A DNA stretch of 64,000 bases from Sphingopyxis granuli NBRC 100800 (lineage in GTDB: Bacteria; Pseudomonadota; Alphaproteobacteria; Sphingomonadales; Sphingomonadaceae): the NCBI RefSeq assembly GCF_001591045.1, contig NZ_BCUA01000006.1, positions 1 through 64,000 of the forward strand. The letters run 5' to 3'. Positions 1 to 64,000 of the stretch are shown in pieces. The stretch's first letter is position 1, and every line of letters starts with the position of its first letter. Position numbers and translations under genes: made by a program. The notes beneath the pieces are model-generated. The model did not search any database. It was not told the DNA's origin and was given only the letters and a program-made list of their open reading frames with translations.

Positions 1-24
1 TTGCAAGATGAATCCCCACACGCC

Positions 25-462
25 TTAAAGGGTGATGTCGGCCAACTGGTCGTGCATCTCTGCAAGGACGCGCAACAGCGGCTTCGGCGCCTTGCGCATG
101 TCGCCCTGCATCGAAACCCGACCGGCCTTCGCCATCGCCATGGCATGCACCGCCTGCGCCGCATTGTCTTCGGGCGTGGCGCGGCGCCGGTTCAGTCGCG
201 CCGCCGGCAGCATGGCGTCATGGTCGCCCCGGACGACGACATCGGCGTCGATTTCCGTATCGAAGAATTCGACGCCCGCGCCGGTGATCCGCGCGGCGAG
301 CACCACGGTCCCGCCGTCCGGCGGAACCGCCGTCACCACCTCGCACATGCGGAAGTCCGCGTCGGGAAAGCCGTGCCGATGCTGGTCGACCAGCGCGGTC
401 AGGATCGCGCGCATCGCATCGCGCCAGCCGGGCGACGCATAGGCGTGGCGCGCGGCGGTCAT
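25..462 (-). CDS. SCP2-like small protein (hypothetical)
   Basis: A 145-residue protein if started at the internal ATG (462); a longer reading to 567 only adds basic low-quality residues. The middle reads 'DTEIDADVVVRGDHDAML' and the end 'GRVSMQGDMRKAPKPLL', a pattern that recalls SCP2-like sterol-carrier domains, where a beta strand carries 'GD' before a helix. It lies next to, and on the same strand as, the FCD regulator of the catabolic cluster, so it may help with a hydrophobic or acyl substrate. The family match is by eye only. No signal peptide or membrane segment is visible. Confidence 0.45.
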   Translation of the reverse strand: MTAARHAYASPGWRDAMRAILTALVDQHRHGFPDADFRMCEVVTAVPPDGGTVVLAARITGAGVEFFDTEIDADVVVRGDHDAMLPAARLNRRRATPEDNAAQAVHAMAMAKAGRVSMQGDMRKAPKPLLRVLAEMHDQLADITL

Positions 463-547
463 GGGACGCGATCCGGCCGGATGAGCGGCGCAGGTGCGGC
501 GGCTTCGGCGCAGGCCGATGCGTGACGACGATAGGAAATGGAACCCT

Positions 548-590
548 CCCGCAATAATATAGTGCAATCATATCACTATATTATTGCGGG
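548..590. promoter_or_regulatory. Perfect 17-bp inverted repeat, probable FCD regulator operator
   Basis: Arms 548-564 and 574-590 are exact inverted repeats around nine bases. The core is ATAGTG-N9-CACTAT. The repeat overlaps the stop codon of the GntR gene and lies upstream of the SCP2-like gene. There is no T-run after it, so a terminator is less likely than an operator. The same half-sites and 9-base spacing recur at 3026 and 5434. Confidence 0.55.
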
Positions 591-1387
591 ATCAACTGGC
601 CGCCATAGAGATCAAGTACCGACGCCTCGCCCAACTCGCCGAGCACGATGTCCTTGAGCTGCTGCATATGCTGCCGCCACACCGCGGCCGCGGCCTCGGC
701 GTTGCGGGACTCGATCATGTCGGTCAGCAACGTGTGGTTCGCCAGCGCCACCTTGTTGAGCTCGAGCTGGTCCTCGCGCGCGCGGGCGATGAAATGCGTC
801 ACGTGACGGCGGAATATGTCGTCGAGCATTCCGGTCATCAGCGCCAGCACGACATTGCCCGCGCGCTGCATCAATATGCGGTGGAATTCGGCGGTCGCGA
901 GCGCGAATACGTTGAAATTCTCCAGATTGTCGCGTTCCTTGGCCAGATGGTCGCGGAGCGCCTTCAGGTCATCGTCGGTGCGCGTCGTCGCCAGCGCGCG
1001 CATCAGCGGCGGCTCGATGATCAGGCGCGCCTCCAGCACTTCCTTGAGCGAAGCGCCGCGAATCTGCAGCAGGGTGCCGATCGACTTGGCCGCGATCTCG
1101 TCCTTGGGCAGCTTGATCCGCGCCCCGCCACCGGCGCCGCGCTTCACCTCGATCAGCGATTCGGCTTCCAACACGCGGAACGCCTCGCGCAACGAAGAAC
1201 GCGAAACACTGAACTCAAGCATCATCTCCGCTTCTGCGGGCAGTGCGTCGCCGGCCTTGAGCTCGCCCAGAACGATGCGGCGCCGCAGTTTCTCGGCAAT
1301 GATCTCGGCCGCCTTGGGAACATGGATCGGCTGGGATTTGGCGACGGGTTCGCGCTCGCGGCGCGGCGTCTTCGTTCTGGTTGCCAA
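581..1387 (-). CDS. FCD-domain GntR-family transcriptional regulator
   Basis: A 268-residue regulator. The N-terminal winged helix-turn-helix reads 'GDALPAEAEMMLEFSVSRSSLREAFRVLEAESLIEVKRGAGGGARI', split here by its typical features: the SRSSLREA recognition helix and a glycine-rich wing. The C-terminal half is an all-helical FCD ligand domain with 'EARLIIEPPLMRALA' and conserved 'FHRILMQRAGN' and 'HTLLTDMIESRNAEAA' segments holding the usual metal/ligand histidines. I choose the TTG at 1387 because a GAGGGA Shine-Dalgarno lies 7 bases upstream; an ATG at 1459 is further away and has no such site. It is transcribed away from the GPH transporter and probably controls the whole cluster in response to an acidic catabolic intermediate. 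Confidence 0.88.
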   Translation of the reverse strand: MATRTKTPRREREPVAKSQPIHVPKAAEIIAEKLRRRIVLGELKAGDALPAEAEMMLEFSVSRSSLREAFRVLEAESLIEVKRGAGGGARIKLPKDEIAAKSIGTLLQIRGASLKEVLEARLIIEPPLMRALATTRTDDDLKALRDHLAKERDNLENFNVFALATAEFHRILMQRAGNVVLALMTGMLDDIFRRHVTHFIARAREDQLELNKVALANHTLLTDMIESRNAEAAAAVWRQHMQQLKDIVLGELGEASVLDLYGGQLIPQ

Positions 1388-1583
1388 AGGCTTATTCCCT
1401 CGTAGAGTCCGGATAAGGTGCGATGATAGTCCTATAAAATGGGGAATCCCTCGTTTCAATGCCCCGTCGACGGTCGAAAAGGCCGAAAGAGGCGCGGAAA
1501 CATAATTGGTGCACTCTTTTTATTGCGCAGTCCGCGGCTTTCGCACATGGTCGTGAAAACAACAACGACATGCGGGAGAGGAT

Positions 1584-3029
1584 GTGACCACAGACGCATC
1601 GACGGCCACCCCTGGCCGTGAGCAATCGGCGGAGCGGCGCAACGCCCTGCACGGCTGGCGGACCATGGCCTTCGCGAGCCCGTCCTTCGCGCTGACAGCC
1701 ATGCTGCTGCCGGTGCTGATGTATCTGCCCGATTATTATGCCCGCGACCTCGGCGTCGATCTGGCGGTCGTCGCCTTCGTGCTGACGACGGTGCGAATCG
1801 CCGACATCGCCTTCGACCCTGTGCTGGGGCTGATGATGGACCGCAGCCATCCCCGCACCGGGCGCTACCGGACATGGTTCCTCTGCGGTATCCCGCTGGC
1901 GGCGATCGCGATCTACATGCTCTATAACGCCCCCGTCGGCGTGTCGGGCGCCTATCTCTTCCTGTGGCTGGCCGCCGCCAACGTCGGGCAGTCGGTCAGC
2001 TATCTGGCGCATATCTCGTGGGCGGCCTCGGCGGCGCGCTCCTACGATCACCGGTCCAACATCTTCGGCTGGCTGATGGTCTTTTCAGTGCTCGGCATGT
2101 TCCTGATCATGGCGCTGCCCCCCGTGCTGAGCCTCACCCTCGGCTGGGAGCGGCCGCACGCCGTGCAATCGATGGGCTGGCTGATGATCGCCTCGCTGCC
2201 GCTGACCGCGCTGCTGGCGATCGCCGCGGTCGGCGAGCCGCCCCGCCGGCCGACGCTGGTACGCCCCTCGCGCCAGGATCTGCTCGCGTTGCTGCGCCGG
2301 GGGCTCGTGGTCCGGCTGATCGCCGCGGACATCGTCTGGGGCATCGGGCCATCGGTCGCGGCGGCCCTGCTCTTCGCCTTTTTCGACAGCCTCAAACTGA
2401 TCGAGCGCGACCTCGCCGGGCTGGCACTGCTCGCCTATTTCATTGGCGGCATGCTGGGCGCACCGATCTGGGTCCGGATCGCGAAACGCACAGGCAAGCA
2501 TCGCGCGCTGCTGTGGTCGGGGCTGACCTATGCCGTCGTTCAGTCGGCGATCCTGCTCGTTCCGGCGGGCAATGTGCCGCTCGCCCTCGCCGGAATGGCG
2601 ATCGCCGGCCTGCCCAGCAATGCGGGCCCGATCCTCATCCGGTCGATGATGGCCGACGTCGCCGACGAGGTCCGGCTCGCAACGGGGGTCGATCGCCTGT
2701 CGCTGCTGCTGTCGCTGCTGTCGTCGATCGGGAAGATCGGGCCAGCGGTCATGACCGGGCTCGCGCTCTATGCCCTCAGCCTTGCGGATTTCGACATCGC
2801 GCTCGGCGCCCGCAACAGCACGGAGAGCCTGTGGCTGCTCGGCTTCCTCTATGCGATCGTTCCCGCCGCAACCGGCCTGCTGACCGCATGGGTCATTCGC
2901 GGTTACCGGCTCGACGCCACGACCCACGCCGATATCTGCCGCCAACTCGACGAACGCGACCGGACGGCGGAGCGCGAAGCGGAAACGCCCGAGCCGACAC
3001 AGAAAAAAACTTCGCTTGCATCAATTTAG
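1584..3029 (+). CDS. MFS transporter, GPH (glycoside-pentoside-hexuronide:cation) type
   Basis: A 481-residue inner-membrane protein with about twelve hydrophobic segments. The N-terminal part shows the GPH/MelB-like signature: 'LPDYYARDLGV', 'IADIAFDPVLGLMMDRS' and 'RTGRYRTWF', that is, an Asp-rich helix followed by the D-R-S-H/RTGRYR loop. The start is a GTG at 1584 preceded by GGGAGAGG. It lies head-to-head with the FCD regulator and before the TonB receptor, which fits uptake of the same substrate across the inner membrane. The substrate cannot be read from the sequence; GPH proteins in catabolic clusters of sphingomonads also accompany non-sugar substrates. Confidence 0.85.
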   Translation: MTTDASTATPGREQSAERRNALHGWRTMAFASPSFALTAMLLPVLMYLPDYYARDLGVDLAVVAFVLTTVRIADIAFDPVLGLMMDRSHPRTGRYRTWFLCGIPLAAIAIYMLYNAPVGVSGAYLFLWLAAANVGQSVSYLAHISWAASAARSYDHRSNIFGWLMVFSVLGMFLIMALPPVLSLTLGWERPHAVQSMGWLMIASLPLTALLAIAAVGEPPRRPTLVRPSRQDLLALLRRGLVVRLIAADIVWGIGPSVAAALLFAFFDSLKLIERDLAGLALLAYFIGGMLGAPIWVRIAKRTGKHRALLWSGLTYAVVQSAILLVPAGNVPLALAGMAIAGLPSNAGPILIRSMMADVADEVRLATGVDRLSLLLSLLSSIGKIGPAVMTGLALYALSLADFDIALGARNSTESLWLLGFLYAIVPAATGLLTAWVIRGYRLDATTHADICRQLDERDRTAEREAETPEPTQKKTSLASI

Positions 3030-3046
3030 TGTATTGAGTGCACTAA
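3026..3046. promoter_or_regulatory. Probable FCD operator upstream of TonB receptor
   Basis: TTAGTG-N9-CACTAA, a perfect palindrome in its half-sites with the same 9-base spacing as the 559-579 core. It overlaps the stop of the transporter gene and lies about 100 bases before the receptor start. Confidence 0.55.
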
Positions 3047-3145
3047 TTAATAGCTTTATCGTCGACATGTTGCACCGAATCCCGCTGCGAGACGGCGACA
3101 CGGCGCGACGAGGCAAACACAACATGTCTCTGGGGAGAGGCCTAA

Positions 3146-5365
<2,220 letters not shown>

Positions 5366-5433
5366 ATGAGGGGCACCCCAAAGGACGGATCGGGCGCCGG
5401 AGCCGACCGCTTCGGGGCTTGCCGCCTTATGAA

Positions 5434-5454
5434 TTAGTGCTATGATTCAACTAT
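5434..5454. promoter_or_regulatory. Probable FCD operator upstream of amidohydrolase
   Basis: TTAGTG-N9-AACTAT, one mismatch from the palindrome seen at 559-579 and 3026-3046, with the same spacing. It lies about 50 bases upstream of the amidohydrolase start. Confidence 0.5.
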
Positions 5455-5504
5455 AAATATATGATTGGGATAGCCTTGCCCCGCGCAAGCCAGAGGAGAT
5501 GCAC

Positions 5505-6722
5505 ATGCCTTATGTTGAAAACCAGATCGTCCATGACGCCGATGCCCATATCGTCGAAATGCCCGACTGCCTCGATCCCTATTTCGATCCCGGCATGCTC
5601 GAAGTCTATCACGAGGCACGCAACCAGGAGCGCGAGTTCCGCGCGCGCATGGCCCCACTGATCGAGATGGGGGCGTTCGACAAATGGGCGGCGAAGCATG
5701 ACGATCCCGAATTCCGCGCCGGCGCGGACGAGAACGTCCACAGGCGCAAGATGTATGAAGCGCTCGGCGCCTTCCGGGCCGAGGACCGCCCGCATGTGCT
5801 CGATCTTCAGGGCTATGCCAGCCAGCTGATCTTCACCTCGCTGTGCCTGCGCAACTTCGACTTCGACAAGGGTCCGAACATGGACCTCGCCTATGCCTCG
5901 GCGCGGGCGCACAACCGGATGATGGTCGATTACTGCTCGGTCGACCCGCGGCTGCTGCCGACGGCCTATATCCCGATCGCCGACATGAAGCGCACCGTGA
6001 CGGAGGCTCGCTATGCGATCGAGTTGGGGGCCAAGGCACTGATGATCCCGGCCCATCCGCCGGCGACGCATTCGCACGCCCATATCGACCTCGAACCGCT
6101 GTGGGCGATGGCGCAGGAAGCCGGCCTGCCGATCGTCTTCCACATCGCCGGGACCGAACTGCCGCAGGGGTACAAGTTCACGGGCCGCGCCAATGTGAAC
6201 GACACGGTGAGCGGCGGCGACGGCGATCATAATTCGCTGGGCCTCATCGCCATCCCGCATCCCATCCTGCTCACGCTGTCGGCGCTGATGTTCGACGGCG
6301 TGATGTGTAAGTTCCCGAAGCTGAAGTTCGGGGTCATCGAACTCGGCGCGTCATGGCTGCCCAGCCTGATGAAACTGCTCGATTCGAGTGTCCTGGCCTT
6401 TTCGCGGCACGAGGAGCGGCTGCGCCAGCTGTCCGCGACGCCCAGCGAGATCATCCGCCGCCAGGTGCGCGTCACGCCCTACCCCACCGACGACACCGGC
6501 TGGATCATCGCCAATTCGGGACCAGAAATCTGCATGTATTCGTCGGATTATCCGCATCCGGAGGGCGGCACCGATCCGATGAAACGGTTCCGTGCCTCGA
6601 TGGAAGCCGCCAACCTGCCGCAGGCGACGTTCGACGCGTTCCTGCGCGAAAATTACATCGACATGATGGGCGAAGGGCTCGCGCCCGACCTGCGCTATCC
6701 CAAGCATCTGGTTGCCGCCTGA
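5505..6722 (+). CDS. Amidohydrolase family protein (metal-dependent hydrolase/decarboxylase type)
   Basis: A 405-residue TIM-barrel metalloenzyme of the amidohydrolase-2 (ACMSD-like) group. The N-terminus has the metal pair 'DADAHIVE' (D-x-H), the middle has 'PAHPPATHSH' and 'LPIVFHIAGTE', and near the end 'MYSSDYPHPEGG' carries the catalytic Asp. Such enzymes hydrolyse or decarboxylate ring-cleavage or aromatic acids. Of two ATGs (5499, 5505) the second has a proper GAGGAG spacing, so I use 5505. A strong terminator follows, which separates it from the CoA-transferase gene. The substrate is unknown. Confidence 0.88.
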   Translation: MPYVENQIVHDADAHIVEMPDCLDPYFDPGMLEVYHEARNQEREFRARMAPLIEMGAFDKWAAKHDDPEFRAGADENVHRRKMYEALGAFRAEDRPHVLDLQGYASQLIFTSLCLRNFDFDKGPNMDLAYASARAHNRMMVDYCSVDPRLLPTAYIPIADMKRTVTEARYAIELGAKALMIPAHPPATHSHAHIDLEPLWAMAQEAGLPIVFHIAGTELPQGYKFTGRANVNDTVSGGDGDHNSLGLIAIPHPILLTLSALMFDGVMCKFPKLKFGVIELGASWLPSLMKLLDSSVLAFSRHEERLRQLSATPSEIIRRQVRVTPYPTDDTGWIIANSGPEICMYSSDYPHPEGGTDPMKRFRASMEAANLPQATFDAFLRENYIDMMGEGLAPDLRYPKHLVAA

Positions 6723-6747
6723 TTTCCTTGCTTGGCGGGGCCGCCTC

Positions 6748-6778
6748 GGGCCGGCGTTTTCGGCGCCGGCCCATTTTT
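6748..6778 (+). terminator. Rho-independent terminator
   Basis: Nine-base arms GGGCCGGCG (6748-6756) and CGCCGGCCC (6764-6772) around a 7-base loop, followed by a T-run at 6774-6778. It closes the receptor/amidohydrolase unit. Confidence 0.85.
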
Positions 6779-6832
6779 CCGGGGCAGACCCATCAAAACC
6801 GAATGCGCTCGAGGGATAGGTGAGAGGACGAT

Positions 6833-8044
6833 ATGACGTCAGCGAATGACAGCACATTGCCGGACGGACCGCTGGCGGGGGTCAGGATACTCGAAATCGG
6901 GCATTATATCGCGGCCCCGCATTGCGCGATGATGCTCGCCGATCAAGGCGCCGACGTCGTCAAGCTGGAGCCGCTGTCGGGCGATCCCGGGCGGCAATCG
7001 CCTCCCCTCGCCGACAATGGCGAAAGCCTCGCCTTCGCCTGCCACAACCGCGGCAAGCGCAGCGTCGCGATCGACCTGCGCGATCCGGCGAACCGCCCCG
7101 CCCTCGACTCGCTGCTCGGCTGGGCCGACATCGTCGTCACCAACTATGCGGCCGGCATACCCGAAAAGCTGGGGTTCGGCTTCGGTCGCCTGCAACAGGT
7201 CAATCCGGCGGCGTCGATGGTTCACATCACCGGCTATGGCGCCGACGATCCGCGCCGCGATTTCCTGGCATTCGATCCGACGATCCAGGCGATGAGCGGC
7301 TTTGCGGCGCTCAACGCGACGATCGACGGCCCGCCCCTCGCCAGCCCCTTCTTCATGGCCGATCATTCGGTTGCGATGAACGCCGCTTTCGCCGCGATGT
7401 GCGCACTGTGGGAACAGCGCCGCACCGGAAAGGGCCGCTTCGTCTCGCTCTCGATGATGGAATCGATGACTTCGCAGCTCAGCTATCACATCCCCTCGGC
7501 AGGGGTGAAGGGTAAGGTCGCCGGGCGTGGCTCCGGCTTCGGCATGTTCGACATGTTCCCGACGAAGGATGCGCCGATCTTCCTGGCGCCCGGCGCGCCC
7601 GACATGTGGAGCGCGCTGTTCCGCCTGCTTGGCCACCCCGAATGGATACCCGAAAAGGGCGAGAAACTCGACCTCGCGTCGAATCCCGCGCGCATCATGG
7701 AGGTGATGAAGGCCGTAACCGCCTGGCTCGCCGAGCGCAGTTCGAAGCAGGCCTTCACCGAATTGCAGCAGGTCGGCATCGCGTGCGGCGTCGCGCGCAG
7801 CGTCGAACAGCTTTATCAGGAGGAGCGCGCCGACGAGACGAGCGCCATCGTCTTCGCCGAACTGGCGCGCGATGGCGGCTCGGTGCCGGTGCCGGGCGCG
7901 GCGTTCCGCATGATGCCCGACGGATCGGTTCCGACCGACGTTCCCAGTCTTGGCGCCGACACGCGCGCGGTGCTGGGCGAGTTGGGGCTGAGCGACGACC
8001 GGCTCGATGCGCTCCAGGGGCACACCGCCGCCGCGGCGTCCTGA
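6833..8044 (+). CDS. CaiB/BaiF family III CoA-transferase
   Basis: A 403-residue family III CoA-transferase. The N-terminus 'LAGVRILEIGHYIAAPHCAMMLADQGADVVKLEP' pattern (core 'GADVVKLEP') and 'LDLASNPARI' are typical. The catalytic Asp is probably in 'FLAFDPTIQAMSG' to 'ADHSVAMNAAFA'. It moves CoA from an acyl-CoA donor to a carboxylate, activating the substrate without ATP. The next gene is an acyl-CoA dehydrogenase only 23 bases downstream, so the two probably act in sequence on the same acyl-CoA. Its Shine-Dalgarno is AGAGGA. Confidence 0.92.
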   Translation: MTSANDSTLPDGPLAGVRILEIGHYIAAPHCAMMLADQGADVVKLEPLSGDPGRQSPPLADNGESLAFACHNRGKRSVAIDLRDPANRPALDSLLGWADIVVTNYAAGIPEKLGFGFGRLQQVNPAASMVHITGYGADDPRRDFLAFDPTIQAMSGFAALNATIDGPPLASPFFMADHSVAMNAAFAAMCALWEQRRTGKGRFVSLSMMESMTSQLSYHIPSAGVKGKVAGRGSGFGMFDMFPTKDAPIFLAPGAPDMWSALFRLLGHPEWIPEKGEKLDLASNPARIMEVMKAVTAWLAERSSKQAFTELQQVGIACGVARSVEQLYQEERADETSAIVFAELARDGGSVPVPGAAFRMMPDGSVPTDVPSLGADTRAVLGELGLSDDRLDALQGHTAAAAS

Positions 8045-8067
8045 TCCGAACGAAACGAGCCCCCGAT

Positions 8068-9258
8068 ATGCCCGATTCCCATGCGGACGAGCCGTTCAGG
8101 CGCGAGGTCCGCGCATGGCTGGACACCCATTGCCCACCCGAGATGCGCGGCCCCGCCGACGGCGAAGAGGATCACTGCTGGGGCGGCCGCAACCCCGAAT
8201 TCAAGAACGATGCGCAGCGTCGCTGGATGGAGGCGATGGTGGCGCGTGGGTGGACCGTTCCCGACTGGCCGGTCGAATATGGCGGGGGCGGCCTTTCGTC
8301 CGGGCAATGCCGGATATTGAAGCAGGAACTGGCGCGTATCGAAGCGCGCAACCCATTGTTCAGCTTCGGCATCTCGATGCTCGGCCCGGCGCTGCTTAAA
8401 TTCGGCACCGAAGAGCAGAAGCACCGCTTCCTTCCCGAGATCGCACGCGGAGAGATCCGGTGGTGCCAGGGTTATTCGGAACCCAACGCCGGCTCCGACC
8501 TTGCCGCGCTACAGACGCGGGCGGACGACAAGGGAGACCACTGGCTGGTCAACGGCCAGAAGATATGGACCAGCCATGCCGACAAGGCCGACTGGATCTT
8601 CTGCCTGACGCGCACCGACCCCGCCGCGCCGAAGCATCGGGGGATCAGCTTCCTGCTTTTCGACATGGCCAGCCCGGGCGTCACGACGCGGCCGATCCGG
8701 TTGATCTCGGGCCTGTCGCCATTCTGCGAAACCTTCTTCGACGACGTCCGCGTTCCCAAAGACCAGGTGGTCGGCGAGGTCGGCAAAGGCTGGGACGTCG
8801 CGAAATTCCTGCTCGGCCACGAACGGGAGATGATCGCCGGCATCGGCCTGCTCGGCCCCGAGGAGGGGCTGGGCGCCGAATTTGCCGATCTGCTTGCGGC
8901 CGATCCCATCCTGCGGGCGGAGGTCGCGGCGTTCGACGTCGACGCGCTCGCCTTTCGCGCGATGAGCGAGCGCTTCGTCGACGAGCTGAAAAGCGGCCGG
9001 GCGCACCCCGTGCAGCCGTCCCTGATGAAATATGCCGCCACCGAACTGCACAAGCGCCGCCACGAACTGCGGATGGCGCTCGCCGGCACCGCCACGCTCG
9101 AATGGGAGAGTGAGCGCACCACCTTTGGCATGCCGGCGCGAGAATGGTTGCGAACCAAGGGCAATTCAATCGAAGGCGGCACCAGCGAAGTCCAACTCAG
9201 CATTATTGCCAAACGGCTGCTGAACCTGCCGGTAGCGGGAGCCACACCATCCACCTAA
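8068..9258 (+). CDS. Acyl-CoA dehydrogenase
   Basis: A 396-residue flavoenzyme. Visible family landmarks are 'WCQGYSEPNAGSDLAALQTRA' (split by its FAD/substrate loop, key residues Y-S-E-P-N-A-G-S-D-L), 'QKIWTSHADKADW', 'VRVPKDQVVG' and the C-terminal 'IEGGTSEVQLSIIAKRLL' FAD-binding end. It introduces a double bond in the acyl-CoA made by the neighbouring CoA-transferase. A reading that extends upstream to 7606 overlaps the transferase and is not real; I use the ATG at 8068. Its stop codon lies within a few bases of the left end of the ICE remnant, so this gene marks the host side of an insertion boundary. Confidence 0.92.
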   Translation: MPDSHADEPFRREVRAWLDTHCPPEMRGPADGEEDHCWGGRNPEFKNDAQRRWMEAMVARGWTVPDWPVEYGGGGLSSGQCRILKQELARIEARNPLFSFGISMLGPALLKFGTEEQKHRFLPEIARGEIRWCQGYSEPNAGSDLAALQTRADDKGDHWLVNGQKIWTSHADKADWIFCLTRTDPAAPKHRGISFLLFDMASPGVTTRPIRLISGLSPFCETFFDDVRVPKDQVVGEVGKGWDVAKFLLGHEREMIAGIGLLGPEEGLGAEFADLLAADPILRAEVAAFDVDALAFRAMSERFVDELKSGRAHPVQPSLMKYAATELHKRRHELRMALAGTATLEWESERTTFGMPAREWLRTKGNSIEGGTSEVQLSIIAKRLLNLPVAGATPST

Positions 9259-9412
9259 TGGCATGTTAATATTGAATATTCTCTCCGATCGGACAGGACA
9301 TACCCTCACTCATACCCTCACGCGACCACAAAGAAAAAATGGGAATCGAAAAGAGGATGAAACGCGAAAAAAGGGAATCGAACACGCCGGTGGTGGGGCT
9401 TACTTGTCCTTC

Positions 9413-9447
9413 ATCCTGCATTTGGCGAAAACGCGAAATTGCAGGAT
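9413..9447. other. Conserved hairpin of the ICE end, copy 1
   Basis: Arms ATCCTGCA (9413-9420) and TGCAGGAT (9440-9447). The copy at 28572-28609 has ACCCTGCA/TGCAGGGT, so one base pair changed on both sides together. Confidence 0.5.
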
Positions 9448-9509
9448 AAATTGCCTATGGACAGGCGCGAGCGATCTTGCCTGTCGTTCCTGTGGCTCGC
9501 TCATGGCAC

Positions 9510-9665
9510 CTAACTTTTCTCGAACAGGCGCTTGAGACTGGCGTATCGGACGAAGGTTGATCGACCGACCTTTACCGTTTCAAGCTCGCCGGCCTTGATG
9601 AGTTCGTAGAGCGTCGATCGACCTATGCCGGTGAGTTTCACCGCGGCGGCTATGCGGACGCATAC
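9510..9665 (-). pseudogene. alpA-like HTH gene remnant
   Basis: The C-terminal part of an AlpA/excisionase-type helix-turn-helix protein: 'VKLTGIGRSTLYELIKAGE' followed by 'VKVGRSTFVRYASLKRLFEKS'. It is nearly the same as the intact gene at 28673-28894. Its 5' part is gone: upstream of about 9665 the sequence is traG, read in another frame. Confidence 0.8.
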
Positions 9666-10130
9666 CCGAGCGCGTCGGGGCGAAGGCCATGACATGCTCC
9701 GGCCCGTCGTGGCGAAGATAGCGCCACCGCTTGCGGCCGAGAAAGACGCTGCTGTCGCTGAGCAGGCCGGCGCGGTCGATCTCGCCGTTTGTAGCCCAGC
9801 GCGCGGAGCCGTATGTGGTGACATGCCGCGACTGGCGCGCGCGCCATAGCGACCCGGCGATGGCGGACGCGCAGCCGAGAAAGCCGCTCGCTCCGGCGAT
9901 CATCCCGGCCTTGTCGAAAACCTCGGGCGCGTAGGCTTCGTAGTGATACCACCACGGAAATATCGCCCACGGCCGATAGACCGGCGTGTCGAACAGGACA
10001 AACCATGCCGGTCCAAGCTGCGGCTGATAACCTAGCTGTGCCGCACACCATTGCGTGGCGATCCAGACGCCTGCGATTACCATCGCGAAAACGACGAAAA
10101 TCTGTCCGACAAGGAGTTTGGTAGGCGTTA
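9665..10130 (-). pseudogene. traG/virD4 coupling-protein gene, 5' remnant
   Basis: The reading matches the first 150 or so residues of the TraG protein at 39355-40560, including 'PAWFVLFDTPVYRPWAIFP', 'GSARWATNGEIDRAGLL' and 'HVMAFAPTRSG'. It then stops matching within the Walker A motif, where the alpA-like sequence begins. The codon aligned with the GTG start of the intact copy is TAA at 10130-10128, so no normal product is expected. Confidence 0.85.
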
Positions 10131-10300
10131 AGACATTTTCCCGGCGACGCAGGGATCGCGTCGGCGTCCCAAAAATCAGCCGGGTCGGTGAAATCTCATA
10201 TGACGGTTATGGCGCGTGATGACGCGCCGCGACGCAGTGCGAAGGGCTATCAGATTTCGCTATAGGTATCGGCGTGACTGCATCGCGCCTGATGTCGGCC

Positions 10301-10652
10301 GTTCCACCTCTGATGAGCCCGAGCCGAAATGCGGGCACCGCCGTCCTTTTCGCTCTCCGCCAGCGGCCGGTCGAGCACGATGCCGCACGCCGTACGGTAT
10401 TACTCGACATGCTTGGGCATTTGGCCGAGCACAGTTAGTGCTAGGAGACCGCGCCGCGGAGCGCGGAATAGGAAATTGATCGACGAGGCCGCGACTTTCG
10501 AAGGTTCCTCAACACTTTCAGCGTTTTGGGCGAATAGCGTTCCGACAGAGCGGCTGGCCGCCGGAGCATCCTACCTTTTGCGGATACCGTGATCGACCGA
10601 AGGGCGCTTATAGCCATCCCGTATCCGGTATTTGAAAGCCGATAGATTCGGG
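10301..10652. other. No gene recognised
   Basis: After the traG-leader homology fades near 10300, no reading with recognisable motifs or a good start is visible on either strand. It is probably decayed element DNA. Confidence 0.5.
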
Positions 10653-11100
10653 TTAGTCCCTCCCAGCTACAAGTAGCTCCCTCTGACCTTCATTTACGCT
10701 ACCGACATAATTCAGGATTCCGGCGACTTGTTCGTCCGAACCGCCTTGAATATTTTCGAGAAATTCGACCATCCGATCAGCAGCAATTTCCATACGCCTG
10801 CTACCGATATGGATGTTGAAAGCGGTGATCTCTGCTGCGGGCCCATCGGACTTGGCATCATTTATAACGAAGCCGGATGCATCGGCGGCAGCGCGTATTT
10901 CGCTCAAAGCATGATCAACCGTCGCAACATCGTGCGAGGACACGATGATGTCGTCTACATATATCGACACTGGCCAGACTGCGTTGTTGACGCAAGCGAT
11001 CGCCGCGCCGAGAGCCGAATGGTCAAGCACGACAGACGCTAACAATGGCGATTGAATTAAACCGAACCGCAGGCTGAAGTTCCGTTGCCCCCTTAACCGT
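10653..11100 (-). pseudogene. Reverse-transcriptase gene remnant
   Basis: The reading contains the RT palm motifs in order: 'LRFGLIQSPLLASVVLD' (the G..QSP motif), the catalytic 'YVDDIIVSS' and 'GFVINDAKS', ending 'GQRELLVAGRD'. Upstream of about 11100 the frame is closed by stops, so the N-terminal fingers and first catalytic Asp are missing. The part before the QSP motif has no start codon; the first possible one is at 11045. It is a piece of a retron/Abi/DRT-like RT rather than a group II intron maturase, since no maturase or HNH domain follows. Which RT class it belongs to cannot be told from this part. Confidence 0.7.
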
Positions 11101-11463
11101 CGCTATTATCGCAGATGGCCGCCGTGGTTTCGCAAGCCTCTTGGAACGGCGCTTATTGCAGAAGACATAGGAAGCTATGCGTTGTGCGGCTCTGGAAGGT
11201 GGTTATTCCGCCCGGCACGGACATAGATACATCCAGCCAATCCCGCCGCGTTGGCGACGTCCCAATCAATAGCTCATGCAGAGCACACGACGCTTATATC
11301 GGCACCAGAGCTGACATCGACGCGCATCGCGCAGATCCGCCAGCAGGTCGAGAAGGCGACGAGAGGCCGCGACCGTAAGAAGCTGCGATTGAATAATTCC
11401 AGTCCTCAAAGAGAAAAACAGGAAACACCGCCCTCGCCATTTAATGAAAATCCAGGCAGAAAC
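11101..11463. other. No gene recognised
   Basis: Short overlapping open frames only, with no motif, no good Shine-Dalgarno and no neighbour relation. It is probably decayed DNA between the RT remnant and the cspA promoter. Confidence 0.5.
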
Positions 11464-11492
11464 TTGACTTTTCGAAAAGGATGGCCCATATC
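11464..11492 (+). promoter_or_regulatory. Possible sigma-70-type promoter of cspA
   Basis: TTGACT at 11464-11469, 17 bases, then CATATC at 11487-11492. It would give cspA an untranslated leader of more than 100 bases, as is common for cold-shock genes. Judged by pattern only. Confidence 0.4.
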
Positions 11493-11620
11493 ACAGTTGC
11501 TAACGTCGCCTGCGACGGAATTTTGATACCCCGCTCCGGGGCGATTCTTCCCTTCTCACGCTTCCAGCTCTGTCGGTGCTTTTGCCGGCGGATATCCTGT
11601 TTTCGTGAAAGGAAACACTC

Positions 11621-11827
11621 ATGCCGATCGGCAAAGTCAAATTCTTCAACAGCGACAAGGGCTATGGCTTCATCTCGAATGAAGACGGCTCGGGCGACAG
11701 CTTCGTCCATGTGACTGCCGTCGAGCGCGCCGGAATGGCGTCGCTGGGCAAGGACCAGCGCGTCTCGTACGAACTGGAAACCGGCCGCGACGGCAAGATC
11801 TCCGCGGTCAATCTCGAAGCGGCCTGA
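11621..11827 (+). CDS. cspA: Cold-shock protein (CspA family)
   Basis: A 68-residue single cold-shock domain with both RNA-binding motifs: RNP1 'KGYGFISNE' and RNP2 'DSFVHVT'. It begins 'MPIGKVKFFNSDKGYGF' and ends 'AVNLEAA'. It binds single-stranded RNA/DNA and melts RNA structure. A GAAAGGAAA Shine-Dalgarno precedes the ATG. Only 15 bases separate it from an IF-1 gene, so the two are probably co-transcribed. The family symbol is used generically; which paralogue this is cannot be told. Confidence 0.95.
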   Translation: MPIGKVKFFNSDKGYGFISNEDGSGDSFVHVTAVERAGMASLGKDQRVSYELETGRDGKISAVNLEAA

Positions 11828-11842
11828 CCCGGCCCTTCGGCA

Positions 11843-12100
11843 ATGGCCAAGGAAGATGTCCTCAGCTTCGAGGGCTCGATCGAGGAAATCCTGCCCGACG
11901 GGCGGTTCCGCGTCATCCTTGAAAATGGCCATCGGCTGATCGCCTATACCGCCGGACGGATGCGACGCTTTCGTATCCGTTCGGTGGTCGGCGACGCCGT
12001 CCGCGTCGAAATGACGCCCTATGACCTGACCAAGGGCCGCATCGTCTACCGCGATCGCGGCCCCGGCGGTCCAGCCGGCGGCGCGCGCAAGCGCCGCTGA
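11843..12100 (+). CDS. infA: Translation initiation factor IF-1, divergent second copy
   Basis: An 85-residue S1/OB-fold protein with the IF-1 landmarks 'MAKEDVL', 'FRVILENGH', '[13 protein letters not shown]' and '[13 protein letters not shown]'. It binds the ribosomal A site with IF-3 and IF-2. It is longer than the usual 72 residues by a basic Gly/Arg tail '[13 protein letters not shown]', and several core residues differ from housekeeping copies. Its position after cspA and inside an accessory block suggests a stress-linked paralogue. The Shine-Dalgarno is weak, so translation may depend on cspA. Confidence 0.92.
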
Positions 12101-12124
12101 CACCTGAGAATCAAGAAGACCAAT

Positions 12125-12268
12125 ATGTTTCAGACCAACACCATTCTACCCGCGCTCGCCGGCCTCCCGCTGGCAGGCAATCCGATCACTATAGGCCGCA
12201 CGCCGCGCCGTTCGCCAACGCTCTCGCGCCGCGAACTGAAGCGGCTGATCGCCGACATGATCGATTGA
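12125..12268 (+). CDS. Small hypothetical protein (47 aa)
   Basis: A 47-residue frame, 'MFQTNTILPALAGLPLAG' to 'RRELKRLIADMID', in the same direction as infA and the next gene, with 16 bases to the latter. The second half is a basic amphipathic helix. No family is recognised. Support comes from its tight position in the cspA-infA run and clean start and stop. Confidence 0.5.
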   Translation: MFQTNTILPALAGLPLAGNPITIGRTPRRSPTLSRRELKRLIADMID

Positions 12269-12284
12269 ACGAAAGGAAAGCGCC

Positions 12285-12491
12285 GTGGCAGCAACCAGCG
12301 ACAATTATCGCGAACAGGCCGAGCGATGCGAGGCCGACGCCGCCGCGGCGGACCTGACACTAGTTCGCGAGCGCAATCTCCGTTCGGCCGCCGCGTGGCA
12401 CGCGCTGGCCAACCGCCAGTTCAAATCCGAACAGGCCCGCGCTGACAGGGATCGGCTCGCCGAAGCGGTCCGTGCCCAATGTCTCGCCTGA
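12285..12491 (+). CDS. Small helical hypothetical protein (68 aa)
   Basis: A 68-residue Ala/Arg/Glu-rich helical protein starting at GTG 12285 after a GAAAGGAAAG Shine-Dalgarno. The pattern 'NYREQAERCEADAAAADL' followed by 'RERNLRSAAAWHALA' resembles small proteins that are common in sphingomonads, with no known role. It sits in the cspA-infA run. Confidence 0.6.
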   Translation: MAATSDNYREQAERCEADAAAADLTLVRERNLRSAAAWHALANRQFKSEQARADRDRLAEAVRAQCLA

Positions 12492-12564
12492 ATCCGCGAG
12501 CGCGAACCTGAATCACCGGCACGGCGGCCGTCAGCATGACGAAAGGCCCCACCAGGACACCATC

Positions 12565-12807
12565 ATGGATATGAACCAGCTCTTCTATCATCATCAAATG
12601 GCCGTGATCGCTGCCGACCGGGCACACCGCGCCGGCGAAGCACCCGCCGGTTTCGATCTCCCGAACCATTATGCCCGGCGGATCAACCGGTTTCGCGAAA
12701 AACGCGGTCTCGAACCTGATTTTGTCGGATATAGCAGCGCGCATGCGCGGTGGCCCGTCGCGGTGATAAAGACCGGCTCGGGCGCGATCGCGCTCGACAT
12801 CGCCTAG
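12565..12807 (+). CDS. Family A small protein (short form, 80 aa)
   Basis: An 80-residue member of the 'NQLLYHHQMAL' family described in this window: 'MDMNQLFYHHQMAVIAADRA' and 'FDLPNHYARRINRFREKRGL'. It aligns with the first 45 residues or so of the longer proteins at 13825-14460 and 15790-16620, and then ends with an unrelated tail. The ATG at 12565 is preceded by AGGA. No function is known for this family. It lacks the hairpin leader seen before its paralogues. Confidence 0.7.
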   Translation: MDMNQLFYHHQMAVIAADRAHRAGEAPAGFDLPNHYARRINRFREKRGLEPDFVGYSSAHARWPVAVIKTGSGAIALDIA

Positions 12808-12896
12808 CATCGGCCTATTGTCGTATGACAAAGGCTTTCCTCGCGACCCGGGAAGGCCAATGGGGCTTCCTTTGGTCACGAGCGCAGAGGATGAAA

Positions 12897-12926
12897 GGGC
12901 TTCGCATGCAGATGCGAGGCCCTTTT
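12897..12926. terminator. Rho-independent terminator, probably bidirectional
   Basis: An 11-base stem, GGGCTTCGCAT (12897-12907) with ATGCGAGGCCC (12912-12922), loop GCAG, then TTTT at 12923-12926. A run AAA precedes the stem, so it may also stop the minus-strand operon ending at 13016. Confidence 0.8.
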
Positions 12927-13015
12927 GCGATGGAGATTTGCCCGATCGTCCGAAGTCTCTTCGCGATGGCCCGCACGATTTCCGGTGCAGCAGAAAGTCC
13001 AAATCCCGCGCGCTA

Positions 13016-13285
13016 TCAAACGCGCGGGAGCGACAGCAAAGCAGCCGGCGGGAAACCGCCACCGTCGACGGTGAGATAAAAACGCCGCGACGAGCCGTGC
13101 TGTAGCGCCACGATATCGATCCTCTCTTCCTGGAACCATATCCAGAAGCGATGAACCTCGTCCTTCGTCCAGTCGATGATCTGATCGACGAGGAACAGGC
13201 TTTCGCCGACTTTTACCGCCTCGATATGATGCGTCCGTCCGTCCATCCCGCCTTGCCGGATGCCGGTGATTTCATAATCGGCCAT
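13016..13285 (-). CDS. DUF3892-type protein
   Basis: An 89-residue protein with the DUF3892 pattern: 'YEITGIRQGG', 'HHIEAVKVGE' and a C-terminal 'RFYLTVDGGGFPPAALLSLP'. The family is widespread in sphingomonads and has no known function. It is the last gene of the minus-strand operon A1-B1-C1, 30 bases after C1, and is followed by a terminator at 12897-12926. Confidence 0.7.
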   Translation of the reverse strand: MADYEITGIRQGGMDGRTHHIEAVKVGESLFLVDQIIDWTKDEVHRFWIWFQEERIDIVALQHGSSRRFYLTVDGGGFPPAALLSLPRV

Positions 13286-13315
13286 GCCGGATGCTCCATC
13301 CCTGTGTCATGGCCA

Positions 13316-13549
13316 CTAGTAGCGAACGGGCACGATGCGAATGCGATCGATCGCGCCGGGCGACGCCCGCGACCGGGCGATCGCTTCCGTACGCAGCATG
13401 TCGAGAGTAAGCGCGTCATAGTCCTGCTCGTCGGGCTGCATGGCCAGATCGGTTTCGACGACAAGAATGACTTTGCGTGCCAGCCCGTCGATTTCCCACT
13501 CGAACCATGTGCGCGTGATATGCCGCGCGGCTTCCCGATCACCTGACAT
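13316..13549 (-). CDS. Family C small protein (C1)
   Basis: A 77-residue protein starting at ATG 13549 with GGTGAG before it. It overlaps the end of B1 by 11 bases. The C-terminal half 'YDALTLDMLRTEAIARSRA' plus 'PGAIDRIRIVPVRY' recurs in the broken copy at 16660-16900 and, more weakly, in the protein at 27713-27937 ('GAVDRFRFYRP'). No known domain is recognised. The repeated pairing with family B suggests a joint function. Confidence 0.7.
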   Translation of the reverse strand: MSGDREAARHITRTWFEWEIDGLARKVILVVETDLAMQPDEQDYDALTLDMLRTEAIARSRASPGAIDRIRIVPVRY

Positions 13550-13835
13550 GGCGCTCACCGGTCTCGGCCGCGCGCGAGCGGATTTCCCGCTCGACGAGAG
13601 CGTAGCCCGTATCGCTCAGGGTGGCGATTGCGATCGGGCGGCCGCGCAATTCGGCGCTTTCGCCATTCAGGAAGGTCAGCGCGGGATCGCGCCCGCCGAG
13701 CAACTGGAAAGCGAGCGCGCTGATCGCGCCCTGACGCTTCGCTTCTTGCGGCGGAAGCGGTGCGAAGGGCCGGCGCCGCCTGAACGGATTGGTCCGCGCG
13801 CGCGCCGCCGGCATCTCCTTGCGGTCAGGCATCAT
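13539..13835 (-). CDS. Family B small protein (B1)
   Basis: A 98-residue protein. The core 'RQGAISALAFQLLGGRDPAL' and 'FLNGESAELRGRPIAIATLS' matches the protein at 27934-28221 ('LVMGGREPAIAFLNGENVVL', 'GRPLAIATAS'). The basic N-terminus (12 or so Arg/Pro-rich residues) looks unfolded. The ATG at 13835 has GGGAGG at good spacing and overlaps the end of A1. It is the second gene of a compact overlapping operon. Function unknown. Confidence 0.7.
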   Translation of the reverse strand: MMPDRKEMPAARARTNPFRRRRPFAPLPPQEAKRQGAISALAFQLLGGRDPALTFLNGESAELRGRPIAIATLSDTGYALVEREIRSRAAETGERHVR

Positions 13836-14460
13836 TGGCTTGCCTCCCGGAATTCGCAGCGCTCTCGCGCTGACGACGCAGCGCGGCGCGGGCATCCTCG
13901 ATATTGGTATAGCGAAAGCTTCCCACGCTGAACTGGTCAACATAGCTATGGACGATGCCCTCGTCCGACTGCGGGCGGAAAGGCCGCAGATGCACGGCCT
14001 GCCGTTCGTGGGGGGGGGGCGGAGGCAGGTCGGCAGCCAGCTTCGCGAGTTTTTCCTCGTCGAGATCGAGGGCCTGGTAGATATCGTGTCCGATGACCCA
14101 CAGCTCTTCGTGGAGATCGGTCAAGCGCTCGGCTATGCCGCCCAGCGCGCATGCCGCGCGCTCGGCCTCGGTCATGGCCAGCGCCTTGTTGACGAGAAGT
14201 TCGGCAACCAGCGTGTCGCCAAGAAAAACCGGATAGTCGTCGCCCTGTGCCGAGGTCGGAGGATCCGCGCGCGGGCCGCCGTCTCGATCGGCCATGAGGG
14301 CCGGACCGACGCCGAGGCCGCGCCGCGCGCGATACTCGCCGATCCGCTTCGCATAATAGCGCGGAAGATCGAAATTGGCGTGGGGCCGCCCATCGCGGTG
14401 GGCGCGGTTCGCTGCGATCAGCGCCATCTGGTGATGATAAAGGAGTTGATTGAGATCCAC
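13825..14460 (-). CDS. Family A protein (A1), first gene of the A-B-C-DUF3892 operon
   Basis: A 211-residue soluble helical protein with no signal peptide. It aligns over most of its length with A2 (15790-16620): 'NQLLYHHQMALIAANRAHRD', 'FDLPRYYAKRIGEYRARRGL', 'FLGDTLVAELLVNKALAMT' and 'WVIGHDIYQALDLDE'. The GTG at 14460 is chosen over the GTG at 14466 because GGGAGG ends 6 bases upstream of it and because it gives the family start 'MDLNQLLYHH'. A hairpin covers this Shine-Dalgarno. No known domain is recognised. Confidence 0.75.
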   Translation of the reverse strand: MDLNQLLYHHQMALIAANRAHRDGRPHANFDLPRYYAKRIGEYRARRGLGVGPALMADRDGGPRADPPTSAQGDDYPVFLGDTLVAELLVNKALAMTEAERAACALGGIAERLTDLHEELWVIGHDIYQALDLDEEKLAKLAADLPPPPPHERQAVHLRPFRPQSDEGIVHSYVDQFSVGSFRYTNIEDARAALRRQRESAANSGRQANDA

Positions 14461-14465
14461 GTCCA

Positions 14466-14499
14466 CCTCCCGTTCAGCGGGAGCGCGATGGTCTCTCAG
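14466..14499 (-). promoter_or_regulatory. CTGAGAG/hairpin leader of A1
   Basis: On the gene strand: CTGAGAG (14499-14493), then CTCCCG and CGGGAG arms (14483-14478 and 14472-14467) around a 5-base loop. The second arm contains the Shine-Dalgarno of A1. The same arrangement precedes three other genes in this block. Confidence 0.6.
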
Positions 14500-14704
14500 T
14501 CCCCGGCAAGCGAAAGGACGCCGACGATCTCATGGAGATGGGGTAGCGGCTTCTCATTTACAAGAGAGGGGGTTCGGCCCCGTGCTTGCCGGCTCGCAAT
14601 GCTGCGGATCGACAGCGGCTTGCAGCCGACAACCGAGCGGCGCCGAAATTCAGCCTGGGTGCTTTGATAGCCGATATTGAACCCGTCGAAGAGAAAGGGT
14701 CGAG

Positions 14705-15028
14705 CTAATCACTCTGAAACTGATCGACTGAGTTCAATTGCACGCGTTCCGCGGGTGTATCCGGCGAGGCCGAATTGCATGGCGTGTGTGCACTTTGGCG
14801 CTGGCCGCGCGGCCCGTCCATATTGACGGCGCAAGCGCCCGGCAGGCGGATCGCATGCAGATCGGTCAGGCATCCGGCGACCTGCGACCAGAATTCCGCG
14901 TCCTCGATTTCACCAGCATCGCGCAGCCGGTCGATACGCCGTGCGAGAACCTCGGGCCCACGATCGCCAAACTGATTTTCGATGGCGAGGGCTTGGCCCC
15001 ACAGGTCGCGAGTGGCCTTCGTTCCCAT
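14705..15028 (-). CDS. Small hypothetical protein (DUF6961-like)
   Basis: A 107-residue protein. Its first 60 residues, 'WGQALAIENQFGDRG', 'RRIDRLRDAGEIEDAEFWSQ' and 'LTDLHAIR', resemble the small DUF6961-type proteins of sphingomonads and, more loosely, the last 60 residues of A2 ('WQIVGERLHTLHDI'). The C-terminal 40 residues look unstructured. It lies upstream of A1 on the same strand but 240 bases away, so it probably has its own promoter. The family name is from memory. Confidence 0.5.
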   Translation of the reverse strand: MGTKATRDLWGQALAIENQFGDRGPEVLARRIDRLRDAGEIEDAEFWSQVAGCLTDLHAIRLPGACAVNMDGPRGQRQSAHTPCNSASPDTPAERVQLNSVDQFQSD

Positions 15029-15459
15029 AGGTGCGACTCCAATTATCTCCCGAATATATCGCCGGCCTTGCGGGAATCCAAAATCCGGCGCGCTTCGAAC
15101 GGCTGACCAAATGTTTGGCCGGTGGCACCCCGTCGCCTCACAGCCAAGACCACAGCCGACGAGCCAGACGATTTTCGGCGATTTTCCGGGAGAGGGTCCT
15201 ATGATTCAGATCTTGGGGGGCTTGGGTGGAACCGATTCATCCGGTACCGCTCCGGGCTGCGCTGATCCTGATTCCGTTCCACACGACCGAGTCGCGGATC
15301 GCACGCAGTGACATCTGGAATGCCGTCGCGCCGCGGTTGTTCGGCTTTGGCTAAGCTCGGCCGTCTCGGCAGGCATAAGTTGAACCGCCGTCGCGGCAGC
15401 CTTCTCGATCATGTGCGGCATTTGCGTCGCGCCGGGACGGCGCGAAGCCTTTCATCGAC
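15029..15459. other. No gene recognised
   Basis: Only short frames without motifs. This is the promoter side of the 14705-15028 gene and the flank of a broken aldo/keto reductase gene. Confidence 0.5.
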
Positions 15460-15690
15460 CTAAAGCTTGCCGGTACCGAGCCACCTCACCTTCGCCGGGT
15501 CGCGGTGATCGAAGAAGCTGCTGGCCTTCCGATCGAGGGTCGCGATCCTGGCGAGATCCTCGTCGTCGAGCTGGAAGTCGAGGATCGCGAAATTCTCGAC
15601 CATGCGTTCCTGGCGCACAGACTTGGGGATCGCAACGATACCGCGGTGGTTCGCTGCGAAACGGGTCAGCGCGACCATCTGGCCTTGTAA
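15460..15690 (-). pseudogene. Aldo/keto reductase gene, C-terminal fragment
   Basis: The reading ends with the standard AKR C-terminus: 'GIVAIPKSVRQERMVENFAI' (NADPH-binding 'IPKS.R..R..EN'), then 'LDDEDLARIATLD' and 'FFDHRDPAKVRWL'. About 77 codons remain. Upstream of 15690 the frame runs into the A2 gene region on the other strand and shows no AKR sequence, so roughly the first 200 residues are missing. Confidence 0.75.
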
Positions 15691-15751
15691 AGAGCGGTTG
15701 TTCGCACCACCTACGGGGGTATCGCCAGCCTCATTTTTGCATGTTGGCGAC

Positions 15752-15782
15752 CGAGAGACTTTCGCGCTCCCGCACGCGGGAG
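15752..15782 (+). promoter_or_regulatory. CGAGAG/hairpin leader of A2
   Basis: CGAGAG at 15752-15757, then CTCCCGC (15767-15773) and GCGGGAG (15776-15782), followed by 7 bases and the ATG of A2. The second arm holds the Shine-Dalgarno-like GGGAG. Confidence 0.6.
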
Positions 15783-15789
15783 ACGGAAT

Positions 15790-16620
15790 ATGGATTTCGA
15801 TCAACTTCTCTATCATCATCAGATGGCCTTGATTGCCGTAAGCCGGGCGCGGCGCGACGGACATCCTCCGTCCAGCTTCGATCTGTCCGACTCTTATGCC
15901 AGGCGGATCGCCGAATATCGCGACCGGCGCGGTCTCGACGACGGGCCTGCCGACAAAAGGCGGCCCGGTTCCGCCCGCCTCAAAGCCGACCCGACAACCT
16001 CGGAGCAGGCTGCCGGATATGCGGATTTCCTCGGCGACACATTCATTGCCGAGCTTCTCATTCATAAGGCGCTCAGCATGACGCCCCAAGAACGCAGCGC
16101 CTCCGCACTCGAAGATATAGTCGATCGACTGGCCGAGATAGAAGAAGCGCGCTGGGTCATCGGCCGCGATATCTATCGGTCGCTCGGATACGATGAAATG
16201 GCGCTCGCAGCGCTTGCCGACAATATATCGATGGACGACGGTGGGAGCAGCAGCGCCGTCAATCCCGGCTCTGCATGGCCATCGACGGACAAGGACATCG
16301 CGCGCGGCCATACCGGGCAATTGCCCTTGGAGACTTGGCGAAACGTCAACATCCATGATGAACGCGCCGAACTCCTCCGCCAGCGGATTCGGGAGCGCAG
16401 CTTGAGCGAACAAGCCGATGCGCCTGATCGCGAACAGGTCATTTCAAGGGCGATGCTCGACGCGGAATATCGCTACGGCAATGCTTCGGAACAATTTGCC
16501 GTCGACGAGGAAGCCGGGGCGGTTCGCCTTGGCGATCGCGGGGCCGCCCATATCTGGCAAATCGTCGGCGAGCGCCTTCATACGCTCCATGACATAGGCA
16601 GGCCGCCCAGGCAGGACTAA
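15790..16620 (+). CDS. Family A protein with extra C-terminal domain (A2)
   Basis: A 276-residue paralogue of A1. The first 200 residues align with A1: 'MDFDQLLYHHQMALIAVSRA', 'YARRIAEYRDRRGLDDG', 'FLGDTFIAELLIHKALSMT' and 'WVIGRDIYRSLGYDE'. The last 60 residues, 'AMLDAEYRYGNASEQFAVDE' to 'WQIVGERLHTLHDIGRPP', resemble the separate protein at 14705-15028, so A2 looks like a fusion of two neighbours in the A1 region. The ATG at 15790 follows a hairpin leader. It converges on a broken family C gene. Function unknown. Confidence 0.75.
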   Translation: MDFDQLLYHHQMALIAVSRARRDGHPPSSFDLSDSYARRIAEYRDRRGLDDGPADKRRPGSARLKADPTTSEQAAGYADFLGDTFIAELLIHKALSMTPQERSASALEDIVDRLAEIEEARWVIGRDIYRSLGYDEMALAALADNISMDDGGSSSAVNPGSAWPSTDKDIARGHTGQLPLETWRNVNIHDERAELLRQRIRERSLSEQADAPDREQVISRAMLDAEYRYGNASEQFAVDEEAGAVRLGDRGAAHIWQIVGERLHTLHDIGRPPRQD

Positions 16621-16659
16621 TGAATTGATCGCGCGCGGCGCAACGCTGCGGAAACGACA

Positions 16660-16900
16660 AGCCAATAGCGAACGGGCTCGATACGAATGCGGTCGATTGC
16701 CCCCGGCGAGGCGTGCGGCCGACTGCGTTCGCAACCGCGCGCAAATCCTCCAAAATCAACAGATCATAGCCATTGCCGTCAGGTTGGTGTCGCTCTGCCC
16801 GGGAAGTGTTGGCCGCAATGATAAACATATAGGCATTCGAATTGCCCCGAATTCGTGGGGTGGTTTGCGCGATCCGTGGTATAAGGCCCTCATCACCTGA
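16660..16900 (-). pseudogene. Broken family C gene (C3)
   Basis: One frame carries 'YDLLILEDLRAVANAVG', which aligns with 'YDALTLDMLRTEAIARS' of C1; the match to the end of the gene, 'ASPGAIDRIRIEPVRY', is in another frame. A frameshift near 16700 therefore separates the two halves. It is convergent with A2, the family A gene of this locus. Confidence 0.6.
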
Positions 16901-16968
16901 ATTTTGAACAAGCTCCATGTGACAGAGGGACAAAAATTGTGCTCTCGCTTGATGCAGGAGCACGCACC

Positions 16969-17214
16969 ATGTGCCTCAATCAGCTACTCGAAGACGAACA
17001 GATCGCGCTGATGCGCTATTCCGCCGCGACCAAACCCTCGGAGGTCATGCGATATCGGCGCAAGATCGAAAGCCTCGGTCAGTGCTTCAAATCCTTCCCC
17101 TACCGTCACCGTCCCTATCTTTCTCCGAATGTCCGGAGCGGAGCGATCGCTTCGGCCCGCCCGCGGCGTTCGGACGAATTCTCGTATCGTATGATCGAAC
17201 GGAAGGACGTCTGA
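16969..17214 (+). CDS. Small hypothetical protein (81 aa), weakly family-A-like
   Basis: An 81-residue protein. The start 'MCLNQLLEDEQIALMRYSAA' shares the spacing N-Q-L-L...Q-x-A-L with family A, but the remainder is different and basic. ATG 16969 is preferred to GTG 16939 because AGGAG lies 8 bases upstream. One base separates its stop from the next ATG, so it leads the run into the GT4/GH130 genes. Confidence 0.55.
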   Translation: MCLNQLLEDEQIALMRYSAATKPSEVMRYRRKIESLGQCFKSFPYRHRPYLSPNVRSGAIASARPRRSDEFSYRMIERKDV

Positions 17215-17215
17215 C

Positions 17216-17350
17216 ATGGCAAAATCGCAAAAGCGCAGCAATCGCGAGATCCGCAAGCCCAAGGCAGCAAAACCCAAAGCACTCACTGCCCTTGCCGCCC
17301 AAGAGGCGTCTGCGGTGAAAATGACCGCCAAACCGAAAGGCAAGCACTGA
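17216..17350 (+). CDS. Small basic protein (44 aa)
   Basis: A 44-residue Lys/Ala-rich protein, 'MAKSQKRSNREIRKPKAAKP' and ending 'KPKGKH'. Such very basic, low-complexity proteins often bind nucleic acid, but nothing more can be inferred. It starts one base after the previous stop and ends one base before the GT4 reading, so the three genes are probably translated together. Confidence 0.55.
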   Translation: MAKSQKRSNREIRKPKAAKPKALTALAAQEASAVKMTAKPKGKH

Positions 17351-17356
17351 GATGGC

Positions 17357-19675
17357 CTGCACACGCCGGCGCTGCGGATCGCGTTCGTCGGCAATGCCCT
17401 CCCGCGCCGCTGCGGCATAGCCACCTTCACGACCGACCTCGAACTCGCGGTCGGCGCGCTCGGCGAGGTTGCGGATACGGCCATTGTCGCGATGATCGAG
17501 CCGGGCGGCGACCACGAATTTCCGCCAGCCGTCCGCAAGACAATCCGGCAGGGCCAGGTGGCCGACTATCGCGCCGCCGCCGATTTCATCAATCGCGAGG
17601 CGTTCGATCTCGTCTGCCTCCAGCATGAGTTCGGCATCTTCGGCGGCGAGGCAGGCGCGCTGATTCTCGGCCTCGTAGCGAGGCTCGATGCGCCGCTCGT
17701 CACCACCTTGCACACGGTTCTCGATCGGCCGACCACGGCGCAGCGCCGCGTCATGAAGGATATCGTTACCGCATCGGCGCGGGTGGTCGTCATGGCCGAC
17801 AAGGCCCGCGACATGCTGATCAATGTCTATGGCGCCGATCGGGGGAAGATTGACGTTATCGCCCACGGCATTCCCGATGTTCCGCTCGCCTCGGCGCGAG
17901 CCGCCAAGGAGCGGTTGGGGTTTATCGATCGCAAGGTGATCCTGACATTCGGGCTGATGAGCCCGAACAAAGGTATCGAGACGATGATCGAGGCCATGCC
18001 CGAGATTGTCCGGCGCACGCCCGATGTCCTCTATGTGGTGATGGGCGCCACCCACCCCGCCTTGCTGGCCCGTGAGGGCGAGCGTTATCGCGACACGCTG
18101 ACGGCGCGGGTACGCGAGCTTGGCCTCGATGACCATGTCGCGTTCATCAACCGTTTCGTCGACCGCCCCGAACTGCTCGACCATATCGCGATGTGCGATG
18201 TCTATGCGACGCCCTATCTGGCGGCGGCGCAAATGACGTCGGGAACGCTCGCCTATTCGCATGGTCTGGGGCGTCCGGTCGTTTCCACGCCCTATTGGCA
18301 CGCCGCCGAGTTGCTCGCCGACGGGTCGGGCGTCCTGATCCCGTTCGACAATCCGGCAGGCTTCGGCCCGGCGATTTCCGATCTGCTGGGCAACGACACC
18401 GAACGTCTGGCGATGGGGCGCAAGGCCTATGCGGCGAGCCGCCCCATGATCTGGGCCAATTCGGCGCGGCGCTATGCCGCGAGCTTTCGCAAGGCTTGCC
18501 GTGAGCGCAGGCTCGCGTCCGGCGGCCAGGCGGGGATGCCCGAACCCGGGCCAGTCCGCCTGCGGACGAACGTCCAACCCGACCTCCCACCGATCTCGCT
18601 CGACCATCTCGCCGCGATGTCCGACGACACGGGGATATTCCAGCATGCCGTTCACGCAATCGCCGACCGCAGTCATGGATATTGCATCGACGACAATGCA
18701 CGGGCGCTGCTCCTGTGCTGCGGTCTCGCCGGCGGCCCCGATGCGCCGCTGGCGCGCCGGCTGTCATCCACATTCGCGGCCTTCATCCAGCACGGCTGGA
18801 ATCCGGGCAATCGGCGTTTTCGCAATTTCATGGGCTTCGACCGGCGATGGCTGGAAGATGCGGGCTCGGAGGACAGTCACGGGCGGACGCTCTGGGCGCT
18901 GGGCGCCTATAGTGCGCGTGCCTGCTCCCTTGGCCATGCGCGCTGGGCAAAAGAGCTGTTCAGCGAGGCGCTGGCCGACGTCGAGGCCTTCACCTCACCG
19001 CGGTCCTGGGCGTTCACCTTGCTCGGCCTCGCATCCTATTGCGCGGTTTATGCCGAAGATCATGCCGCCGCGCGCCTGCGTGCCGAACTCGCCGGCCGCC
19101 TCGAAAGGTTGCTGGGCGAACAGGAAGGTCCCGAATGGACATGGTTCGAAAATGGCCTCAGCTATGACAACGCCCGGCTGCCGCAAGCGCTGATCGTCAC
19201 GGGCGCCGCAGCGCTCTCGGCGACCATGGTCGAAGCGGGATTGCGAAGTCTGCGCTGGTTGGTGGCGATGCAGACGGCGCCCGAAGGTCATTTCCGGCCC
19301 GTCGGCTCGCATGGCTTCCTGATGACCTCGCGCAATAGTCCCGAACCGTTCGATCAACAGCCGCTGGAGGCTTGCGCGACGATCGCGGCCTGTATCGCGG
19401 CGAAAGGCGTCGATCCAGACTCTTCGTGGCGTGCGGAAGCCGAGCGCGCCTTCGCATGGTTTCTTGGCGCGAACGATCTCGGCATCAAGCTGGCTGACCT
19501 CGCGACGGGCAGTTGCCGCGACGGCCTCCACCCGGACCGCGCGAACGAGAACCGGGGGGCGGAAGCGGTGCTATCCTTCCTGCTCGCGCTGGCCGATATG
19601 CAGCGCCTGAGAGCGGCGGACCGGCGGGCGCCGTCACAGCCGAGCCCATCCACACACGAAGCCATCAATGCCTGA
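17357..19675 (+). CDS. GT4 glycosyltransferase with C-terminal helical domain
   Basis: About 770 residues. Residues 1-380 are a GT-B fold GT4 transferase: 'RIAFVGNALPRRCGIATFT' nucleotide-fold start, 'QHEFGIFGGEAG', 'LTFGLMSPNKGIETMIEAMP' and the donor-site loop 'YLAAAQMTSGTLAYSHGLG'. The C-terminal half ('GYCIDDNARALLLCC', 'YDNARLPQALI') is all-helical and resembles alpha-toroid domains. The conserved N-terminus lies upstream of the first in-frame ATG (17492), and between the stop at 17348 and that ATG there is no ATG, GTG or TTG in frame. An ATG at 17352 with AAAGG before it is in the wrong frame. Either a rare CTG (17357) is used or there is a small frameshift here. It overlaps the GH130 gene by 8 bases. 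Confidence 0.75.
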   Translation: MHTPALRIAFVGNALPRRCGIATFTTDLELAVGALGEVADTAIVAMIEPGGDHEFPPAVRKTIRQGQVADYRAAADFINREAFDLVCLQHEFGIFGGEAGALILGLVARLDAPLVTTLHTVLDRPTTAQRRVMKDIVTASARVVVMADKARDMLINVYGADRGKIDVIAHGIPDVPLASARAAKERLGFIDRKVILTFGLMSPNKGIETMIEAMPEIVRRTPDVLYVVMGATHPALLAREGERYRDTLTARVRELGLDDHVAFINRFVDRPELLDHIAMCDVYATPYLAAAQMTSGTLAYSHGLGRPVVSTPYWHAAELLADGSGVLIPFDNPAGFGPAISDLLGNDTERLAMGRKAYAASRPMIWANSARRYAASFRKACRERRLASGGQAGMPEPGPVRLRTNVQPDLPPISLDHLAAMSDDTGIFQHAVHAIADRSHGYCIDDNARALLLCCGLAGGPDAPLARRLSSTFAAFIQHGWNPGNRRFRNFMGFDRRWLEDAGSEDSHGRTLWALGAYSARACSLGHARWAKELFSEALADVEAFTSPRSWAFTLLGLASYCAVYAEDHAAARLRAELAGRLERLLGEQEGPEWTWFENGLSYDNARLPQALIVTGAAALSATMVEAGLRSLRWLVAMQTAPEGHFRPVGSHGFLMTSRNSPEPFDQQPLEACATIAACIAAKGVDPDSSWRAEAERAFAWFLGANDLGIKLADLATGSCRDGLHPDRANENRGAEAVLSFLLALADMQRLRAADRRAPSQPSPSTHEAINA

Positions 19676-20969
19676 CGGGGCTCCGCCATCCGCGCCCTTC
19701 TTCAACCGGCAGGCGCTTCACTTGCGGCCCGACCCGTCGCGCGTCGTCGTCCGGCCGTTCCGGCCGGCGGTCGAACCCCGAGACCTGCATCCCGTCGACA
19801 AGACCCGCGCCAATCACATCGTCGACCGCGTCCTCGCAATGACCGCGGACGAGACCGACGCGCTGCTTGCCGAAACGCTGCGAAACTTCGACGACCGGCA
19901 CCGCAACCTCCCCGCAATATTCGAACGGCGCGCCGCGGAAATGGAGGATGCCTTCACAGCTCACAAGAGCTTCTCGCAGGCGCAGCGTCAGCTCGTCGGC
20001 GCCTACTTTCTTCATGAGTACAGCTTCGAAGCAGCCGCGCTGTTCAATCCCAGCATCGTGCCGCACCCCGACCAGTCGGGAGTCGCCGCAGGATGCCGCC
20101 GCTTCATCCTTAGCCTGCGCGCGGTCGGCGAAGGCCACATCTCTTCCCTGACGTTCCGGTCGGGAATATTGGCCGCCGACGGAACCGTTACCATCGACCC
20201 GCCCGCGCGGCTCGCCGCGACGCCCGTCGTGACCGCCCGTGTCGGCGATCGTCTGGAACTCGGCTTCGATCCCGCCAGCGACATCGCGGAGCGGGTGATC
20301 TTCCCCGTCACCGAGAGGCAGGCGAACGGGATCGAGGATGCCCGCTTCGTCGCCTTCCATGACGAAGGCCAGACCATCTATTATGCGACCTTCACCGCCT
20401 ACAGCGGAAGCGGCATAAGGTCGGAGCTGATCGAAACCCGGGACTTCGTGACATTCCATCTGGCACCGCTCAAGGGCGCTGCGGCGCACAACAAGGGGAT
20501 GGCGCTTTTTCCGCGAAAGATCGGCGGGCGCTATGCGATGATCGCGCGCCACGACAATGAGAGCCTGCACCTCATCCTGTCGGACGACCTCCACGAATGG
20601 GGCCTCGGCGAGGTGATCGTGAAGCCCAAATATCCTTGGGAGTTCGTCCAAATCGGCAATTGCGGCTCGCCCATCGAACTCGACGAAGGCTGGCTGCTCT
20701 TCACCCATGGCGTCGGCCCCGTACGCCATTATTCGATCGGCGCGGTTCTGCTCGACAAGGACGATCCCTCGCGCGTGCTCGGGCGCTCGCGCGTACCGCT
20801 CGTCCAGCCCGCGACCGCGGAGCGCCATGGCTATGTCCCGAACGTCGTCTATTCGTGCGGCGCCATCAAGGTCGGAGAGCGCATCCTGCTTCCCTATGCC
20901 ATATCGGACGCCTTTTCGACCGTCGCCACGATCAGGATCACGACACTTCTCGACCAGCTCAAGGATTGA
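19668..20969 (+). CDS. GH130-type glycoside phosphorylase/hydrolase
   Basis: A 433-residue five-bladed propeller enzyme of the GH130 type. Landmarks are 'GIEDARFVAFHDEGQTIYYA' (general acid Asp region), 'HNKGMALFPRKIGGRYAMIA', 'WEFVQIGNCGSPIELDEGWL' and 'YVPNVVYSCGAI'. Family members act on beta-mannosides, usually by phosphorolysis and sometimes by hydrolysis. The long N-terminal helical extension ('FNRQALHLRPDPSRVVVRPF') is typical of the GT4-linked subgroup. It overlaps the GT4 stop by 8 bases, so the pair probably makes and remodels one glycan or osmolyte. Confidence 0.85.
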   Translation: MPDGAPPSAPFFNRQALHLRPDPSRVVVRPFRPAVEPRDLHPVDKTRANHIVDRVLAMTADETDALLAETLRNFDDRHRNLPAIFERRAAEMEDAFTAHKSFSQAQRQLVGAYFLHEYSFEAAALFNPSIVPHPDQSGVAAGCRRFILSLRAVGEGHISSLTFRSGILAADGTVTIDPPARLAATPVVTARVGDRLELGFDPASDIAERVIFPVTERQANGIEDARFVAFHDEGQTIYYATFTAYSGSGIRSELIETRDFVTFHLAPLKGAAAHNKGMALFPRKIGGRYAMIARHDNESLHLILSDDLHEWGLGEVIVKPKYPWEFVQIGNCGSPIELDEGWLLFTHGVGPVRHYSIGAVLLDKDDPSRVLGRSRVPLVQPATAERHGYVPNVVYSCGAIKVGERILLPYAISDAFSTVATIRITTLLDQLKD

Positions 20970-20980
20970 AAGGCTTCGAC

Positions 20981-21163
20981 ATGGACAAGACCCCGTCCGG
21001 CAACCACCGGTCATGCAAATGCGGCGGTATCGACGCCGCCGAGCGTGAAACACTGGATCGATACGGCATTACCCGCGTGCCCGCCGCGACCTATCTCCTG
21101 GACGGTTATCGCTACACCAGCCTTGCCGACGCGGTTGCACAGGCACGCCGTTCCCGCATGTGA
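20981..21163 (+). CDS. Small hypothetical protein (60 aa)
   Basis: A 60-residue protein with one Cys-x-Cys ('HRSCKCGGIDAAE') and the tail 'YGITRVPAATYLLDGYRYTS' followed by 'LADAVAQARRSRM'. It starts 11 bases after GH130 and is probably the last gene of that unit. The C-terminus is reminiscent of small stress-regulon proteins in sphingomonads, but no family is recognised. Confidence 0.6.
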   Translation: MDKTPSGNHRSCKCGGIDAAERETLDRYGITRVPAATYLLDGYRYTSLADAVAQARRSRM

Positions 21164-21283
21164 AGGGAAATCGGATACTGTCGGCGAGCGGGAATGACTT
21201 GAAGCGCGGCAGGACACTTCCAAAACGAAACCGGGCCACGTATCGACACGCAGCCCGGCCTGGGGACGATCGGTTAGCTCGGA

Positions 21284-21454
21284 CTAGCTGCTCTGCTTGC
21301 CCGGCTTTTCCGCTTCTCCACCCTGCTGAGGCCGCTTGTCGCGGTCCGGCTGGCCGGGCTGACGGCGGCCGCCGTCCTCCTGCTGGGGCTGGCGCTCGCC
21401 TTCCGACTTGCGGCCCGGCTGGCTGCCGGTCTGGTTCTGGTCGGGGTTGACCAT
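21284..21454 (-). CDS. Small hydrophilic Gln/Gly-rich protein
   Basis: A 56-residue, highly charged, low-complexity protein: 'MVNPDQNQTGSQPGRKSEGE', then repeats of R-Q-P-Q/G-Q-P and an end 'GEAEKPGKQSS'. It is predicted to be unfolded, like hydrophilins or small stress proteins. ATG 21454 is chosen because GGAG lies about 7 bases before it; an ATG at 21460 is too close to that site. It converges on the GH130 unit. Confidence 0.55.
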   Translation of the reverse strand: MVNPDQNQTGSQPGRKSEGERQPQQEDGGRRQPGQPDRDKRPQQGGEAEKPGKQSS

Positions 21455-21586
21455 GACCATTCTCCTCTCTTCAATTGCCCGGTAGTGGGCTTGGAGAAGA
21501 CGCGCGGGATAGGGCATTGTTCCTGTTTATCATGCCGGGTCGCTAATAGAGCGATTCCGTCCGGTCGAGCGGCAGAGCCGATCGTC

Positions 21587-21739
21587 TCAGCCCCGCCGTC
21601 CGCTCGCCTGCCATACCAAGCCGGGTAGTTTGACCATCTCGCAACCGCAAACGGTGCAATGGCTGACGAAGCGCCCCCGATCCCAGTGGCTCGCCTTGAA
21701 ATCGACGAGGTGACGGCCGAATAGATTGTGCAGTATCAT
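21587..21739 (-). CDS. Small zinc-ribbon-like protein (50 aa)
   Basis: A 50-residue protein, 'MILHNLFGRHLVDFKASHWD' then 'RFVSHCTVCGCEMVKLPGL' and a short tail. C-x2-C-x-C plus the preceding His suggests a small metal site. Its ATG overlaps the TGA of the preceding gene (ATGA, 21736-21739), so it is translated after it. No known family. Confidence 0.6.
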   Translation of the reverse strand: MILHNLFGRHLVDFKASHWDRGRFVSHCTVCGCEMVKLPGLVWQASGRRG

Positions 21740-22035
21740 GATCGCGTTCCTTTCGCTGGTTGTGCTCCGCCCTCATTGTCCCATTGCTCAAGGGCATGCT
21801 GGACAGAAGACGACGACACGACTTGAGGATGGGCTGTTTGCGGCGCCCCCGAGCAGGCGTCGTTTTCGCGCTCCCAGCTTTCGATTGCGCGCTCGAGGTC
21901 GTGTCGCCGGCGCCGCGACTGGTGAAACGCGTTTCCCATCGTTTGCGGAACATGTTCCAGCCCGTGATGGAGAAGCCGGTTCCACAACCGAATGATCCGG
22001 CCGAAAGATCGCGAGGGTTCGTGGATGGAAATCAT
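21736..22035 (-). CDS. Hypothetical protein (99 aa) with hairpin leader
   Basis: A 99-residue protein: 'MISIHEPSRSFGRIIRLWNR', 'HDLERAIESWERENDAC' and 'HALEQWDNEGGAQ'. The two 'E-x-W/W-D/E' helices suggest a small helical protein. ATG 22035 is chosen because the reading upstream of it lies inside the shared leader. It and the 21587 gene overlap by four bases. Function unknown. Confidence 0.6.
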   Translation of the reverse strand: MISIHEPSRSFGRIIRLWNRLLHHGLEHVPQTMGNAFHQSRRRRHDLERAIESWERENDACSGAPQTAHPQVVSSSSVQHALEQWDNEGGAQPAKGTRS

Positions 22036-22043
22036 CGAATAGA

Positions 22044-22079
22044 CTCCCGCTGGGCAAGCGGGAGCTCGAGGTCTCTCAG
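22044..22079 (-). promoter_or_regulatory. CTGAGAG/hairpin leader of the 21736-22035 gene
   Basis: On the gene strand CTGAGAG (22079-22073), then CTCCCGCT and AGCGGGAG arms (22064-22057 and 22051-22044) around 5 bases, then 8 bases to the ATG. The second arm includes GGGAG, the only Shine-Dalgarno-like sequence. Confidence 0.6.
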
Positions 22080-22181
22080 TCACGGGAAGCTTGCGATCGA
22101 AATCGGGTGATGACACATCCTATCACAGACGGACATGATGCGGGCATCAATTCGCCACGCAGAATGGGCCTGCGCACCGGA

Positions 22182-24008
22182 TCAGCCTGCATCCTCGTCA
22201 TCCCCCCGGCGCTGGCGCAGTTCTGGCGCTTCGCGAGGCGGTATGTCGGGCCGGCGCTCGAACGCGCCGCCTTCCCCGGATATGCGCTCCTTCTGAACGA
22301 TGGCCGCTACGCGCTTCTTCGAAATGCCGAGGCTGCGCAGCGCATAGCCGGCGAGGCCGAACGACAGCTCGCGCGCGCCCATGATCGCGAGGCCGACGCC
22401 CTGACCTTCGAGATGGGCGACCTCGGCTTCGCTGTGGGTCCGGATCGCGGTGTCGATTTCGGGATTGAGCTCGCGCGCGATCTCGATGATGCGCCGTGTC
22501 TGAAAGCCATCCGGCGTCGCGATCACGAGCAGCCGCGCCTGGGCGATATCCGCCGCCTCGAGAATACCCGGGGTCGATGCTTCGCCATAGATGGCCGTAA
22601 TGCCGCGCTCGCGCAGCGCCTCGACGCGGCGTCGATCCTTGTCGACGAGGATAACGGGAAGACCTTCGCTCTTGAGCATCCTACCGACCACGCGCCCGAC
22701 CCGGCCGTAGCCGACAACGACCGCGTGATGGCGAAAGCTGCTGTGCTTCGCGTCGGGCAGACGGGAAAGGCTCTCATCGCCTCCCCGCTCCAGCAATGCC
22801 AACAGCCGCGGTCGTCGTCGCAGCCATCTCTCGAAGCCGTCGAAAGCGATGAAGACGAGCGGATTGAGCGTAATCGACAGCAGCGCGCCGGCGAGGACCA
22901 AGTCCCTCGCTTCCGCCTCGACCAGCCCCAAGGTGACGCCCAGGCCGATCAGGATGAAGGAGAACTCGCCGATCTGCGCCAGGCTCGCCGAGACGGTCAG
23001 CGCCGTCCGCGCCGGATAGCCGAAGGCCAGCACGATCCCAAACGCCGCAACCGACTTGCCGGCCAGAATGATCGCCAGCACTGCCAGAACGGCGGACGGT
23101 TCACGGACCAGGATGCCCGGATCGAACAGCATCCCGACCGAGACGAAGAACAGGACGGCAAAAGCATCCTGCAACGGCAGCGAGTCCGCGGCCGCCCGAT
23201 GACTGAAATCGCTTTCGCTGAGGATCACGCCAGCAAAGAAGGCGCCGAGTGCGAAGGACACGCCGAACAGGGCGGCCGAGCCGAAAGCGATACCGAGCGC
23301 GGTCGCGAGAACCGACAGAGTGAACAATTCGCGCGAGCCCGTTCGAGCGACACGTTCCAATATCCAGGGCGCGGCGCGCGTTCCGACGATCAGGACAAGC
23401 GCAAGGAACAGCGCAACCTTTCCGAGCGTGACAAGCAAGACGAGCGCGATATCGCCCGCGCCGCCCGAAGCTCCTTCCCCTCCCAGCGCGCGCCCTAACG
23501 CCGGCAGCAACACAAGGGCCAGCACCATGACGAGATCCTCGACGATCAGCCAACCCACGGCGATCCGGCCGTTGATCGAATCGAGCGTATTGCGCTGCTC
23601 GAGCGCGCGCAGCAGCACGACGGTCGACGCGACCGACAGGGCAAGACCGAAAACCAGGCCCGCCCCGGTGGTCCAGCCCCAGAGATGCGCCAGGCCCGCC
23701 CCGAGCAGGGCCGCAACCACGATCTGGACGAGCGCGCCGGGGATGGCGATCCTGCGGACAGCGACCAAATCCTTGATCGAGAAATGCAGCCCGACACCGA
23801 ACATCAGCAGGATCACGCCGATCTCCGCGAGCTGGTTCGCCAGCGCAGCATCGCCGACGAAGCCGGGAGTGAAGGGGCCGACCGCCACGCCTGCGAGCAG
23901 ATAGCCGACGAGCGGCGGCAGCTTCAGCCTGCTGGCAATGAATCCGCCGATGAAAGCGAGGACCAGTCCCATAACGAGCATGGCGAGAAGGCTGGTGTCA
24001 TGGGGCAA
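22182..24008 (-). CDS. CPA2-family cation:proton antiporter (YbaL/KefB-like)
   Basis: A 608-residue inner-membrane antiporter. The first 400 residues hold about 12 membrane segments with 'LPPLVGYLLAGVAVGP' and 'FSIKDLVAVRRIAIPG'. A cytosolic NAD-binding TrkA-N domain follows: 'HHAVVVGYGRVGRVVGRML' (Rossmann GxGxxG) and 'IYGEASTPGILEAADI'. It exchanges K+ or Na+ for protons in pH, osmotic or electrophile stress. I choose TTG 24008, which gives the family-like start '(M)PHDTSLLAM' with AAAGGA 6 bases upstream, over ATG 24047. Confidence 0.9.
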   Translation of the reverse strand: MPHDTSLLAMLVMGLVLAFIGGFIASRLKLPPLVGYLLAGVAVGPFTPGFVGDAALANQLAEIGVILLMFGVGLHFSIKDLVAVRRIAIPGALVQIVVAALLGAGLAHLWGWTTGAGLVFGLALSVASTVVLLRALEQRNTLDSINGRIAVGWLIVEDLVMVLALVLLPALGRALGGEGASGGAGDIALVLLVTLGKVALFLALVLIVGTRAAPWILERVARTGSRELFTLSVLATALGIAFGSAALFGVSFALGAFFAGVILSESDFSHRAAADSLPLQDAFAVLFFVSVGMLFDPGILVREPSAVLAVLAIILAGKSVAAFGIVLAFGYPARTALTVSASLAQIGEFSFILIGLGVTLGLVEAEARDLVLAGALLSITLNPLVFIAFDGFERWLRRRPRLLALLERGGDESLSRLPDAKHSSFRHHAVVVGYGRVGRVVGRMLKSEGLPVILVDKDRRRVEALRERGITAIYGEASTPGILEAADIAQARLLVIATPDGFQTRRIIEIARELNPEIDTAIRTHSEAEVAHLEGQGVGLAIMGARELSFGLAGYALRSLGISKKRVAAIVQKERISGEGGAFERRPDIPPREAPELRQRRGDDEDAG

Positions 24009-24204
24009 TAGCGATCCTTTCGGAAAGAGCCGCCATGCCGGCGGCACTCGGTATGATGGAGCGCCGATGGGTAAAGCGGCCGCGCTATCGGTGGCGGTGA
24101 AGGATCGACCCTACACCAGCGACGGCGCCAAGACCATGCTGCTCATCGGAAGCAGGAAAAGACACTGACAGGTGCGATGGCGCGACTGCGTTGCGCGGAC
24201 CCGC

Positions 24205-25437
24205 CTAGAATTTTCGATGGAAGCTGACGAGGTCCGCGTCGGGATCGCCATAGCCGCAGATCAGCCCGCGCAGCATCTGCGCCGCCATCATCGAGAAGGT
24301 GATGCCATTCCCGCCATAACCCATGGCTGCATAGCAGTTGGGCATGCGCGGGATGCGGCCGATCGTCGGGGTGCCGACAGGGCTGTCGCCGAAGCTGCCG
24401 GCCCAGCCATGGACCGGAGTCGCGTCGATTTCCGGCAGCAGCGCGGCGAGCTTGCGCGACAGGGTTCTGATCTTGCCGGGAAGCTTCGCGTCGCGTTCGC
24501 CCGCGTCCGCGATTTCCTCATCCTCGCCGCCGCATATGACCTCGCCGCGCGGGGTGGTGCGGATGTAGAGATAGGGGTCGGCGGCTTCCCAGATCATCGC
24601 GGCCGTCGACCAGATGGCGCGGGGCTGAGGGCGGGTCGCGATCGACCAGCTCGATATGATCCTGTTTCCCTTGCGCGGGATGCCCTTCATCATCTCGTAG
24701 CCCGTCGCCATGACCACATGGCGCGCACGGATCTCGGGACCGCGCGCGCTGTGAAGCGTCACGCCGTCTTCGCGCGCGTCGATGTCGCAGATATCGACCG
24801 GCGAATAGAGCCGGGCGCCGCGCGCGATGGCGGCGTTCAGATAGCCAAGGGTCATCCGGCGCGGGTCGGCGGAATAATTGCCGAAACCGATCAGCGCATG
24901 GCGTCCCTTGATCCCGTAGCGCTCCAACACCGCGGCGGGTTTGAGAAGCTCGACCTCGAAACCCGCGCGCCGGCGGGCGTCGGCTTCGCGCGCCAGGCCG
25001 TCGGCGTCGAGGACATTGCCGTCGAGATAGATGGAACCGCGCGTCGCGCCGTCGACGGCGAGGCCCAGCCGCTCGGTCCGCTCGCGCAGCGCATCGACCG
25101 CCTGGCGCGAGCGGCGCCAGATGCGCTCGGCCTTCTCGCGCCCGATCCGCTCCGCCATCAGCGAGAGCGGCGTGTCGAGTTCATATTGCAGCATCGCCGT
25201 CGATGCCGCAGTCGACCCTTCGGCGGGGCCGCGACGATCGACGATGACGGTCGTGAGCCCTGCTTCTGACAGCGCCTCCGCGATCAACGCGCCCGATACG
25301 CCGGCACCGACGACGATTGCATCGCACGCGATATCGCGCGTCAAAGGCCTTGACGAGATCGCCGGACGACGCCGCGCCGACCAGATCGACCGGCCGGTGC
25401 GGAGATCGCGGTGATGGGTCGCGGACGCGGCCGCCAT
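24205..25437 (-). CDS. FAD-dependent oxidoreductase (DAO/PuuB type)
   Basis: A 410-residue flavoprotein of the D-amino-acid-oxidase fold. The FAD-binding Rossmann motif is 'DAIVVGAGVSGALIAEALSE', and the C-terminal 'MGYGGNGITFSMMAAQML' closes the FAD site. The reading 'ATRPQPRAIW', 'YLYIRTTPRGEVICGGEDEE' fits gamma-glutamylputrescine oxidase-like or glycine/sarcosine-type oxidases. It oxidises an amine and releases H2O2, which makes sense 12 bases downstream of a catalase gene. The start is ATG 25437. Confidence 0.85.
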   Translation of the reverse strand: MAAASATHHRDLRTGRSIWSARRRPAISSRPLTRDIACDAIVVGAGVSGALIAEALSEAGLTTVIVDRRGPAEGSTAASTAMLQYELDTPLSLMAERIGREKAERIWRRSRQAVDALRERTERLGLAVDGATRGSIYLDGNVLDADGLAREADARRRAGFEVELLKPAAVLERYGIKGRHALIGFGNYSADPRRMTLGYLNAAIARGARLYSPVDICDIDAREDGVTLHSARGPEIRARHVVMATGYEMMKGIPRKGNRIISSWSIATRPQPRAIWSTAAMIWEAADPYLYIRTTPRGEVICGGEDEEIADAGERDAKLPGKIRTLSRKLAALLPEIDATPVHGWAGSFGDSPVGTPTIGRIPRMPNCYAAMGYGGNGITFSMMAAQMLRGLICGYGDPDADLVSFHRKF

Positions 25438-25449
25438 CAACGTAGGCGA

Positions 25450-27597
25450 TCAGGCAAGATCGCGCACCCTGGCTTCGCGCGCCCAGTGGCGCCGCGTGCC
25501 GACATCGGCGAAGGCGTCGATCGCAACGACGCCGCCGTCCTTTTCGACGCCCGCCTTGTCGAGCAATATCTGGGTCGCGTCGTCATGCGCGATGGTCTTG
25601 CAATGGCCATAGGCGTCCATGAACCACTGCACCGCCGCACCCTGCACCGAAAGCGCCTTGGCCTGTTCTTCTGTCAGGATCGAGGCGACCGCGTCGAACA
25701 GCACCGAAGGCGATCCGGCGAGTTGGCCATCGGCCTTGAGCGTGCCGCCCTTGACCTTGATCCCGCCGACCTTGGGCGCGACCAGGAACGGGGTACCGCC
25801 GGTGCCTTCGATATCGGCTTTCAGCTTGTCAATCGCCATCTTGTCCGACCCTTCGGCAAAGAGGATCGCGACCTTGCGGCCCTCCATCGTGTCATCGGCA
25901 TTCTTCTGAATCGACAGCGCATCGGAGGGTTTGAGATCGACCGGCGCTCGCGCAGCCCTTTCCTTGGGCGGCAGGTCGATCGCGAGGCCCGCGGCAACGC
26001 GCTTCGCCAGATCCTCGTCGATGTTGCGAAGCTGGCCGACGACACGCGCGCGGACGTGATCGAGCGTGACCTTTGACAGTTCGAAGACCAGCGCCGAGGC
26101 GATATGCGCCTGCTCATTCGCGGTCTGCGACAGGTAGAAGAGCCGCGCCTGGCTGAAATGATCCGCGAATAGCTCGGCACGGATACGGAGCTTTTGCGCG
26201 GGATCGTTGCGCTCGTCGTTGGCGCTGAAGGTCGTGAAGCCCGCCTCCGCACTCTCCCGCGGACCGCCATTCTCACCCGCTTCGGCGAGGCTGTTGGGTT
26301 CGTAATTGGCGCGCCCGGTCGGCACGAGCGTCTGCATCATCCCGTCGCGCTGGAAATTGTGGAAGGGGCATTTGGGCGCATTGATAGGAATCTGGTGGAA
26401 ATTGGTCGTTCCTAGCCGCGACTTCTGCGTGTCGAGATAGGAGAAGAGCCGGCCCTGCAGCAGCGGGTCGTTGCTGAAATCGATGCCGGGGATGATGTTC
26501 GACGGCAGGAAGGCGGCTTGCTCGGTCTCGGCGAAGAAATTGTCGACGTTACGGTTGAGCGTCATGCGCCCGATAATCTCGACCGGGATATCGTCCTCGG
26601 GGATCAGCTTGGTTGCATCGAGCACGTCATAGGGCTGCTTGGCCGCGAACGCCTCGTCGAACACCTGCACGCCGAGATCCCACGCCGGGAAGTCGCCCGC
26701 TTCGATCGCCTCGAACAGGTCGCGGCGATGGAAATCGGGATCGGCGCCGGCGATCTTGACCGCTTCGTCCCATGTCGTCGACTGGATGCCGAGCACGGGC
26801 TTCCAGTGGAATTTGACGAATTTGCCCGCACCCTCATCGTTGACGAAGCGGAAGGTATGAACGCCGAAGCCTTCGATCATGCGGAAGCTGCGCGGGATCG
26901 CGCGGTCGGACATCGCCCACATGATCATGTGCATCGATTCGGGCATCAGGCCGATGAAGTCCCAGAAGGTGTCGTGTGCGCTCGCCGCCTGCGGATAACC
27001 GCGGTCGGCCTCCATCTTCACGCTGTGGACGAGATCTGGGAACTTCATCGCGTCCTGGATGAAGAAGACCGGGATATTGTTGCCGACCAGATCCCAATTA
27101 CCGGTTTCGGTGTAGAGCTTGACCGCAAAGCCGCGCACGTCACGCGGCGTGTCGACCGATCCGGCGCCGCCGGCGACGGTCGAGAAGCGAACGAAAACCG
27201 GACAACTCGCCCCTTCCTTCTGGAAGATCGACGCCTTGGTCAGTTCGGGAATCGCCCTGGTGCATTCGAACACGCCGTGCGCGCCCGACCCGCGCGCATG
27301 GACGATGCGTTCGGGAATGCGCTCATGGTCGAAATGGAAGATTTTCTCGCGGAGGGCGAAATCCTCGAGCAAGGTCGGCCCGCGTGCGCCGGCGCGAAGC
27401 GAATTCTGATTGTCGGAGATACGGTGACCGAAATTATCGGTGAGATAAGCCGCCGCATCGGCGACTCCATCTCCGACTTGCTGATGCAGTTCATCGCCAT
27501 CGCCTCTGCTGTCAATCGGCGCCGGCTGGCCCTCTCCCGGTTGGTGGTCACGAAGTGCATGGTCTGCGGCGGGTGACGGCACGGGCTTCTTCGCCAT
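25450..27597 (-). CDS. katE: Large-subunit catalase, KatE/HPII type
   Basis: A 715-residue clade 2 catalase. The distal His is in '[12 protein letters not shown]', the Asn in '[18 protein letters not shown]', and the proximal heme Tyr in '[15 protein letters not shown]'. Residues after about 560 form the extra flavodoxin-like domain of large catalases ('[20 protein letters not shown]'). It splits H2O2 to water and oxygen. An AAGGA site precedes ATG. It is followed at once by an oxidase gene, and lies in a block with other stress functions. Confidence 0.95.
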
Positions 27598-27712
27598 GAT
27601 CGGATCCTTCGGTCAGCGGGGATAAGGTCTCAACCCGCGGCTTCCCCCTAAGTTTCGTCGCGCCCGCTTTCTTCTGATCGAGCTAGGCCGCCTCCGGCGC
27701 CATTGCATGCCA

Positions 27713-27937
27713 TCAACCGGTCGGGGATGGCCTATAGAAGCGGAATCGATCGACCGCGCCTTCGATCAGGTGGCCAGCGAGTCTGAGGCGGATTTCGTCG
27801 GCGCCGCTACTGGTCGTGCAGACCAAGCGCGTGCCGCCTGACGGCAACCGCTCGATCGCACTGATAGCCACTCCCGACGCACGGCAGATTTCCCTGACAT
27901 CGGCCTCAGGCAACGCGAGGTTGATCGCGCGGCTCAC
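27713..27937 (-). CDS. Family C-like small protein (C2)
   Basis: A 74-residue protein overlapping the B2 stop by four bases. The end 'LIEGAVDRFRFYRP' resembles 'SPGAIDRIRIVPV' of C1, in the same position after a family B gene, so I treat it as a distant family C member. The N-terminal half 'LALPEADVREICRASGVA' is unrelated to C1. Function unknown. Confidence 0.6.
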   Translation of the reverse strand: MSRAINLALPEADVREICRASGVAISAIERLPSGGTRLVCTTSSGADEIRLRLAGHLIEGAVDRFRFYRPSPTG

Positions 27938-28221
27938 GTCGATTCCGGCACGGAAGCACCAGAGCGGATGATCTCCGCGACCTGCACATAGCCCTCCGGG
28001 CTGGCGGTTGCGATGGCGAGCGGCCTTCCGCCAAGCACGACATTTTCTCCATTGAGAAAGGCGATGGCAGGTTCGCGTCCGCCCATCACCAGATAGGCAA
28101 GCTGGCTGATGTCACCCTGACGCCGGGCATGATCGAGGGAGAGCGGGCTTCGATATTTGTGGAAATGGCGCACGGGGCGAGACGATGCGACGGTTCTTTC
28201 GGCGGTGTCGGGGCGATTCAT
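27934..28221 (-). CDS. Family B small protein (B2)
   Basis: A 95-residue paralogue of B1: 'RQGDISQLAYLVMGGREPAI', 'FLNGENVVLGGRPLAIATAS' and 'YVQVAEIIRSGA'. ATG 28221 is chosen over 28251 because the hairpin leader ends just upstream of it. It is the first gene of a two-gene unit with C2. Function unknown. Confidence 0.7.
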   Translation of the reverse strand: MNRPDTAERTVASSRPVRHFHKYRSPLSLDHARRQGDISQLAYLVMGGREPAIAFLNGENVVLGGRPLAIATASPEGYVQVAEIIRSGASVPEST

Positions 28222-28227
28222 GGCGTG

Positions 28228-28261
28228 GCTCCTCTGCGTAAGCGGGAGCACAGGCTCTCAG
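28228..28261 (-). promoter_or_regulatory. CTGAGAG/hairpin leader of B2
   Basis: CTGAGAG (28261-28255 on the gene strand), then GCTCC and GGAGC arms (28249-28245 and 28232-28228) with a 12-base loop containing CGCTT. The second arm is the Shine-Dalgarno. The loop is longer than in the other three leaders. Confidence 0.55.
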
Positions 28262-28420
28262 CCGCGGCGGCTTACAAAAAGGAGGGCCGCGATAGATGCT
28301 ATATGGGTTTGTACACACGGATTGTAAGGACGAAAATCCAAGGGCCGCGGTCCGCGACATTTCGCCCCTAGCCGTGCCTGTCCTTCGTCGAAGCAGGGAG
28401 CCGCATCACCTTCCTAAGAT

Positions 28421-28823
28421 GATGTTTATAATGAATATTATTTCCAATCGGCCGAGACATACCCTCGCTGACACCCTCACGCGACTATAACGAAAAATGG
28501 GAATCGAATAGAGGGTCGAACTTCGCGAAAATGGGAATCGAAAAAGTTCGGTGGCGGGCCTGCCGGTCCATTACCCTGCATCTGACGAAAAACGGAGAAT
28601 TGCAGGGTAAATTGCCTATAGACAGGCGCAAGGGATTTTGCCGGCCATCCCCTGCGGCTCGCTCGCGGCGCCCTAGCTTTTCTCGAACAGGCGCTTGAGG
28701 CTGGCGTATCGAATGAAGGTCGATCGACCGACTTTTACAGTTTCTAGCTCTCCGGCCTTGATGAGTTCGTAGAGCGTCGACCGTCCGATGCCAGTGAGTT
28801 TAACCGCGGCGGATATGCGGACG
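28421..28823. repeat. ICE-end direct repeat, copy 2
   Basis: Matches 9262-9665 in order and direction. ACCCTC boxes lie at 28457-28483, GGGAATCGAA-type boxes at about 28499-28508 and 28533-28542, and a hairpin at 28572-28609 (arms TACCCTGCA and TGCAGGGTA). Confidence 0.8.
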
Positions 28824-28894
28824 CTGATCGGTTCGATATGGTGGCGGTCCTCGGACGCAACTTGCGGCCCTTGCCTGCTCTGCATCTTGCTCAT
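28673..28894 (-). CDS. AlpA/excisionase-type HTH protein
   Basis: A 73-residue DNA-binding protein: 'VRISAAVKLTGIGRSTLYEL' helix-turn-helix, then 'TVKVGRSTFIRYASLKRLF'. Proteins of this type control integrase genes or act as excisionases. Its ATG overlaps the stop of the DUF2274 gene (ATGA), so it is the last gene of the long trb operon, next to the element end where an excisionase would act. Confidence 0.8.
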   Translation of the reverse strand: MSKMQSRQGPQVASEDRHHIEPISVRISAAVKLTGIGRSTLYELIKAGELETVKVGRSTFIRYASLKRLFEKS

Positions 28895-29106
28895 GGCTTC
28901 CGCCTCCCTCGGTGAAAGCGGCGATCGGTTTCGATGAAAGCCGTAAGCATTGCAGGAATAAGGTCCGGCACGGATTCACGCCTGCCGTATGCCGCTTCGT
29001 AAGCGTCGGCATAAGCGTTCAATGCCTCGAACAAACCCGGCATGGCGTTGAACGTGATTCTCTTCGGCGTTCGCTCCGGCAGCTTCGGCAATTTCAGGTC
29101 AGCCAT
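28891..29106 (-). CDS. DUF2274-type protein
   Basis: A 71-residue protein starting 'MADLKLPKLPERTPKRITF', with a helical middle ('EALNAYADAYEAAYGRRE') and end 'ETDRRFHRGRRKP'. A DUF2274 gene after trbI is a standard feature of this conjugation gene set; its role is unknown. It overlaps trbI by 8 bases. Confidence 0.75.
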   Translation of the reverse strand: MADLKLPKLPERTPKRITFNAMPGLFEALNAYADAYEAAYGRRESVPDLIPAMLTAFIETDRRFHRGRRKP

Positions 29107-30316
29107 TTCCGCCTCCCCACGGCCGCCCGACGACAATATCCTTGTGGACGATGACACGCAGCGGCCAGCCGGGCCGGACGCGCATAGTCGGCTGGATATT
29201 GAGATTGCGGGTGACGAGCTGGTCGCCCGCGCGCGCGCCGCTCTGCTGCGCGGACTCGCGGATCGCTCGAACAAGGTCGCTCTCGCTGCTGCCAAAACTC
29301 AATTCCGAGCCGACACCAAGCAGCGTCGAGAGCGCGACGCCCTTCAATAGCTGCCATGTGTGCCGGTCGATCTTGTCGGCGAGGCCCGCATAGCCCTGCG
29401 TGTCGGTCGCGGGAACATTGTCGATGCGGATTGACGAACCATCGGGAAGGATGATGCGCTGCCAGACCACCAGCGCGCGGCTTTGGCCGAACGCGACGAC
29501 GCTATCGTAACTGCCGACCAGCCGCGAGCCTTGCGGGATAAGCAGGCTTTGGCCGGTCACGCTGTCATAGACATTTTCCGTGACCTGCGCCGTCACCAGC
29601 CCCGGCAAATCGGAAATAAGCCCGGTGATGAGGCTCGCCGCGATGACGCTGCCCGCCTGCACGGTCCAGGGTGAGACGGGCGCGGTCAGCCTGTGCGGGT
29701 TTACGTCGCCGCCCGCGTTCGCTTTGCCGATCATTGCGTTCTTGCGCTGCTGTCCGTTCGGATCGTCTGCGGCCTGCGGCGACGCTGGCAACTCGGGCGT
29801 CTGTTCTGCCGTGACCGCGACCGGGCGAGCAGATGCGGCGTTGCCGGCGACTTGCAGCATGACGCCGGACTCGCGGGCCGCGCGCTGTTCGGCCGCGATG
29901 CGCTGGCGTTCGGCTTCGGCCTCCTGCGCCGTGCGCCGCGCCGCCTCGTCCGCGGACTCGATCGGCGCCATCCCGATTTTGCGCTGATGGTCGAGGATCG
30001 GCTTGCCAAGGTCGCCGGGGAGCGGCGGCCCGAGTTGCGGCACGTCGCCATAGCTGACGGGAGCGCCCGCGAGTGCATCGGGCGGCGCCTTCGCGCCATG
30101 CAGCTTGTCGTCGGCGGGTGCGATGATGCCGATACTCGCAGGCTTCAACGCCAGCCATGTGACGCCGACAATCGCGGTCGATCCGACAGCGGCAATGGCG
30201 ACGATCGCGCCGCGCCGAAAGCGGGTCACGCGACCCGGCGCGGCGCGAAGGGCGAGCGTTTCGGGGTCGGCCTTGGCCGGTGCGGTGCTGACGGGCGGGA
30301 TAGCCGGGTCGATCAT
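29099..30316 (-). CDS. trbI: TrbI, T4SS outer-core/channel protein (VirB10-like)
   Basis: A 405-residue protein with a basic cytosolic start, one membrane helix ('GAIVAIAAVGSTAIVGVTWL'), a Pro/Ala-rich periplasmic linker and a C-terminal VirB10-type domain: 'LIPQGSRLVGSYDSVVAFGQ', 'VVWQRIILPDGSSIRIDN' and the NPT-like end 'QPTMRVRPGWPLRVIVHKD'. It spans the envelope in the mating channel. It overlaps trbG by four bases. Confidence 0.92.
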   Translation of the reverse strand: MIDPAIPPVSTAPAKADPETLALRAAPGRVTRFRRGAIVAIAAVGSTAIVGVTWLALKPASIGIIAPADDKLHGAKAPPDALAGAPVSYGDVPQLGPPLPGDLGKPILDHQRKIGMAPIESADEAARRTAQEAEAERQRIAAEQRAARESGVMLQVAGNAASARPVAVTAEQTPELPASPQAADDPNGQQRKNAMIGKANAGGDVNPHRLTAPVSPWTVQAGSVIAASLITGLISDLPGLVTAQVTENVYDSVTGQSLLIPQGSRLVGSYDSVVAFGQSRALVVWQRIILPDGSSIRIDNVPATDTQGYAGLADKIDRHTWQLLKGVALSTLLGVGSELSFGSSESDLVRAIRESAQQSGARAGDQLVTRNLNIQPTMRVRPGWPLRVIVHKDIVVGRPWGGGNG

Positions 30317-31131
30317 TTGCCTTTCCTCCGCTTCGGCTGCGCCGTCTCGATCCGCACGATCTGCTGCTTCTTGCCGCCAAGGCGCAACTCGGCCGCGCCG
30401 AACAGCCGATCGACGACATAGTAGCGGCCCGCGACCCGGTAGTTCACAAGTTGCGCCTCGCCGTCGTCCCCAATGACGAACAGCGGCGGCGCCTCGCCAA
30501 CCGCAATGCTCGGCGAAAACTCGATAAAGGTCTGCCGCCCATCATCGAACGCGCGCAGCGGACGCCATGCAGGTTTGTCGCCGGAAATCGCATAGTGGAA
30601 ATTGAGGCGATCGACCGCGAGGCCCGACGCGATCGGCGCGGCTGCTGCTGCCGCGTCCTGCTGGCGGCGCAGCGCGATCAGCTCGTCTTTCGGATAGGTC
30701 CACGACAGCGCCGCCATCGCGCCGGTCGATCGGCTTTCGAGTTCGATGTGATAGACGCGCCTGTCAGTCGTGATGACGAGATTCGAGCGAAGTCCTGCCG
30801 AATAGGGCTTCACGAAAATATGGGTGCGCTGCTCTGCGCCACTGCCGCTGGTCGTGTCGCCAACGGTCCAGCGCACGGTATCACCCGCGGCAACCGACGT
30901 GACCGCCTCGCCAGGCTGCAAAGCAATGTCGGTGATGCGCTCGGGGGCGGCATAGAGCCGATAGAGCGTCCCGTCGCTATAGGGATAGACCTGCACCGCG
31001 CCGACGAATCCGGCGTTCGACGGCTCGCGCAGCGCGGCCTTGTTGGCGGCGGCGACCTTTGCGGTCGGCTGGGCGGCGGCGGGAACGGCAAGCGCAAGGA
31101 CGCTAACCGACAGGATGACGGCGCGGATCAT
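30313..31131 (-). CDS. trbG: TrbG, T4SS VirB9-like protein
   Basis: A 272-residue periplasmic protein with a signal peptide ending 'LAVPAAAQPT'. It has VirB9 landmarks: 'VYPYSDGTLYRLYAAPERIT' near the start and 'NFHYAISGDKPAWRPLRAFD' and 'QTFIEFSP' in the C-terminal domain. It joins TrbI and the outer-membrane part of the core complex. The gene overlaps trbF and trbI by four bases each. Confidence 0.92.
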   Translation of the reverse strand: MIRAVILSVSVLALAVPAAAQPTAKVAAANKAALREPSNAGFVGAVQVYPYSDGTLYRLYAAPERITDIALQPGEAVTSVAAGDTVRWTVGDTTSGSGAEQRTHIFVKPYSAGLRSNLVITTDRRVYHIELESRSTGAMAALSWTYPKDELIALRRQQDAAAAAAPIASGLAVDRLNFHYAISGDKPAWRPLRAFDDGRQTFIEFSPSIAVGEAPPLFVIGDDGEAQLVNYRVAGRYYVVDRLFGAAELRLGGKKQQIVRIETAQPKRRKGK

Positions 31132-31931
31132 GGTTCATTCCTTTCGGGGGTCTGCGGCGGTTCGGGGTCGATCGGCATATCGGCGGGCGGTTCCGGCGCG
31201 ACCAATTCGTCCGGTCTCGGGAAGCGATCGAGCGGTTTCAGAACATCGGTGTCGAGTTCGCGGGACCAGTCGATCGCGTCGATATAAAGGCCGAGCGGGT
31301 TCTTGCGCAGCACCTCGGCCGAGCGTGGCGGCTGCACCTTCACGGTCAGCATCGCGGTCCAGCGCGAAGTGCCCGACAGGCTGCCGCGTTCATAAGCCTG
31401 CTCGGTCCATTTGACCTGAAAGCTACTATCCGATGCGCGGACCACGCTCGTCACCTGTACCGACACCGTGCGACGGCCTACATCCGCGAACGGATTATCG
31501 GCGCGGGCATATTCGCCAAGGAAGAGCGACGCGCGTTCGGTGGCGAAGTCGTATGCCGATAGCCAGTTCTCACGCATGAGCACCGGATCGAGCGAACGCG
31601 AGCGGACATTGACGATGAACTTGCCAAGGTGCCAGGCAATCTGCGGGTCGGTCGCCTGATACTCCGTGTCTGCCGGCGCGACCGCCTGCGCCTCACCGAG
31701 AGTGTCGACCTCGACGACATAGGGCACAACATGGCTCTGCATCGACTGCCAGATCAGCGCGGACGACAGGCCCGCGGTGAGCAGCAGCCCACCGAACGCC
31801 ATCAGCCGCCAATTCTTCGCCTGAACGCGGGCGGCACCGATGCGCTCGTCCCATAGTTGTCCGGCGCGTTGATAGGGAGTTTCAGGTTCGGGCGTCTGCC
31901 CATAGCGCTGCACGGCTCGTTTGAATCTCAT
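31128..31931 (-). CDS. trbF: TrbF, T4SS VirB8-like protein
   Basis: A 267-residue bitopic protein with one N-terminal membrane helix ('WRLMAFGGLLLTAGLSSALI') and a periplasmic VirB8-like domain ('PQIAWHLGKFIVNVRSRSLD', 'WTEQAYERGSLSGTSRW'). VirB8-type proteins link the inner-membrane complex to the core. The C-terminal tail is acidic and Pro-rich. The gene lies three bases after trbL. Confidence 0.92.
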   Translation of the reverse strand: MRFKRAVQRYGQTPEPETPYQRAGQLWDERIGAARVQAKNWRLMAFGGLLLTAGLSSALIWQSMQSHVVPYVVEVDTLGEAQAVAPADTEYQATDPQIAWHLGKFIVNVRSRSLDPVLMRENWLSAYDFATERASLFLGEYARADNPFADVGRRTVSVQVTSVVRASDSSFQVKWTEQAYERGSLSGTSRWTAMLTVKVQPPRSAEVLRKNPLGLYIDAIDWSRELDTDVLKPLDRFPRPDELVAPEPPADMPIDPEPPQTPERNEP

Positions 31932-31934
31932 GAC

Positions 31935-33236
31935 TTAATCCCTTTCCTTGATGTCCGGTGTGATCCCGGCGCCGCCACGATCGCCCGATTGAACGGCGTG
32001 GATCGCCATCTGACGGCGGTGACGGCTAGCCTGGGTGGCGTGGAGTTTTTGCGCCCATGCCGGCGGCGATGCGTCACCGGCGGCGCTGCCGCTGGCGGCG
32101 CTCGATGCACCGCTGGTTCCCGCGGCCCAGGCGGCTTGCTGACCGCGCGCGGCAGCAGCGCGAAGGCCGAGGGCATTGTGCATCCGGTTGGCGGCAGCCC
32201 CTTTGGCGGCGCTCGCCATGCCGCCGATACCGGCGCCGATGGTCGAGGTGCCGGACGTTTCCTGGCCCAGCTTGTAAGCCGTCGAAGCTGCGCTCCCCAT
32301 CGCCGTTCCGGCGCGAAGCGCGCCGAGACCGGCGCCGGCAACGCCCCGCGTAGCGGCAACAGCGCCGGCTCCGCCCATCGCGAAGCCGCCTGCGGCCAAT
32401 GCGGTTGTCGCGACGACGGAACCGGCGCCGAGCTGCGGGGCGCCCGCGACCAACCCGGACGCAATGCCGGGACCAAAGATAGCGAGGCCGAACAGGGCCA
32501 GGCTCGCGAGCATCAGCGATACCGCCTGCTCGATCGACACCTCCTCGCCGGCAATCGCGCCGGTGAAGTCGGCAAAATAGTTGGAACCGATACCGACGAT
32601 GACCGCCAGCACCATCACCTTGATGCCGGACGAGACGACATTGCCCAGCACACGCTCGGCGAGGAAGGATGTGCGATTCCAGAGTGCGAAGGGAACCAGC
32701 ACGAAGCCCGCGAGGCTCGTCAGCTTGAATTCCAAGATCGTGATGAAAAGCTGGATCGCGAGAATGAAGAAGGCCGCGATGACGATCACCCAGGCAATTA
32801 CCAGCACCGCGATCTCGACGAAATTATTGAAGAAGTCGATCGGGCCGACGAGCTCTTTCGCTTGCACCAGAAGCGGAAAGGCGGCCTCGAATCCGGTTCC
32901 CGCGAGCCGGCCCGGCATCAGCAAATCCTGCGCGCCGATCGCGCTGCCGCCCGCGGTCAGTCCCAGTCCGGCGAAACTGCGGAAGATGATGTCGGTGAGG
33001 AGCGGAAAGCTGTTCAATATCAGCGCGAAGGCGCCGACATAGAGAATCTTCTTCAAAAACTTGCCGATGACGTCGTCCTCACCGCCAAGCGCCCAGAACA
33101 GCCCGGCGAGCGTGATATCGATGCCGATCAGGATCGTGGTCAGGAAACCGACATCGCCGCCGAGCAGCCCGAAACCGCTGTCGATATAGGCGATGAACGC
33201 CTGCATGAACTGGTCGATGACATTCAAATCCTGCAC
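31935..33236 (-). CDS. trbL: TrbL, T4SS VirB6-like polytopic protein
   Basis: A 433-residue inner-membrane protein. The first 300 residues hold about six membrane helices ('GLLGGDVGFLTTILIGIDIT', 'IAVLVIAWVIVIAAFFILAI') and the rest is an Ala/Gly-rich tail, as usual for TrbL. It forms part of the channel base. A 126-base gap separates it from trbJ, where related operons often have trbK. Confidence 0.92.
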   Translation of the reverse strand: MQDLNVIDQFMQAFIAYIDSGFGLLGGDVGFLTTILIGIDITLAGLFWALGGEDDVIGKFLKKILYVGAFALILNSFPLLTDIIFRSFAGLGLTAGGSAIGAQDLLMPGRLAGTGFEAAFPLLVQAKELVGPIDFFNNFVEIAVLVIAWVIVIAAFFILAIQLFITILEFKLTSLAGFVLVPFALWNRTSFLAERVLGNVVSSGIKVMVLAVIVGIGSNYFADFTGAIAGEEVSIEQAVSLMLASLALFGLAIFGPGIASGLVAGAPQLGAGSVVATTALAAGGFAMGGAGAVAATRGVAGAGLGALRAGTAMGSAASTAYKLGQETSGTSTIGAGIGGMASAAKGAAANRMHNALGLRAAAARGQQAAWAAGTSGASSAASGSAAGDASPPAWAQKLHATQASRHRRQMAIHAVQSGDRGGAGITPDIKERD

Positions 33237-33362
33237 GCACGGGACTCCTTAAAGGCAATGGATTGGGGTCGCGGGAACCGCTGGCCGCGAGAGGGGGGAG
33301 CCATGCGGTCCCCGCGACGGGACGGCGCTCGCCGGGGAACAAGGGGCGCAGCGCCGCCCAAG
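33237..33362. other. trbL-trbJ gap, no trbK recognised
   Basis: The 126 bases have only short frames without a lipoprotein signal or entry-exclusion features. Confidence 0.45.
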
Positions 33363-34097
33363 CTATGGCTGCGGCGTGTAGGCCTTGCCGTCGCCGAGGA
33401 ATCGGCTCGTGCGGACACGGGCCTCGCGCGCGCTCTGGCCGCGCCGCGCCGCTTCGAGCGATTCGGTTCGGAACTGCGCCGCCATCAGGTTCTGGAGCTG
33501 GAACTGCTGCTTGGTCGCGAGCGCGAGAAGCTGGTTTGTCGCCTGCTGTGCCTGCAAACTTCCTTCTGCGCCTTGGCTCTTGGCGACGATCGCCGCGAGG
33601 GTTTGCGCGTCATCGCGGACATTCTCGACGATACCGCTCTGAACCTGCATCGTCTGCCGGAACGCGGCCATTTCATTATCGAGCCGCTGTTTCGCGACCG
33701 CAATCCGCTGGTCCCGTTTCAGCGCGGTCCCGAAGCTGTCGGGAAACTGCTGCCGAAACCGCTCGTCGAGTTGGTCGACGCGGAAGTCGATGCCCTGCGC
33801 CTGCCCCATCAGCTTGTCGATCTCGCCGAGCTTCTGGCGGAGCTGGTCGAGCTGCGGGAAGTCGATGCGCGAGAGGTTCTTAGCCTGACCCGCAAGCATC
33901 TGGGCTTCGTTCTGAAGGCTCTGGATCTGATTGTTGATCTGTTGAAGCGTCCGCGCGGCCGTCAGCAGATTTTGCGTGTAGTTGGTGGGATCGAACACGC
34001 TGATCTGCGCGGAGGCCGGCGCGGTGGCGAGCGATGCCGCACCGATCGCGCCGACGATGCCGGTTCCGATCAAGGCGGCGATGACATATTTCTTCAT
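33363..34097 (-). CDS. trbJ: TrbJ, T4SS VirB5-like protein
   Basis: A 244-residue exported protein with signal peptide 'MKKYVIAALIGTGIVGAIGA', cleaved near 'APASAQIS', followed by long coiled-coil-like helices rich in Gln ('NNQIQSLQNEAQMLAGQAKN', 'QATNQLLALATKQQFQLQNL'). TrbJ/VirB5 proteins act at the pilus tip or as minor channel parts. The gene lies 11 bases after trbE. Confidence 0.9.
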   Translation of the reverse strand: MKKYVIAALIGTGIVGAIGAASLATAPASAQISVFDPTNYTQNLLTAARTLQQINNQIQSLQNEAQMLAGQAKNLSRIDFPQLDQLRQKLGEIDKLMGQAQGIDFRVDQLDERFRQQFPDSFGTALKRDQRIAVAKQRLDNEMAAFRQTMQVQSGIVENVRDDAQTLAAIVAKSQGAEGSLQAQQATNQLLALATKQQFQLQNLMAAQFRTESLEAARRGQSAREARVRTSRFLGDGKAYTPQP

Positions 34098-34108
34098 CTC
34101 ATATCTCC

Positions 34109-36547
34109 TTAGGGTTGCACGGGGGACGCGGGGAAACAGGCGGCCGCGTCAGCCGCCCATTCAAGGCCGGAATCGGAGAGGAACCAGCCGACGAAATCGT
34201 CTGCGCCATGTGCGGCGAGCAGCGCGTCGATACGCTTTTGCGTGTCGGGATCGGATGCACCGCAAAGGGCGAGCGCGATCGGGCCTAGCCCCAGCTCGAA
34301 CAGCCGGTTGCCGCGCGCCGATTGCAGATAATATTGCCGCTTCGGCACCGCGCGGCTGACCAGCTCGATTTGCCGCTCGTTGAGGCCGAAGCGAAGATAG
34401 GCCGCCTGGCTTTGCGGTTCGATCGCCCGATCGTTGGGAAGCAGGATGCGCTGCGGGCAGCTTTCGATGAGGACAGGCGCAATCGCGCTGGCGGCAATCT
34501 CCGAAAGGTTATGGGTGGCAAAGACGACCGACACATTTTTCTTGCGGACGGTTTTCAGCCATTCCCTGATGCGCTCGGAAAACAGCGGATGGTCGATATA
34601 TTTCCATGACTCGTCGAGGACGAGCAGCGTCGGCTTGCCCGTGAATCGTTCTTCGAGACGATGAAACAGATAGGAGAGGACCGGCGCGACAACGCTTTCC
34701 GACCCCATCAAGGCTTCCATCTCGAAGCATTGGACGTCGGCCATATGTAGGTCGTCCTCGGCCGCATCGAGCAGACGGCCGAATGGCCCTTCGAGCGTAT
34801 AGGGCGCGAGCGCCGATCGCAGCGGCGCCGATTGCAGCAGCAGCGACAGGCCGGTCAGGGTCCGTTCCTCCATCGGCGCGGTTGCGAGATTGGTGAGCGC
34901 CGACCAAACGGCTTCCTTGACCTCGGGCGTTATCGGGACATTCTCCCCGGCGAGCAGGGCGCCGATCCACTCGGCCGCCCATGCCCGCTCGTCGGGCCGG
35001 TCGATGTGTCGCAACGGCTGGAAAGCGATCGTCTCTCCGGCATCGCCGCCAAGCCCAAGACCATGATGCGCGCCGCCCATCGCCAGCGTCGCCGCGCGCG
35101 CCGACCGCCCCATGTCGAAGATATAGACTTGGGAGTCGGGGTAGCGCCGGAACTGCAACGCCAAGAGCGTCAGCAGCACGGACTTGCCCGCGCCGGTCGG
35201 TCCGACGATCATCATATGCCCCACGTCGCCAATATGGGTGCTGAGCCGGAACGGGGTCGAGCCGCTGGTTTCGGCATAGAGCAAAGGCGGGCCGTCGAGG
35301 TGCGCGTTGCGCGCCGGTCCCGCCCATACCGACGACAGCGGCATGAGGTGGGCGAGATTGAGCGTGTGGATGATTGGCTGGCGGACGTTCGCATAGACAT
35401 GGCCGGGCAGGCTCGACAGCCACGCCTCCACCGCGTTGACGCTCTCGCGAATACAGGTGAAGCCCAGCCCGTTGACGATGCGCTCGACCGCGCGCACCTT
35501 TTCCTCGACGCGGGCGCGATCGGTATCGGCAACGGTTATGGTCGTGGTCAGATAGCCGAACGCAACATGGTCGGCCCCGAGCGCCTGCAATGCCAGGTCA
35601 GCATCGACGACCTTGTTGTCGGCATCACTGTCGAGCAACTGGACCGGCTGATTATAGATAACCTCGCGCAAGAGCGCCGTCACCGACTTACGCTTGTTGA
35701 ACCACTGGCGGCGCAGCTTGGTGAGCGCCTTGGTCGCGTCGGTCTTGTCGAGCGCCACGAAGCGCGTCACCCAGCGATAGCCGAAATCTTCGTGATTGAG
35801 CGCGTCGAGGATTCCGGGCCTGCTGACATTGGGAAAGCCCATGATGGTCAGCGTCCGCAAATGCTGGTCGCCAAGCATCGGTTCGAGGCCACCGGTCAGC
35901 GGCGTGTCGGTCAGTATCGCGTCGAGATACATCGGGGTTTCGGGGACCGCGACGGCGTGGCGGCGCGTCGATATGGCGCCGTGAAGGAACGTCAGCGTCT
36001 CGCCATCGTCGAGTGCGCGCACCTCCGGCATGAAGCCCGAAAACAGGTCGAGCGCCCTATCGGTTTCGGCGACGAAGCTCGCAAGCGCCTGCCGCCAGTC
36101 GCGGCCCTTCACGTCGTCGCTACGCTCGACCAGCGCGCGGCCCGCCGTGTCCGCCTGATCCGGCGACGGCAGGAAGGTGAGCGTCACATAATAGCGGCTT
36201 TCATAGTGTGCGCCCGCGCTCTCGAACGCCGCTCGCCGTTCCTGATCGACCAGCCAGGACGCGGCGTCGGGAAAGCCGCTGTCGGGATAGCCCAGCGCCT
36301 CGCGGCGTTCGGCTTCCAAGTGGAGCGCCCAGCCCGATCCGAAACGCTTGAGGACATTGTTAGCCCGCGCGCAGGCGCCGACCAACTCGGCCTCCGTTGC
36401 GGACTCCAAGTCCGGCCCGCGAAAGCGCAAGGTGCGCTGAAAGCTGCCGTCCTTGTTCAGCACCACGCCGGGAGCGACCAGCGCCGCCCACGGCAGATGG
36501 TCCGCAAGGCGGTCGGCCCGGCTGCGATATTCGCGCAGGTTCAGCAT
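34109..36547 (-). CDS. trbE: TrbE, T4SS ATPase (VirB4-like)
   Basis: An 812-residue cytosolic ATPase. The N-terminal CagE/VirB4 domain precedes the Walker A 'VGPTGAGKSVLLTLLALQFR' and Walker B 'PTLLVLDESWKYIDHPLF'. The C-terminal 'ATHNLSEIAASAIAPVLIES' is the usual sensor region. It powers assembly and substrate transfer. The start ATG at 36547 ('MLNLREYRSRADRLADHLPW') overlaps trbD by 7 bases; longer upstream readings run into trbD. Confidence 0.95.
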   Translation of the reverse strand: MLNLREYRSRADRLADHLPWAALVAPGVVLNKDGSFQRTLRFRGPDLESATEAELVGACARANNVLKRFGSGWALHLEAERREALGYPDSGFPDAASWLVDQERRAAFESAGAHYESRYYVTLTFLPSPDQADTAGRALVERSDDVKGRDWRQALASFVAETDRALDLFSGFMPEVRALDDGETLTFLHGAISTRRHAVAVPETPMYLDAILTDTPLTGGLEPMLGDQHLRTLTIMGFPNVSRPGILDALNHEDFGYRWVTRFVALDKTDATKALTKLRRQWFNKRKSVTALLREVIYNQPVQLLDSDADNKVVDADLALQALGADHVAFGYLTTTITVADTDRARVEEKVRAVERIVNGLGFTCIRESVNAVEAWLSSLPGHVYANVRQPIIHTLNLAHLMPLSSVWAGPARNAHLDGPPLLYAETSGSTPFRLSTHIGDVGHMMIVGPTGAGKSVLLTLLALQFRRYPDSQVYIFDMGRSARAATLAMGGAHHGLGLGGDAGETIAFQPLRHIDRPDERAWAAEWIGALLAGENVPITPEVKEAVWSALTNLATAPMEERTLTGLSLLLQSAPLRSALAPYTLEGPFGRLLDAAEDDLHMADVQCFEMEALMGSESVVAPVLSYLFHRLEERFTGKPTLLVLDESWKYIDHPLFSERIREWLKTVRKKNVSVVFATHNLSEIAASAIAPVLIESCPQRILLPNDRAIEPQSQAAYLRFGLNERQIELVSRAVPKRQYYLQSARGNRLFELGLGPIALALCGASDPDTQKRIDALLAAHGADDFVGWFLSDSGLEWAADAAACFPASPVQP

Positions 36548-36813
36548 GTCAGATAACCCCGCTGGCGAAGGTGGCGGGCGAGGACGGGCGCGAAATCCGG
36601 GTCGCGCTTTGCGACGAATACCGCAACCGTGTGACCAAGCGCCCACATTGCGAGGCCAGCAATCCATTGCTGCAAGCCCAGCCCCAGCGCCGCCGCGATC
36701 GTGCCATTGACGATCGCGATGGCCCGCGGCGCGCCGCCGAGCAGGATCGGTTCGGCAAGCGCGCGGTGCATCGGCGCCTCGAAACCCTCGATGTGGCTGC
36801 CCGCGCCGATCAT
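36541..36813 (-). CDS. trbD: TrbD, T4SS VirB3-like protein
   Basis: A 90-residue membrane protein with two adjacent helices ('AIAIVNGTIAAALGLGLQQW', 'IAGLAMWALGHTVAVFVAKR') and the VirB3 pattern 'HRALAEPILLGGAPR' and 'RDPDFAPVLARHL'. ATG 36813 overlaps the trbC stop by four bases. Confidence 0.88.
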   Translation of the reverse strand: MIGAGSHIEGFEAPMHRALAEPILLGGAPRAIAIVNGTIAAALGLGLQQWIAGLAMWALGHTVAVFVAKRDPDFAPVLARHLRQRGYLTC

Positions 36814-37145
36814 GCGATGAGCGCCCCGCCGCCGAAGCTGAAAAAGCTGAGAAAGAAGGAGCTGGCCGCGAACGCGATGCTGAGGCCGAAAATAATCTGA
36901 ATCAAACGGCGAAAGCCGCCCGCCGTTTCCCCGAACGCCAAGGTCAAGCCGGTCACGATAATGATGATAACGGCGATGATCTTGGCAACCGGGCCTTGGA
37001 CGGACTCCAAGACCTGCTGCAACGGTTCCTCCCACGGCATCCCCGATCCGGCGGCCTGCGCGGTGGCGGCGACAGCCAGGCCGAGCATCGCGGCACCGGC
37101 GGCGGTTATGATCTTGTGTGGTTCGCGAACGCGGGACAGGCGCAT
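36810..37145 (-). CDS. trbC: TrbC, pilin (VirB2-like)
   Basis: A 111-residue prepilin. A signal peptide ('MLGLAVAATAQAAG') is followed by 'GMPWEEPLQQVLESVQGPVA' and two hydrophobic helices ('KIIAVIIIIVTGLTLAFGE', 'IIFGLSIAFAASSFFLSFF'), as in VirB2/TrbC. ATG 37145 has AAGGAG 6 bases upstream and is preferred to ATG 37160. Confidence 0.9.
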   Translation of the reverse strand: MRLSRVREPHKIITAAGAAMLGLAVAATAQAAGSGMPWEEPLQQVLESVQGPVAKIIAVIIIIVTGLTLAFGETAGGFRRLIQIIFGLSIAFAASSFFLSFFSFGGGALIA

Positions 37146-37146
37146 G

Positions 37147-38151
37147 TCATTCTCCTTCAAAAGCGGTGGGATCGGGGGTGAGATCGCGGACGGCGTAATT
37201 TCCGTGCTCGTCGAGGCCGACGACGCGCGCGACGCTATCGACGCGGCGCGCGAGGCCGCGCCCGGATATGAAAACGATCATGTCAATGGCTTCGGCAATC
37301 AGCCGGCGCGGGACGGTGACGACGCTTTCCTGAACAAGCTGTTCGAGGCGATAGAGCGCCGCGACCGCGCTATTGGCGTGGACGGTCGCGATGCCGCCCG
37401 GATGCCCGGTGTTCCATGCCTTGAGCATGTCCAGCGCCTCGCGCCCGCGCACCTCGCCGACGATGATCCGGTCAGGCCGAAGGCGGAGCGTCGAGCGCAC
37501 AAGCTCGGCCATCGTGACCGCGCCGGTTCCGGTCGGGCCGATAGAGCGGGTGCGGAGCGCGACAACATCGCTGGCCGCGCATTGCAGCTCGCGCGTGTCC
37601 TCTATGATGATAATGCGCTCGTCGAGGCCGGCCATTTCGGCGAGCAGCGCATTGGCGAGCGTCGTCTTGCCCGATGACGTGCCGCCCGCGACTAGAATGT
37701 TTCGTCGCTCGACGACCGCCATAGACAAGAGCCGCGCCGTGTCGGCCGACATGATGCCGTCGCGAACGTAATCGAGCAGCGTGTAAATTCTGGCGGCGGG
37801 CTTTCTGATCGAGAAGCAGGGCGCGAGGCTGACGGGCGGCAAGACGCCCTCGAACCGCTCGCCCGCGCCTTCGCCGTGCGGCGGCAGTTCGGCCGATATG
37901 ATCGGCGCCGCCGCATGGGCCTCGGTGCGGGCGTGGCTGGCGACCAGGCGAATGATGCGTTCGATCTGCGCCGGGTCGTATCGGGTTCCGGTGTCGATAC
38001 GGCCTTCGCCGAGCCGGTCGAGACGCAGCACCCCATCGGGGTTCACCATGATCTCGATGACGGCGGGGTCGGATAGGGCCGCCGCGATACCCGGTCCCAT
38101 AGCGGTGCGGAGCATCGCGCGGCGGCGATCTGCAGAAAGCGCGTCGGTCAT
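37147..38151 (-). CDS. trbB: TrbB, T4SS ATPase (VirB11-like)
   Basis: A 334-residue hexameric secretion ATPase. Walker A is 'VAGGTSSGKTTLANALLAEM', the Asp box is 'RIIIIEDTRELQC', and the His box region is 'TGHPGGIATVHANSA'. ATG 38151 ('MTDALSADRRRAMLRTAMGP') overlaps the copG-like stop by four bases. It is the first trb gene of the unit. Confidence 0.95.
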   Translation of the reverse strand: MTDALSADRRRAMLRTAMGPGIAAALSDPAVIEIMVNPDGVLRLDRLGEGRIDTGTRYDPAQIERIIRLVASHARTEAHAAAPIISAELPPHGEGAGERFEGVLPPVSLAPCFSIRKPAARIYTLLDYVRDGIMSADTARLLSMAVVERRNILVAGGTSSGKTTLANALLAEMAGLDERIIIIEDTRELQCAASDVVALRTRSIGPTGTGAVTMAELVRSTLRLRPDRIIVGEVRGREALDMLKAWNTGHPGGIATVHANSAVAALYRLEQLVQESVVTVPRRLIAEAIDMIVFISGRGLARRVDSVARVVGLDEHGNYAVRDLTPDPTAFEGE

Positions 38152-38552
38152 GGCTGTGCCTCGATGATGTTTTGGGTGTCGAGTGTCCGCTTGCCGCCCG
38201 CGATCTGGCGGCCAAGCTGGGCGATGAATCGCTCGAAACGCTGATTGCCAGTCGCGAGCGCAGCGGCGTCGGCTTCGGGGAGCGGCGCGGTGACGGTAAG
38301 CTGGTAGCGCACGAACAGCGCCAGAGCCTCCAGCACCACCTCCATGTCGCGGCGACCTGCCGCGACCTCGCGCGATATGCGGTCGAGCCGGACTTTCAGA
38401 AGGTCGTCGACCTCCTTCGTCGCGCGGCGCGCCAGCCAATCGCGAAGCGCCTCGTTGACGATCCGTGACTTGTTGCCGCCGCGCCGGATAACCAGCGCGT
38501 CGAGCGCATCGCTCAAGTCGCTGTCGATGTAGAGATTCTGCCGGACCTTCAT
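38148..38552 (-). CDS. CopG-like ribbon-helix-helix regulator
   Basis: A 134-residue protein with an N-terminal ribbon-helix-helix ('RQNLYIDSDLSDALDALV', 'NKSRIVNEALRDWLARRA') and a longer helical C-terminus. A gene of this kind stands before trbB in many ICEs of this family and probably regulates transfer. It lies three bases after the traG C-terminal frame. Confidence 0.82.
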   Translation of the reverse strand: MKVRQNLYIDSDLSDALDALVIRRGGNKSRIVNEALRDWLARRATKEVDDLLKVRLDRISREVAAGRRDMEVVLEALALFVRYQLTVTAPLPEADAAALATGNQRFERFIAQLGRQIAGGKRTLDTQNIIEAQP

Positions 38553-38555
38553 CGC

Positions 38556-39371
38556 CTACAGCCCCGGCAGCAGGTCTTGGGACTGCGATTGATTCATCGC
38601 GTGGCCGCGCACCAGCGACGCGCGAACGCGGTCCATGACGCGCTTGTCGGCCGCCGCGTCGGCGTCGTCGCGTTCCATGTCGGGCAATTCGAGTTGCGTC
38701 GCAGGTTCGGGCTGAGGCGGCTTCTCGTCGATCGACGGATGCCGCTGCTGCTGCAAGCCGCCGTCCTCGTCCGCACCGGGTTCCTCGTCCGCTTTGCCGA
38801 GCCTGCTATCGGGCGCGCTGACCAGCCCGGTCCAGTCGTCGGGGCGGCTTGGCGGTCGGTCGGCATAGTCGCCAACCGCGAGCGCGGGCGGCGGCAGGAG
38901 CCGCGCGCGGAAATTGGCGTCCTTATAATATTGCAGCTTCTTCGCCCGGATCGGGGCCATACCAGACACAAGAACCAGCTCGTCGGCGGGCGGAAGCTGC
39001 ATGACCTCGCCTTGGGTCAGCAGCGGGCGCGCCGTCTCCTGCCGACTGACCATGACGTGCGCGAGCCAGGGGGCGAGCCTGTGGCCCGCATAGTTCCGCA
39101 TGGCGCGCTGTTCGGTCGCGACGCCGAGAGCATCGGAAACCCTCTTTGCCGTCCGCTCGTCATTGGTCGAGAAAACGACGCGCACATGGCAATTATCGAG
39201 GATCGAATTATGCTCGCCGTAGGCCTTATCGACCTGGTTGAGCGACTGCGCGATCAGATAGACCCGGATTCCATAGCCTGCCATGAAGGCGAGGCTCGTC
39301 TCGAAGAAATCGAGCCGCCCCAAGGCGACGAACTCGTCGAGCATCATCAGAAGCTCATGCTTGCGCGGCAT
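38556..39371 (-). pseudogene. traG: TraG/VirD4 coupling protein, C-terminal part (after frameshift)
   Basis: This 271-codon frame continues the TraG protein: 'HELLMMLDEFVALGRLDFFE' is the Walker B region (LDEF..LGR), followed by 'GYGIRVYLIAQSLNQVDKAY' and the C-terminal DNA-contact part. The ATG at 39371 is inside the conserved family sequence and not at a natural domain start. The frame overlaps the N-terminal frame by 17 bases. It could be translated on its own through the overlap, but a frameshift mutation or sequencing error is more likely. Confidence 0.75.
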
Positions 39372-40560
39372 CGAGCTTCTCCGTGAGGCGGCGGCCGATC
39401 TGATTGAGCATCAGGCGCACAAGCGGCTTGGTGCGGCTAATGTCGGACGGCGGAATGACCAGGTAGAGCGAGACGGGATGATCGGCTTCGGCCAAGTCGG
39501 CAATGCGCCAGTCGCAACGCGACGTGACGGCCGCGACGGTGGGGTCGCGATAGAGGCCGAGGAACGACATGGCCGTCGAGAGAACGCCCGATCGCTCATT
39601 CTCCGATTTGTTCAGCACCTCGCGCGCGGCGGACGCGACGACCGGGTGGACCTGCGGCGCTTCCTTCGTGCCGAGATGATTGGTGGTCATCATCCGGCGC
39701 AGCGTCGTCACGAACGGGCGCTGCGGATCGGACAGGAAGGTTGCGACGCGGGCGAGCGTCTTTTCTTCCTCGGCATAGAGTATGTGGAGGATCGCGCCGA
39801 CCAGCAGCGAGTGCGATGTTTTCTCCCAGTGGTTCCGACGCTCCAGCGCCCCTTCGGGATCGACCAATATGTCGGCGATGTTCTGAACGTCGCGAACCTC
39901 GTTCGCGCCCTTCCTGACCTCCAACAGCGGATTATATTTTGCCGATCGAAGGTCGGTCGGGTTGAACAGCAGGACGTGCGAAAAGCACGCGCGCCAGCCC
40001 GCGGTAAGCTGCCAGTTCTCGCCCTTTATATCGTGGACGATGGCCGAGCCGGTCCAGCTTAGCAGCGTCGGGATGACGAGGCCGACGCCTTTGCCGCTCC
40101 GCGTCGGCGCGAACGCCATGACATGCTCCGGCCCGTCGTGGCGAAGGTAGCGCTCGCGCAGACGACCAAGGAAAACACCGCGCTCGCTAAGCAGCCCGGC
40201 GCGGTCGATCTCGCCTTTTGTCGCCCAGCGCGCCGAGCCGTATGTCGTGACATGGCGCGACTGGCGCGCGCGCCATAGCGACCCGGCGATGGCGGACGCG
40301 CAGCCGAGAAAGCCGCTGGCTCCCGCGATCATCCCGGCCTTGTCGAAGACCTCCGGCGCGTAGGCCTCGTAGTGATACCACCAAGGGAATATCGCCCACG
40401 GGCGATAGACCGGCGTGTCGAACAGAATGAACCATGCCGGCCCAAGCTGCGGCTGATAACCGAGCTGCGCCGCGCACCATTGCGTCGCGGCCCAGACGCC
40501 CACGATGACGAGTGCGAAAACGACGAAAATCTGGCCTATCAGCAGCTTCGTGGGGGTCAC
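39355..40560 (-). CDS. traG: TraG/VirD4 coupling protein, N-terminal part (frameshifted)
   Basis: 401 residues: two N-terminal membrane helices ('IGQIFVVFALVIVGVWAATQ'), 'YGSARWATKGEIDRAGLL', then Walker A 'FAPTRSGKGVGLVIPTLLSW'. It ends 'IGRRLTEKLDAAQA', where family members read on into the Walker B part that is in the other frame (38556-39371). A coupling protein without Walker B would be inactive. The start is GTG 40560. The ATPase normally recruits the relaxosome to the Trb channel. Confidence 0.85.
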   Translation of the reverse strand: MTPTKLLIGQIFVVFALVIVGVWAATQWCAAQLGYQPQLGPAWFILFDTPVYRPWAIFPWWYHYEAYAPEVFDKAGMIAGASGFLGCASAIAGSLWRARQSRHVTTYGSARWATKGEIDRAGLLSERGVFLGRLRERYLRHDGPEHVMAFAPTRSGKGVGLVIPTLLSWTGSAIVHDIKGENWQLTAGWRACFSHVLLFNPTDLRSAKYNPLLEVRKGANEVRDVQNIADILVDPEGALERRNHWEKTSHSLLVGAILHILYAEEEKTLARVATFLSDPQRPFVTTLRRMMTTNHLGTKEAPQVHPVVASAAREVLNKSENERSGVLSTAMSFLGLYRDPTVAAVTSRCDWRIADLAEADHPVSLYLVIPPSDISRTKPLVRLMLNQIGRRLTEKLDAAQA

Positions 40561-40892
40561 GGTTTTCTCCCGGCGACGCAGTGATTTGCGTCACCGGCAA
40601 AAATCAGCCGGGCGAGAAAAATCGCATACTACCGTTGTGGCGCACGATGACGCGCGGAGACGCAGCGGGGGTGACTATCTTGTATAGAATCACGCCAAAT
40701 CGGTCGCTATCGCCTGACCATTGACGATTTCGCAAAATCGTTGACCGGGTATGCGCGAGCCAGAAGCCCAAATCCGAAAGCAAGGCCCATGGGGCAACAA
40801 TATTGACGCAATGACCGTATCGACGCAATGACCGTATCAATGTTTCATTGATGGCTTGGCGATAGAGACCTGCGCGCGTAAGGGGAGCGGCC
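40561..40892. other. traG leader and cargo boundary, no gene
   Basis: The first 130 bases match the leader of the traG remnant (10131-10300). Beyond about 40690 that match stops and the base composition drops, which marks the edge of the inserted cassette. Near 40803-40834 'GACGCAATGACCGTATC' occurs twice in tandem. No coding frame of note. Confidence 0.5.
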
Positions 40893-41759
40893 ATGAGCGA
40901 TGAGCAGGAATTCGGCAGAAAAGCCAAGGACCGCAACGGCCCGGGGGTTACGCCGTTCCGCTATCCTGGTGGCAAGGCGTTCTTGGCCGATTTGCTTGAA
41001 TCGAAGATACGCACCTACAAGAAAATTACCACATATGCGGAGCCCTATGCAGGCGGTGCTGGCGCAGCCATCGAATTGATGGCCCGCGGAACAGTTGAAC
41101 GAATCGCCCTCAATGACTTTGACAGGCGCATCCATTCGGCATGGTGGGCGATATTGCATCGGACTGATGATTTCGTAGAACGCATCCGCGCGACCACAGT
41201 GGACCTCGCCACTTGGTATGCTTGTCGCCAGATTGTAGAAGAAAATAGGCTGGACGGCGACCCGTTTGAGTTGGGGTTCGCCACCTATTTCCTAAATCGA
41301 ACGAACCGCTCCGGTGTTATCGTTGGCGCCGGCCCTATCGGGGGATATGCTCAGACCGGTAAATGGCTCATTGACGCGCGTTGGTATCCCGACACTATGT
41401 GCAAGCGCATCATCTGGTTGGGCCAACGCCGAGATCGGATCGAACTCACCAATCTCGACGGCATCGCCTTCATCAAGTCGTTCCCGAAAAAGCGTGCGAA
41501 GGAGACGTTTTTCTTTATCGACCCTCCCTATGTGCAGGCAGGTGCGAAGCTTTATCTTAATGCCATGAATGATCTAAAACATCGTGATCTTGCCCAGTAT
41601 TTAACGGGTAATCCAACGGTGCCAAATTGGCTCGTCACCTATGATGATTGTCAGCTCATTCGAGAGGTTTACGCGGCGGCCAGCGTCGAGCAGATACCCG
41701 TGCGTTATAGTCTTCAGCGCAAGCGCACAGAACATGAAATTTGCGTGGTTCCTGCTTAG
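40893..41759 (+). CDS. D12-class DNA adenine methyltransferase
   Basis: A 288-residue N6-adenine methyltransferase of the Dam/D12 group. The SAM motif appears as 'YAEPYAGGAGAAIELM' after 'TPFRYPGGKAFLADLLESKI', and the catalytic motif as 'FFFIDPPYVQAGAKL' (DPPY). AAGGGGAG precedes the ATG. The gene is AT-richer than its neighbours. It converges on two minus-strand genes, sharing four bases at the stops (41756-41759). It may be an R-M or anti-restriction methylase. Confidence 0.9.
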   Translation: MSDEQEFGRKAKDRNGPGVTPFRYPGGKAFLADLLESKIRTYKKITTYAEPYAGGAGAAIELMARGTVERIALNDFDRRIHSAWWAILHRTDDFVERIRATTVDLATWYACRQIVEENRLDGDPFELGFATYFLNRTNRSGVIVGAGPIGGYAQTGKWLIDARWYPDTMCKRIIWLGQRRDRIELTNLDGIAFIKSFPKKRAKETFFFIDPPYVQAGAKLYLNAMNDLKHRDLAQYLTGNPTVPNWLVTYDDCQLIREVYAAASVEQIPVRYSLQRKRTEHEICVVPA

Positions 41760-42742
41760 GCAGCCCTTTGCTCATTCCGATAGCGCACCAGCCATGACAG
41801 CAAAGAGTGCGCGCGATCTACCTCGTCCACATGGACTCCGTTCACGGTAGCCAACTCTATTCCTTTCATAGCAGCCTTCGGCGTTCTCAGCCGGTCTAGG
41901 ATGTGACCGTGCCTTTTGCCGTAAAGCTTATGGTCGTCTTCGCTGAGCCGAAACGGAACAACCGTTAGACCGACCATCGAGCATGCGGGCCTGTCCAAAA
42001 AGTAACCGCCGAGAAACTGGTCGAGTTCGTCATTGGCGCTTTTGCCGCTCCAATTATGCCCGCTGGCGGCTTGTCCGAAATACATCATTGCCGGAGGCGG
42101 CAGGCCGTTGTCGGCGTGCCGCCATGCGATCACGTCCATGCCTCCATCTTTTGCCTTTTTGGCCGCTTCGGGGCCAGGCGGAACGCGCGGAGTTCCTGTG
42201 CCTGATCCTTCGCAGCAGCGGCCCACGGCTTCCGTTATGGTTTCACCGCTTGCCCGCGGCCAGCCGAAAGAGACCGCTGGCCCCTGCACATGCCCAGCAA
42301 CCGCGAGCGTCGCGAGTGTCTGGAATTGCCTCTTGCGGACCTTCGCCGCCTCATCGCCGGAGGGTGGATTGCTCAAGATTGGCGATTTCGTAAAATGCGA
42401 AATGACTAGGCAGGTTAGATAAAAGCCGAGACCACGCCGCTCGCCCCGCGGCTTTAGACGCAATTCCTCGCCATCTTCGCTTAAAACAAAAGGATAGGCA
42501 TCGCCCAAGGAAGCAACTCGCGAGTTAATTTCATTTTCGATGGTTTCCCGCCGTTCGTCTTTTTCTGCGTCCGCTGTGCCATTATCTTCCGCATGATCCT
42601 CTTTCTGGATCTCGGTTGTATTGTCTATTTCGTCTAACCTCGCGCGGCCCTTCTCATCAAAAAAAGCAGTAAGTTCCAGCCAATCGACAAGGATGAAGGA
42701 GTCAGCGTCAAGGGCCGGAGGCGCGACAGCAGTGATCGCCAT
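41756..42742 (-). CDS. Unknown protein of a methylase/ParB cassette (328 aa)
   Basis: A 328-residue protein of unknown family. It starts 'MAITAVAPPALDADSFILVD', contains an acidic Glu/Asp-rich stretch (residues 40-65), then 'RGERRGLGFYLTCLVISHFT' and a C-terminal part 'ELDQFLGGYFLDRPACSMVG' and 'KLYGKRHGHILDRLRTP'. No nuclease motif can be named with confidence. It lies four bases after the ParB-N gene and has the same low GC, so the two are one unit. In a methylase setting it is a candidate effector. Confidence 0.6.
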   Translation of the reverse strand: MAITAVAPPALDADSFILVDWLELTAFFDEKGRARLDEIDNTTEIQKEDHAEDNGTADAEKDERRETIENEINSRVASLGDAYPFVLSEDGEELRLKPRGERRGLGFYLTCLVISHFTKSPILSNPPSGDEAAKVRKRQFQTLATLAVAGHVQGPAVSFGWPRASGETITEAVGRCCEGSGTGTPRVPPGPEAAKKAKDGGMDVIAWRHADNGLPPPAMMYFGQAASGHNWSGKSANDELDQFLGGYFLDRPACSMVGLTVVPFRLSEDDHKLYGKRHGHILDRLRTPKAAMKGIELATVNGVHVDEVDRAHSLLSWLVRYRNEQRAA

Positions 42743-42746
42743 TATC

Positions 42747-43883
42747 TTATTCGTCCGACGCTTGTTGTGCGGCGAGCGTGGTATGGATGAAAGTCGCGCG
42801 TTTGCGAATGTCATCAGCGATCTCAATGGTTTCGCTGTCGTTGTCCGCGTTGGTGATCTCGGCCACAGCTTGATGCAATGATGCCTGTGCATCGACCAAG
42901 GCTTTGCTGAAACGATCGCTTCCTTCGACAGTCAACGATAGCGCCGCCGCAAGATCATGCCGTTCGAGCATAACCTTTCGGGCGACGGCATGACCCAAAA
43001 CGCGCTTAAGCAATGAGAGGTCAGGATTCTGCGTCTTAATGACAGGCTCGACGCGTTCTGCCTTGCTGCCGTATAGCCACAAGAGCAGCGTCCGCAAATT
43101 CTCATGAAAGTCGGGGCGTATTGGATTCCGCTCTGGATTTGCGGAGCGATCCGCGCGCCCGAGGCCAACAAAATCTCGAAACTCTGTATAGGTCAACGCA
43201 GTGTAAAGATGGGAGAAACTAAAGTTTCTTTTTACTCGGTCTTCCACCCTAAAAAGTTCAAGCTGTTGGGCTTGTTGCAGCACGTAAACTGCGCTTACGA
43301 TGCGATAAAGCGTGTCGTGCTTATCACCCATTCGCGCCGCGATTTCATTGAGACTAAGCCCCGCATCGCCTTTCGCTACCTCGTCGTCCAGCCAGCGTGC
43401 AGCATAGAGCGCCTTAGCGTAGGCATCCCATCCTTGCGGTCCATTGATGTGCTTAAAACCGATCAGGTTGCGCGCTTCATCTTCGTGAAGCACTTTGAAA
43501 GCGGTAACCTCTTGAAGAGTTGCGCGGACCTCAGGTGAAATCTCAGGAATTGTAACGCCAGCTTCGGCAGCTAACCCCGGATCGAGCAAGCTCTTGAGGG
43601 CAGCTAAACGCCGATTACCTTCCAGCACGACCAGTTCGTCGTCACGAGGGATGACGATCAGGGGTTCGATGTCGATGTAGCCACTCGCCGCGATCGATTG
43701 GATCAGTTCGCCTAGATCGGCAGTTCGATCAAGGTAGGCAATAATCGCGCCATCGGTCGCGTTGTTGGGCTGCTTGTCAGGCGTAAAGCGAGGGTTCGAG
43801 ACGTCGAAGGCCAGCTTCGCAGGTGGAACTTTGTCCCGCTGACCTGCTGAAAAATATTGATCCCACCAAGCCATTCGGCGCAT
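42747..43883 (-). CDS. ParB/sulfiredoxin-fold N-terminal domain protein
   Basis: A 378-residue protein. Residues 1-90 are a ParB/Srx domain with the key motif 'VVLEGNRRLAALKSLLDP', preceded by 'IDIEPLIVIPRDDELV'. Next comes an HTH-like 'LSLNEIAARMGDKHDTLYRI' region and a helical C-terminus. The ParB-N fold can bind or hydrolyse CTP/ATP or act as a nuclease. Its setting (unknown gene plus methylase, low GC) points to defence or modification more than to partition. The start could also be ATG 43871. Confidence 0.75.
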   Translation of the reverse strand: MRRMAWWDQYFSAGQRDKVPPAKLAFDVSNPRFTPDKQPNNATDGAIIAYLDRTADLGELIQSIAASGYIDIEPLIVIPRDDELVVLEGNRRLAALKSLLDPGLAAEAGVTIPEISPEVRATLQEVTAFKVLHEDEARNLIGFKHINGPQGWDAYAKALYAARWLDDEVAKGDAGLSLNEIAARMGDKHDTLYRIVSAVYVLQQAQQLELFRVEDRVKRNFSFSHLYTALTYTEFRDFVGLGRADRSANPERNPIRPDFHENLRTLLLWLYGSKAERVEPVIKTQNPDLSLLKRVLGHAVARKVMLERHDLAAALSLTVEGSDRFSKALVDAQASLHQAVAEITNADNDSETIEIADDIRKRATFIHTTLAAQQASDE

Positions 43884-44000
43884 CGCTCCGTTCTGAATTG
43901 CTCACGAAACAGTGTAAGCCCACGCGCGGGCCGTTTCATAACTCTATTGAATGTTCACGCCTAGCGTTCGCTGGATGGGCTGTCCATTGCCAACAGCACG

Positions 44001-46025
44001 TCACGAAATGCTCGGCCCGCTGCGCTGCCGCCCGAACGTCCAGCTTATGCCGCCATCGCGCATGATGCCTGACACGCTCTTGCCGATATGCCGCTCCATC
44101 ACCGGACGCCACGGAATCAGAACAAAATCGCGCGACCGCTCGACCAGGGCTTGCCGCCCGCTCGTCATATCGACGGCGCGGACCAACCCGCCCTGTATCG
44201 ACTCCCGCGGCCTCGCTTCGGCGAAGGGCTTGCCAATTTCATCCGATAGCTGGCTCGCGACGCGCAGCAGCTCGCGCCGCAGCAGGGCCGCGAGCATGTT
44301 GCGGCGATAGATGGTTCGCCCCTCCTGTGCCTCGGCCAGCCCCTCGGCAACCAGCCATTGCCGTCGCATCGCTTGCGCGGCGCGAACCTCGCTTCCGAAA
44401 CCGGCATCGCGAAGCGGCGCCGGACTATCGGCGACCAACTCCCGGTCGAGCCACGTCGCGGCCTCGGCCCCCGGCAGCTTGTCGAGCGGCACGGCCGACA
44501 GCGTTTCGACGGTGACAGGCCGGTCGCGAAGCTGGCGCGCCTCGAACGCTTCCACCTTGTCGAGATGGTCGGGAGTGATGACCCAGCTTCCGTCGGGTTC
44601 GCGCTCGACGTTTCGCATGACGCGCCGCATGGCTTCCAGACGCCGGACGTGGCTTTCCGCAAACCGTTCGCTGGCGGTCGGGTCGTGCCGCAAATGCGCG
44701 TCGATCGTGTAGCGCCCACCATTCGCGGTCGCGACCTCGGCAATCGTGCGATCGACGGGACGAACGCCGCTGCTGCTACGTGGTGCGATCTCGACAATCG
44801 CGTCTTTGGGGATCGGGCTGACCGCTTCGCCCTTGCCGATCTCGGCATAATGGGTGCGCCCGTCGATCGCCTCGACGATGACATAATGGCGATCGGCATA
44901 TTCGTCCGACAGCCCGCGTTCGACGACACGGCCGATAAGCGGGCGGGCATCGGATGCGGTCGGGTCATAAATGACCTGATCGACTATCGCGGGCGCGTTT
45001 CCGCGCGCCGCATATGCGCGCTGCATGGTGCGGATAATGTCGTCGCGCTCGCCCATGCGGCGCAGCGTGTCGGCAAGATCGGGGGCGAGCTGCCAATGCG
45101 CCGCGCCGTGCCGCGTCGCCAGCCCGAGACGTTCGAGCTTCTTGAGCCGACCCATGCGAATAGCCTGATCGAACGCGCCGCGCGCGTTGGAACTGACAAG
45201 AATATCCTTGTCGGCCTCTCGCAGCATCGCGCGGTCTATGCTGGTCAACCGCTCCTGTTCCACCTCGGCGCGAAGGCGCTGCTCGATCGCATGATCGGTG
45301 CGCGGGCCAAGGTCGAGGTCGACCAGCTCTGAGGCACGCTCGCGCAGGCCGTGGCTGATATAGTCGCGCGCGATAATCAAATCCTTGCCGCGCTCGTCCT
45401 TGCCGCGCACGATGATATGGGTGTGCGGGTGGCCGGTGTTATAGTGATCGACCGCCACCCAATCGAGTTTGGTCCCCAAATCCTCTTCGACCCGCTGCAT
45501 CAGCCGCCGGGTCAGCGGCTTGAGGTCGTCATATTCCATGCCGTCCTCGGCGCTGACGATGAAGCGGAATTGATGGCGATCGCCCTTCGCCGGTTCGAGC
45601 CAGGCATTACGGTCCACCGCGTCACCGTCGGCGCTATAGAGTTGCCCGCGTCCGCCCTCGCGGGTCGTGCCGTCGCGCTCGACGTAGCGCAGATGCGCTT
45701 TGGCAACGTCGAATCCGTTGCCGCCGAGTTTGACGGTGCGAACCTTGACGATCACGCGCCGCTGGCGAAAGGCGGCGAAGCGGTCGCGCGATGACAGGAC
45801 GAGACCGACGCCAGCGCCGCGCCCGATGCGGCTGCCGGTAAAAGCCGACTGCCGCGCGCGACCGGGAGCGCCGCCGCGCGCGAGATTGGTTGCAGCAATC
45901 ACGCGCGAGAGGAACTTGCGCGGGCGCGGCTTCCGGCCCTTGTCGCCAAGGCGGCCGAGCCGCGGTTCAAAATCGTCGTTGGTGGATATGATCGGCGCCT
46001 TCGGTGGGAGAGAAAGCCCGATCAT
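44001..46025 (-). CDS. Relaxase with HUH motif and DUF3363-type C-terminus
   Basis: A 674-residue conjugative relaxase. The metal-binding triad is in 'YNTGHPHTHIIVRGKD' (HxHxH), after 'FVSAEDGMEYDDLKPL'-type sequence, with 'ARDYISHGLRERASELV' beyond it. The C-terminal half ('WLDRELVADSPAPLRDAGFG', 'FVLIPWRPVMERHIGKSVSG') matches the DUF3363 part found in this relaxase family. It nicks oriT and pilots the strand. The basic first 75 residues are loosely structured. ATG 46025 is one possible start; the catalytic domain begins near residue 90. Confidence 0.88.
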   Translation of the reverse strand: MIGLSLPPKAPIISTNDDFEPRLGRLGDKGRKPRPRKFLSRVIAATNLARGGAPGRARQSAFTGSRIGRGAGVGLVLSSRDRFAAFRQRRVIVKVRTVKLGGNGFDVAKAHLRYVERDGTTREGGRGQLYSADGDAVDRNAWLEPAKGDRHQFRFIVSAEDGMEYDDLKPLTRRLMQRVEEDLGTKLDWVAVDHYNTGHPHTHIIVRGKDERGKDLIIARDYISHGLRERASELVDLDLGPRTDHAIEQRLRAEVEQERLTSIDRAMLREADKDILVSSNARGAFDQAIRMGRLKKLERLGLATRHGAAHWQLAPDLADTLRRMGERDDIIRTMQRAYAARGNAPAIVDQVIYDPTASDARPLIGRVVERGLSDEYADRHYVIVEAIDGRTHYAEIGKGEAVSPIPKDAIVEIAPRSSSGVRPVDRTIAEVATANGGRYTIDAHLRHDPTASERFAESHVRRLEAMRRVMRNVEREPDGSWVITPDHLDKVEAFEARQLRDRPVTVETLSAVPLDKLPGAEAATWLDRELVADSPAPLRDAGFGSEVRAAQAMRRQWLVAEGLAEAQEGRTIYRRNMLAALLRRELLRVASQLSDEIGKPFAEARPRESIQGGLVRAVDMTSGRQALVERSRDFVLIPWRPVMERHIGKSVSGIMRDGGISWTFGRQRSGPSIS

Positions 46026-46341
46026 GCGCGCGGCCCGGAGACATGAAAATCGGTGCCGCCGAATGTGGCGGAAAACCGCCGATTTTCGGCGCACCGGCAC
46101 TGTCGCCAGCATGGCGGCACTGTTTTCCTCTCCCTAAAAACGATGTGCAGACAACAGCTTAGGCATCATCCGCATAAGCGGACGGTGCCGTAGCTTTATA
46201 TCTTGCCTTCCGCGCCTTTCCTCACCGCCGGCCCCTTCGCATCACTCCTGGCCCATTCTCACGCCTCCCCGCGCGCAAAAAAGGGGAGCGACGCCACGCG
46301 GACGCCGCTCCCCAAACCTTCCTCGCCGATCGCGCGCCGGC
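46026..46341. other. Region upstream of the relaxase gene, with terminator
   Basis: No coding frame of note. It contains the terminator at 46277-46313. Being next to the relaxase start it is a reasonable place for oriT, but no nick-site motif is recognised. Confidence 0.4.
46277..46313 (-). terminator. Rho-independent terminator (minus strand)
   Basis: Arms GGGGAGCG (46283-46290) and CGCTCCCC (46306-46313), with a run of six A at 46277-46282, which is a T-run on the minus strand. It ends transcription of the ardC-parB-DUF736 unit before the relaxase gene. Confidence 0.75.
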
Positions 46342-46503
46342 CTATTGCCAGCCCGCCTTCTCGGCTTCTCTCTGCACTCGATTGTGTCGCTTCCAGCGTC
46401 TCTCGGCGGCGCGCAATTCGGCCTCGATCTGACGCCGTTCGGCCGCGTCGTCGCACCAGGAAAGTTCGGCGCGCAGTTCCTCGATTTGCTGTTCAATCGA
46501 CAT
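46342..46503 (-). CDS. Small helical protein (53 aa)
   Basis: A 53-residue charged helix, 'MSIEQQIEELRAELSWCDDA' and 'ERRQIEAELRAAERRWKRHN', with a GGAGG site before the ATG. It is predicted to be a coiled coil. It is the last gene before a terminator in the ICE maintenance unit. No known family. Confidence 0.6.
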   Translation of the reverse strand: MSIEQQIEELRAELSWCDDAAERRQIEAELRAAERRWKRHNRVQREAEKAGWQ

Positions 46504-46826
46504 CTTCTTGCCTCCATCTTGCGAAAGATGAGGTCTCGCCCGGCGGCGGGCGGGCCGGGTCCAGGACCGCGAAGCGGCCGCGCCAGCGGGCGACGGGGGT
46601 GCCGATTTTGTCGTCGGCGAAGCGCCGCGCAGCGGCGTGAAGACGGCGGCAAAATTGGGGGCACCGGCGATCCTTGACGCGGCCCGTTCGCCGCCGGATG
46701 CTGGTCCTTGCTGAGCGGATTTCTTCCTCTCGTCCGCACAGCCACGCTCGCTTTACACGCCTCATTGCCCGCCTATTTGCGCATGGAAAACCCCGCGCTG
46801 ATGGACAGCGCGGGGTGAAATTCGGC
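46504..46826. other. No gene recognised
   Basis: GC-rich sequence between the 53-residue gene and the DUF736 gene. Frames on both strands lack motifs and good starts. Confidence 0.45.
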
Positions 46827-47147
46827 TCAGTCGCCGGGGTTCCAGATGATCGCATAGGCGTCATCATCATCCTGCCCGGCAGCGCGTCCGAGATTGGCGT
46901 AGAGTGTGCGCGGACCGAGTTCGGGCGCCGACATCGCGAGGCGGATATATTCGCGCTGCGACACCTCGCCGGTGCGGATCCAGCCGCCACCCAGTTCTAC
47001 GCCGTTCGACACCACGCGATAGTCGGGCTGCTCGCCGCTCTTGCCGCGATTGGGGACGATGGCGACCTCGGCATTGACCGATAGCGTCCTGATCGCGCCC
47101 CTGAACGACCCGTCGGGCTGGCGCTGCACATAACCGATTGCTGACAT
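46827..47147 (-). CDS. DUF736-type protein
   Basis: A 106-residue protein with the DUF736 pattern: 'MSAIGYVQRQPDGSFRGAIR', 'VVSNGVELGGGWIRTGEVSQ' and 'YIRLAMSAPELGPRTLYANL'. These proteins are common on proteobacterial plasmids and ICEs; function unknown. GAAGGAGATG lies before the ATG. Confidence 0.85.
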   Translation of the reverse strand: MSAIGYVQRQPDGSFRGAIRTLSVNAEVAIVPNRGKSGEQPDYRVVSNGVELGGGWIRTGEVSQREYIRLAMSAPELGPRTLYANLGRAAGQDDDDAYAIIWNPGD

Positions 47148-47510
47148 TGTTCATCTCCTTCGATCTCGCCGAGCACCGTGCCGGGCGATGGGCAGACCGG
47201 AGGGACGGTTTCAGCGGCTCACGCGAACCGGAGGCCGAAGCGCCAGCGAAGGACCGGAAGCGCGCTGCTGATTTGGATGCGAAGCGGCCGCGAGGAGCGC
47301 CGCGATAGCGGCGCGGGGAAATCAGCAGCGCGCGATGGTTTTGCGGGAGGCGCGGCCGTCCCAGGTCGATGCCCAGTCCCGGCACGGGCCGCCGGACGAA
47401 GATAGCGGAATGATTGTCAGCAAAGGCGTTTGCGGCCTCTGCCGAGGGAATGGAAGGATGCAAATAGACAAGAGAAAATGGGCGGCGACATCGCCGCCGC
47501 CCGCGAGGAT
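47148..47510. other. Intergenic region with long inverted repeat
   Basis: No gene. Perfect 15-base arms GCGCGCTGCTGATTT (47260-47274) and AAATCAGCAGCGCGC (47319-47333), 44 bases apart, enclose further GC-rich self-complementary sequence. Confidence 0.5.
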
Positions 47511-49295
47511 TCAGGCCGCTTCGCGCTGGGGCTGTTGCGGCCCGCCAGTGTCTGCGACATCGCGCACGGGCGCATGATCGGCGCGCGCTGCCGCGACCAG
47601 CGCGGCGGCTTTCACCGTGCCGACACCGCCACGTTCACTATAGGCGGCGGGCGGAAAGGCCATCCATTTCGGGACCCAGTTTTCGCATTTTTCGCGTCCG
47701 CTCGTGCCGTTCAGATGATCGCGGATAATGCGTTTCAGAACCTTACCCGGTTCCTTGGCATTGGCCTTCGCAACGATTTCGCCTGCGACCTCGGCGACAA
47801 GGCGGGTGAGTATGTCCCTGTCGCGAAGACATTCGAAAAAGGCGTCGTCGGCTTGCCAGACGGCGGCCATGTCGATGCCGATTTCCTGTCCGACGGCCTC
47901 GACGACGGCGCTGCCGCTTTCGAGCGTTTCGCCGATCACGATGGTCATGACGTCCATCACCGCGCGGTCGGGCAGTTCGAGAAGGCGCAGGAAAAGACCG
48001 ACCAGCCCATGCGGATCGCCACTGCCGCCGGTAACGGTCGGTTCCTCGGCATCGAAGCCGATCAGCGCCAGAACCGCGCGGCGGCGCTCGTCGAACAGCG
48101 CCTCCGCAGCGCCGCTTTCGACGCTCTCGCGCACCGCATCGTTGCGGCAGCTCTGCGGCTCGGCGCGCACGCGCCAGAGATAGGAGCCGACAATCGCATG
48201 GGCGACCATGAGCCTCAAGGCGACCTTGGGGTGACCGATCAGCGCCGCGCGCACGGCGGCGTGACGATGAAGGTCGATATAGGTCTGGCACGTGCTGCTG
48301 ATCTCGGCGCGGGCTGGCTTGGTTTCCTTGTCGATCGCCTCGCCGCGTTCGAGCCGCCGCGCCTCTTTCGTCGTCACATAGCCTTCGTGGAAGGCGACGT
48401 CGCCATTGCTACGCACCTCGATATAGATGCGCCCGCCCTTGCGCTTCGGGGCCTGTGCGAAGTCGTAGCGGTGGAAATAGTCACCGCGTGGGACGATCAC
48501 GACATCGCTCCACCCATCGGCGAGATAGGCCTGCTTGCGTTCAAGGATCGCCTGTTCCTGCGCGCGCCAGAACATGTCGGCGTCGGCAAAATAGCGCTCG
48601 TCACCGAACAGGTCGGCGATGATCGCGAGGCCGCTCGCCTCGATGTCGAACAGCGCATGATCGACGTTGATCGATGCGCCGCCGAACAGCCATTCCTTCA
48701 ATTGATGGCCGGTCGGGCAATAGCTGTTCGGGTCGTCATGAAGCGCAAGCCAAGATTTCTGCTGCGCCTTGCTTGCGAGGGTCAGATGGCGGACGGTCGC
48801 GGCATTGATTTCCTCCTTGCGGTAGAGGGTGCGGATGCGCGGCAAGAGATTGCCGAGCGCGAGGATGCGTTTCACACCCGCTTCGGGAATGCCGAAGGTC
48901 GCCGAAATATCGGTGACATCGCGGCCCTCGCGAACCAGCCGCGCGAAGGTTTCCCAGCGCGTCACCTCGTCGGGCGCGAGCCGCGCGATATTCTCGATCA
49001 GTGAGGCTTCGATGGCGGCGACATCATCGCCTTCGCCGAGAATGGCACAGGGCAGCGGTTCGCCGGGGAGGTCGCCGCGTTCCTCGGCGACCTGCCGCGC
49101 GGCGGTGAAACGCCGCGCGCCCGCGACGATTTCATAGGAGCCGGGAGAACAATTGGGCCGCACGATCAGCGGCACGAGAATGCCGCGCGCACGGATCGTC
49201 GGCAGGATGTCGGAGACGTCGGGCGGCTTCTTCGCATAGCGCATGTTGGCCTTGCTGATCGCCAGCTTGTCGGGGGCGATAAAGTCGAGTTTCAT
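47511..49295 (-). CDS. ParB/RepB/Spo0J-family protein
   Basis: A 594-residue ParB-like protein. The ParB N-terminal domain is 'GILVPLIVRPNCSPGSYEIV' with 'AGARRFTAARQVAEERGDLP' (the GxRRxxA motif). The HTH part is 'RDVTDISATFGIPEAGVKRI'. A long C-terminal region of 400 residues is of the kind seen in plasmid ParB nuclease-like proteins. Probably it helps maintain or regulate the ICE. The start is ATG 49295 with AAGGTGAG before it. Confidence 0.88.
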   Translation of the reverse strand: MKLDFIAPDKLAISKANMRYAKKPPDVSDILPTIRARGILVPLIVRPNCSPGSYEIVAGARRFTAARQVAEERGDLPGEPLPCAILGEGDDVAAIEASLIENIARLAPDEVTRWETFARLVREGRDVTDISATFGIPEAGVKRILALGNLLPRIRTLYRKEEINAATVRHLTLASKAQQKSWLALHDDPNSYCPTGHQLKEWLFGGASINVDHALFDIEASGLAIIADLFGDERYFADADMFWRAQEQAILERKQAYLADGWSDVVIVPRGDYFHRYDFAQAPKRKGGRIYIEVRSNGDVAFHEGYVTTKEARRLERGEAIDKETKPARAEISSTCQTYIDLHRHAAVRAALIGHPKVALRLMVAHAIVGSYLWRVRAEPQSCRNDAVRESVESGAAEALFDERRRAVLALIGFDAEEPTVTGGSGDPHGLVGLFLRLLELPDRAVMDVMTIVIGETLESGSAVVEAVGQEIGIDMAAVWQADDAFFECLRDRDILTRLVAEVAGEIVAKANAKEPGKVLKRIIRDHLNGTSGREKCENWVPKWMAFPPAAYSERGGVGTVKAAALVAAARADHAPVRDVADTGGPQQPQREAA

Positions 49296-49384
49296 GATGC
49301 TCACCTTTCGATGGAAGGTGCCGGCCCGCCGCGACAATGGGAGGATGGCGGACCGGCAGGATATGCGGCGAAACGCGCCGCGCG

Positions 49385-49807
49385 TTATCCGCCGGATGGC
49401 GGAATCCCGTCGTCATTCGCCACGCTGGACGCGCGGCGAAGCCATGTTTCAGCGATGATGATCGACCCGGCGCGGCGCGACCATGCGGCCCATGTCGAAA
49501 GACTATGGACGCTCGCAAATCCGACATCGCGCTCGATACCGAGGCCGAAGGGCAAGCGGACGCCCGCCAGTTCGGACAGGCTGAAGCTTCCAAGTTCGGG
49601 AAAGCCGAAGCCCAAATCGGCAAGGCCGAACAAGGTGTCGCCATCGGCATGAAGTTCGGTCGCGAGCCATGTCGCCGCACCGACCGGATTGAAGAATTTG
49701 ACCAGCGGAACCGGATCGGGTTCTGCCGTGCCGAATTGGAGGGCGTCATGATTCGCGGCGGCGTTGGCGCGCAGCGCGGCGTGAAGATCGGAGGTCAGGA
49801 GCATCAT
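49385..49807 (-). CDS. DUF2958-type protein
   Basis: A 140-residue protein: 'LHAALRANAAANHDALQFGT', 'PLVKFFNPVGAATWLATELH', 'DTLFGLADLGFGFPELGSFS' and 'RLPFGLGIERDVGF'. This is the DUF2958 pattern common on conjugative elements; function unknown. Its ATG overlaps the ardC stop. The last 30 residues look like an added tail. Confidence 0.8.
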   Translation of the reverse strand: MMLLTSDLHAALRANAAANHDALQFGTAEPDPVPLVKFFNPVGAATWLATELHADGDTLFGLADLGFGFPELGSFSLSELAGVRLPFGLGIERDVGFASVHSLSTWAAWSRRAGSIIIAETWLRRASSVANDDGIPPSGG

Positions 49808-50784
49808 GCCGCGACCTCCCGCGGTTCGTCGATCCCGTCCGTTTCCGCATGGCGTGCGAGCAGCCAGTCGGCGGCCTTGCTCGCCGCGCTCGCGGCGCGG
49901 AAGATCGCGCGATTGTCTTCGCGCAAAACCTGAAGCCATGACGCCAGATAATCAGCGTGACGAACGGTCGGCTCGATGCCGAGGGTGGCGCAAAGAAAGG
50001 CGCTGCCGAGTTCGGCTACCAGCTCCTCGCGAGCATAATCCTTGGTGCCGAACGGGTTGAGGATTTTGCGCGCGAGCCGGGACTCGTGCCCGGTCGCGTG
50101 GGTCAGTTCGTGGAGCGCGGTGCGGTAATAATCGACCGGCTCGAAGAAGGCGGGCTGCGGCGGAAGCTGCACATAGTCGCGCGTGGGCACATAGAAGGCT
50201 TCATCGCCGCCAATGCGGACGGCGACCCCCGATGCCGCGATGATGGCTTCGGCAAGCGGCAGAATGTCGCAATCGCGGCACGGCTCCAAAAGTGCGGCTG
50301 GGTCTCCGACGAGGTCGGGCGGCAAGCCATCGCATTGCGCGACGTTGAAGACGGTGAAGCGTTTGAGGAAGGGAATGGCGCGCGCATCCTCGCCGGCTTC
50401 GCGCGCGCGATCTTTCTCGGCTTCGGGGGTGAAGCGGTCGGCATAGACGATGCTGGTTCCGCGCTCGCCCTTGCGGACATGCCCGCCCGCCGTCAGTGCT
50501 TGGCGGAAGGTGAGCCAGCCCTGTGTCGACCAGCCCTGATCGATCACCGCGCCCCACAGAATGAGGATATTGACGCCCGAATAGCTGCGTCTGGTGAGCG
50601 CATTGTGCGGAAGGCCAAGCGCCGCCGCGCCGCTGCTGCGCCACGGTTGGACCCAAGGAAAGCGGCCCTCTTCGAGCTCGGCGACGATGCGGCCGGTGAC
50701 TTCGTCATAGAGGCTGGCGCGATCTTCGCTGGGCTTGGTCGTGCCAACCTCGCGGCGCGCACGGCGGTTGCTGGTCTGGCGCAT
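49804..50784 (-). CDS. ardC: ArdC-type antirestriction protein
   Basis: A 326-residue protein. The N-terminal single-stranded-DNA-binding part is 'RFPWVQPWRSSGAAALGLPH' and 'RRSYSGVNILILWGAVIDQG'; the C-terminal zincin-like metallopeptidase part has 'YYRTALHELTHATGHESRL' (HExxH-type HELTH) and 'REELVAELGSAFLCATLGIE'. ArdC proteins protect incoming conjugative DNA from host restriction. ATG 50784 has GGGAGG 6 bases upstream; a longer reading to 50904 has no such site. Confidence 0.9.
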   Translation of the reverse strand: MRQTSNRRARREVGTTKPSEDRASLYDEVTGRIVAELEEGRFPWVQPWRSSGAAALGLPHNALTRRSYSGVNILILWGAVIDQGWSTQGWLTFRQALTAGGHVRKGERGTSIVYADRFTPEAEKDRAREAGEDARAIPFLKRFTVFNVAQCDGLPPDLVGDPAALLEPCRDCDILPLAEAIIAASGVAVRIGGDEAFYVPTRDYVQLPPQPAFFEPVDYYRTALHELTHATGHESRLARKILNPFGTKDYAREELVAELGSAFLCATLGIEPTVRHADYLASWLQVLREDNRAIFRAASAASKAADWLLARHAETDGIDEPREVAA

Positions 50785-51437
50785 GGCTATCCTCCCATCG
50801 CCGCCCCCAACCCTGCGCGGGCCTCCCCCGGAGTGGGGGTGAGCGGCGAAATGCGACCTGCCGGGCGCGGCCAGGAGGCGCGTTCGCACCTGCAAAGGCC
50901 GCAACGCATGTGGAGGAGCCGAGCCCGAAGGGCCGGCTTGCGGACGCGCCGGGCCGCGCCCAAGAGGGAGCGCCGCTCACCGCCACGACGGCGGGACGGC
51001 CGAAGGCAAACGCCGCCGCGCGGGTCACCCGCGCGGCGTCACCAGGCCGGAACCTATGGTTCCGGCGCAGCGGCAGCGATCATAGCCCGGACGGGGCGGG
51101 ACGCATGAGCGGCCCGCCTTCGCTTGGTGCTCCCGCCAAGGGAGCCCTAGCGAAGCTGAGCGCGGTCACGCCGTCAGGCGCGAGCCGCCCGATTGCTGAT
51201 CGTTACCGAAGAGCGACAGCCCGGCCCGCTTAGGTTCATCTGAAACGAAACAAAGCTGGCTTACTTCAGCCTATCGATCTCGCGTTGAAAAACTCAAAAT
51301 GATGTTCGCATTGACGCGACGACCTATTTTCTGCTCGACCAACATCGTGATGGCGAATGTCCTGCCTACCGCTTAACCGACTTATCCTGCGGATATTTAT
51401 CATCGATCGACCATCCGATCGACGTAGCCGCATTCAT
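50785..51437. other. Intergenic region between ardC and the Dpd operon
   Basis: No gene recognised. It includes two adjacent perfect hairpins (51014-51066), described separately. Composition changes from GC-rich to more AT-rich near 51240, which may be the border of the Dpd segment. Confidence 0.5.
51014..51066. repeat. Pair of perfect inverted repeats
   Basis: First: arms CGCCGCGCGGGT and ACCCGCGCGGCG (51014-51025, 51027-51038) with one base between. Second: GCCGGAACC and GGTTCCGGC (51046-51054, 51058-51066) with three bases between. They could act as transcription barriers, regulator sites or an origin-type structure. Confidence 0.5.
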
Positions 51438-53750
51438 TTAGCAAACGGCATCGATGACGGCTCGTACGATGCTCGCCGTGCCTTTTCCTAAGGGCATGAT
51501 CGGTTCGCGATCGTCCATGGCCTCCTTGATGCAATAATAAGCGGAGTGGCTGCTGCTCCGCCAAGCGAAGACGAAGAAGTCGGCATTTTTCGCAAGGCTC
51601 GCAAGCCTAGCCGTCGCCACAAGATCGGCATTGAGTATGACTTCAACACCGGGAAACATCGTCTCCAATTGGCTTTTGGCACGGCTTCCGGCCGCTTCGG
51701 TGAGAGTGTAAATACCAATAGTCTTGTCCGATAAATCGGGGAGCACGCCTTGGTCGTTCGCCTGCTCTTCAGCATCGATTGCGCCGAGCGCTTCGCGGTC
51801 GATCCCATAGTCCTGTGCGAGAATGCGGAATGCATGGCGTTCGTCCGCACGTAAGCGATGAGCAAATCCGATCGTCTTGCCGACGACGAGCAGGAAGAAT
51901 TGCTGGCGTGCATTTTGGCAATCGACCGACGGCGCAGGTGCGAGGGCCAACGCTTCTGCGACATCCAGCGACCAGCCCACATGCGCTGGCGACCCCATGC
52001 GCTCTTCGACGTCGCTCAAAGTATCGAGGAGCGATAGATAATCAGCACTCGAAACGCCGGCTTCCAGAAGCTGGCCGAGCAGTTGAGACAGCAGGGCTAG
52101 GTCGATCGACGACAGGCCATCGTCCATCGCGACAAGCATGAAGAGCGTGTTGGCGATCGGCTTGACGCTCGGCAGCATGACTCCCTCGTCGCCGAGGAAC
52201 GCAGCGTGAATCGAAGGGATTGCATTCCGCACGATCGCCGATCTGTCGCCGCCCACGTTTCCGATCCTGTCGGCGAACTGCTGCGCCCGTTCCGGGGCGC
52301 TGCGAATCGCATCCGCATCCCAGGTCACAGCCGCGTCGGCAGGCAGGGTGCTGGCTGTGCCCTCCCGTAGCCCGGCAGCCCAATCGAGCCACCCGCTGGC
52401 CGCGTCCGGGACGCTCGCCAATGCCGGCTCAACACCGGCAGGGCTCCCCAAATCCCTCTCGACCGGCAACGCGTCTGCCACCGGGACAACCTCAACCTCA
52501 ATGGATGGCGGCGAGACCTGCAAAGCCTCATATTTGGCACGGTTTGCTAACGATAATTCTTCGACAAGCTGTCCGGTTTTCTCGACCGTGGCCACGACCT
52601 TGTCGATGGCCTCCTGCGTGCGCACGAAGGAGGCACAGTGGATCAGACGGGTGATCGTCCTTTTGCTCTGCGGGAGCGCAAGATAGAGTTCAATGGCGCG
52701 ATCGAAATTACCGTCATCGAAAGCTTCGTCGGCGGCGTCGATACTCGGCGCCTCGCTCGCGGCGGAAGGGATGGAGATCAGTTCGGCAATAGTACCGGCA
52801 ACACGCGCGGAATCGGGCAGCAGCGCAGCGAGCTCGGCAATGATTTGCGGGCTGGGCTTCGGGCGGCTTCGCTCGAACAGCAGAAATGCCTTCACTGCGC
52901 GCGGCGTCCGAACGCCCCGGCGCGAAGCAAACAGCCGCGGATAACGACTGCCAATCTGTTCGACAAAGGTCGCGAGAAGTTCGTCGCTACTGCCGCTGGC
53001 TTCAGGAAGATCGAGATGTGTCCGATACAGCGCCTCGATTAGATCGGCGATAATCTGCGGCGGAAGAACCAACTCGGAGAGCGTCTTGATCAGCCAATGA
53101 TCATGAGCGATTTGCGGCCATAATCCGAGGCCGGCGCGCATCCGCACATCCAGGAAGCGCAGATTTTCTTCGTTGAGGCGCGCGCTTTGCTTCAACTCGT
53201 CCAGCAATACCTGCGCCTGAGCCTGATCCTGGACAAGCAGCGCGCGATCAAACTCCGATCGAATGGCCCCGACCGGGCGGCGTTCAATCTTCTTGCGCCG
53301 CGTCCGTCCCGCAAGGAGAGTTGCCAGCGCGCGCAGATCATTGGCGATCCGTTGGTTCGCCGCTTCGTCGGCGCCCGCAAAACGAAAGACGGGCGTACCG
53401 AAAGCGCTCCCGAGTGCCGCGGCCATCGGGTCTGCGGCGGCGGGCGAGGTTCGGTCGAAATGCTCGAACCATGCCCGCCCGAACCATGCGTTCAGCAGGC
53501 GCTCGAGTTCCCCGGTCCGCTCTTGATCGCGGGCCGCAGCATACCAGCCGGTTATTTTACCGTCCCGAACGAACGGAAGAATTATTGGGGCAATCTGCTC
53601 ATAGTCGCCGAGCAGTCTGAGCCATGGATCGACAGATTCGGCAATCCCGGACGGGATGCTCCCAGCCGAGAGGGTTACCCAGTCGAGGCCGTTCGGCGCC
53701 GCAAAGAAGCGCGAGAGCCAAGGGGCATGGTCAGGGCCGACCTCAGGCAT
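51438..53750 (-). CDS. dpdD: DpdD-like protein of the 7-deazaguanine DNA (Dpd) system
   Basis: A 770-residue soluble protein. The C-terminal part 'KTIGIYTLTEAAGSRAKSQL', 'FPGVEVILNADLVATARL' and 'NADFFVFAWRSSSHSAYYCI' is the most distinctive. The middle is helical and TPR-like ('AFDDGNFDRAIELYLALPQS'). I call it DpdD from its size, C-terminus and place after the dpdK gene. ATG 53750 overlaps dpdK by 8 bases. DpdD is counted among the restriction-side proteins; its reaction is unknown. Confidence 0.7.
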   Translation of the reverse strand: MPEVGPDHAPWLSRFFAAPNGLDWVTLSAGSIPSGIAESVDPWLRLLGDYEQIAPIILPFVRDGKITGWYAAARDQERTGELERLLNAWFGRAWFEHFDRTSPAAADPMAAALGSAFGTPVFRFAGADEAANQRIANDLRALATLLAGRTRRKKIERRPVGAIRSEFDRALLVQDQAQAQVLLDELKQSARLNEENLRFLDVRMRAGLGLWPQIAHDHWLIKTLSELVLPPQIIADLIEALYRTHLDLPEASGSSDELLATFVEQIGSRYPRLFASRRGVRTPRAVKAFLLFERSRPKPSPQIIAELAALLPDSARVAGTIAELISIPSAASEAPSIDAADEAFDDGNFDRAIELYLALPQSKRTITRLIHCASFVRTQEAIDKVVATVEKTGQLVEELSLANRAKYEALQVSPPSIEVEVVPVADALPVERDLGSPAGVEPALASVPDAASGWLDWAAGLREGTASTLPADAAVTWDADAIRSAPERAQQFADRIGNVGGDRSAIVRNAIPSIHAAFLGDEGVMLPSVKPIANTLFMLVAMDDGLSSIDLALLSQLLGQLLEAGVSSADYLSLLDTLSDVEERMGSPAHVGWSLDVAEALALAPAPSVDCQNARQQFFLLVVGKTIGFAHRLRADERHAFRILAQDYGIDREALGAIDAEEQANDQGVLPDLSDKTIGIYTLTEAAGSRAKSQLETMFPGVEVILNADLVATARLASLAKNADFFVFAWRSSSHSAYYCIKEAMDDREPIMPLGKGTASIVRAVIDAVC

Positions 53751-54282
53751 CACCGGCCAAATATGATTCAAAGGCGATCCGTGCCTGGGCGACGGTCTGC
53801 CGCGTCGTATCGTAGACGACGTGTTCGTCGTTAAGTTCAAGCCCGTTATAAGTGATGTTCATCGATCCGGTCAGCAATCCGCGGGAAAATAGCAAACCCT
53901 TCGTATGAAGGAGTTGACGGCGAACAATCACGAGCTTGTCTCCGACGCCCGCTTCCTGCGCACCTGTCTCGAGCGCCGTCAGCAGCGAGTCATTATGCCC
54001 GTCAAAACTCGTCGCGATGCCGAGCGGCGTTCCCCGGGACATGAGATAAACCAACAGTTCAACCAAGCGAACCTCGCGTTCACCCCAATCGGGATTAAGC
54101 GCGGAGAAGCCTGCCGCTCGATTGTCGAGAAGGATGACGTTGCTGATCCAGGGGCTGACCAGCCAGGCGCGCTCGTCGCCCGGCGACAGGAGCTCGGACA
54201 ACAGCATCTGCTGAAGCAACTCGCGGATCAGATTGTGGCTGGTGCTCGCACTCTTGAAAATGCGGCGCGTGGCAAAACTCAT
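53743..54282 (-). CDS. dpdK: DpdK, phospholipase D-like protein
   Basis: A 179-residue protein with one PLD motif: 'RRQLLHTKGLLFSRG' then 'GSMNITYNGLELNDEHVVYD' (HxK...GS.N). The first half has 'WLVSPWISNVILLD', the usual first strand of the fold. A protein with one HKD motif works as a dimer, probably as a nuclease. ATG 54282 overlaps the dpdJ stop by four bases. Confidence 0.8.
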   Translation of the reverse strand: MSFATRRIFKSASTSHNLIRELLQQMLLSELLSPGDERAWLVSPWISNVILLDNRAAGFSALNPDWGEREVRLVELLVYLMSRGTPLGIATSFDGHNDSLLTALETGAQEAGVGDKLVIVRRQLLHTKGLLFSRGLLTGSMNITYNGLELNDEHVVYDTTRQTVAQARIAFESYLAGDA

Positions 54283-57200
54283 TGCAGCGCCTCCGCAATG
54301 TCGATGTCGGCCTCGAGATTCCCGCCAACGCGGCGGATTGCCTGGGTCCGTGCAAATACCGAGAGGTAATCCGCTTCGACAGGGTTGGTCGCGAGGAAGG
54401 TAAGCGCTTCCGCCATCCGGTCGCTTTGCGCCAGTGCGCAAACGAGGGTAGCGGCGCCGGTCCGTGCCAATTGATCGAGGCATCGCTCGCGCCAGGTCGG
54501 GTTATCCAGGTCAATGGTTGCCGTGCCCTCGGGAAGGAAGGCCCGAACAAGCAATGTTTCGGGCGCCGGCAAATCGCTGAATGTCGAGTAAAGGGCGAGG
54601 CCCGCCTGGCGAATGTAGGAACCCCGCGGCCAAAGCAGACCATATATAACGCTGAACCGCCATTGGTCGGGGTTGATCGTAGGCGTATCGATACCCGCAG
54701 CACCAAGCGCTTGATCGAGATCACTGTTTCGCGAGAGCCTATAGGCGATCACGCGCGCGTCAAGTTCGACGCCAAGTCGGGCTTCCTCTCCGTCCCAGAG
54801 CAGCAAAGCATCACGCAGGAAACGATCGCTTTCAGCGCTCGACCCCGGTCGCAAAACGCGATTGCTGAGCGCCACCATAAAGGCGTGCGACGTCACATAG
54901 CCCTGTTCCGCAATCAGGTGGCGAAGCGCGGTAAAGGCGCGGTGGGTGGCTTCGGCACCCGACGCTCTTCGCATCGCCTGGAGCGCCTCGGCGAAAGGAT
55001 CCTCCGGGGCGGCCAAAACAGCATCGTTTACGAAGCGCTTCAACTGGAAATCGCTCAGCGCAAAGTCGTTGTCGCGAAGGGCTGAGCTCATCAATGCGTA
55101 GAAACGGCGCGGATCCTCGGCATATACGCGCTGAATCTCCTCGATGTGGCCATTCCCGCCGGGCGACATCTCGCTAATCCACAATTCGCTCGCCTGATCC
55201 TGGGATATATCTTCGCCGTCGCGCGGCCCCGCGTGGATGTCGACCACCAGTTCGTCGGTATCTACCTCCGGGCAGAGGCTCTCAATCGCATGAATCAAGG
55301 CGGCGGCGATCGTCGCTGTGAAGCGTTCGCGCAACCAGCCTTCCGATTCCTCCCCCAGCGGTTCGTAAAGGCCATGTCCCAATGCCAGAAGGTTGCGTAC
55401 GACGTCGGGGTTCGCGAGATAGGCCGCAAGATCCTGGCGGAGGCGGTCTTGGGCGTTCCCTTGCGCGCTGGCGTCGTCGACGATTTGCGACTGGAAGAGA
55501 AAATTGAGGGTCTGGTCGAGATCGAGATCGGCGCTTCCCCCGGCGAGATTTGCCGCCGCTTGGCGGAGGTCGATCGATTTAGCGACCGCCTCATTGGTCA
55601 AGGTTGTCAGAAGCAATTGCGCAAGCCAATCGCGAGCAAATATATTATCGATCCCATCGAGCAGCGGACCGTGCCGCGCTTGGTGATAGAAATAGGCTGT
55701 GCGCATCGCTCGCGCGAGTTCGTCGACGCGACCATCGAGATTTTCCCATATGCGGTCAGGCAACGCCAAACGCATACAAAGGGCATCGACCGCGATTGTA
55801 AATCCAAGTCCGACCCGTTCGCCTCCAGACTCGAAGTAAAATTCCTTAACTGCCGAAGTTCCGTCCTGGAAAAGGATATTCGCATCACTGCCGAGTGCGA
55901 CGCGCCGCGTTTCGATCGGACAATGGCCTTGGTGTGTGAAAAATTCCATGGACCGGACATGGTCGGACCATCCGTTTCCAGCAGGTGGCGCAAAAGCCAG
56001 TCCGTGCGTGCGCGCGATCAATTGGTTCCGCCACCGCAGCCGCGAATTCGAACTGTCTAGGACGTTGGATGGCGGAAGTGACACGCGAAAACTCCGGGGG
56101 CGAAGCACTTGCACTTCGGCAACACCACCGCCGCTCTCGATAGGCCAGCGACCGAGCACTTCGCCCGATGCAAAATCGCCAACGGAAACGGCCTGTTCCC
56201 GCATCGCATCGAGTTCGGGTGCAATCCAATGTCGTTCGCGTTCATGGCGCAGACCGAAGCGCCGGGAAACCCGGCCGGGAGAGAATTCGCGCAGCGCTTG
56301 GCCGATCGGCATCACCATATTTTCGGGCTCGGCAGAACCGGGCGACGGCGGAAGCGTGATTTGTACCTCAGGCAAATTCAGACTCGTGAACAAATTTGCC
56401 GGCGCGAATTCGGGTAGCGGAGCATTGTTCAGCCAATAATCGCCACCGACTTCGCCGGACCAGCGCCAGTTGGTCTCGAGCCGGCGTACAGCGGTCGGCA
56501 ACACTTCGGTGAGCAAGGGGCGAGGTTGCTCCCAAAGAAGCAGTTGAACATCCTCGATCTTTAACCGCAGCGATTTGGCGAGAAACTCGGCATAACGATC
56601 TTGCTCGGCGGGCTGCACGATGATCCGGCGGAGAGTCTGTGCCAGTTGGGTCTGCCGATTTCTATCGGTCGCGCGGTCGCTTGGCTTGGCCAAATCGTGC
56701 CAGACGCTGTGTCGGTTCGTCGTATCCGCTGCCGCGAGATAGTCGAGGGTCGCATATACCGCTTGAATGCGCTGTATGTAGCGATTTGTGGTCGGAAGCG
56801 ACCGCACCGGCAGTTCGGGATCGAAAAGTAAATCATAGCCCTGATAGGCGATGCGATCGCGGCCATAATCCGAGAGGATTGCGACCGTCCAGGGCCGCAT
56901 CCTTCGCAAACGTCCCGCTCGCCCTTTGCGTTGCAGGAACTGGGCGACGTCACGCGGTGCCTTGTGCTGGATGACCGCTCCGACCCGAGGGTCGTTAAAG
57001 CCCACCTCGAGCGCGGCCGTGGCCACAATAATGTCGAGATTATTGCCGACGCCTGGATCCATCGACATGACCCGGCCCACCGATTTTCGATCTTGCTGCT
57101 GGAGCGTATGACCGATCCGGGTCACTGCATCCCAGTCCTGACCGTCGAGCTTGCGGCTCTCGACCGTAGAGGGAAACCGCAAGGTCGCGAGGCCCCCCGT

Positions 57201-58829
57201 CGGCTTGCGACGCATATCCGGAGCGCCGCGTCGGTCCCGCCCTTCCGCATCGAGCATCGCAAAATACATACGATTGGTCACATCGATGTCGTCGGTAAAC
57301 AGGAAGAGGCGCTCACCAACAACGCCTTCGCTTCTACGGCTTGCCGGGTCATCGAGAATCCGGGACAAGAGCATTGCCGTCTGGATCGAAGTCGAGAGCA
57401 AGGCCGTCCGTGAGACAGGGTCGCCGCGCAGGGCGAGCATATATTCGGCGCCTTCGGAAATCATGTCAGCGCGCGATGGCGTGACCTCGGCGCACGCGGC
57501 CTCAGAAAGCCCGGTGAGACGGGCGAAGAAACGCGCGCCATCTTTCAGCGTCGCAGAAAGTCCGACGAAAGATACGGGGCGCCTGAGCAACCAGCGCCAA
57601 CGGCGGATAAGATAGGCCACCTGCGCACCGGAAGTGCCAGCATAAGTGTGTACTTCGTCGAGTAGCATCAGTTCGGCAGGGCGTGCAGCACGGTCACCCA
57701 CACCAAAAAGATGCCGATAGCGACCATCGCCGATCCGCTGGTTCAACATCTCGGTGGTCGTGAAAAGAATGTCCGGACTTTCCCGCACAAGCCTTTCACG
57801 CGTCAGAATGACCTCATCGCTCTCGATCGTCGCGTCACAGGTCAGGCAGCAGAGACGCTCGCGTTTCTCTGCCCGATCGGCGTCGAGCCAGACCATGTCG
57901 CCCAGACAATGCTCCGTCGGGCACCGGATAAAATCGCACCGCAACCCCCCGCTGATCTGTTGCCATCCGGTCTTGGTATTATGGGCGAATACCGCGCTAT
58001 GCGGCGTCGGACCGAAAAATGTGCCGATCAGGATCTTGCGTCGACCCTTTGCGCTCAAGCTCGCGTCCAGACGGCGCGCCTGCGAATATACCTCGGCGAA
58101 TTGATCCTTGAGCAATTCGTTGCGCGGATAAAGAGCCAGGACTTTCACCCAGCGCACTGTAGCCGGATCTGTTTCGATATGCGCCGCAACACGCGCCAGC
58201 GCGGGCAGATAGAAAGCAAGCGTCTTGCCGCTACCGGTGCCGGCGCTTACCAATGTCCCGGAAGATCGGCCGTTGAAACCGGCGAGGATCCGCGCTGTCG
58301 CCTTGACCTGAAAATCGGCGAGCGCAAAATCGGAGCCGTAGCTGCTGACCAGCGCAGCAAGTGCGCCGCGAACAGCCTTGTTATCGGTCGCTTCATTAAC
58401 AACGCGCACCGCATCAGCGGCCAGCTTGTCTCGTTTCGGATAACTTCGGCGGCGCCACAAGAAGCGGAAATCGGCAACGAGCGTCGGGGCGGTCTGCCAA
58501 AGGATCGGTCCGGCATGTTTCGGAAAAAGTTGGCGCAAACGAAAGCTCAACCGTACGGCCTCGGCCATTCTAGACCTGTAGCGCGCCTCATTATCGTCGC
58601 CGACATTCAGGATTAGTGCGCGCGCGATTAGTGCCGCGATAACTTCGCCGGCCCCAAGATATGAAACATTCCGGCCGACAACCGGGTCGTCGAGAAATTC
58701 GTCGATGATGCCGTGAAGCTCCGCAGGAGCAACATGGCTATCGACCAATCCCCAACTCAACAGGCGCGCTTCCATTTGCTCGACAGCGTCGAGCACCGCC
58801 ATTAGCAAGCCTTCGTCACCCTCCATCAC
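54279..58829 (-). CDS. dpdJ: DpdJ, large superfamily 2 helicase
   Basis: A 1516-residue helicase. Motif I is 'VSAGTGSGKTLAFYLPALAR', motif II 'LMLLDEVHTYAGTSGAQ', motif III 'FVGLSATLKDG', and motif VI 'DVAQFLQRKGRAGRLRRM'. A four-Cys cluster ('CPTEHC', 'CCLTC') between motifs I and II may bind zinc. The long C-terminal half has no recognised domain. A helicase of this size beside a PLD protein and the DpdH ATPase fits DpdJ; it also resembles DrmA of DISARM, which I consider less likely. It overlaps dpdI by four bases. Confidence 0.8.
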   Translation of the reverse strand: MMEGDEGLLMAVLDAVEQMEARLLSWGLVDSHVAPAELHGIIDEFLDDPVVGRNVSYLGAGEVIAALIARALILNVGDDNEARYRSRMAEAVRLSFRLRQLFPKHAGPILWQTAPTLVADFRFLWRRRSYPKRDKLAADAVRVVNEATDNKAVRGALAALVSSYGSDFALADFQVKATARILAGFNGRSSGTLVSAGTGSGKTLAFYLPALARVAAHIETDPATVRWVKVLALYPRNELLKDQFAEVYSQARRLDASLSAKGRRKILIGTFFGPTPHSAVFAHNTKTGWQQISGGLRCDFIRCPTEHCLGDMVWLDADRAEKRERLCCLTCDATIESDEVILTRERLVRESPDILFTTTEMLNQRIGDGRYRHLFGVGDRAARPAELMLLDEVHTYAGTSGAQVAYLIRRWRWLLRRPVSFVGLSATLKDGARFFARLTGLSEAACAEVTPSRADMISEGAEYMLALRGDPVSRTALLSTSIQTAMLLSRILDDPASRRSEGVVGERLFLFTDDIDVTNRMYFAMLDAEGRDRRGAPDMRRKPTGGLATLRFPSTVESRKLDGQDWDAVTRIGHTLQQQDRKSVGRVMSMDPGVGNNLDIIVATAALEVGFNDPRVGAVIQHKAPRDVAQFLQRKGRAGRLRRMRPWTVAILSDYGRDRIAYQGYDLLFDPELPVRSLPTTNRYIQRIQAVYATLDYLAAADTTNRHSVWHDLAKPSDRATDRNRQTQLAQTLRRIIVQPAEQDRYAEFLAKSLRLKIEDVQLLLWEQPRPLLTEVLPTAVRRLETNWRWSGEVGGDYWLNNAPLPEFAPANLFTSLNLPEVQITLPPSPGSAEPENMVMPIGQALREFSPGRVSRRFGLRHERERHWIAPELDAMREQAVSVGDFASGEVLGRWPIESGGGVAEVQVLRPRSFRVSLPPSNVLDSSNSRLRWRNQLIARTHGLAFAPPAGNGWSDHVRSMEFFTHQGHCPIETRRVALGSDANILFQDGTSAVKEFYFESGGERVGLGFTIAVDALCMRLALPDRIWENLDGRVDELARAMRTAYFYHQARHGPLLDGIDNIFARDWLAQLLLTTLTNEAVAKSIDLRQAAANLAGGSADLDLDQTLNFLFQSQIVDDASAQGNAQDRLRQDLAAYLANPDVVRNLLALGHGLYEPLGEESEGWLRERFTATIAAALIHAIESLCPEVDTDELVVDIHAGPRDGEDISQDQASELWISEMSPGGNGHIEEIQRVYAEDPRRFYALMSSALRDNDFALSDFQLKRFVNDAVLAAPEDPFAEALQAMRRASGAEATHRAFTALRHLIAEQGYVTSHAFMVALSNRVLRPGSSAESDRFLRDALLLWDGEEARLGVELDARVIAYRLSRNSDLDQALGAAGIDTPTINPDQWRFSVIYGLLWPRGSYIRQAGLALYSTFSDLPAPETLLVRAFLPEGTATIDLDNPTWRERCLDQLARTGAATLVCALAQSDRMAEALTFLATNPVEADYLSVFARTQAIRRVGGNLEADIDIAEALQ

Positions 58830-59542
58830 GCGGCGACAATGCGATAGGAATCGAAGGCGTCATTGTCCTTGAGCCACGCGATGACGCCGGGCGTCAGCAG
58901 CGTCAGCGCAGCACCTCTCGCTTGGACGGCTTCTAGGAACTTCTTCACATCGTCCGGCACTGCAAAATCGAATTCGCCGGCGATGGTCTTCAAATCGGAG
59001 GCCAGTTGGAGCACGGCGACGATCTCCGCTGTGCTCGAAGGCATCGTCTCAAAGGCCATACGGAACGCTTGATGCTTGCTCTCATAACGAGTGAGCGCGC
59101 TGTTGTTCTGATCGGTTCCGGCAATCCGACTGCGAACTACTGCAGGCGCGTCACCAGTAAAAATGACGCCGCGATACGCCTTCCACGCTACCTTGGCATC
59201 CTTAGCAAGCTCGGTTGCGGCGGCTACGAGGTCGCGTGTGAGCGTCGTCCATGACTTGCCGACCTTGAGCGTGCCCGATCTCGGATCCTGCACGAATTTG
59301 TCTCGCAAAGCAGCGGCGCGCGCGCGCGCTGCGGAGAGCGACGCGGGAGTTTCGGTCACTACGCCCGCCTTGGCGAGAACGCGGGACTGCACCAAACTCC
59401 GTTCGAGCTCCTCGACATCCTCGGCGAGTTCACGGCGAAGGTCGGTGAGCAATGCGGTTTCCTGGACGTTGGAACCCATCGCATCGAGCGTTTCGAGCTG
59501 CTCGCGCAGCGCCGCGGCACGGAGTGGAAGAGCGGCACTCAT
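58826..59542 (-). CDS. dpdI: DpdI-like protein
   Basis: A 238-residue helical, coiled-coil-rich protein: 'AALREQLETLDAMGSNVQE', 'REVAEDVEELERSLVQSRVL'-type heptads near residues 30-55 and a C-terminal 'PDDVKKFLEAVQARGAALTL'. No catalytic motif. It is named from its position between the DpdH ATPase and DpdJ helicase, and overlaps both genes by four bases. An inter-subunit or partner role is likely. Confidence 0.6.
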   Translation of the reverse strand: MSAALPLRAAALREQLETLDAMGSNVQETALLTDLRRELAEDVEELERSLVQSRVLAKAGVVTETPASLSAARARAAALRDKFVQDPRSGTLKVGKSWTTLTRDLVAAATELAKDAKVAWKAYRGVIFTGDAPAVVRSRIAGTDQNNSALTRYESKHQAFRMAFETMPSSTAEIVAVLQLASDLKTIAGEFDFAVPDDVKKFLEAVQARGAALTLLTPGVIAWLKDNDAFDSYRIVAA

Positions 59543-62500
59543 TGTGTATCTCCAAGGGTTGTCGTATCCGCAGCAACGCGATCGAATAGTGCGATGATGT
59601 CTGTTGCGACAATCATCGGATCCGACTGGCGCCGCGCTTCCATCTGTTTTTCGACGCGTGGCGTCCCGAGCGACACAAGCGCCTCGGTATCCTTCAGGAA
59701 ACCGAGAGTGCGTTGGATAAGACCGAGATCGATGACACCGAGCGCGTTCAACAATCTAGGTAATTGGTCACGCTCCGCTTCGCTGACCATTGCAGCCGCA
59801 TTGACTAGTTCGGCATAAGGACTCGTCTGAAACTCGGTGAGATTCCGCCCGAACCGCGCGACATCGAAATTGGCTTGGCTCGGCCAGCATTGAGTTTTCT
59901 GCAAGAGATGGACAATGGTTTTAAGGTCGGCAACGAATGCATTTTTGTCGAGCTTCTCGTCGTCTAGGAAGTCGCCGACCTCGTCCCGGAATTGCCGCAA
60001 TAACGCGATCACCGGTTGCACGCGGGCCCAGATGCGGTCTTCGCTTAGCGAAGGCAGAAACATCCGAATATCTTCGGAGACAGCGTCCGGTAGCGTTGCG
60101 CGTTCTTCGGGTGGCAACTGCAGCGCATCATAGATACGAACGAGATCGATAGCAAAAGGCGTACGACCATTGCCCTGATAGCTTGCCGAGCGGTCGCGCA
60201 GAGCGTCCTGCAAGAGTTTGCGAATATCACGTCCGCTGCTTCCATTGAGTGCATGCGTGCGCAATTGATCCCATTGCGGTTCGACACTCGAGCCATCGAA
60301 CGACGCGGGTTGGTCAAAAAGCGCGGCCAGCATCGCCTGCGGTCCCGCGATGCGAACGGGCGGTTGCATACCGGCGATCCGGGCCTGCGTAAGCAACGCA
60401 TTGCCAAGGAAATATCCCGCAGCCTTCGCGTCGGCTATCAGCATCGGTTCCAGTTGCCGGCGAAGGTCATCGACGATTTGCATCGCGGCGACATAATCGT
60501 CATCACCTTCGGGATAGTCCCAACCGCTCCCATGATGCTGGTAGCGCAACGCACCGAACATACCCTGCCGCATTGTCCCATCTTCGTCGCGATAATCGGT
60601 ACAGACCGTTAATTCGCGCCCGCCTGTAGGATTATTGCTGGCACCGGCGATAGCGATCCAGCGGCCGCTGACCTCGACTTCAGGAATACGAAGTCCCGAT
60701 CCGTCGATGGACTTTTGCAACAGCTCAGCCAATGCATTGCGGATCGCACGCGCATCGGCCTGAATGAGTGGCTCGCCTGTCGCCCAGCGGTCGAGTTTTC
60801 CGACCCATGCCGCGATTTTCGGGTCTACCGGGTCTTCCCCAGAAGCTTGATCCACCACTGCAGTCCCGCTGCTTGTAGTCGGCGTATCTGGAGTCGCGGA
60901 CGGAGGCGTCTCGACCTTCTTGACGAATTTGACGTTCGTAAGATCTTCCGGCGTCGGTACGCCGAAGGTACGAAAAACGAGAGGCTGGACGTGCGCCAGC
61001 GTTTTCGCATCAGGAGCATTACCGCCCCACATCACGAGTGTGCTCTGCAGGCGCCGCTTTTCCGGATCGGGGATGCTCAATTGCCGGACGAGATTGGCCA
61101 AATATCCGTTGGGCTGGAGCCCGTGATATGCGGCCGGCGGAAATTCGCCCCGTATATAGCTATCGCGATCGAGCAACGTATTTCTCAGTATCTCGTTGAT
61201 CACGCGACGCGGGTTGAATGTGAGTTTTGCGTTTTCGAGAAGATGATGCTCGACAAGGCGCTCGATGGCGGCGCGATTGAACGGGAACAGGGGAAACCCG
61301 GCCTCGGACTGGCCGAATGCTTCAAGAGCGGCCGCCTCCTCCTCTGATCGGGCATCGTCATGCCAGATCGGCAGCCAACCGGCCTGTGCGTGCGCCGATC
61401 GATTCCGGCTGAAGCGTTCTTTCAATCCCTCCTCGCCCCAGCGGGCGGCATTGAGATAGGCTCCGACCATCTCGACCACGGCCGCCTTCGTCTCGGCCTC
61501 GCTCTGCGGCGCGTTTCCGATCATCCATACGCGCTGCGCGCGCGTCAAAATGGTTTCGCGTGAGGTGAGATAACCATCGGTTAGTGCCAGCGCTGTCCGC
61601 ATCGTGGCATAGACCTGCTTTCCATCGCGCGTGCCTTCTTGAATGCACACATTCAGCAGGGCCTCCTGGATACCGGAGAGAGCCGCGAAGTCTTCGACGA
61701 GGAGTACCAATTCCTTGCCGTCTTCCAAAAGCGACTCGCGGACCCCCAGAATGATATCCTGCAGCGTCAGCCCGCCGCTGCTCTGCTCGAGCCGGAACAC
61801 ATGACTGATAGCGCGGTCCACCACCGAATTGAGAAGCTTCGCAATGGGCTCGCGCCGGGTGGCATCGGCGACAGCAATTTGCGAGAGATAATAGTTGCGG
61901 ACGGGAAAGGCAGCCTCCGAAATATCGCAGCTTTCGGGAACGAGAAGATCATCGCCGAAAAATTGCGTATCCGTTTCGCCGCCGATGCTTTCTTCATCGC
62001 GCCCTTTGATTGCGCGGGAAATGATCCGATTGAAGACGGTGTCTGCATAATGTTCATGAAGAACAGCGTCCCGAAAAAGCTTGGGCAGTTGCTCGGCATG
62101 CCCGATGAGCGAACGAAGTTCTGCGCCCCGACTGGCATCCTCCGAAACTTGCGCACGCATTTCCTTCGCGCGGTCTGCCAAGGCATTCTGTAGTTCGGCG
62201 ATGAATCTGACGATGATCTGCGAGGCGTTCACTTCAGCGACCGCCTTGCTCAGCTCATCGCGCGGTTTGGCGTAACGGGGGTTGTTCTTGAGGGGCTCCA
62301 GGATGAGTTCGACGACCTTGCGCAAACTCGCACTCTTCGGAATTCGAATAACGAGCAAATCTTTATAACGTTTGGACCGTTGCAACTGCGCATCGAGCCA
62401 GCGGATGACGTGCGATTTTCCGACGCCCGATGGTCCGGTGATTGGGCACAAGATATAGCCCGCCGGGACATCCTCGCTAAGGAAAGCATCCAGCAATTGT

Positions 62501-62658
62501 TTCTCGGAAACCACCGTCTCGCGGTTTGTGACCGCAGCGCGTGCGACAAGCGGAGTTGGCTGATGCACGGCGAGGAGAACCGAGACATCGGCTGTCTCCG
62601 CCTCATTCTTGACGCACGCGTTCACGGCATCGGCGCTAGGCCAATAAGCTTCGAGCAT
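59539..62658 (-). CDS. dpdH: DpdH, large P-loop ATPase
   Basis: A 1039-residue ATPase. Walker A is 'ILCPITGPSGVGKSHVIRWL', and 'GKELVLLVEDFAALSGIQEA' supplies a Walker B-like acidic strand. The C-terminal 500 residues are mostly helical. It is DpdH by size, ATPase type and position. ATG 62658 ('MLEAYWPSADAVNA') shares one base with the dpdG stop (TAATG); a reading from 62706 lies inside dpdG. Probably an energy-using core of the restriction step. Confidence 0.8.
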   Translation of the reverse strand: MLEAYWPSADAVNACVKNEAETADVSVLLAVHQPTPLVARAAVTNRETVVSEKQLLDAFLSEDVPAGYILCPITGPSGVGKSHVIRWLDAQLQRSKRYKDLLVIRIPKSASLRKVVELILEPLKNNPRYAKPRDELSKAVAEVNASQIIVRFIAELQNALADRAKEMRAQVSEDASRGAELRSLIGHAEQLPKLFRDAVLHEHYADTVFNRIISRAIKGRDEESIGGETDTQFFGDDLLVPESCDISEAAFPVRNYYLSQIAVADATRREPIAKLLNSVVDRAISHVFRLEQSSGGLTLQDIILGVRESLLEDGKELVLLVEDFAALSGIQEALLNVCIQEGTRDGKQVYATMRTALALTDGYLTSRETILTRAQRVWMIGNAPQSEAETKAAVVEMVGAYLNAARWGEEGLKERFSRNRSAHAQAGWLPIWHDDARSEEEAAALEAFGQSEAGFPLFPFNRAAIERLVEHHLLENAKLTFNPRRVINEILRNTLLDRDSYIRGEFPPAAYHGLQPNGYLANLVRQLSIPDPEKRRLQSTLVMWGGNAPDAKTLAHVQPLVFRTFGVPTPEDLTNVKFVKKVETPPSATPDTPTTSSGTAVVDQASGEDPVDPKIAAWVGKLDRWATGEPLIQADARAIRNALAELLQKSIDGSGLRIPEVEVSGRWIAIAGASNNPTGGRELTVCTDYRDEDGTMRQGMFGALRYQHHGSGWDYPEGDDDYVAAMQIVDDLRRQLEPMLIADAKAAGYFLGNALLTQARIAGMQPPVRIAGPQAMLAALFDQPASFDGSSVEPQWDQLRTHALNGSSGRDIRKLLQDALRDRSASYQGNGRTPFAIDLVRIYDALQLPPEERATLPDAVSEDIRMFLPSLSEDRIWARVQPVIALLRQFRDEVGDFLDDEKLDKNAFVADLKTIVHLLQKTQCWPSQANFDVARFGRNLTEFQTSPYAELVNAAAMVSEAERDQLPRLLNALGVIDLGLIQRTLGFLKDTEALVSLGTPRVEKQMEARRQSDPMIVATDIIALFDRVAADTTTLGDTQ

Positions 62659-63557
62659 TACCGGACCTTCTTCGCGACAAAATTGATATGGCTGACGTCG
62701 CGCCATCGCTTCCCGGCGCGCCCCGTCAGCGAGATTCCTTCGCCGGCGTCGCTTCTTTGCTCGAGTTTGAGCGATCCTTCGCGATCAAGGCGCTGCAGAG
62801 CGCGAGACAATGATGTCGAAACGCTGCCTTCATTTGGTCTTGGCCAAATCCCGTCCTTCAGTGCCGCTTCCACCTCCCGACGATATTTGCCCCCATCAAG
62901 GATTGGGACGGCTTCAGACAAGCGACCGACGAATTCACCCGCGAGCAAAATTTTGGCGCTTCCGAAAATATCAGGCAGCGTATCCCGAACGGCTTCGGTC
63001 GGGTCGATGTTCCAACTGCCTGCATCGCGCGCGAATCCGAGATAGGGCATCCAGGCCCGCAACCCGTTCCACCGCGTATCATTTTGTATGATCGTCGTGG
63101 TTCTGGGATCGGCGATCTGGCGCGCTGCGAGGCTTTCCCATCCAGCTACAGTAGAGGGCATGGCGTACACATCCTGTGCGAGCATCCACGCCGCCCCCCT
63201 AGAGAAATCAGCGCTTTGGGCACCTTCCGCGTCCCAGAAGCGGGCATTATTTTCCTCTTTCAATACGAGCCTCCGCGCCACATCGGGCAATCGCGCCTCG
63301 GCGACATCGGGTTTTGTGCCGAGGATGGCGCGATAAGGCTCCGCGATAGCGAAAGTATCTTTACCGACTTCGAAAAGCCCGAGCGAAGTCCAGCGAGTCA
63401 ACGTGCGCCCCAAATGCCCTGCATCGAACGAATCTATCATGCTCCCGCAAGCGGCCAGAAGCTGCTCGGTGTCGCGCGGCGAAAAGCGGACGGCCGCTCT
63501 CACCAGGATAATCAGAACATTGTAAAGCCCGTCGCTCGGACGGTTCAGGATGGTCAC
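62658..63557 (-). CDS. dpdG: DpdG-like protein
   Basis: A 299-residue protein. It begins 'MTILNRPSDGLYNVLIILVR' and has winged-helix-like features, 'LGRTLTRWTSLGLFEVG', and an end 'LSRALQRLDREGSLKLEQRS'. No catalytic motif is seen. It is named DpdG from its place before dpdH and its size. It overlaps both neighbours. Confidence 0.65.
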   Translation of the reverse strand: MTILNRPSDGLYNVLIILVRAAVRFSPRDTEQLLAACGSMIDSFDAGHLGRTLTRWTSLGLFEVGKDTFAIAEPYRAILGTKPDVAEARLPDVARRLVLKEENNARFWDAEGAQSADFSRGAAWMLAQDVYAMPSTVAGWESLAARQIADPRTTTIIQNDTRWNGLRAWMPYLGFARDAGSWNIDPTEAVRDTLPDIFGSAKILLAGEFVGRLSEAVPILDGGKYRREVEAALKDGIWPRPNEGSVSTSLSRALQRLDREGSLKLEQRSDAGEGISLTGRAGKRWRDVSHINFVAKKVR

Positions 63558-64000
63558 GATCGGGCTCCGCGCAGAAACTGCTCTTGGGTCAAAATATTGG
63601 ATCCGGTATCGCCTAGGTGCCTCAGAGGATGATCGGGATCCGAGGCCGTGCGCGACGCAAGAACTACGTGGACCGGTTTGCGAAGGTCAAGCAGAGCGCG
63701 ATCGATGTCGAGCGTGTCGAAAATAGTTGCCCGCGGCAATTGGTACATCGATCCGCACCGCCTTTCTTCCGCGATGTCCTGCAGAAAGATCATGCCGCCG
63801 GGAACGCGTTGATGCAGCGTCGCGTAACGGGGTTCCTTTGCGCGAAAACTCGCCGGAAGGCAGAGTTCGCGAATACCGAAGGTCGAGACCAAAGCTTCGA
63901 CAACGGGGTAGATCGATTTCGCGTCCAAGGGCCCCGGAAACAGAAGATAGACGGGTGACGAAAGGTCGAGATGCCTGAACCGCTGGGTCCAGGTCGCCGC
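63554..64000 (-). CDS. Partial gene at window edge, probably dpdF
   Basis: The reading is open to the right edge and gives about 148 C-terminal residues, starting '..TWTQRFRHLDLSSPVYLL' and including 'IRELCLPASFRAKEPRYATL' and 'DIDRALLDLRKPVHVVLASR', ending 'LTQEQFLRGARS'. No helicase motif is in this part. Overlap with dpdG by four bases and the F-G-H order known from Dpd islands suggest the RecQ-like DpdF. Its upstream part is outside the window. Confidence 0.55.
   Translation of the reverse strand, partial: AATWTQRFRHLDLSSPVYLLFPGPLDAKSIYPVVEALVSTFGIRELCLPASFRAKEPRYATLHQRVPGGMIFLQDIAEERRCGSMYQLPRATIFDTLDIDRALLDLRKPVHVVLASRTASDPDHPLRHLGDTGSNILTQEQFLRGARS

What the first reader, a model, noticed from the sequence alone, without database searches (positions are those of the whole stretch)
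51438..64000. Dpd (7-deazaguanine) restriction operon, F(partial)-G-H-I-J-K-D, beside an ICE
Seven overlapping minus-strand genes match the size and order of the restriction half of the Dpd system, which marks DNA with preQ0/ADG-type bases and restricts unmarked DNA. The gene overlaps (4, 1, 4, 4, 4 and 8 bases) argue for a single regulated unit. The modification genes dpdA, dpdB and dpdC are not in the window and should lie to the right. If they are absent there, a restriction-only operon would be unusual.
Basis: partly seen in the sequence, partly recalled or inferred. Interest (0 to 1): 0.75.

Follow-up and report, generated by a model that had tools for sequence, protein, structure and literature searches.

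The report
Complete Dpd DNA-marking defence on ICE
A mobile element in an alphaproteobacterium carries a complete system that appears to stamp its own DNA with an altered guanine and destroy unstamped DNA, and relatives show that the stamping genes travel with different destroying genes.

Summary
The seven genes at window 51438-64000 are dpdD, K, J, I, H, G and the 3' end of dpdF. Six meet NCBIfam cut-offs; DpdI scores below its own (119.7 against 150 bits). The feared restriction-only operon does not exist: past the window edge follow dpdE, queC, queD, queE, dpdB2, dpdA, dpdB1 and dpdC, a whole Dpd island (51438-75540, 15 genes, one strand, one 58-base gap). It lies inside, not beside, a conjugative element: trb genes and a relaxase on one side, an integrase beside tRNA-Gly on the other. 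The left end was not found and traG is frameshifted.

This is a new member of a known kind. Two features stand out. dpdB is paired: 27 of 29 loci have two diverged copies flanking dpdA. And the 6.1-kb cassette dpdC-B1-A-B2-queE-D-C precedes different restriction modules: two named genomes share it at 92% DNA identity, ending 26 bases before the queC stop, with no match outside; one continues with window-type dpdE-F-G-H, the other with a PD-(D/E)XK-type nuclease and an SF1-DpdJ helicase. No function was tested.

The parts
51438..53750 (-). dpdD, 770 aa, last gene of the island; predicted helical-repeat protein with a C-terminal alpha/beta domain (low-confidence model)
   Evidence: NF041061 538.6 bits, cut-off 300; model mean pLDDT 58.2
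53743..54282 (-). dpdK, 179 aa, PLD-type nuclease (one HxK...GSxN half-site; motif name recalled)
   Evidence: NF041068 192.3 bits, cut-off 100; PF13091 29.7 bits, cut-off 27; sequence
54279..58829 (-). dpdJ, 1516 aa SF2 helicase, Walker A and DEVH box
   Evidence: NF041067 1801.2 bits, cut-off 800; motifs
58826..59542 (-). dpdI, 238 aa, diverged
   Evidence: NF041066 119.7 bits, BELOW its cut-off of 150; PADLOC DpdI 35.6 bits; place in the operon
59539..62658 (-). dpdH, 1039 aa AAA-type ATPase, Walker A GPSGVGKS
   Evidence: NF041065 791.7 bits, cut-off 450; PF13401; motif
62658..63557 (-). dpdG, 299 aa, function unknown
   Evidence: NF041064 295.5 bits, cut-off 80
63554..64000 (-). dpdF, 3' end; the gene runs to C6:66136 outside the window (860 aa, RecQ-like helicase). 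The island goes on outside with dpdE, queC, queD, queE, dpdB2, dpdA, dpdB1, dpdC to C6:75540
   Evidence: NF041063 876.5 bits, cut-off 550; contig
29099..38439 (-). conjugation genes of the element (TrbI, CagX/TrbG, VirB8/TrbF, TrbL, TrbE, VirB11-type ATPase)
   Evidence: Pfam
38556..40560 (-). coupling protein TraG, split by a frameshift into two overlapping ORFs
   Evidence: PF02534 positions 1-295 in one ORF and 300-458 in the other; three frames shown
44001..46112 (-). relaxase with DUF3363
   Evidence: PF11843 472.4 bits; PF03432 Relaxase 22.3 bits, below its cut-off of 24.6

Best explanation
This is a complete, probably working Dpd restriction-modification island carried as cargo by an integrative conjugative element. 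Host FolE and island QueD, QueE and QueC make preQ0. DpdA, acting with two distinct DpdB partners, swaps guanine in DNA for preQ0, and DpdC converts it to ADG. The helicase/ATPase set DpdE, F, H and J with DpdG, I and D inspects DNA, and the PLD nuclease DpdK cuts what lacks the mark. The 15 genes may be one transcription unit with the marking genes first, so that after transfer the recipient would be marked before restriction builds up. Gene identities, order and motif integrity are shown here; chemistry, restriction, transcription and timing are inferred from the family.
For: All eleven Dpd families found: A, B (two copies), D, E, F, G, H, J, K above NCBIfam cut-offs, C by PADLOC (366 bits), I below cut-off. 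DpdA aligns over residues 1-419 with PDB 7ui4, a DNA-guanine transglycosylase, 299.6 bits, and keeps GDCGAF, SFDTTSPL and CSCAICR. Walker A in E, F, H, J and VDGQQR in both DpdBs. No internal stops in 15 genes; all neighbours overlap but queC/dpdE, 58 bases apart. Host folE: 2 matches over the cut-off. A published dpd cluster restricted unmodified plasmid over 1,000-fold (PMC5567051, passage).
Against: No DNA chemistry, transcription or restriction data. DpdI is below its cut-off. DpdD has no relative by sequence among solved structures and its fold search gave nothing meaningful. The one promoter-like match in the queC/dpdE stretch (1 found, shuffles mean 0.3) would let restriction be transcribed apart, and none was found upstream of dpdC. 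[quoted passage not shown]
Confidence: 0.85

Rival explanations
1. The island serves the element more than the cell: it keeps the ICE in place, because loss of the marking genes would expose the chromosome to leftover restriction, and it excludes rival plasmids and ICEs.
For: Cargo position between conjugation genes and integrase. Trb, VirB8 or relaxase matches lie in the fetched flanks of 13 of 28 other loci. Sporadic distribution: DpdA in 9 of 397 family genomes, own genome included, in 8 of 96 genera.
Against: No background rate was computed for conjugation genes near random loci, and several loci have short flanks. The two readings are not exclusive. Some cassettes lie on plasmids.
Confidence: 0.3
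2. The mark mainly shields the element's DNA from other restriction systems of new hosts; the restriction half is secondary or silent.
For: 7-Deazaguanine marks protect phage DNA from restriction (PMC6884629, title and start of abstract in the listing; one passage). The cassette is kept while the restriction half is exchanged.
Against: The restriction half here is intact: no internal stops, helicase and nuclease motifs kept. Restriction genes are recognisable in at least 24 of 29 loci compared.
Confidence: 0.15
3. DISARM or another helicase-PLD defence system, not Dpd.
For: PADLOC lists DrmA, DrmD, DruE and BrxH matches for the helicases.
Against: Those are shared helicase domains with far lower scores: DrmA 51.7 bits against DpdJ 1634.4; DrmD 122.7 against DpdE 857.8; DrmC 18.5 against DpdK 168.3. 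dpdA, B and C are next door.
Confidence: 0.01

Closest known systems
[quoted passage not shown]
   Same: Same eleven gene families; DpdA aligns over 419 residues with the solved DNA-guanine transglycosylase 7ui4, which a passage of PMC12137116 names as the Montevideo DpdA.
   Different: Here dpdB is duplicated around dpdA, queE-D-C sit between marking and restriction genes, and the island is cargo of an ICE at tRNA-Gly; the Montevideo cluster integrates near tRNA-Leu (PMC6159554 passage). The Montevideo gene layout itself was not compared here.
dpd islands with extra dpdB copies in the GATOR-GC survey (PMC11888242)
   Same: The survey counted 801 additional dpdB copies, 146 gene compositions and varying dpdD-K (section 37 read).
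   Different: That section does not describe a conserved dpdB1-dpdA-dpdB2 pair, nor near-identical marking cassettes joined to different restriction modules.
Dpd variant with a PD-(D/E)XK-type nuclease and an SF1-DpdJ protein (here called R3; e.g. L012, L016, and Skermanella rosea plasmid pSR-1, L054)
   Same: Same marking cassette in L012 and L016; dpdB-dpdA-dpdB-queE-queD in L054, where an IS110 gene follows queD. Keeps DpdJ, DpdH and weakly DpdG.
   Different: A nuclease of 752-771 aa instead of PLD DpdK; no dpdD, E, I or K match at 1e-5 in the 36-41 kb fetched around two such islands, G069 and G349. PMC5567051 mentions a Cas4-like PD-D/EXK nuclease near tgt genes, data not shown (passage).
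DISARM
   Same: Helicases and a PLD-type protein.
   Different: Drm models score far below Dpd models for the helicases and the PLD protein.

Membership tests
Dpd system | DpdA, DNA-guanine transglycosylase | tested here: met
   NF041059 554.8 bits, cut-off 200; PDB 7ui4 299.6 bits
Dpd system | DpdB with DGQ[QH]R motif | tested here: met
   two copies, 456.7 and 373.9 bits, cut-off 300; VDGQQR in both
Dpd system | DpdC | tested here: met
   PADLOC PDLC02815 366 bits; no NCBIfam match at 0.001; PF21818 23.6 bits, below its cut-off of 30
Dpd system | Restriction genes dpdD-dpdK | tested here: met
   seven of eight above NCBIfam cut-off; DpdI below its cut-off, 119.7 against 150
Dpd system | preQ0 supply | tested here: met
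   queC and queE in the island over an NCBIfam cut-off; queD by Pfam PTPS 112.8 bits (cut-off 22.4) but below NCBIfam cut-offs; two folE and a second queC elsewhere in the genome
Dpd system | dPreQ0 or dADG in the DNA | not testable with these tools
   needs mass spectrometry
Dpd system | Restriction of unmodified DNA | not testable with these tools
   needs transformation assays
DISARM | Drm proteins as best matches | tested here: not met
   Dpd models score far higher for the helicases and the PLD protein
Integrative conjugative element | Type IV secretion, coupling protein, relaxase | tested here: met
   Pfam; the coupling protein gene is frameshifted, so transfer may be lost
Integrative conjugative element | Integrase at a tRNA gene | tested here: met
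   integrase ORF C6:87633-88988, tRNA-Gly(TCC) C6:89152-89225
Integrative conjugative element | Direct repeats at both ends | tested here: inconclusive
   no second copy of the tRNA 3' end found in the contig, the window or the draft genome; the draft has 181 contigs, so the left end may be missing

The most novel reading that the evidence does not exclude
In alphaproteobacteria the self-mark is made by a portable 6.1-kb cassette (dpdC-B1-A-B2-queE-D-C, behind a conserved upstream element, with a DpdB1/DpdB2 pair that probably works as a heteromer), while the machinery that reads the mark is exchangeable: at least two distant dpdE-K sets, and one with a Cas4/AddB-like nuclease and an SF1-DpdJ helicase, all policing absence of the same mark. 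Self-marking and non-self killing would then evolve as separate parts joined at the end of queC.
Probability: 0.5. Interest if true: 0.68.

Novelty: new member of a known kind. Interest (0 to 1): 0.47.

Why it matters
It supplies a complete Dpd island in an ICE, so the question of how a restriction system enters an unmarked cell without killing it can be asked on a natural element. The relatives make an open question testable: which part of Dpd restriction recognises the missing mark.

Tried and rejected
Restriction-only operon: rejected, the marking genes are next door. DISARM: rejected on scores. Left ICE end: a 13-mer search of the contig, a 25-mer pattern with up to 2 mismatches in the draft genome, a 21-mer with up to 3 mismatches in the window and a short-word comparison of two flanks gave no convincing repeat; the last found five 10-base matches, two of them copies of one word from the tRNA at 28499 and 28533, which I judged chance without a shuffled control. 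DpdD structure: mean pLDDT 58.2 from 3 sequences; the one match under 1e-3 has TM 0.07-0.10 and identifies nothing. R3 nuclease structure: mean pLDDT 50.0 from 6 sequences, no match under 1e-3; AddAB and MGME1 are among the weak ones, as are unrelated folds. The nuclease call therefore rests on Pfam 24.1 bits (cut-off 22) in L012, none in L026, weak Cas4 hits in L026, and invariant motif residues. AU tests of module clades did not finish and were not rerun. Promoter scans and Rfam (no match) added nothing firm. The 2TM-HAD pair downstream of queC in relatives was not resolved: its PycTM similarity is weak and it stands beside a VUT-family gene in two plasmids.
Full report
Observation. The window is bases 1-64000 of a 93,595-base contig, C6, of a draft genome of 4.26 Mb in 181 contigs. 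Contig and window coordinates are therefore the same. Best-supported starts, chosen where the family profile begins, give dpdD 770, dpdK 179, dpdJ 1516, dpdI 238, dpdH 1039, dpdG 299 residues.

Identity. Seven window proteins were scanned with PADLOC, Pfam and NCBIfam. NCBIfam equivalogs: DpdD 538.6 bits (cut-off 300), DpdK 192.3 (100), DpdJ 1801.2 (800), DpdH 791.7 (450), DpdG 295.5 (80), DpdI 119.7 (150, so not met). The 148-residue dpdF fragment alone matched nothing; the whole gene, read from the adjoining contig, scores 876.5 (550).

The rest of the island. To the right lie dpdE 66133-69357 (922.7 bits, cut-off 500), queC 69416-70150, queD 70126-70563, queE 70500-71132, dpdB2 71129-72217, dpdA 72180-73511 (554.8, cut-off 200), dpdB1 73508-74620 and dpdC 74617-75540 (all minus strand). 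QueD is over the Pfam PTPS cut-off but below the NCBIfam ones; its likeliest start is about 63 bases into the ORF listed. DpdC is recognised by PADLOC (366 bits) but by no NCBIfam model at 0.001. Fifteen genes, no internal stops, every neighbour overlapping except queC/dpdE, which are 58 bases apart. The genome has two folE matches and a second queC over the cut-off elsewhere. A restriction-only operon is ruled out.

The element. Left of the island are TrbI, CagX, VirB8, TrbL, TrbE and a VirB11-type ATPase, a coupling protein split by a frameshift, a DUF3363 relaxase and a ParB-domain protein. Right of it are a lytic transglycosylase, a RovC/DUF2285-type protein, a LuxI-type synthase, a TonB receptor, an integrase ORF at 87633-88988 and tRNA-Gly(TCC) at 89152-89225. 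So the island sits inside an integrated conjugative element. Its left end is not resolved. Of ten ORFs scanned at 1.5-25.4 kb eight match ordinary metabolic or transport families and two match nothing, and a catalase follows, so the left third of the window looks chromosomal. Whether the frameshift in traG is real or a draft error cannot be told.

Spread. With DpdA as query, 9 of 397 family genomes match at 1e-60, the own genome included, in 8 of 96 genera; none of the 10 other same-genus genomes shown matches. A scan of genome contigs by peptide patterns, which finds close relatives only, gave 23 loci, 22 at 78-87% identity and one at 53%, whose names are those of sphingomonads and other alphaproteobacteria (classing recalled). 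Twenty-five plasmid records match, 17 over at least 80% of the query.

Paired DpdB. The two DpdBs of the island are 32% identical. Both copies are present in 27 of 29 loci; L025 has only a short weak hit for B1 and L032 lacks B2. In 28 B1 and 28 B2 sequences all carry DGQ[QH]R, and 17 positions are fixed to different residues in the two ('fixed' allows one exception per set; L025 B1 and L032 B2 left out by hand). Three of four plasmid regions opened show the same B-A-B order; the fourth has no annotation. The pair is therefore old and both members are kept; a heteromer is my inference. [quoted passage not shown] Extra dpdB copies as such are published (801 copies, PMC11888242 section 37).

A portable marking cassette. 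In 20 of 23 named loci the order dpdC-B1-A-B2-queE-D-C is the same. What follows queC differs. I labelled 24 of 29 loci: R1, window-type dpdE-F... (7); R2, the same gene families at 31-33% DpdE identity to the window (5); R3, a 752-771-residue nuclease followed by an SF1-DpdJ protein (8, one of them, L030, seen only by the nuclease's first 67 residues); R4, dpdJ-K-D on the opposite strand (2); R5, a dpdF-like gene without dpdE (2). Five were left out as unclear or truncated: G199, G038, L029, L032, L033. Many loci end before the module does, so most R1, R2 and R5 labels rest on the first genes; G386 (R1) and G193, the same record as L017 (R2), were seen through to dpdD.

Exchange rather than common descent. 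On a tree of DpdB1+DpdA+DpdB2+QueE (29 rows, 1383 columns) the five labels need 11 changes where 4 is the least; shuffled labels need 13.4 on average and 13 of 200 shuffles do as well. Taken singly, R1 needs 5 changes (88 of 500 shuffles as low), R2 3 (18 of 500), R3 6 (158 of 500), so the labels are hardly clustered. Well-supported branches alone force at least 5 changes for R1, 3 for R2 and 4 for R3; 8 of 26 inner branches are unresolved and the AU tests did not finish. The clearest pair is L014 (R1) and L016 (R3): 91.9% DNA identity over 6132 columns, 7949-14067 in both, and no other match at 1e-10 in 21.3 kb. L013 (R2) and L023 (R3) share 84.2% over the same stretch, L019 (R1) and L017 (R2) 80.0% over 6167 columns. 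The control pair with one module, L014 and G386, stays alike at 95.4% over 21,219 columns through both ends. The ends lie near the dpdC start (about 60 bases before the dpdC match in L019/L017) and, in the first two pairs, 26 bases before the queC stop. For 12 loci with dpdE, DpdA and DpdE identities are unrelated (Spearman 0.06, p 0.62, over 66 non-independent pairs): L019 and L017 have DpdA 96% but DpdE 32%; conversely L023 and L027 have DpdA 82% but R3 nuclease 97%. The window's own cassette stops matching the R3 locus L012 44 bases before its queC stop, but goes on matching the R1 locus G386 into dpdE.

The R3 set. A Skermanella plasmid shows more of it: a 771-residue protein without PADLOC match, a 2113-residue protein matching a long DpdJ model end to end (2291.2 bits), then convergent genes for an unknown 232-residue protein, a DpdH (1056.9 bits), a weak DpdG (19.6 bits) and an annotated helicase, cut by the stretch end. 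Two other R3 islands, G349 and G069, have dpdF-like and, in G349, dpdH-like matches on the opposite strand and no dpdD, E, I or K match. Six nuclease sequences keep D-x-K, QxxxY, an upstream E and four Cys, as I recall from Cas4 and AddB (motif names recalled). Pfam PDDEXK_1 is over cut-off in L012 (24.1, cut-off 22) and absent in L026, which has weak PADLOC Cas4 hits. The predicted structure did not settle it. PMC5567051 mentions a Cas4-like PD-D/EXK nuclease near tgt genes, data not shown (passage).

Upstream element. A two-part motif, GCATTTATTG and CATTWAATGTRGC, starts 34-35 bases apart in most loci, the second part 40-73 bases before the start of the dpdC match. 22 of 29 loci come within 2 mismatches of CATTWAATGTGGC; in 100 shuffles the mean is 0.29, the most 2. 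Near-copies inflate the count; after leaving out six, 17 loci with up to 3 mismatches remain. L031, L033, L025, L011, G199 and G038 have 4 or more mismatches. In the own genome a pattern for the pair hits once, C6:75605-75648, minus strand. In pairs such as L014/L016 it lies outside the shared cassette stretch, so I read it as a regulatory site; the binding protein is unknown.

Mechanism. As in the best explanation. Shown: gene identities, order, motif integrity, conserved pair, exchange of modules. Taken from papers: DpdA and DpdB insert preQ0, DpdC makes dADG, dpd clusters restrict unmodified DNA (PMC11888242 section 37; PMC12839542 and PMC5567051 passages). Inferred: all of it for this strain, DpdK as the cutting subunit, single transcription and delayed restriction.

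Literature limits. Searches. The founding papers and the 2024 review (PMC4801273, PMC6207457, PMC10164549, PMC10966956) are not held, so I cannot say that module exchange or the DpdB pair is unpublished; in the section and passages I read it is not described.

Verdict. The window's system is a new member of a known kind. What lifts it above routine is the comparison it led to.

Noticed in passing
window 38556-40560: traG coupling-protein gene split by a frameshift into two ORFs covering profile positions 1-295 and 300-458; draft error or inactivation not told apart.
   Followed up: partly
C6:75605-75648 (outside the window, minus strand; L002:13605-13648): Two-part AT-rich motif upstream of dpdC, conserved among otherwise unalike upstream regions and found once in the own genome.
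   Followed up: partly
L012:14125-21326, L016, L023, L026, L027, L028, L054:27086-40678: Alternative Dpd restriction set: PD-(D/E)XK-type nuclease of 752-771 aa (no PADLOC match in L012 and L054) plus an SF1-DpdJ protein, with convergent DpdH and weakly DpdG-like genes in L054.
   Followed up: partly
L011:14009-15926, L015:14090-15915, L026:14090-15882, L052:24657-26313, L053:24678-26367: A pair of genes after queC: a protein with weak PycTM/2TM similarity and a HAD hydrolase, in two plasmids beside a VUT-family gene (preQ0 transporter type, recalled); not seen in the window's island. G349 has such a pair next to a second queC-like stretch.
   Followed up: partly
C6:77835-80392 (outside the window): RovC/DUF2285-type protein and a LuxI-type autoinducer synthase between dpdC and the integrase; relatives of both also lie near dpdC in L031. 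The element may be under quorum control.
   Followed up: no
L011, L016, L027: Relatives of the element's transglycosylase and relaxase (and ParB in L011 and L016) lie upstream of dpdC, while in the window the relaxase lies on the dpdD side: the cassette sits at different places in related elements.
   Followed up: partly
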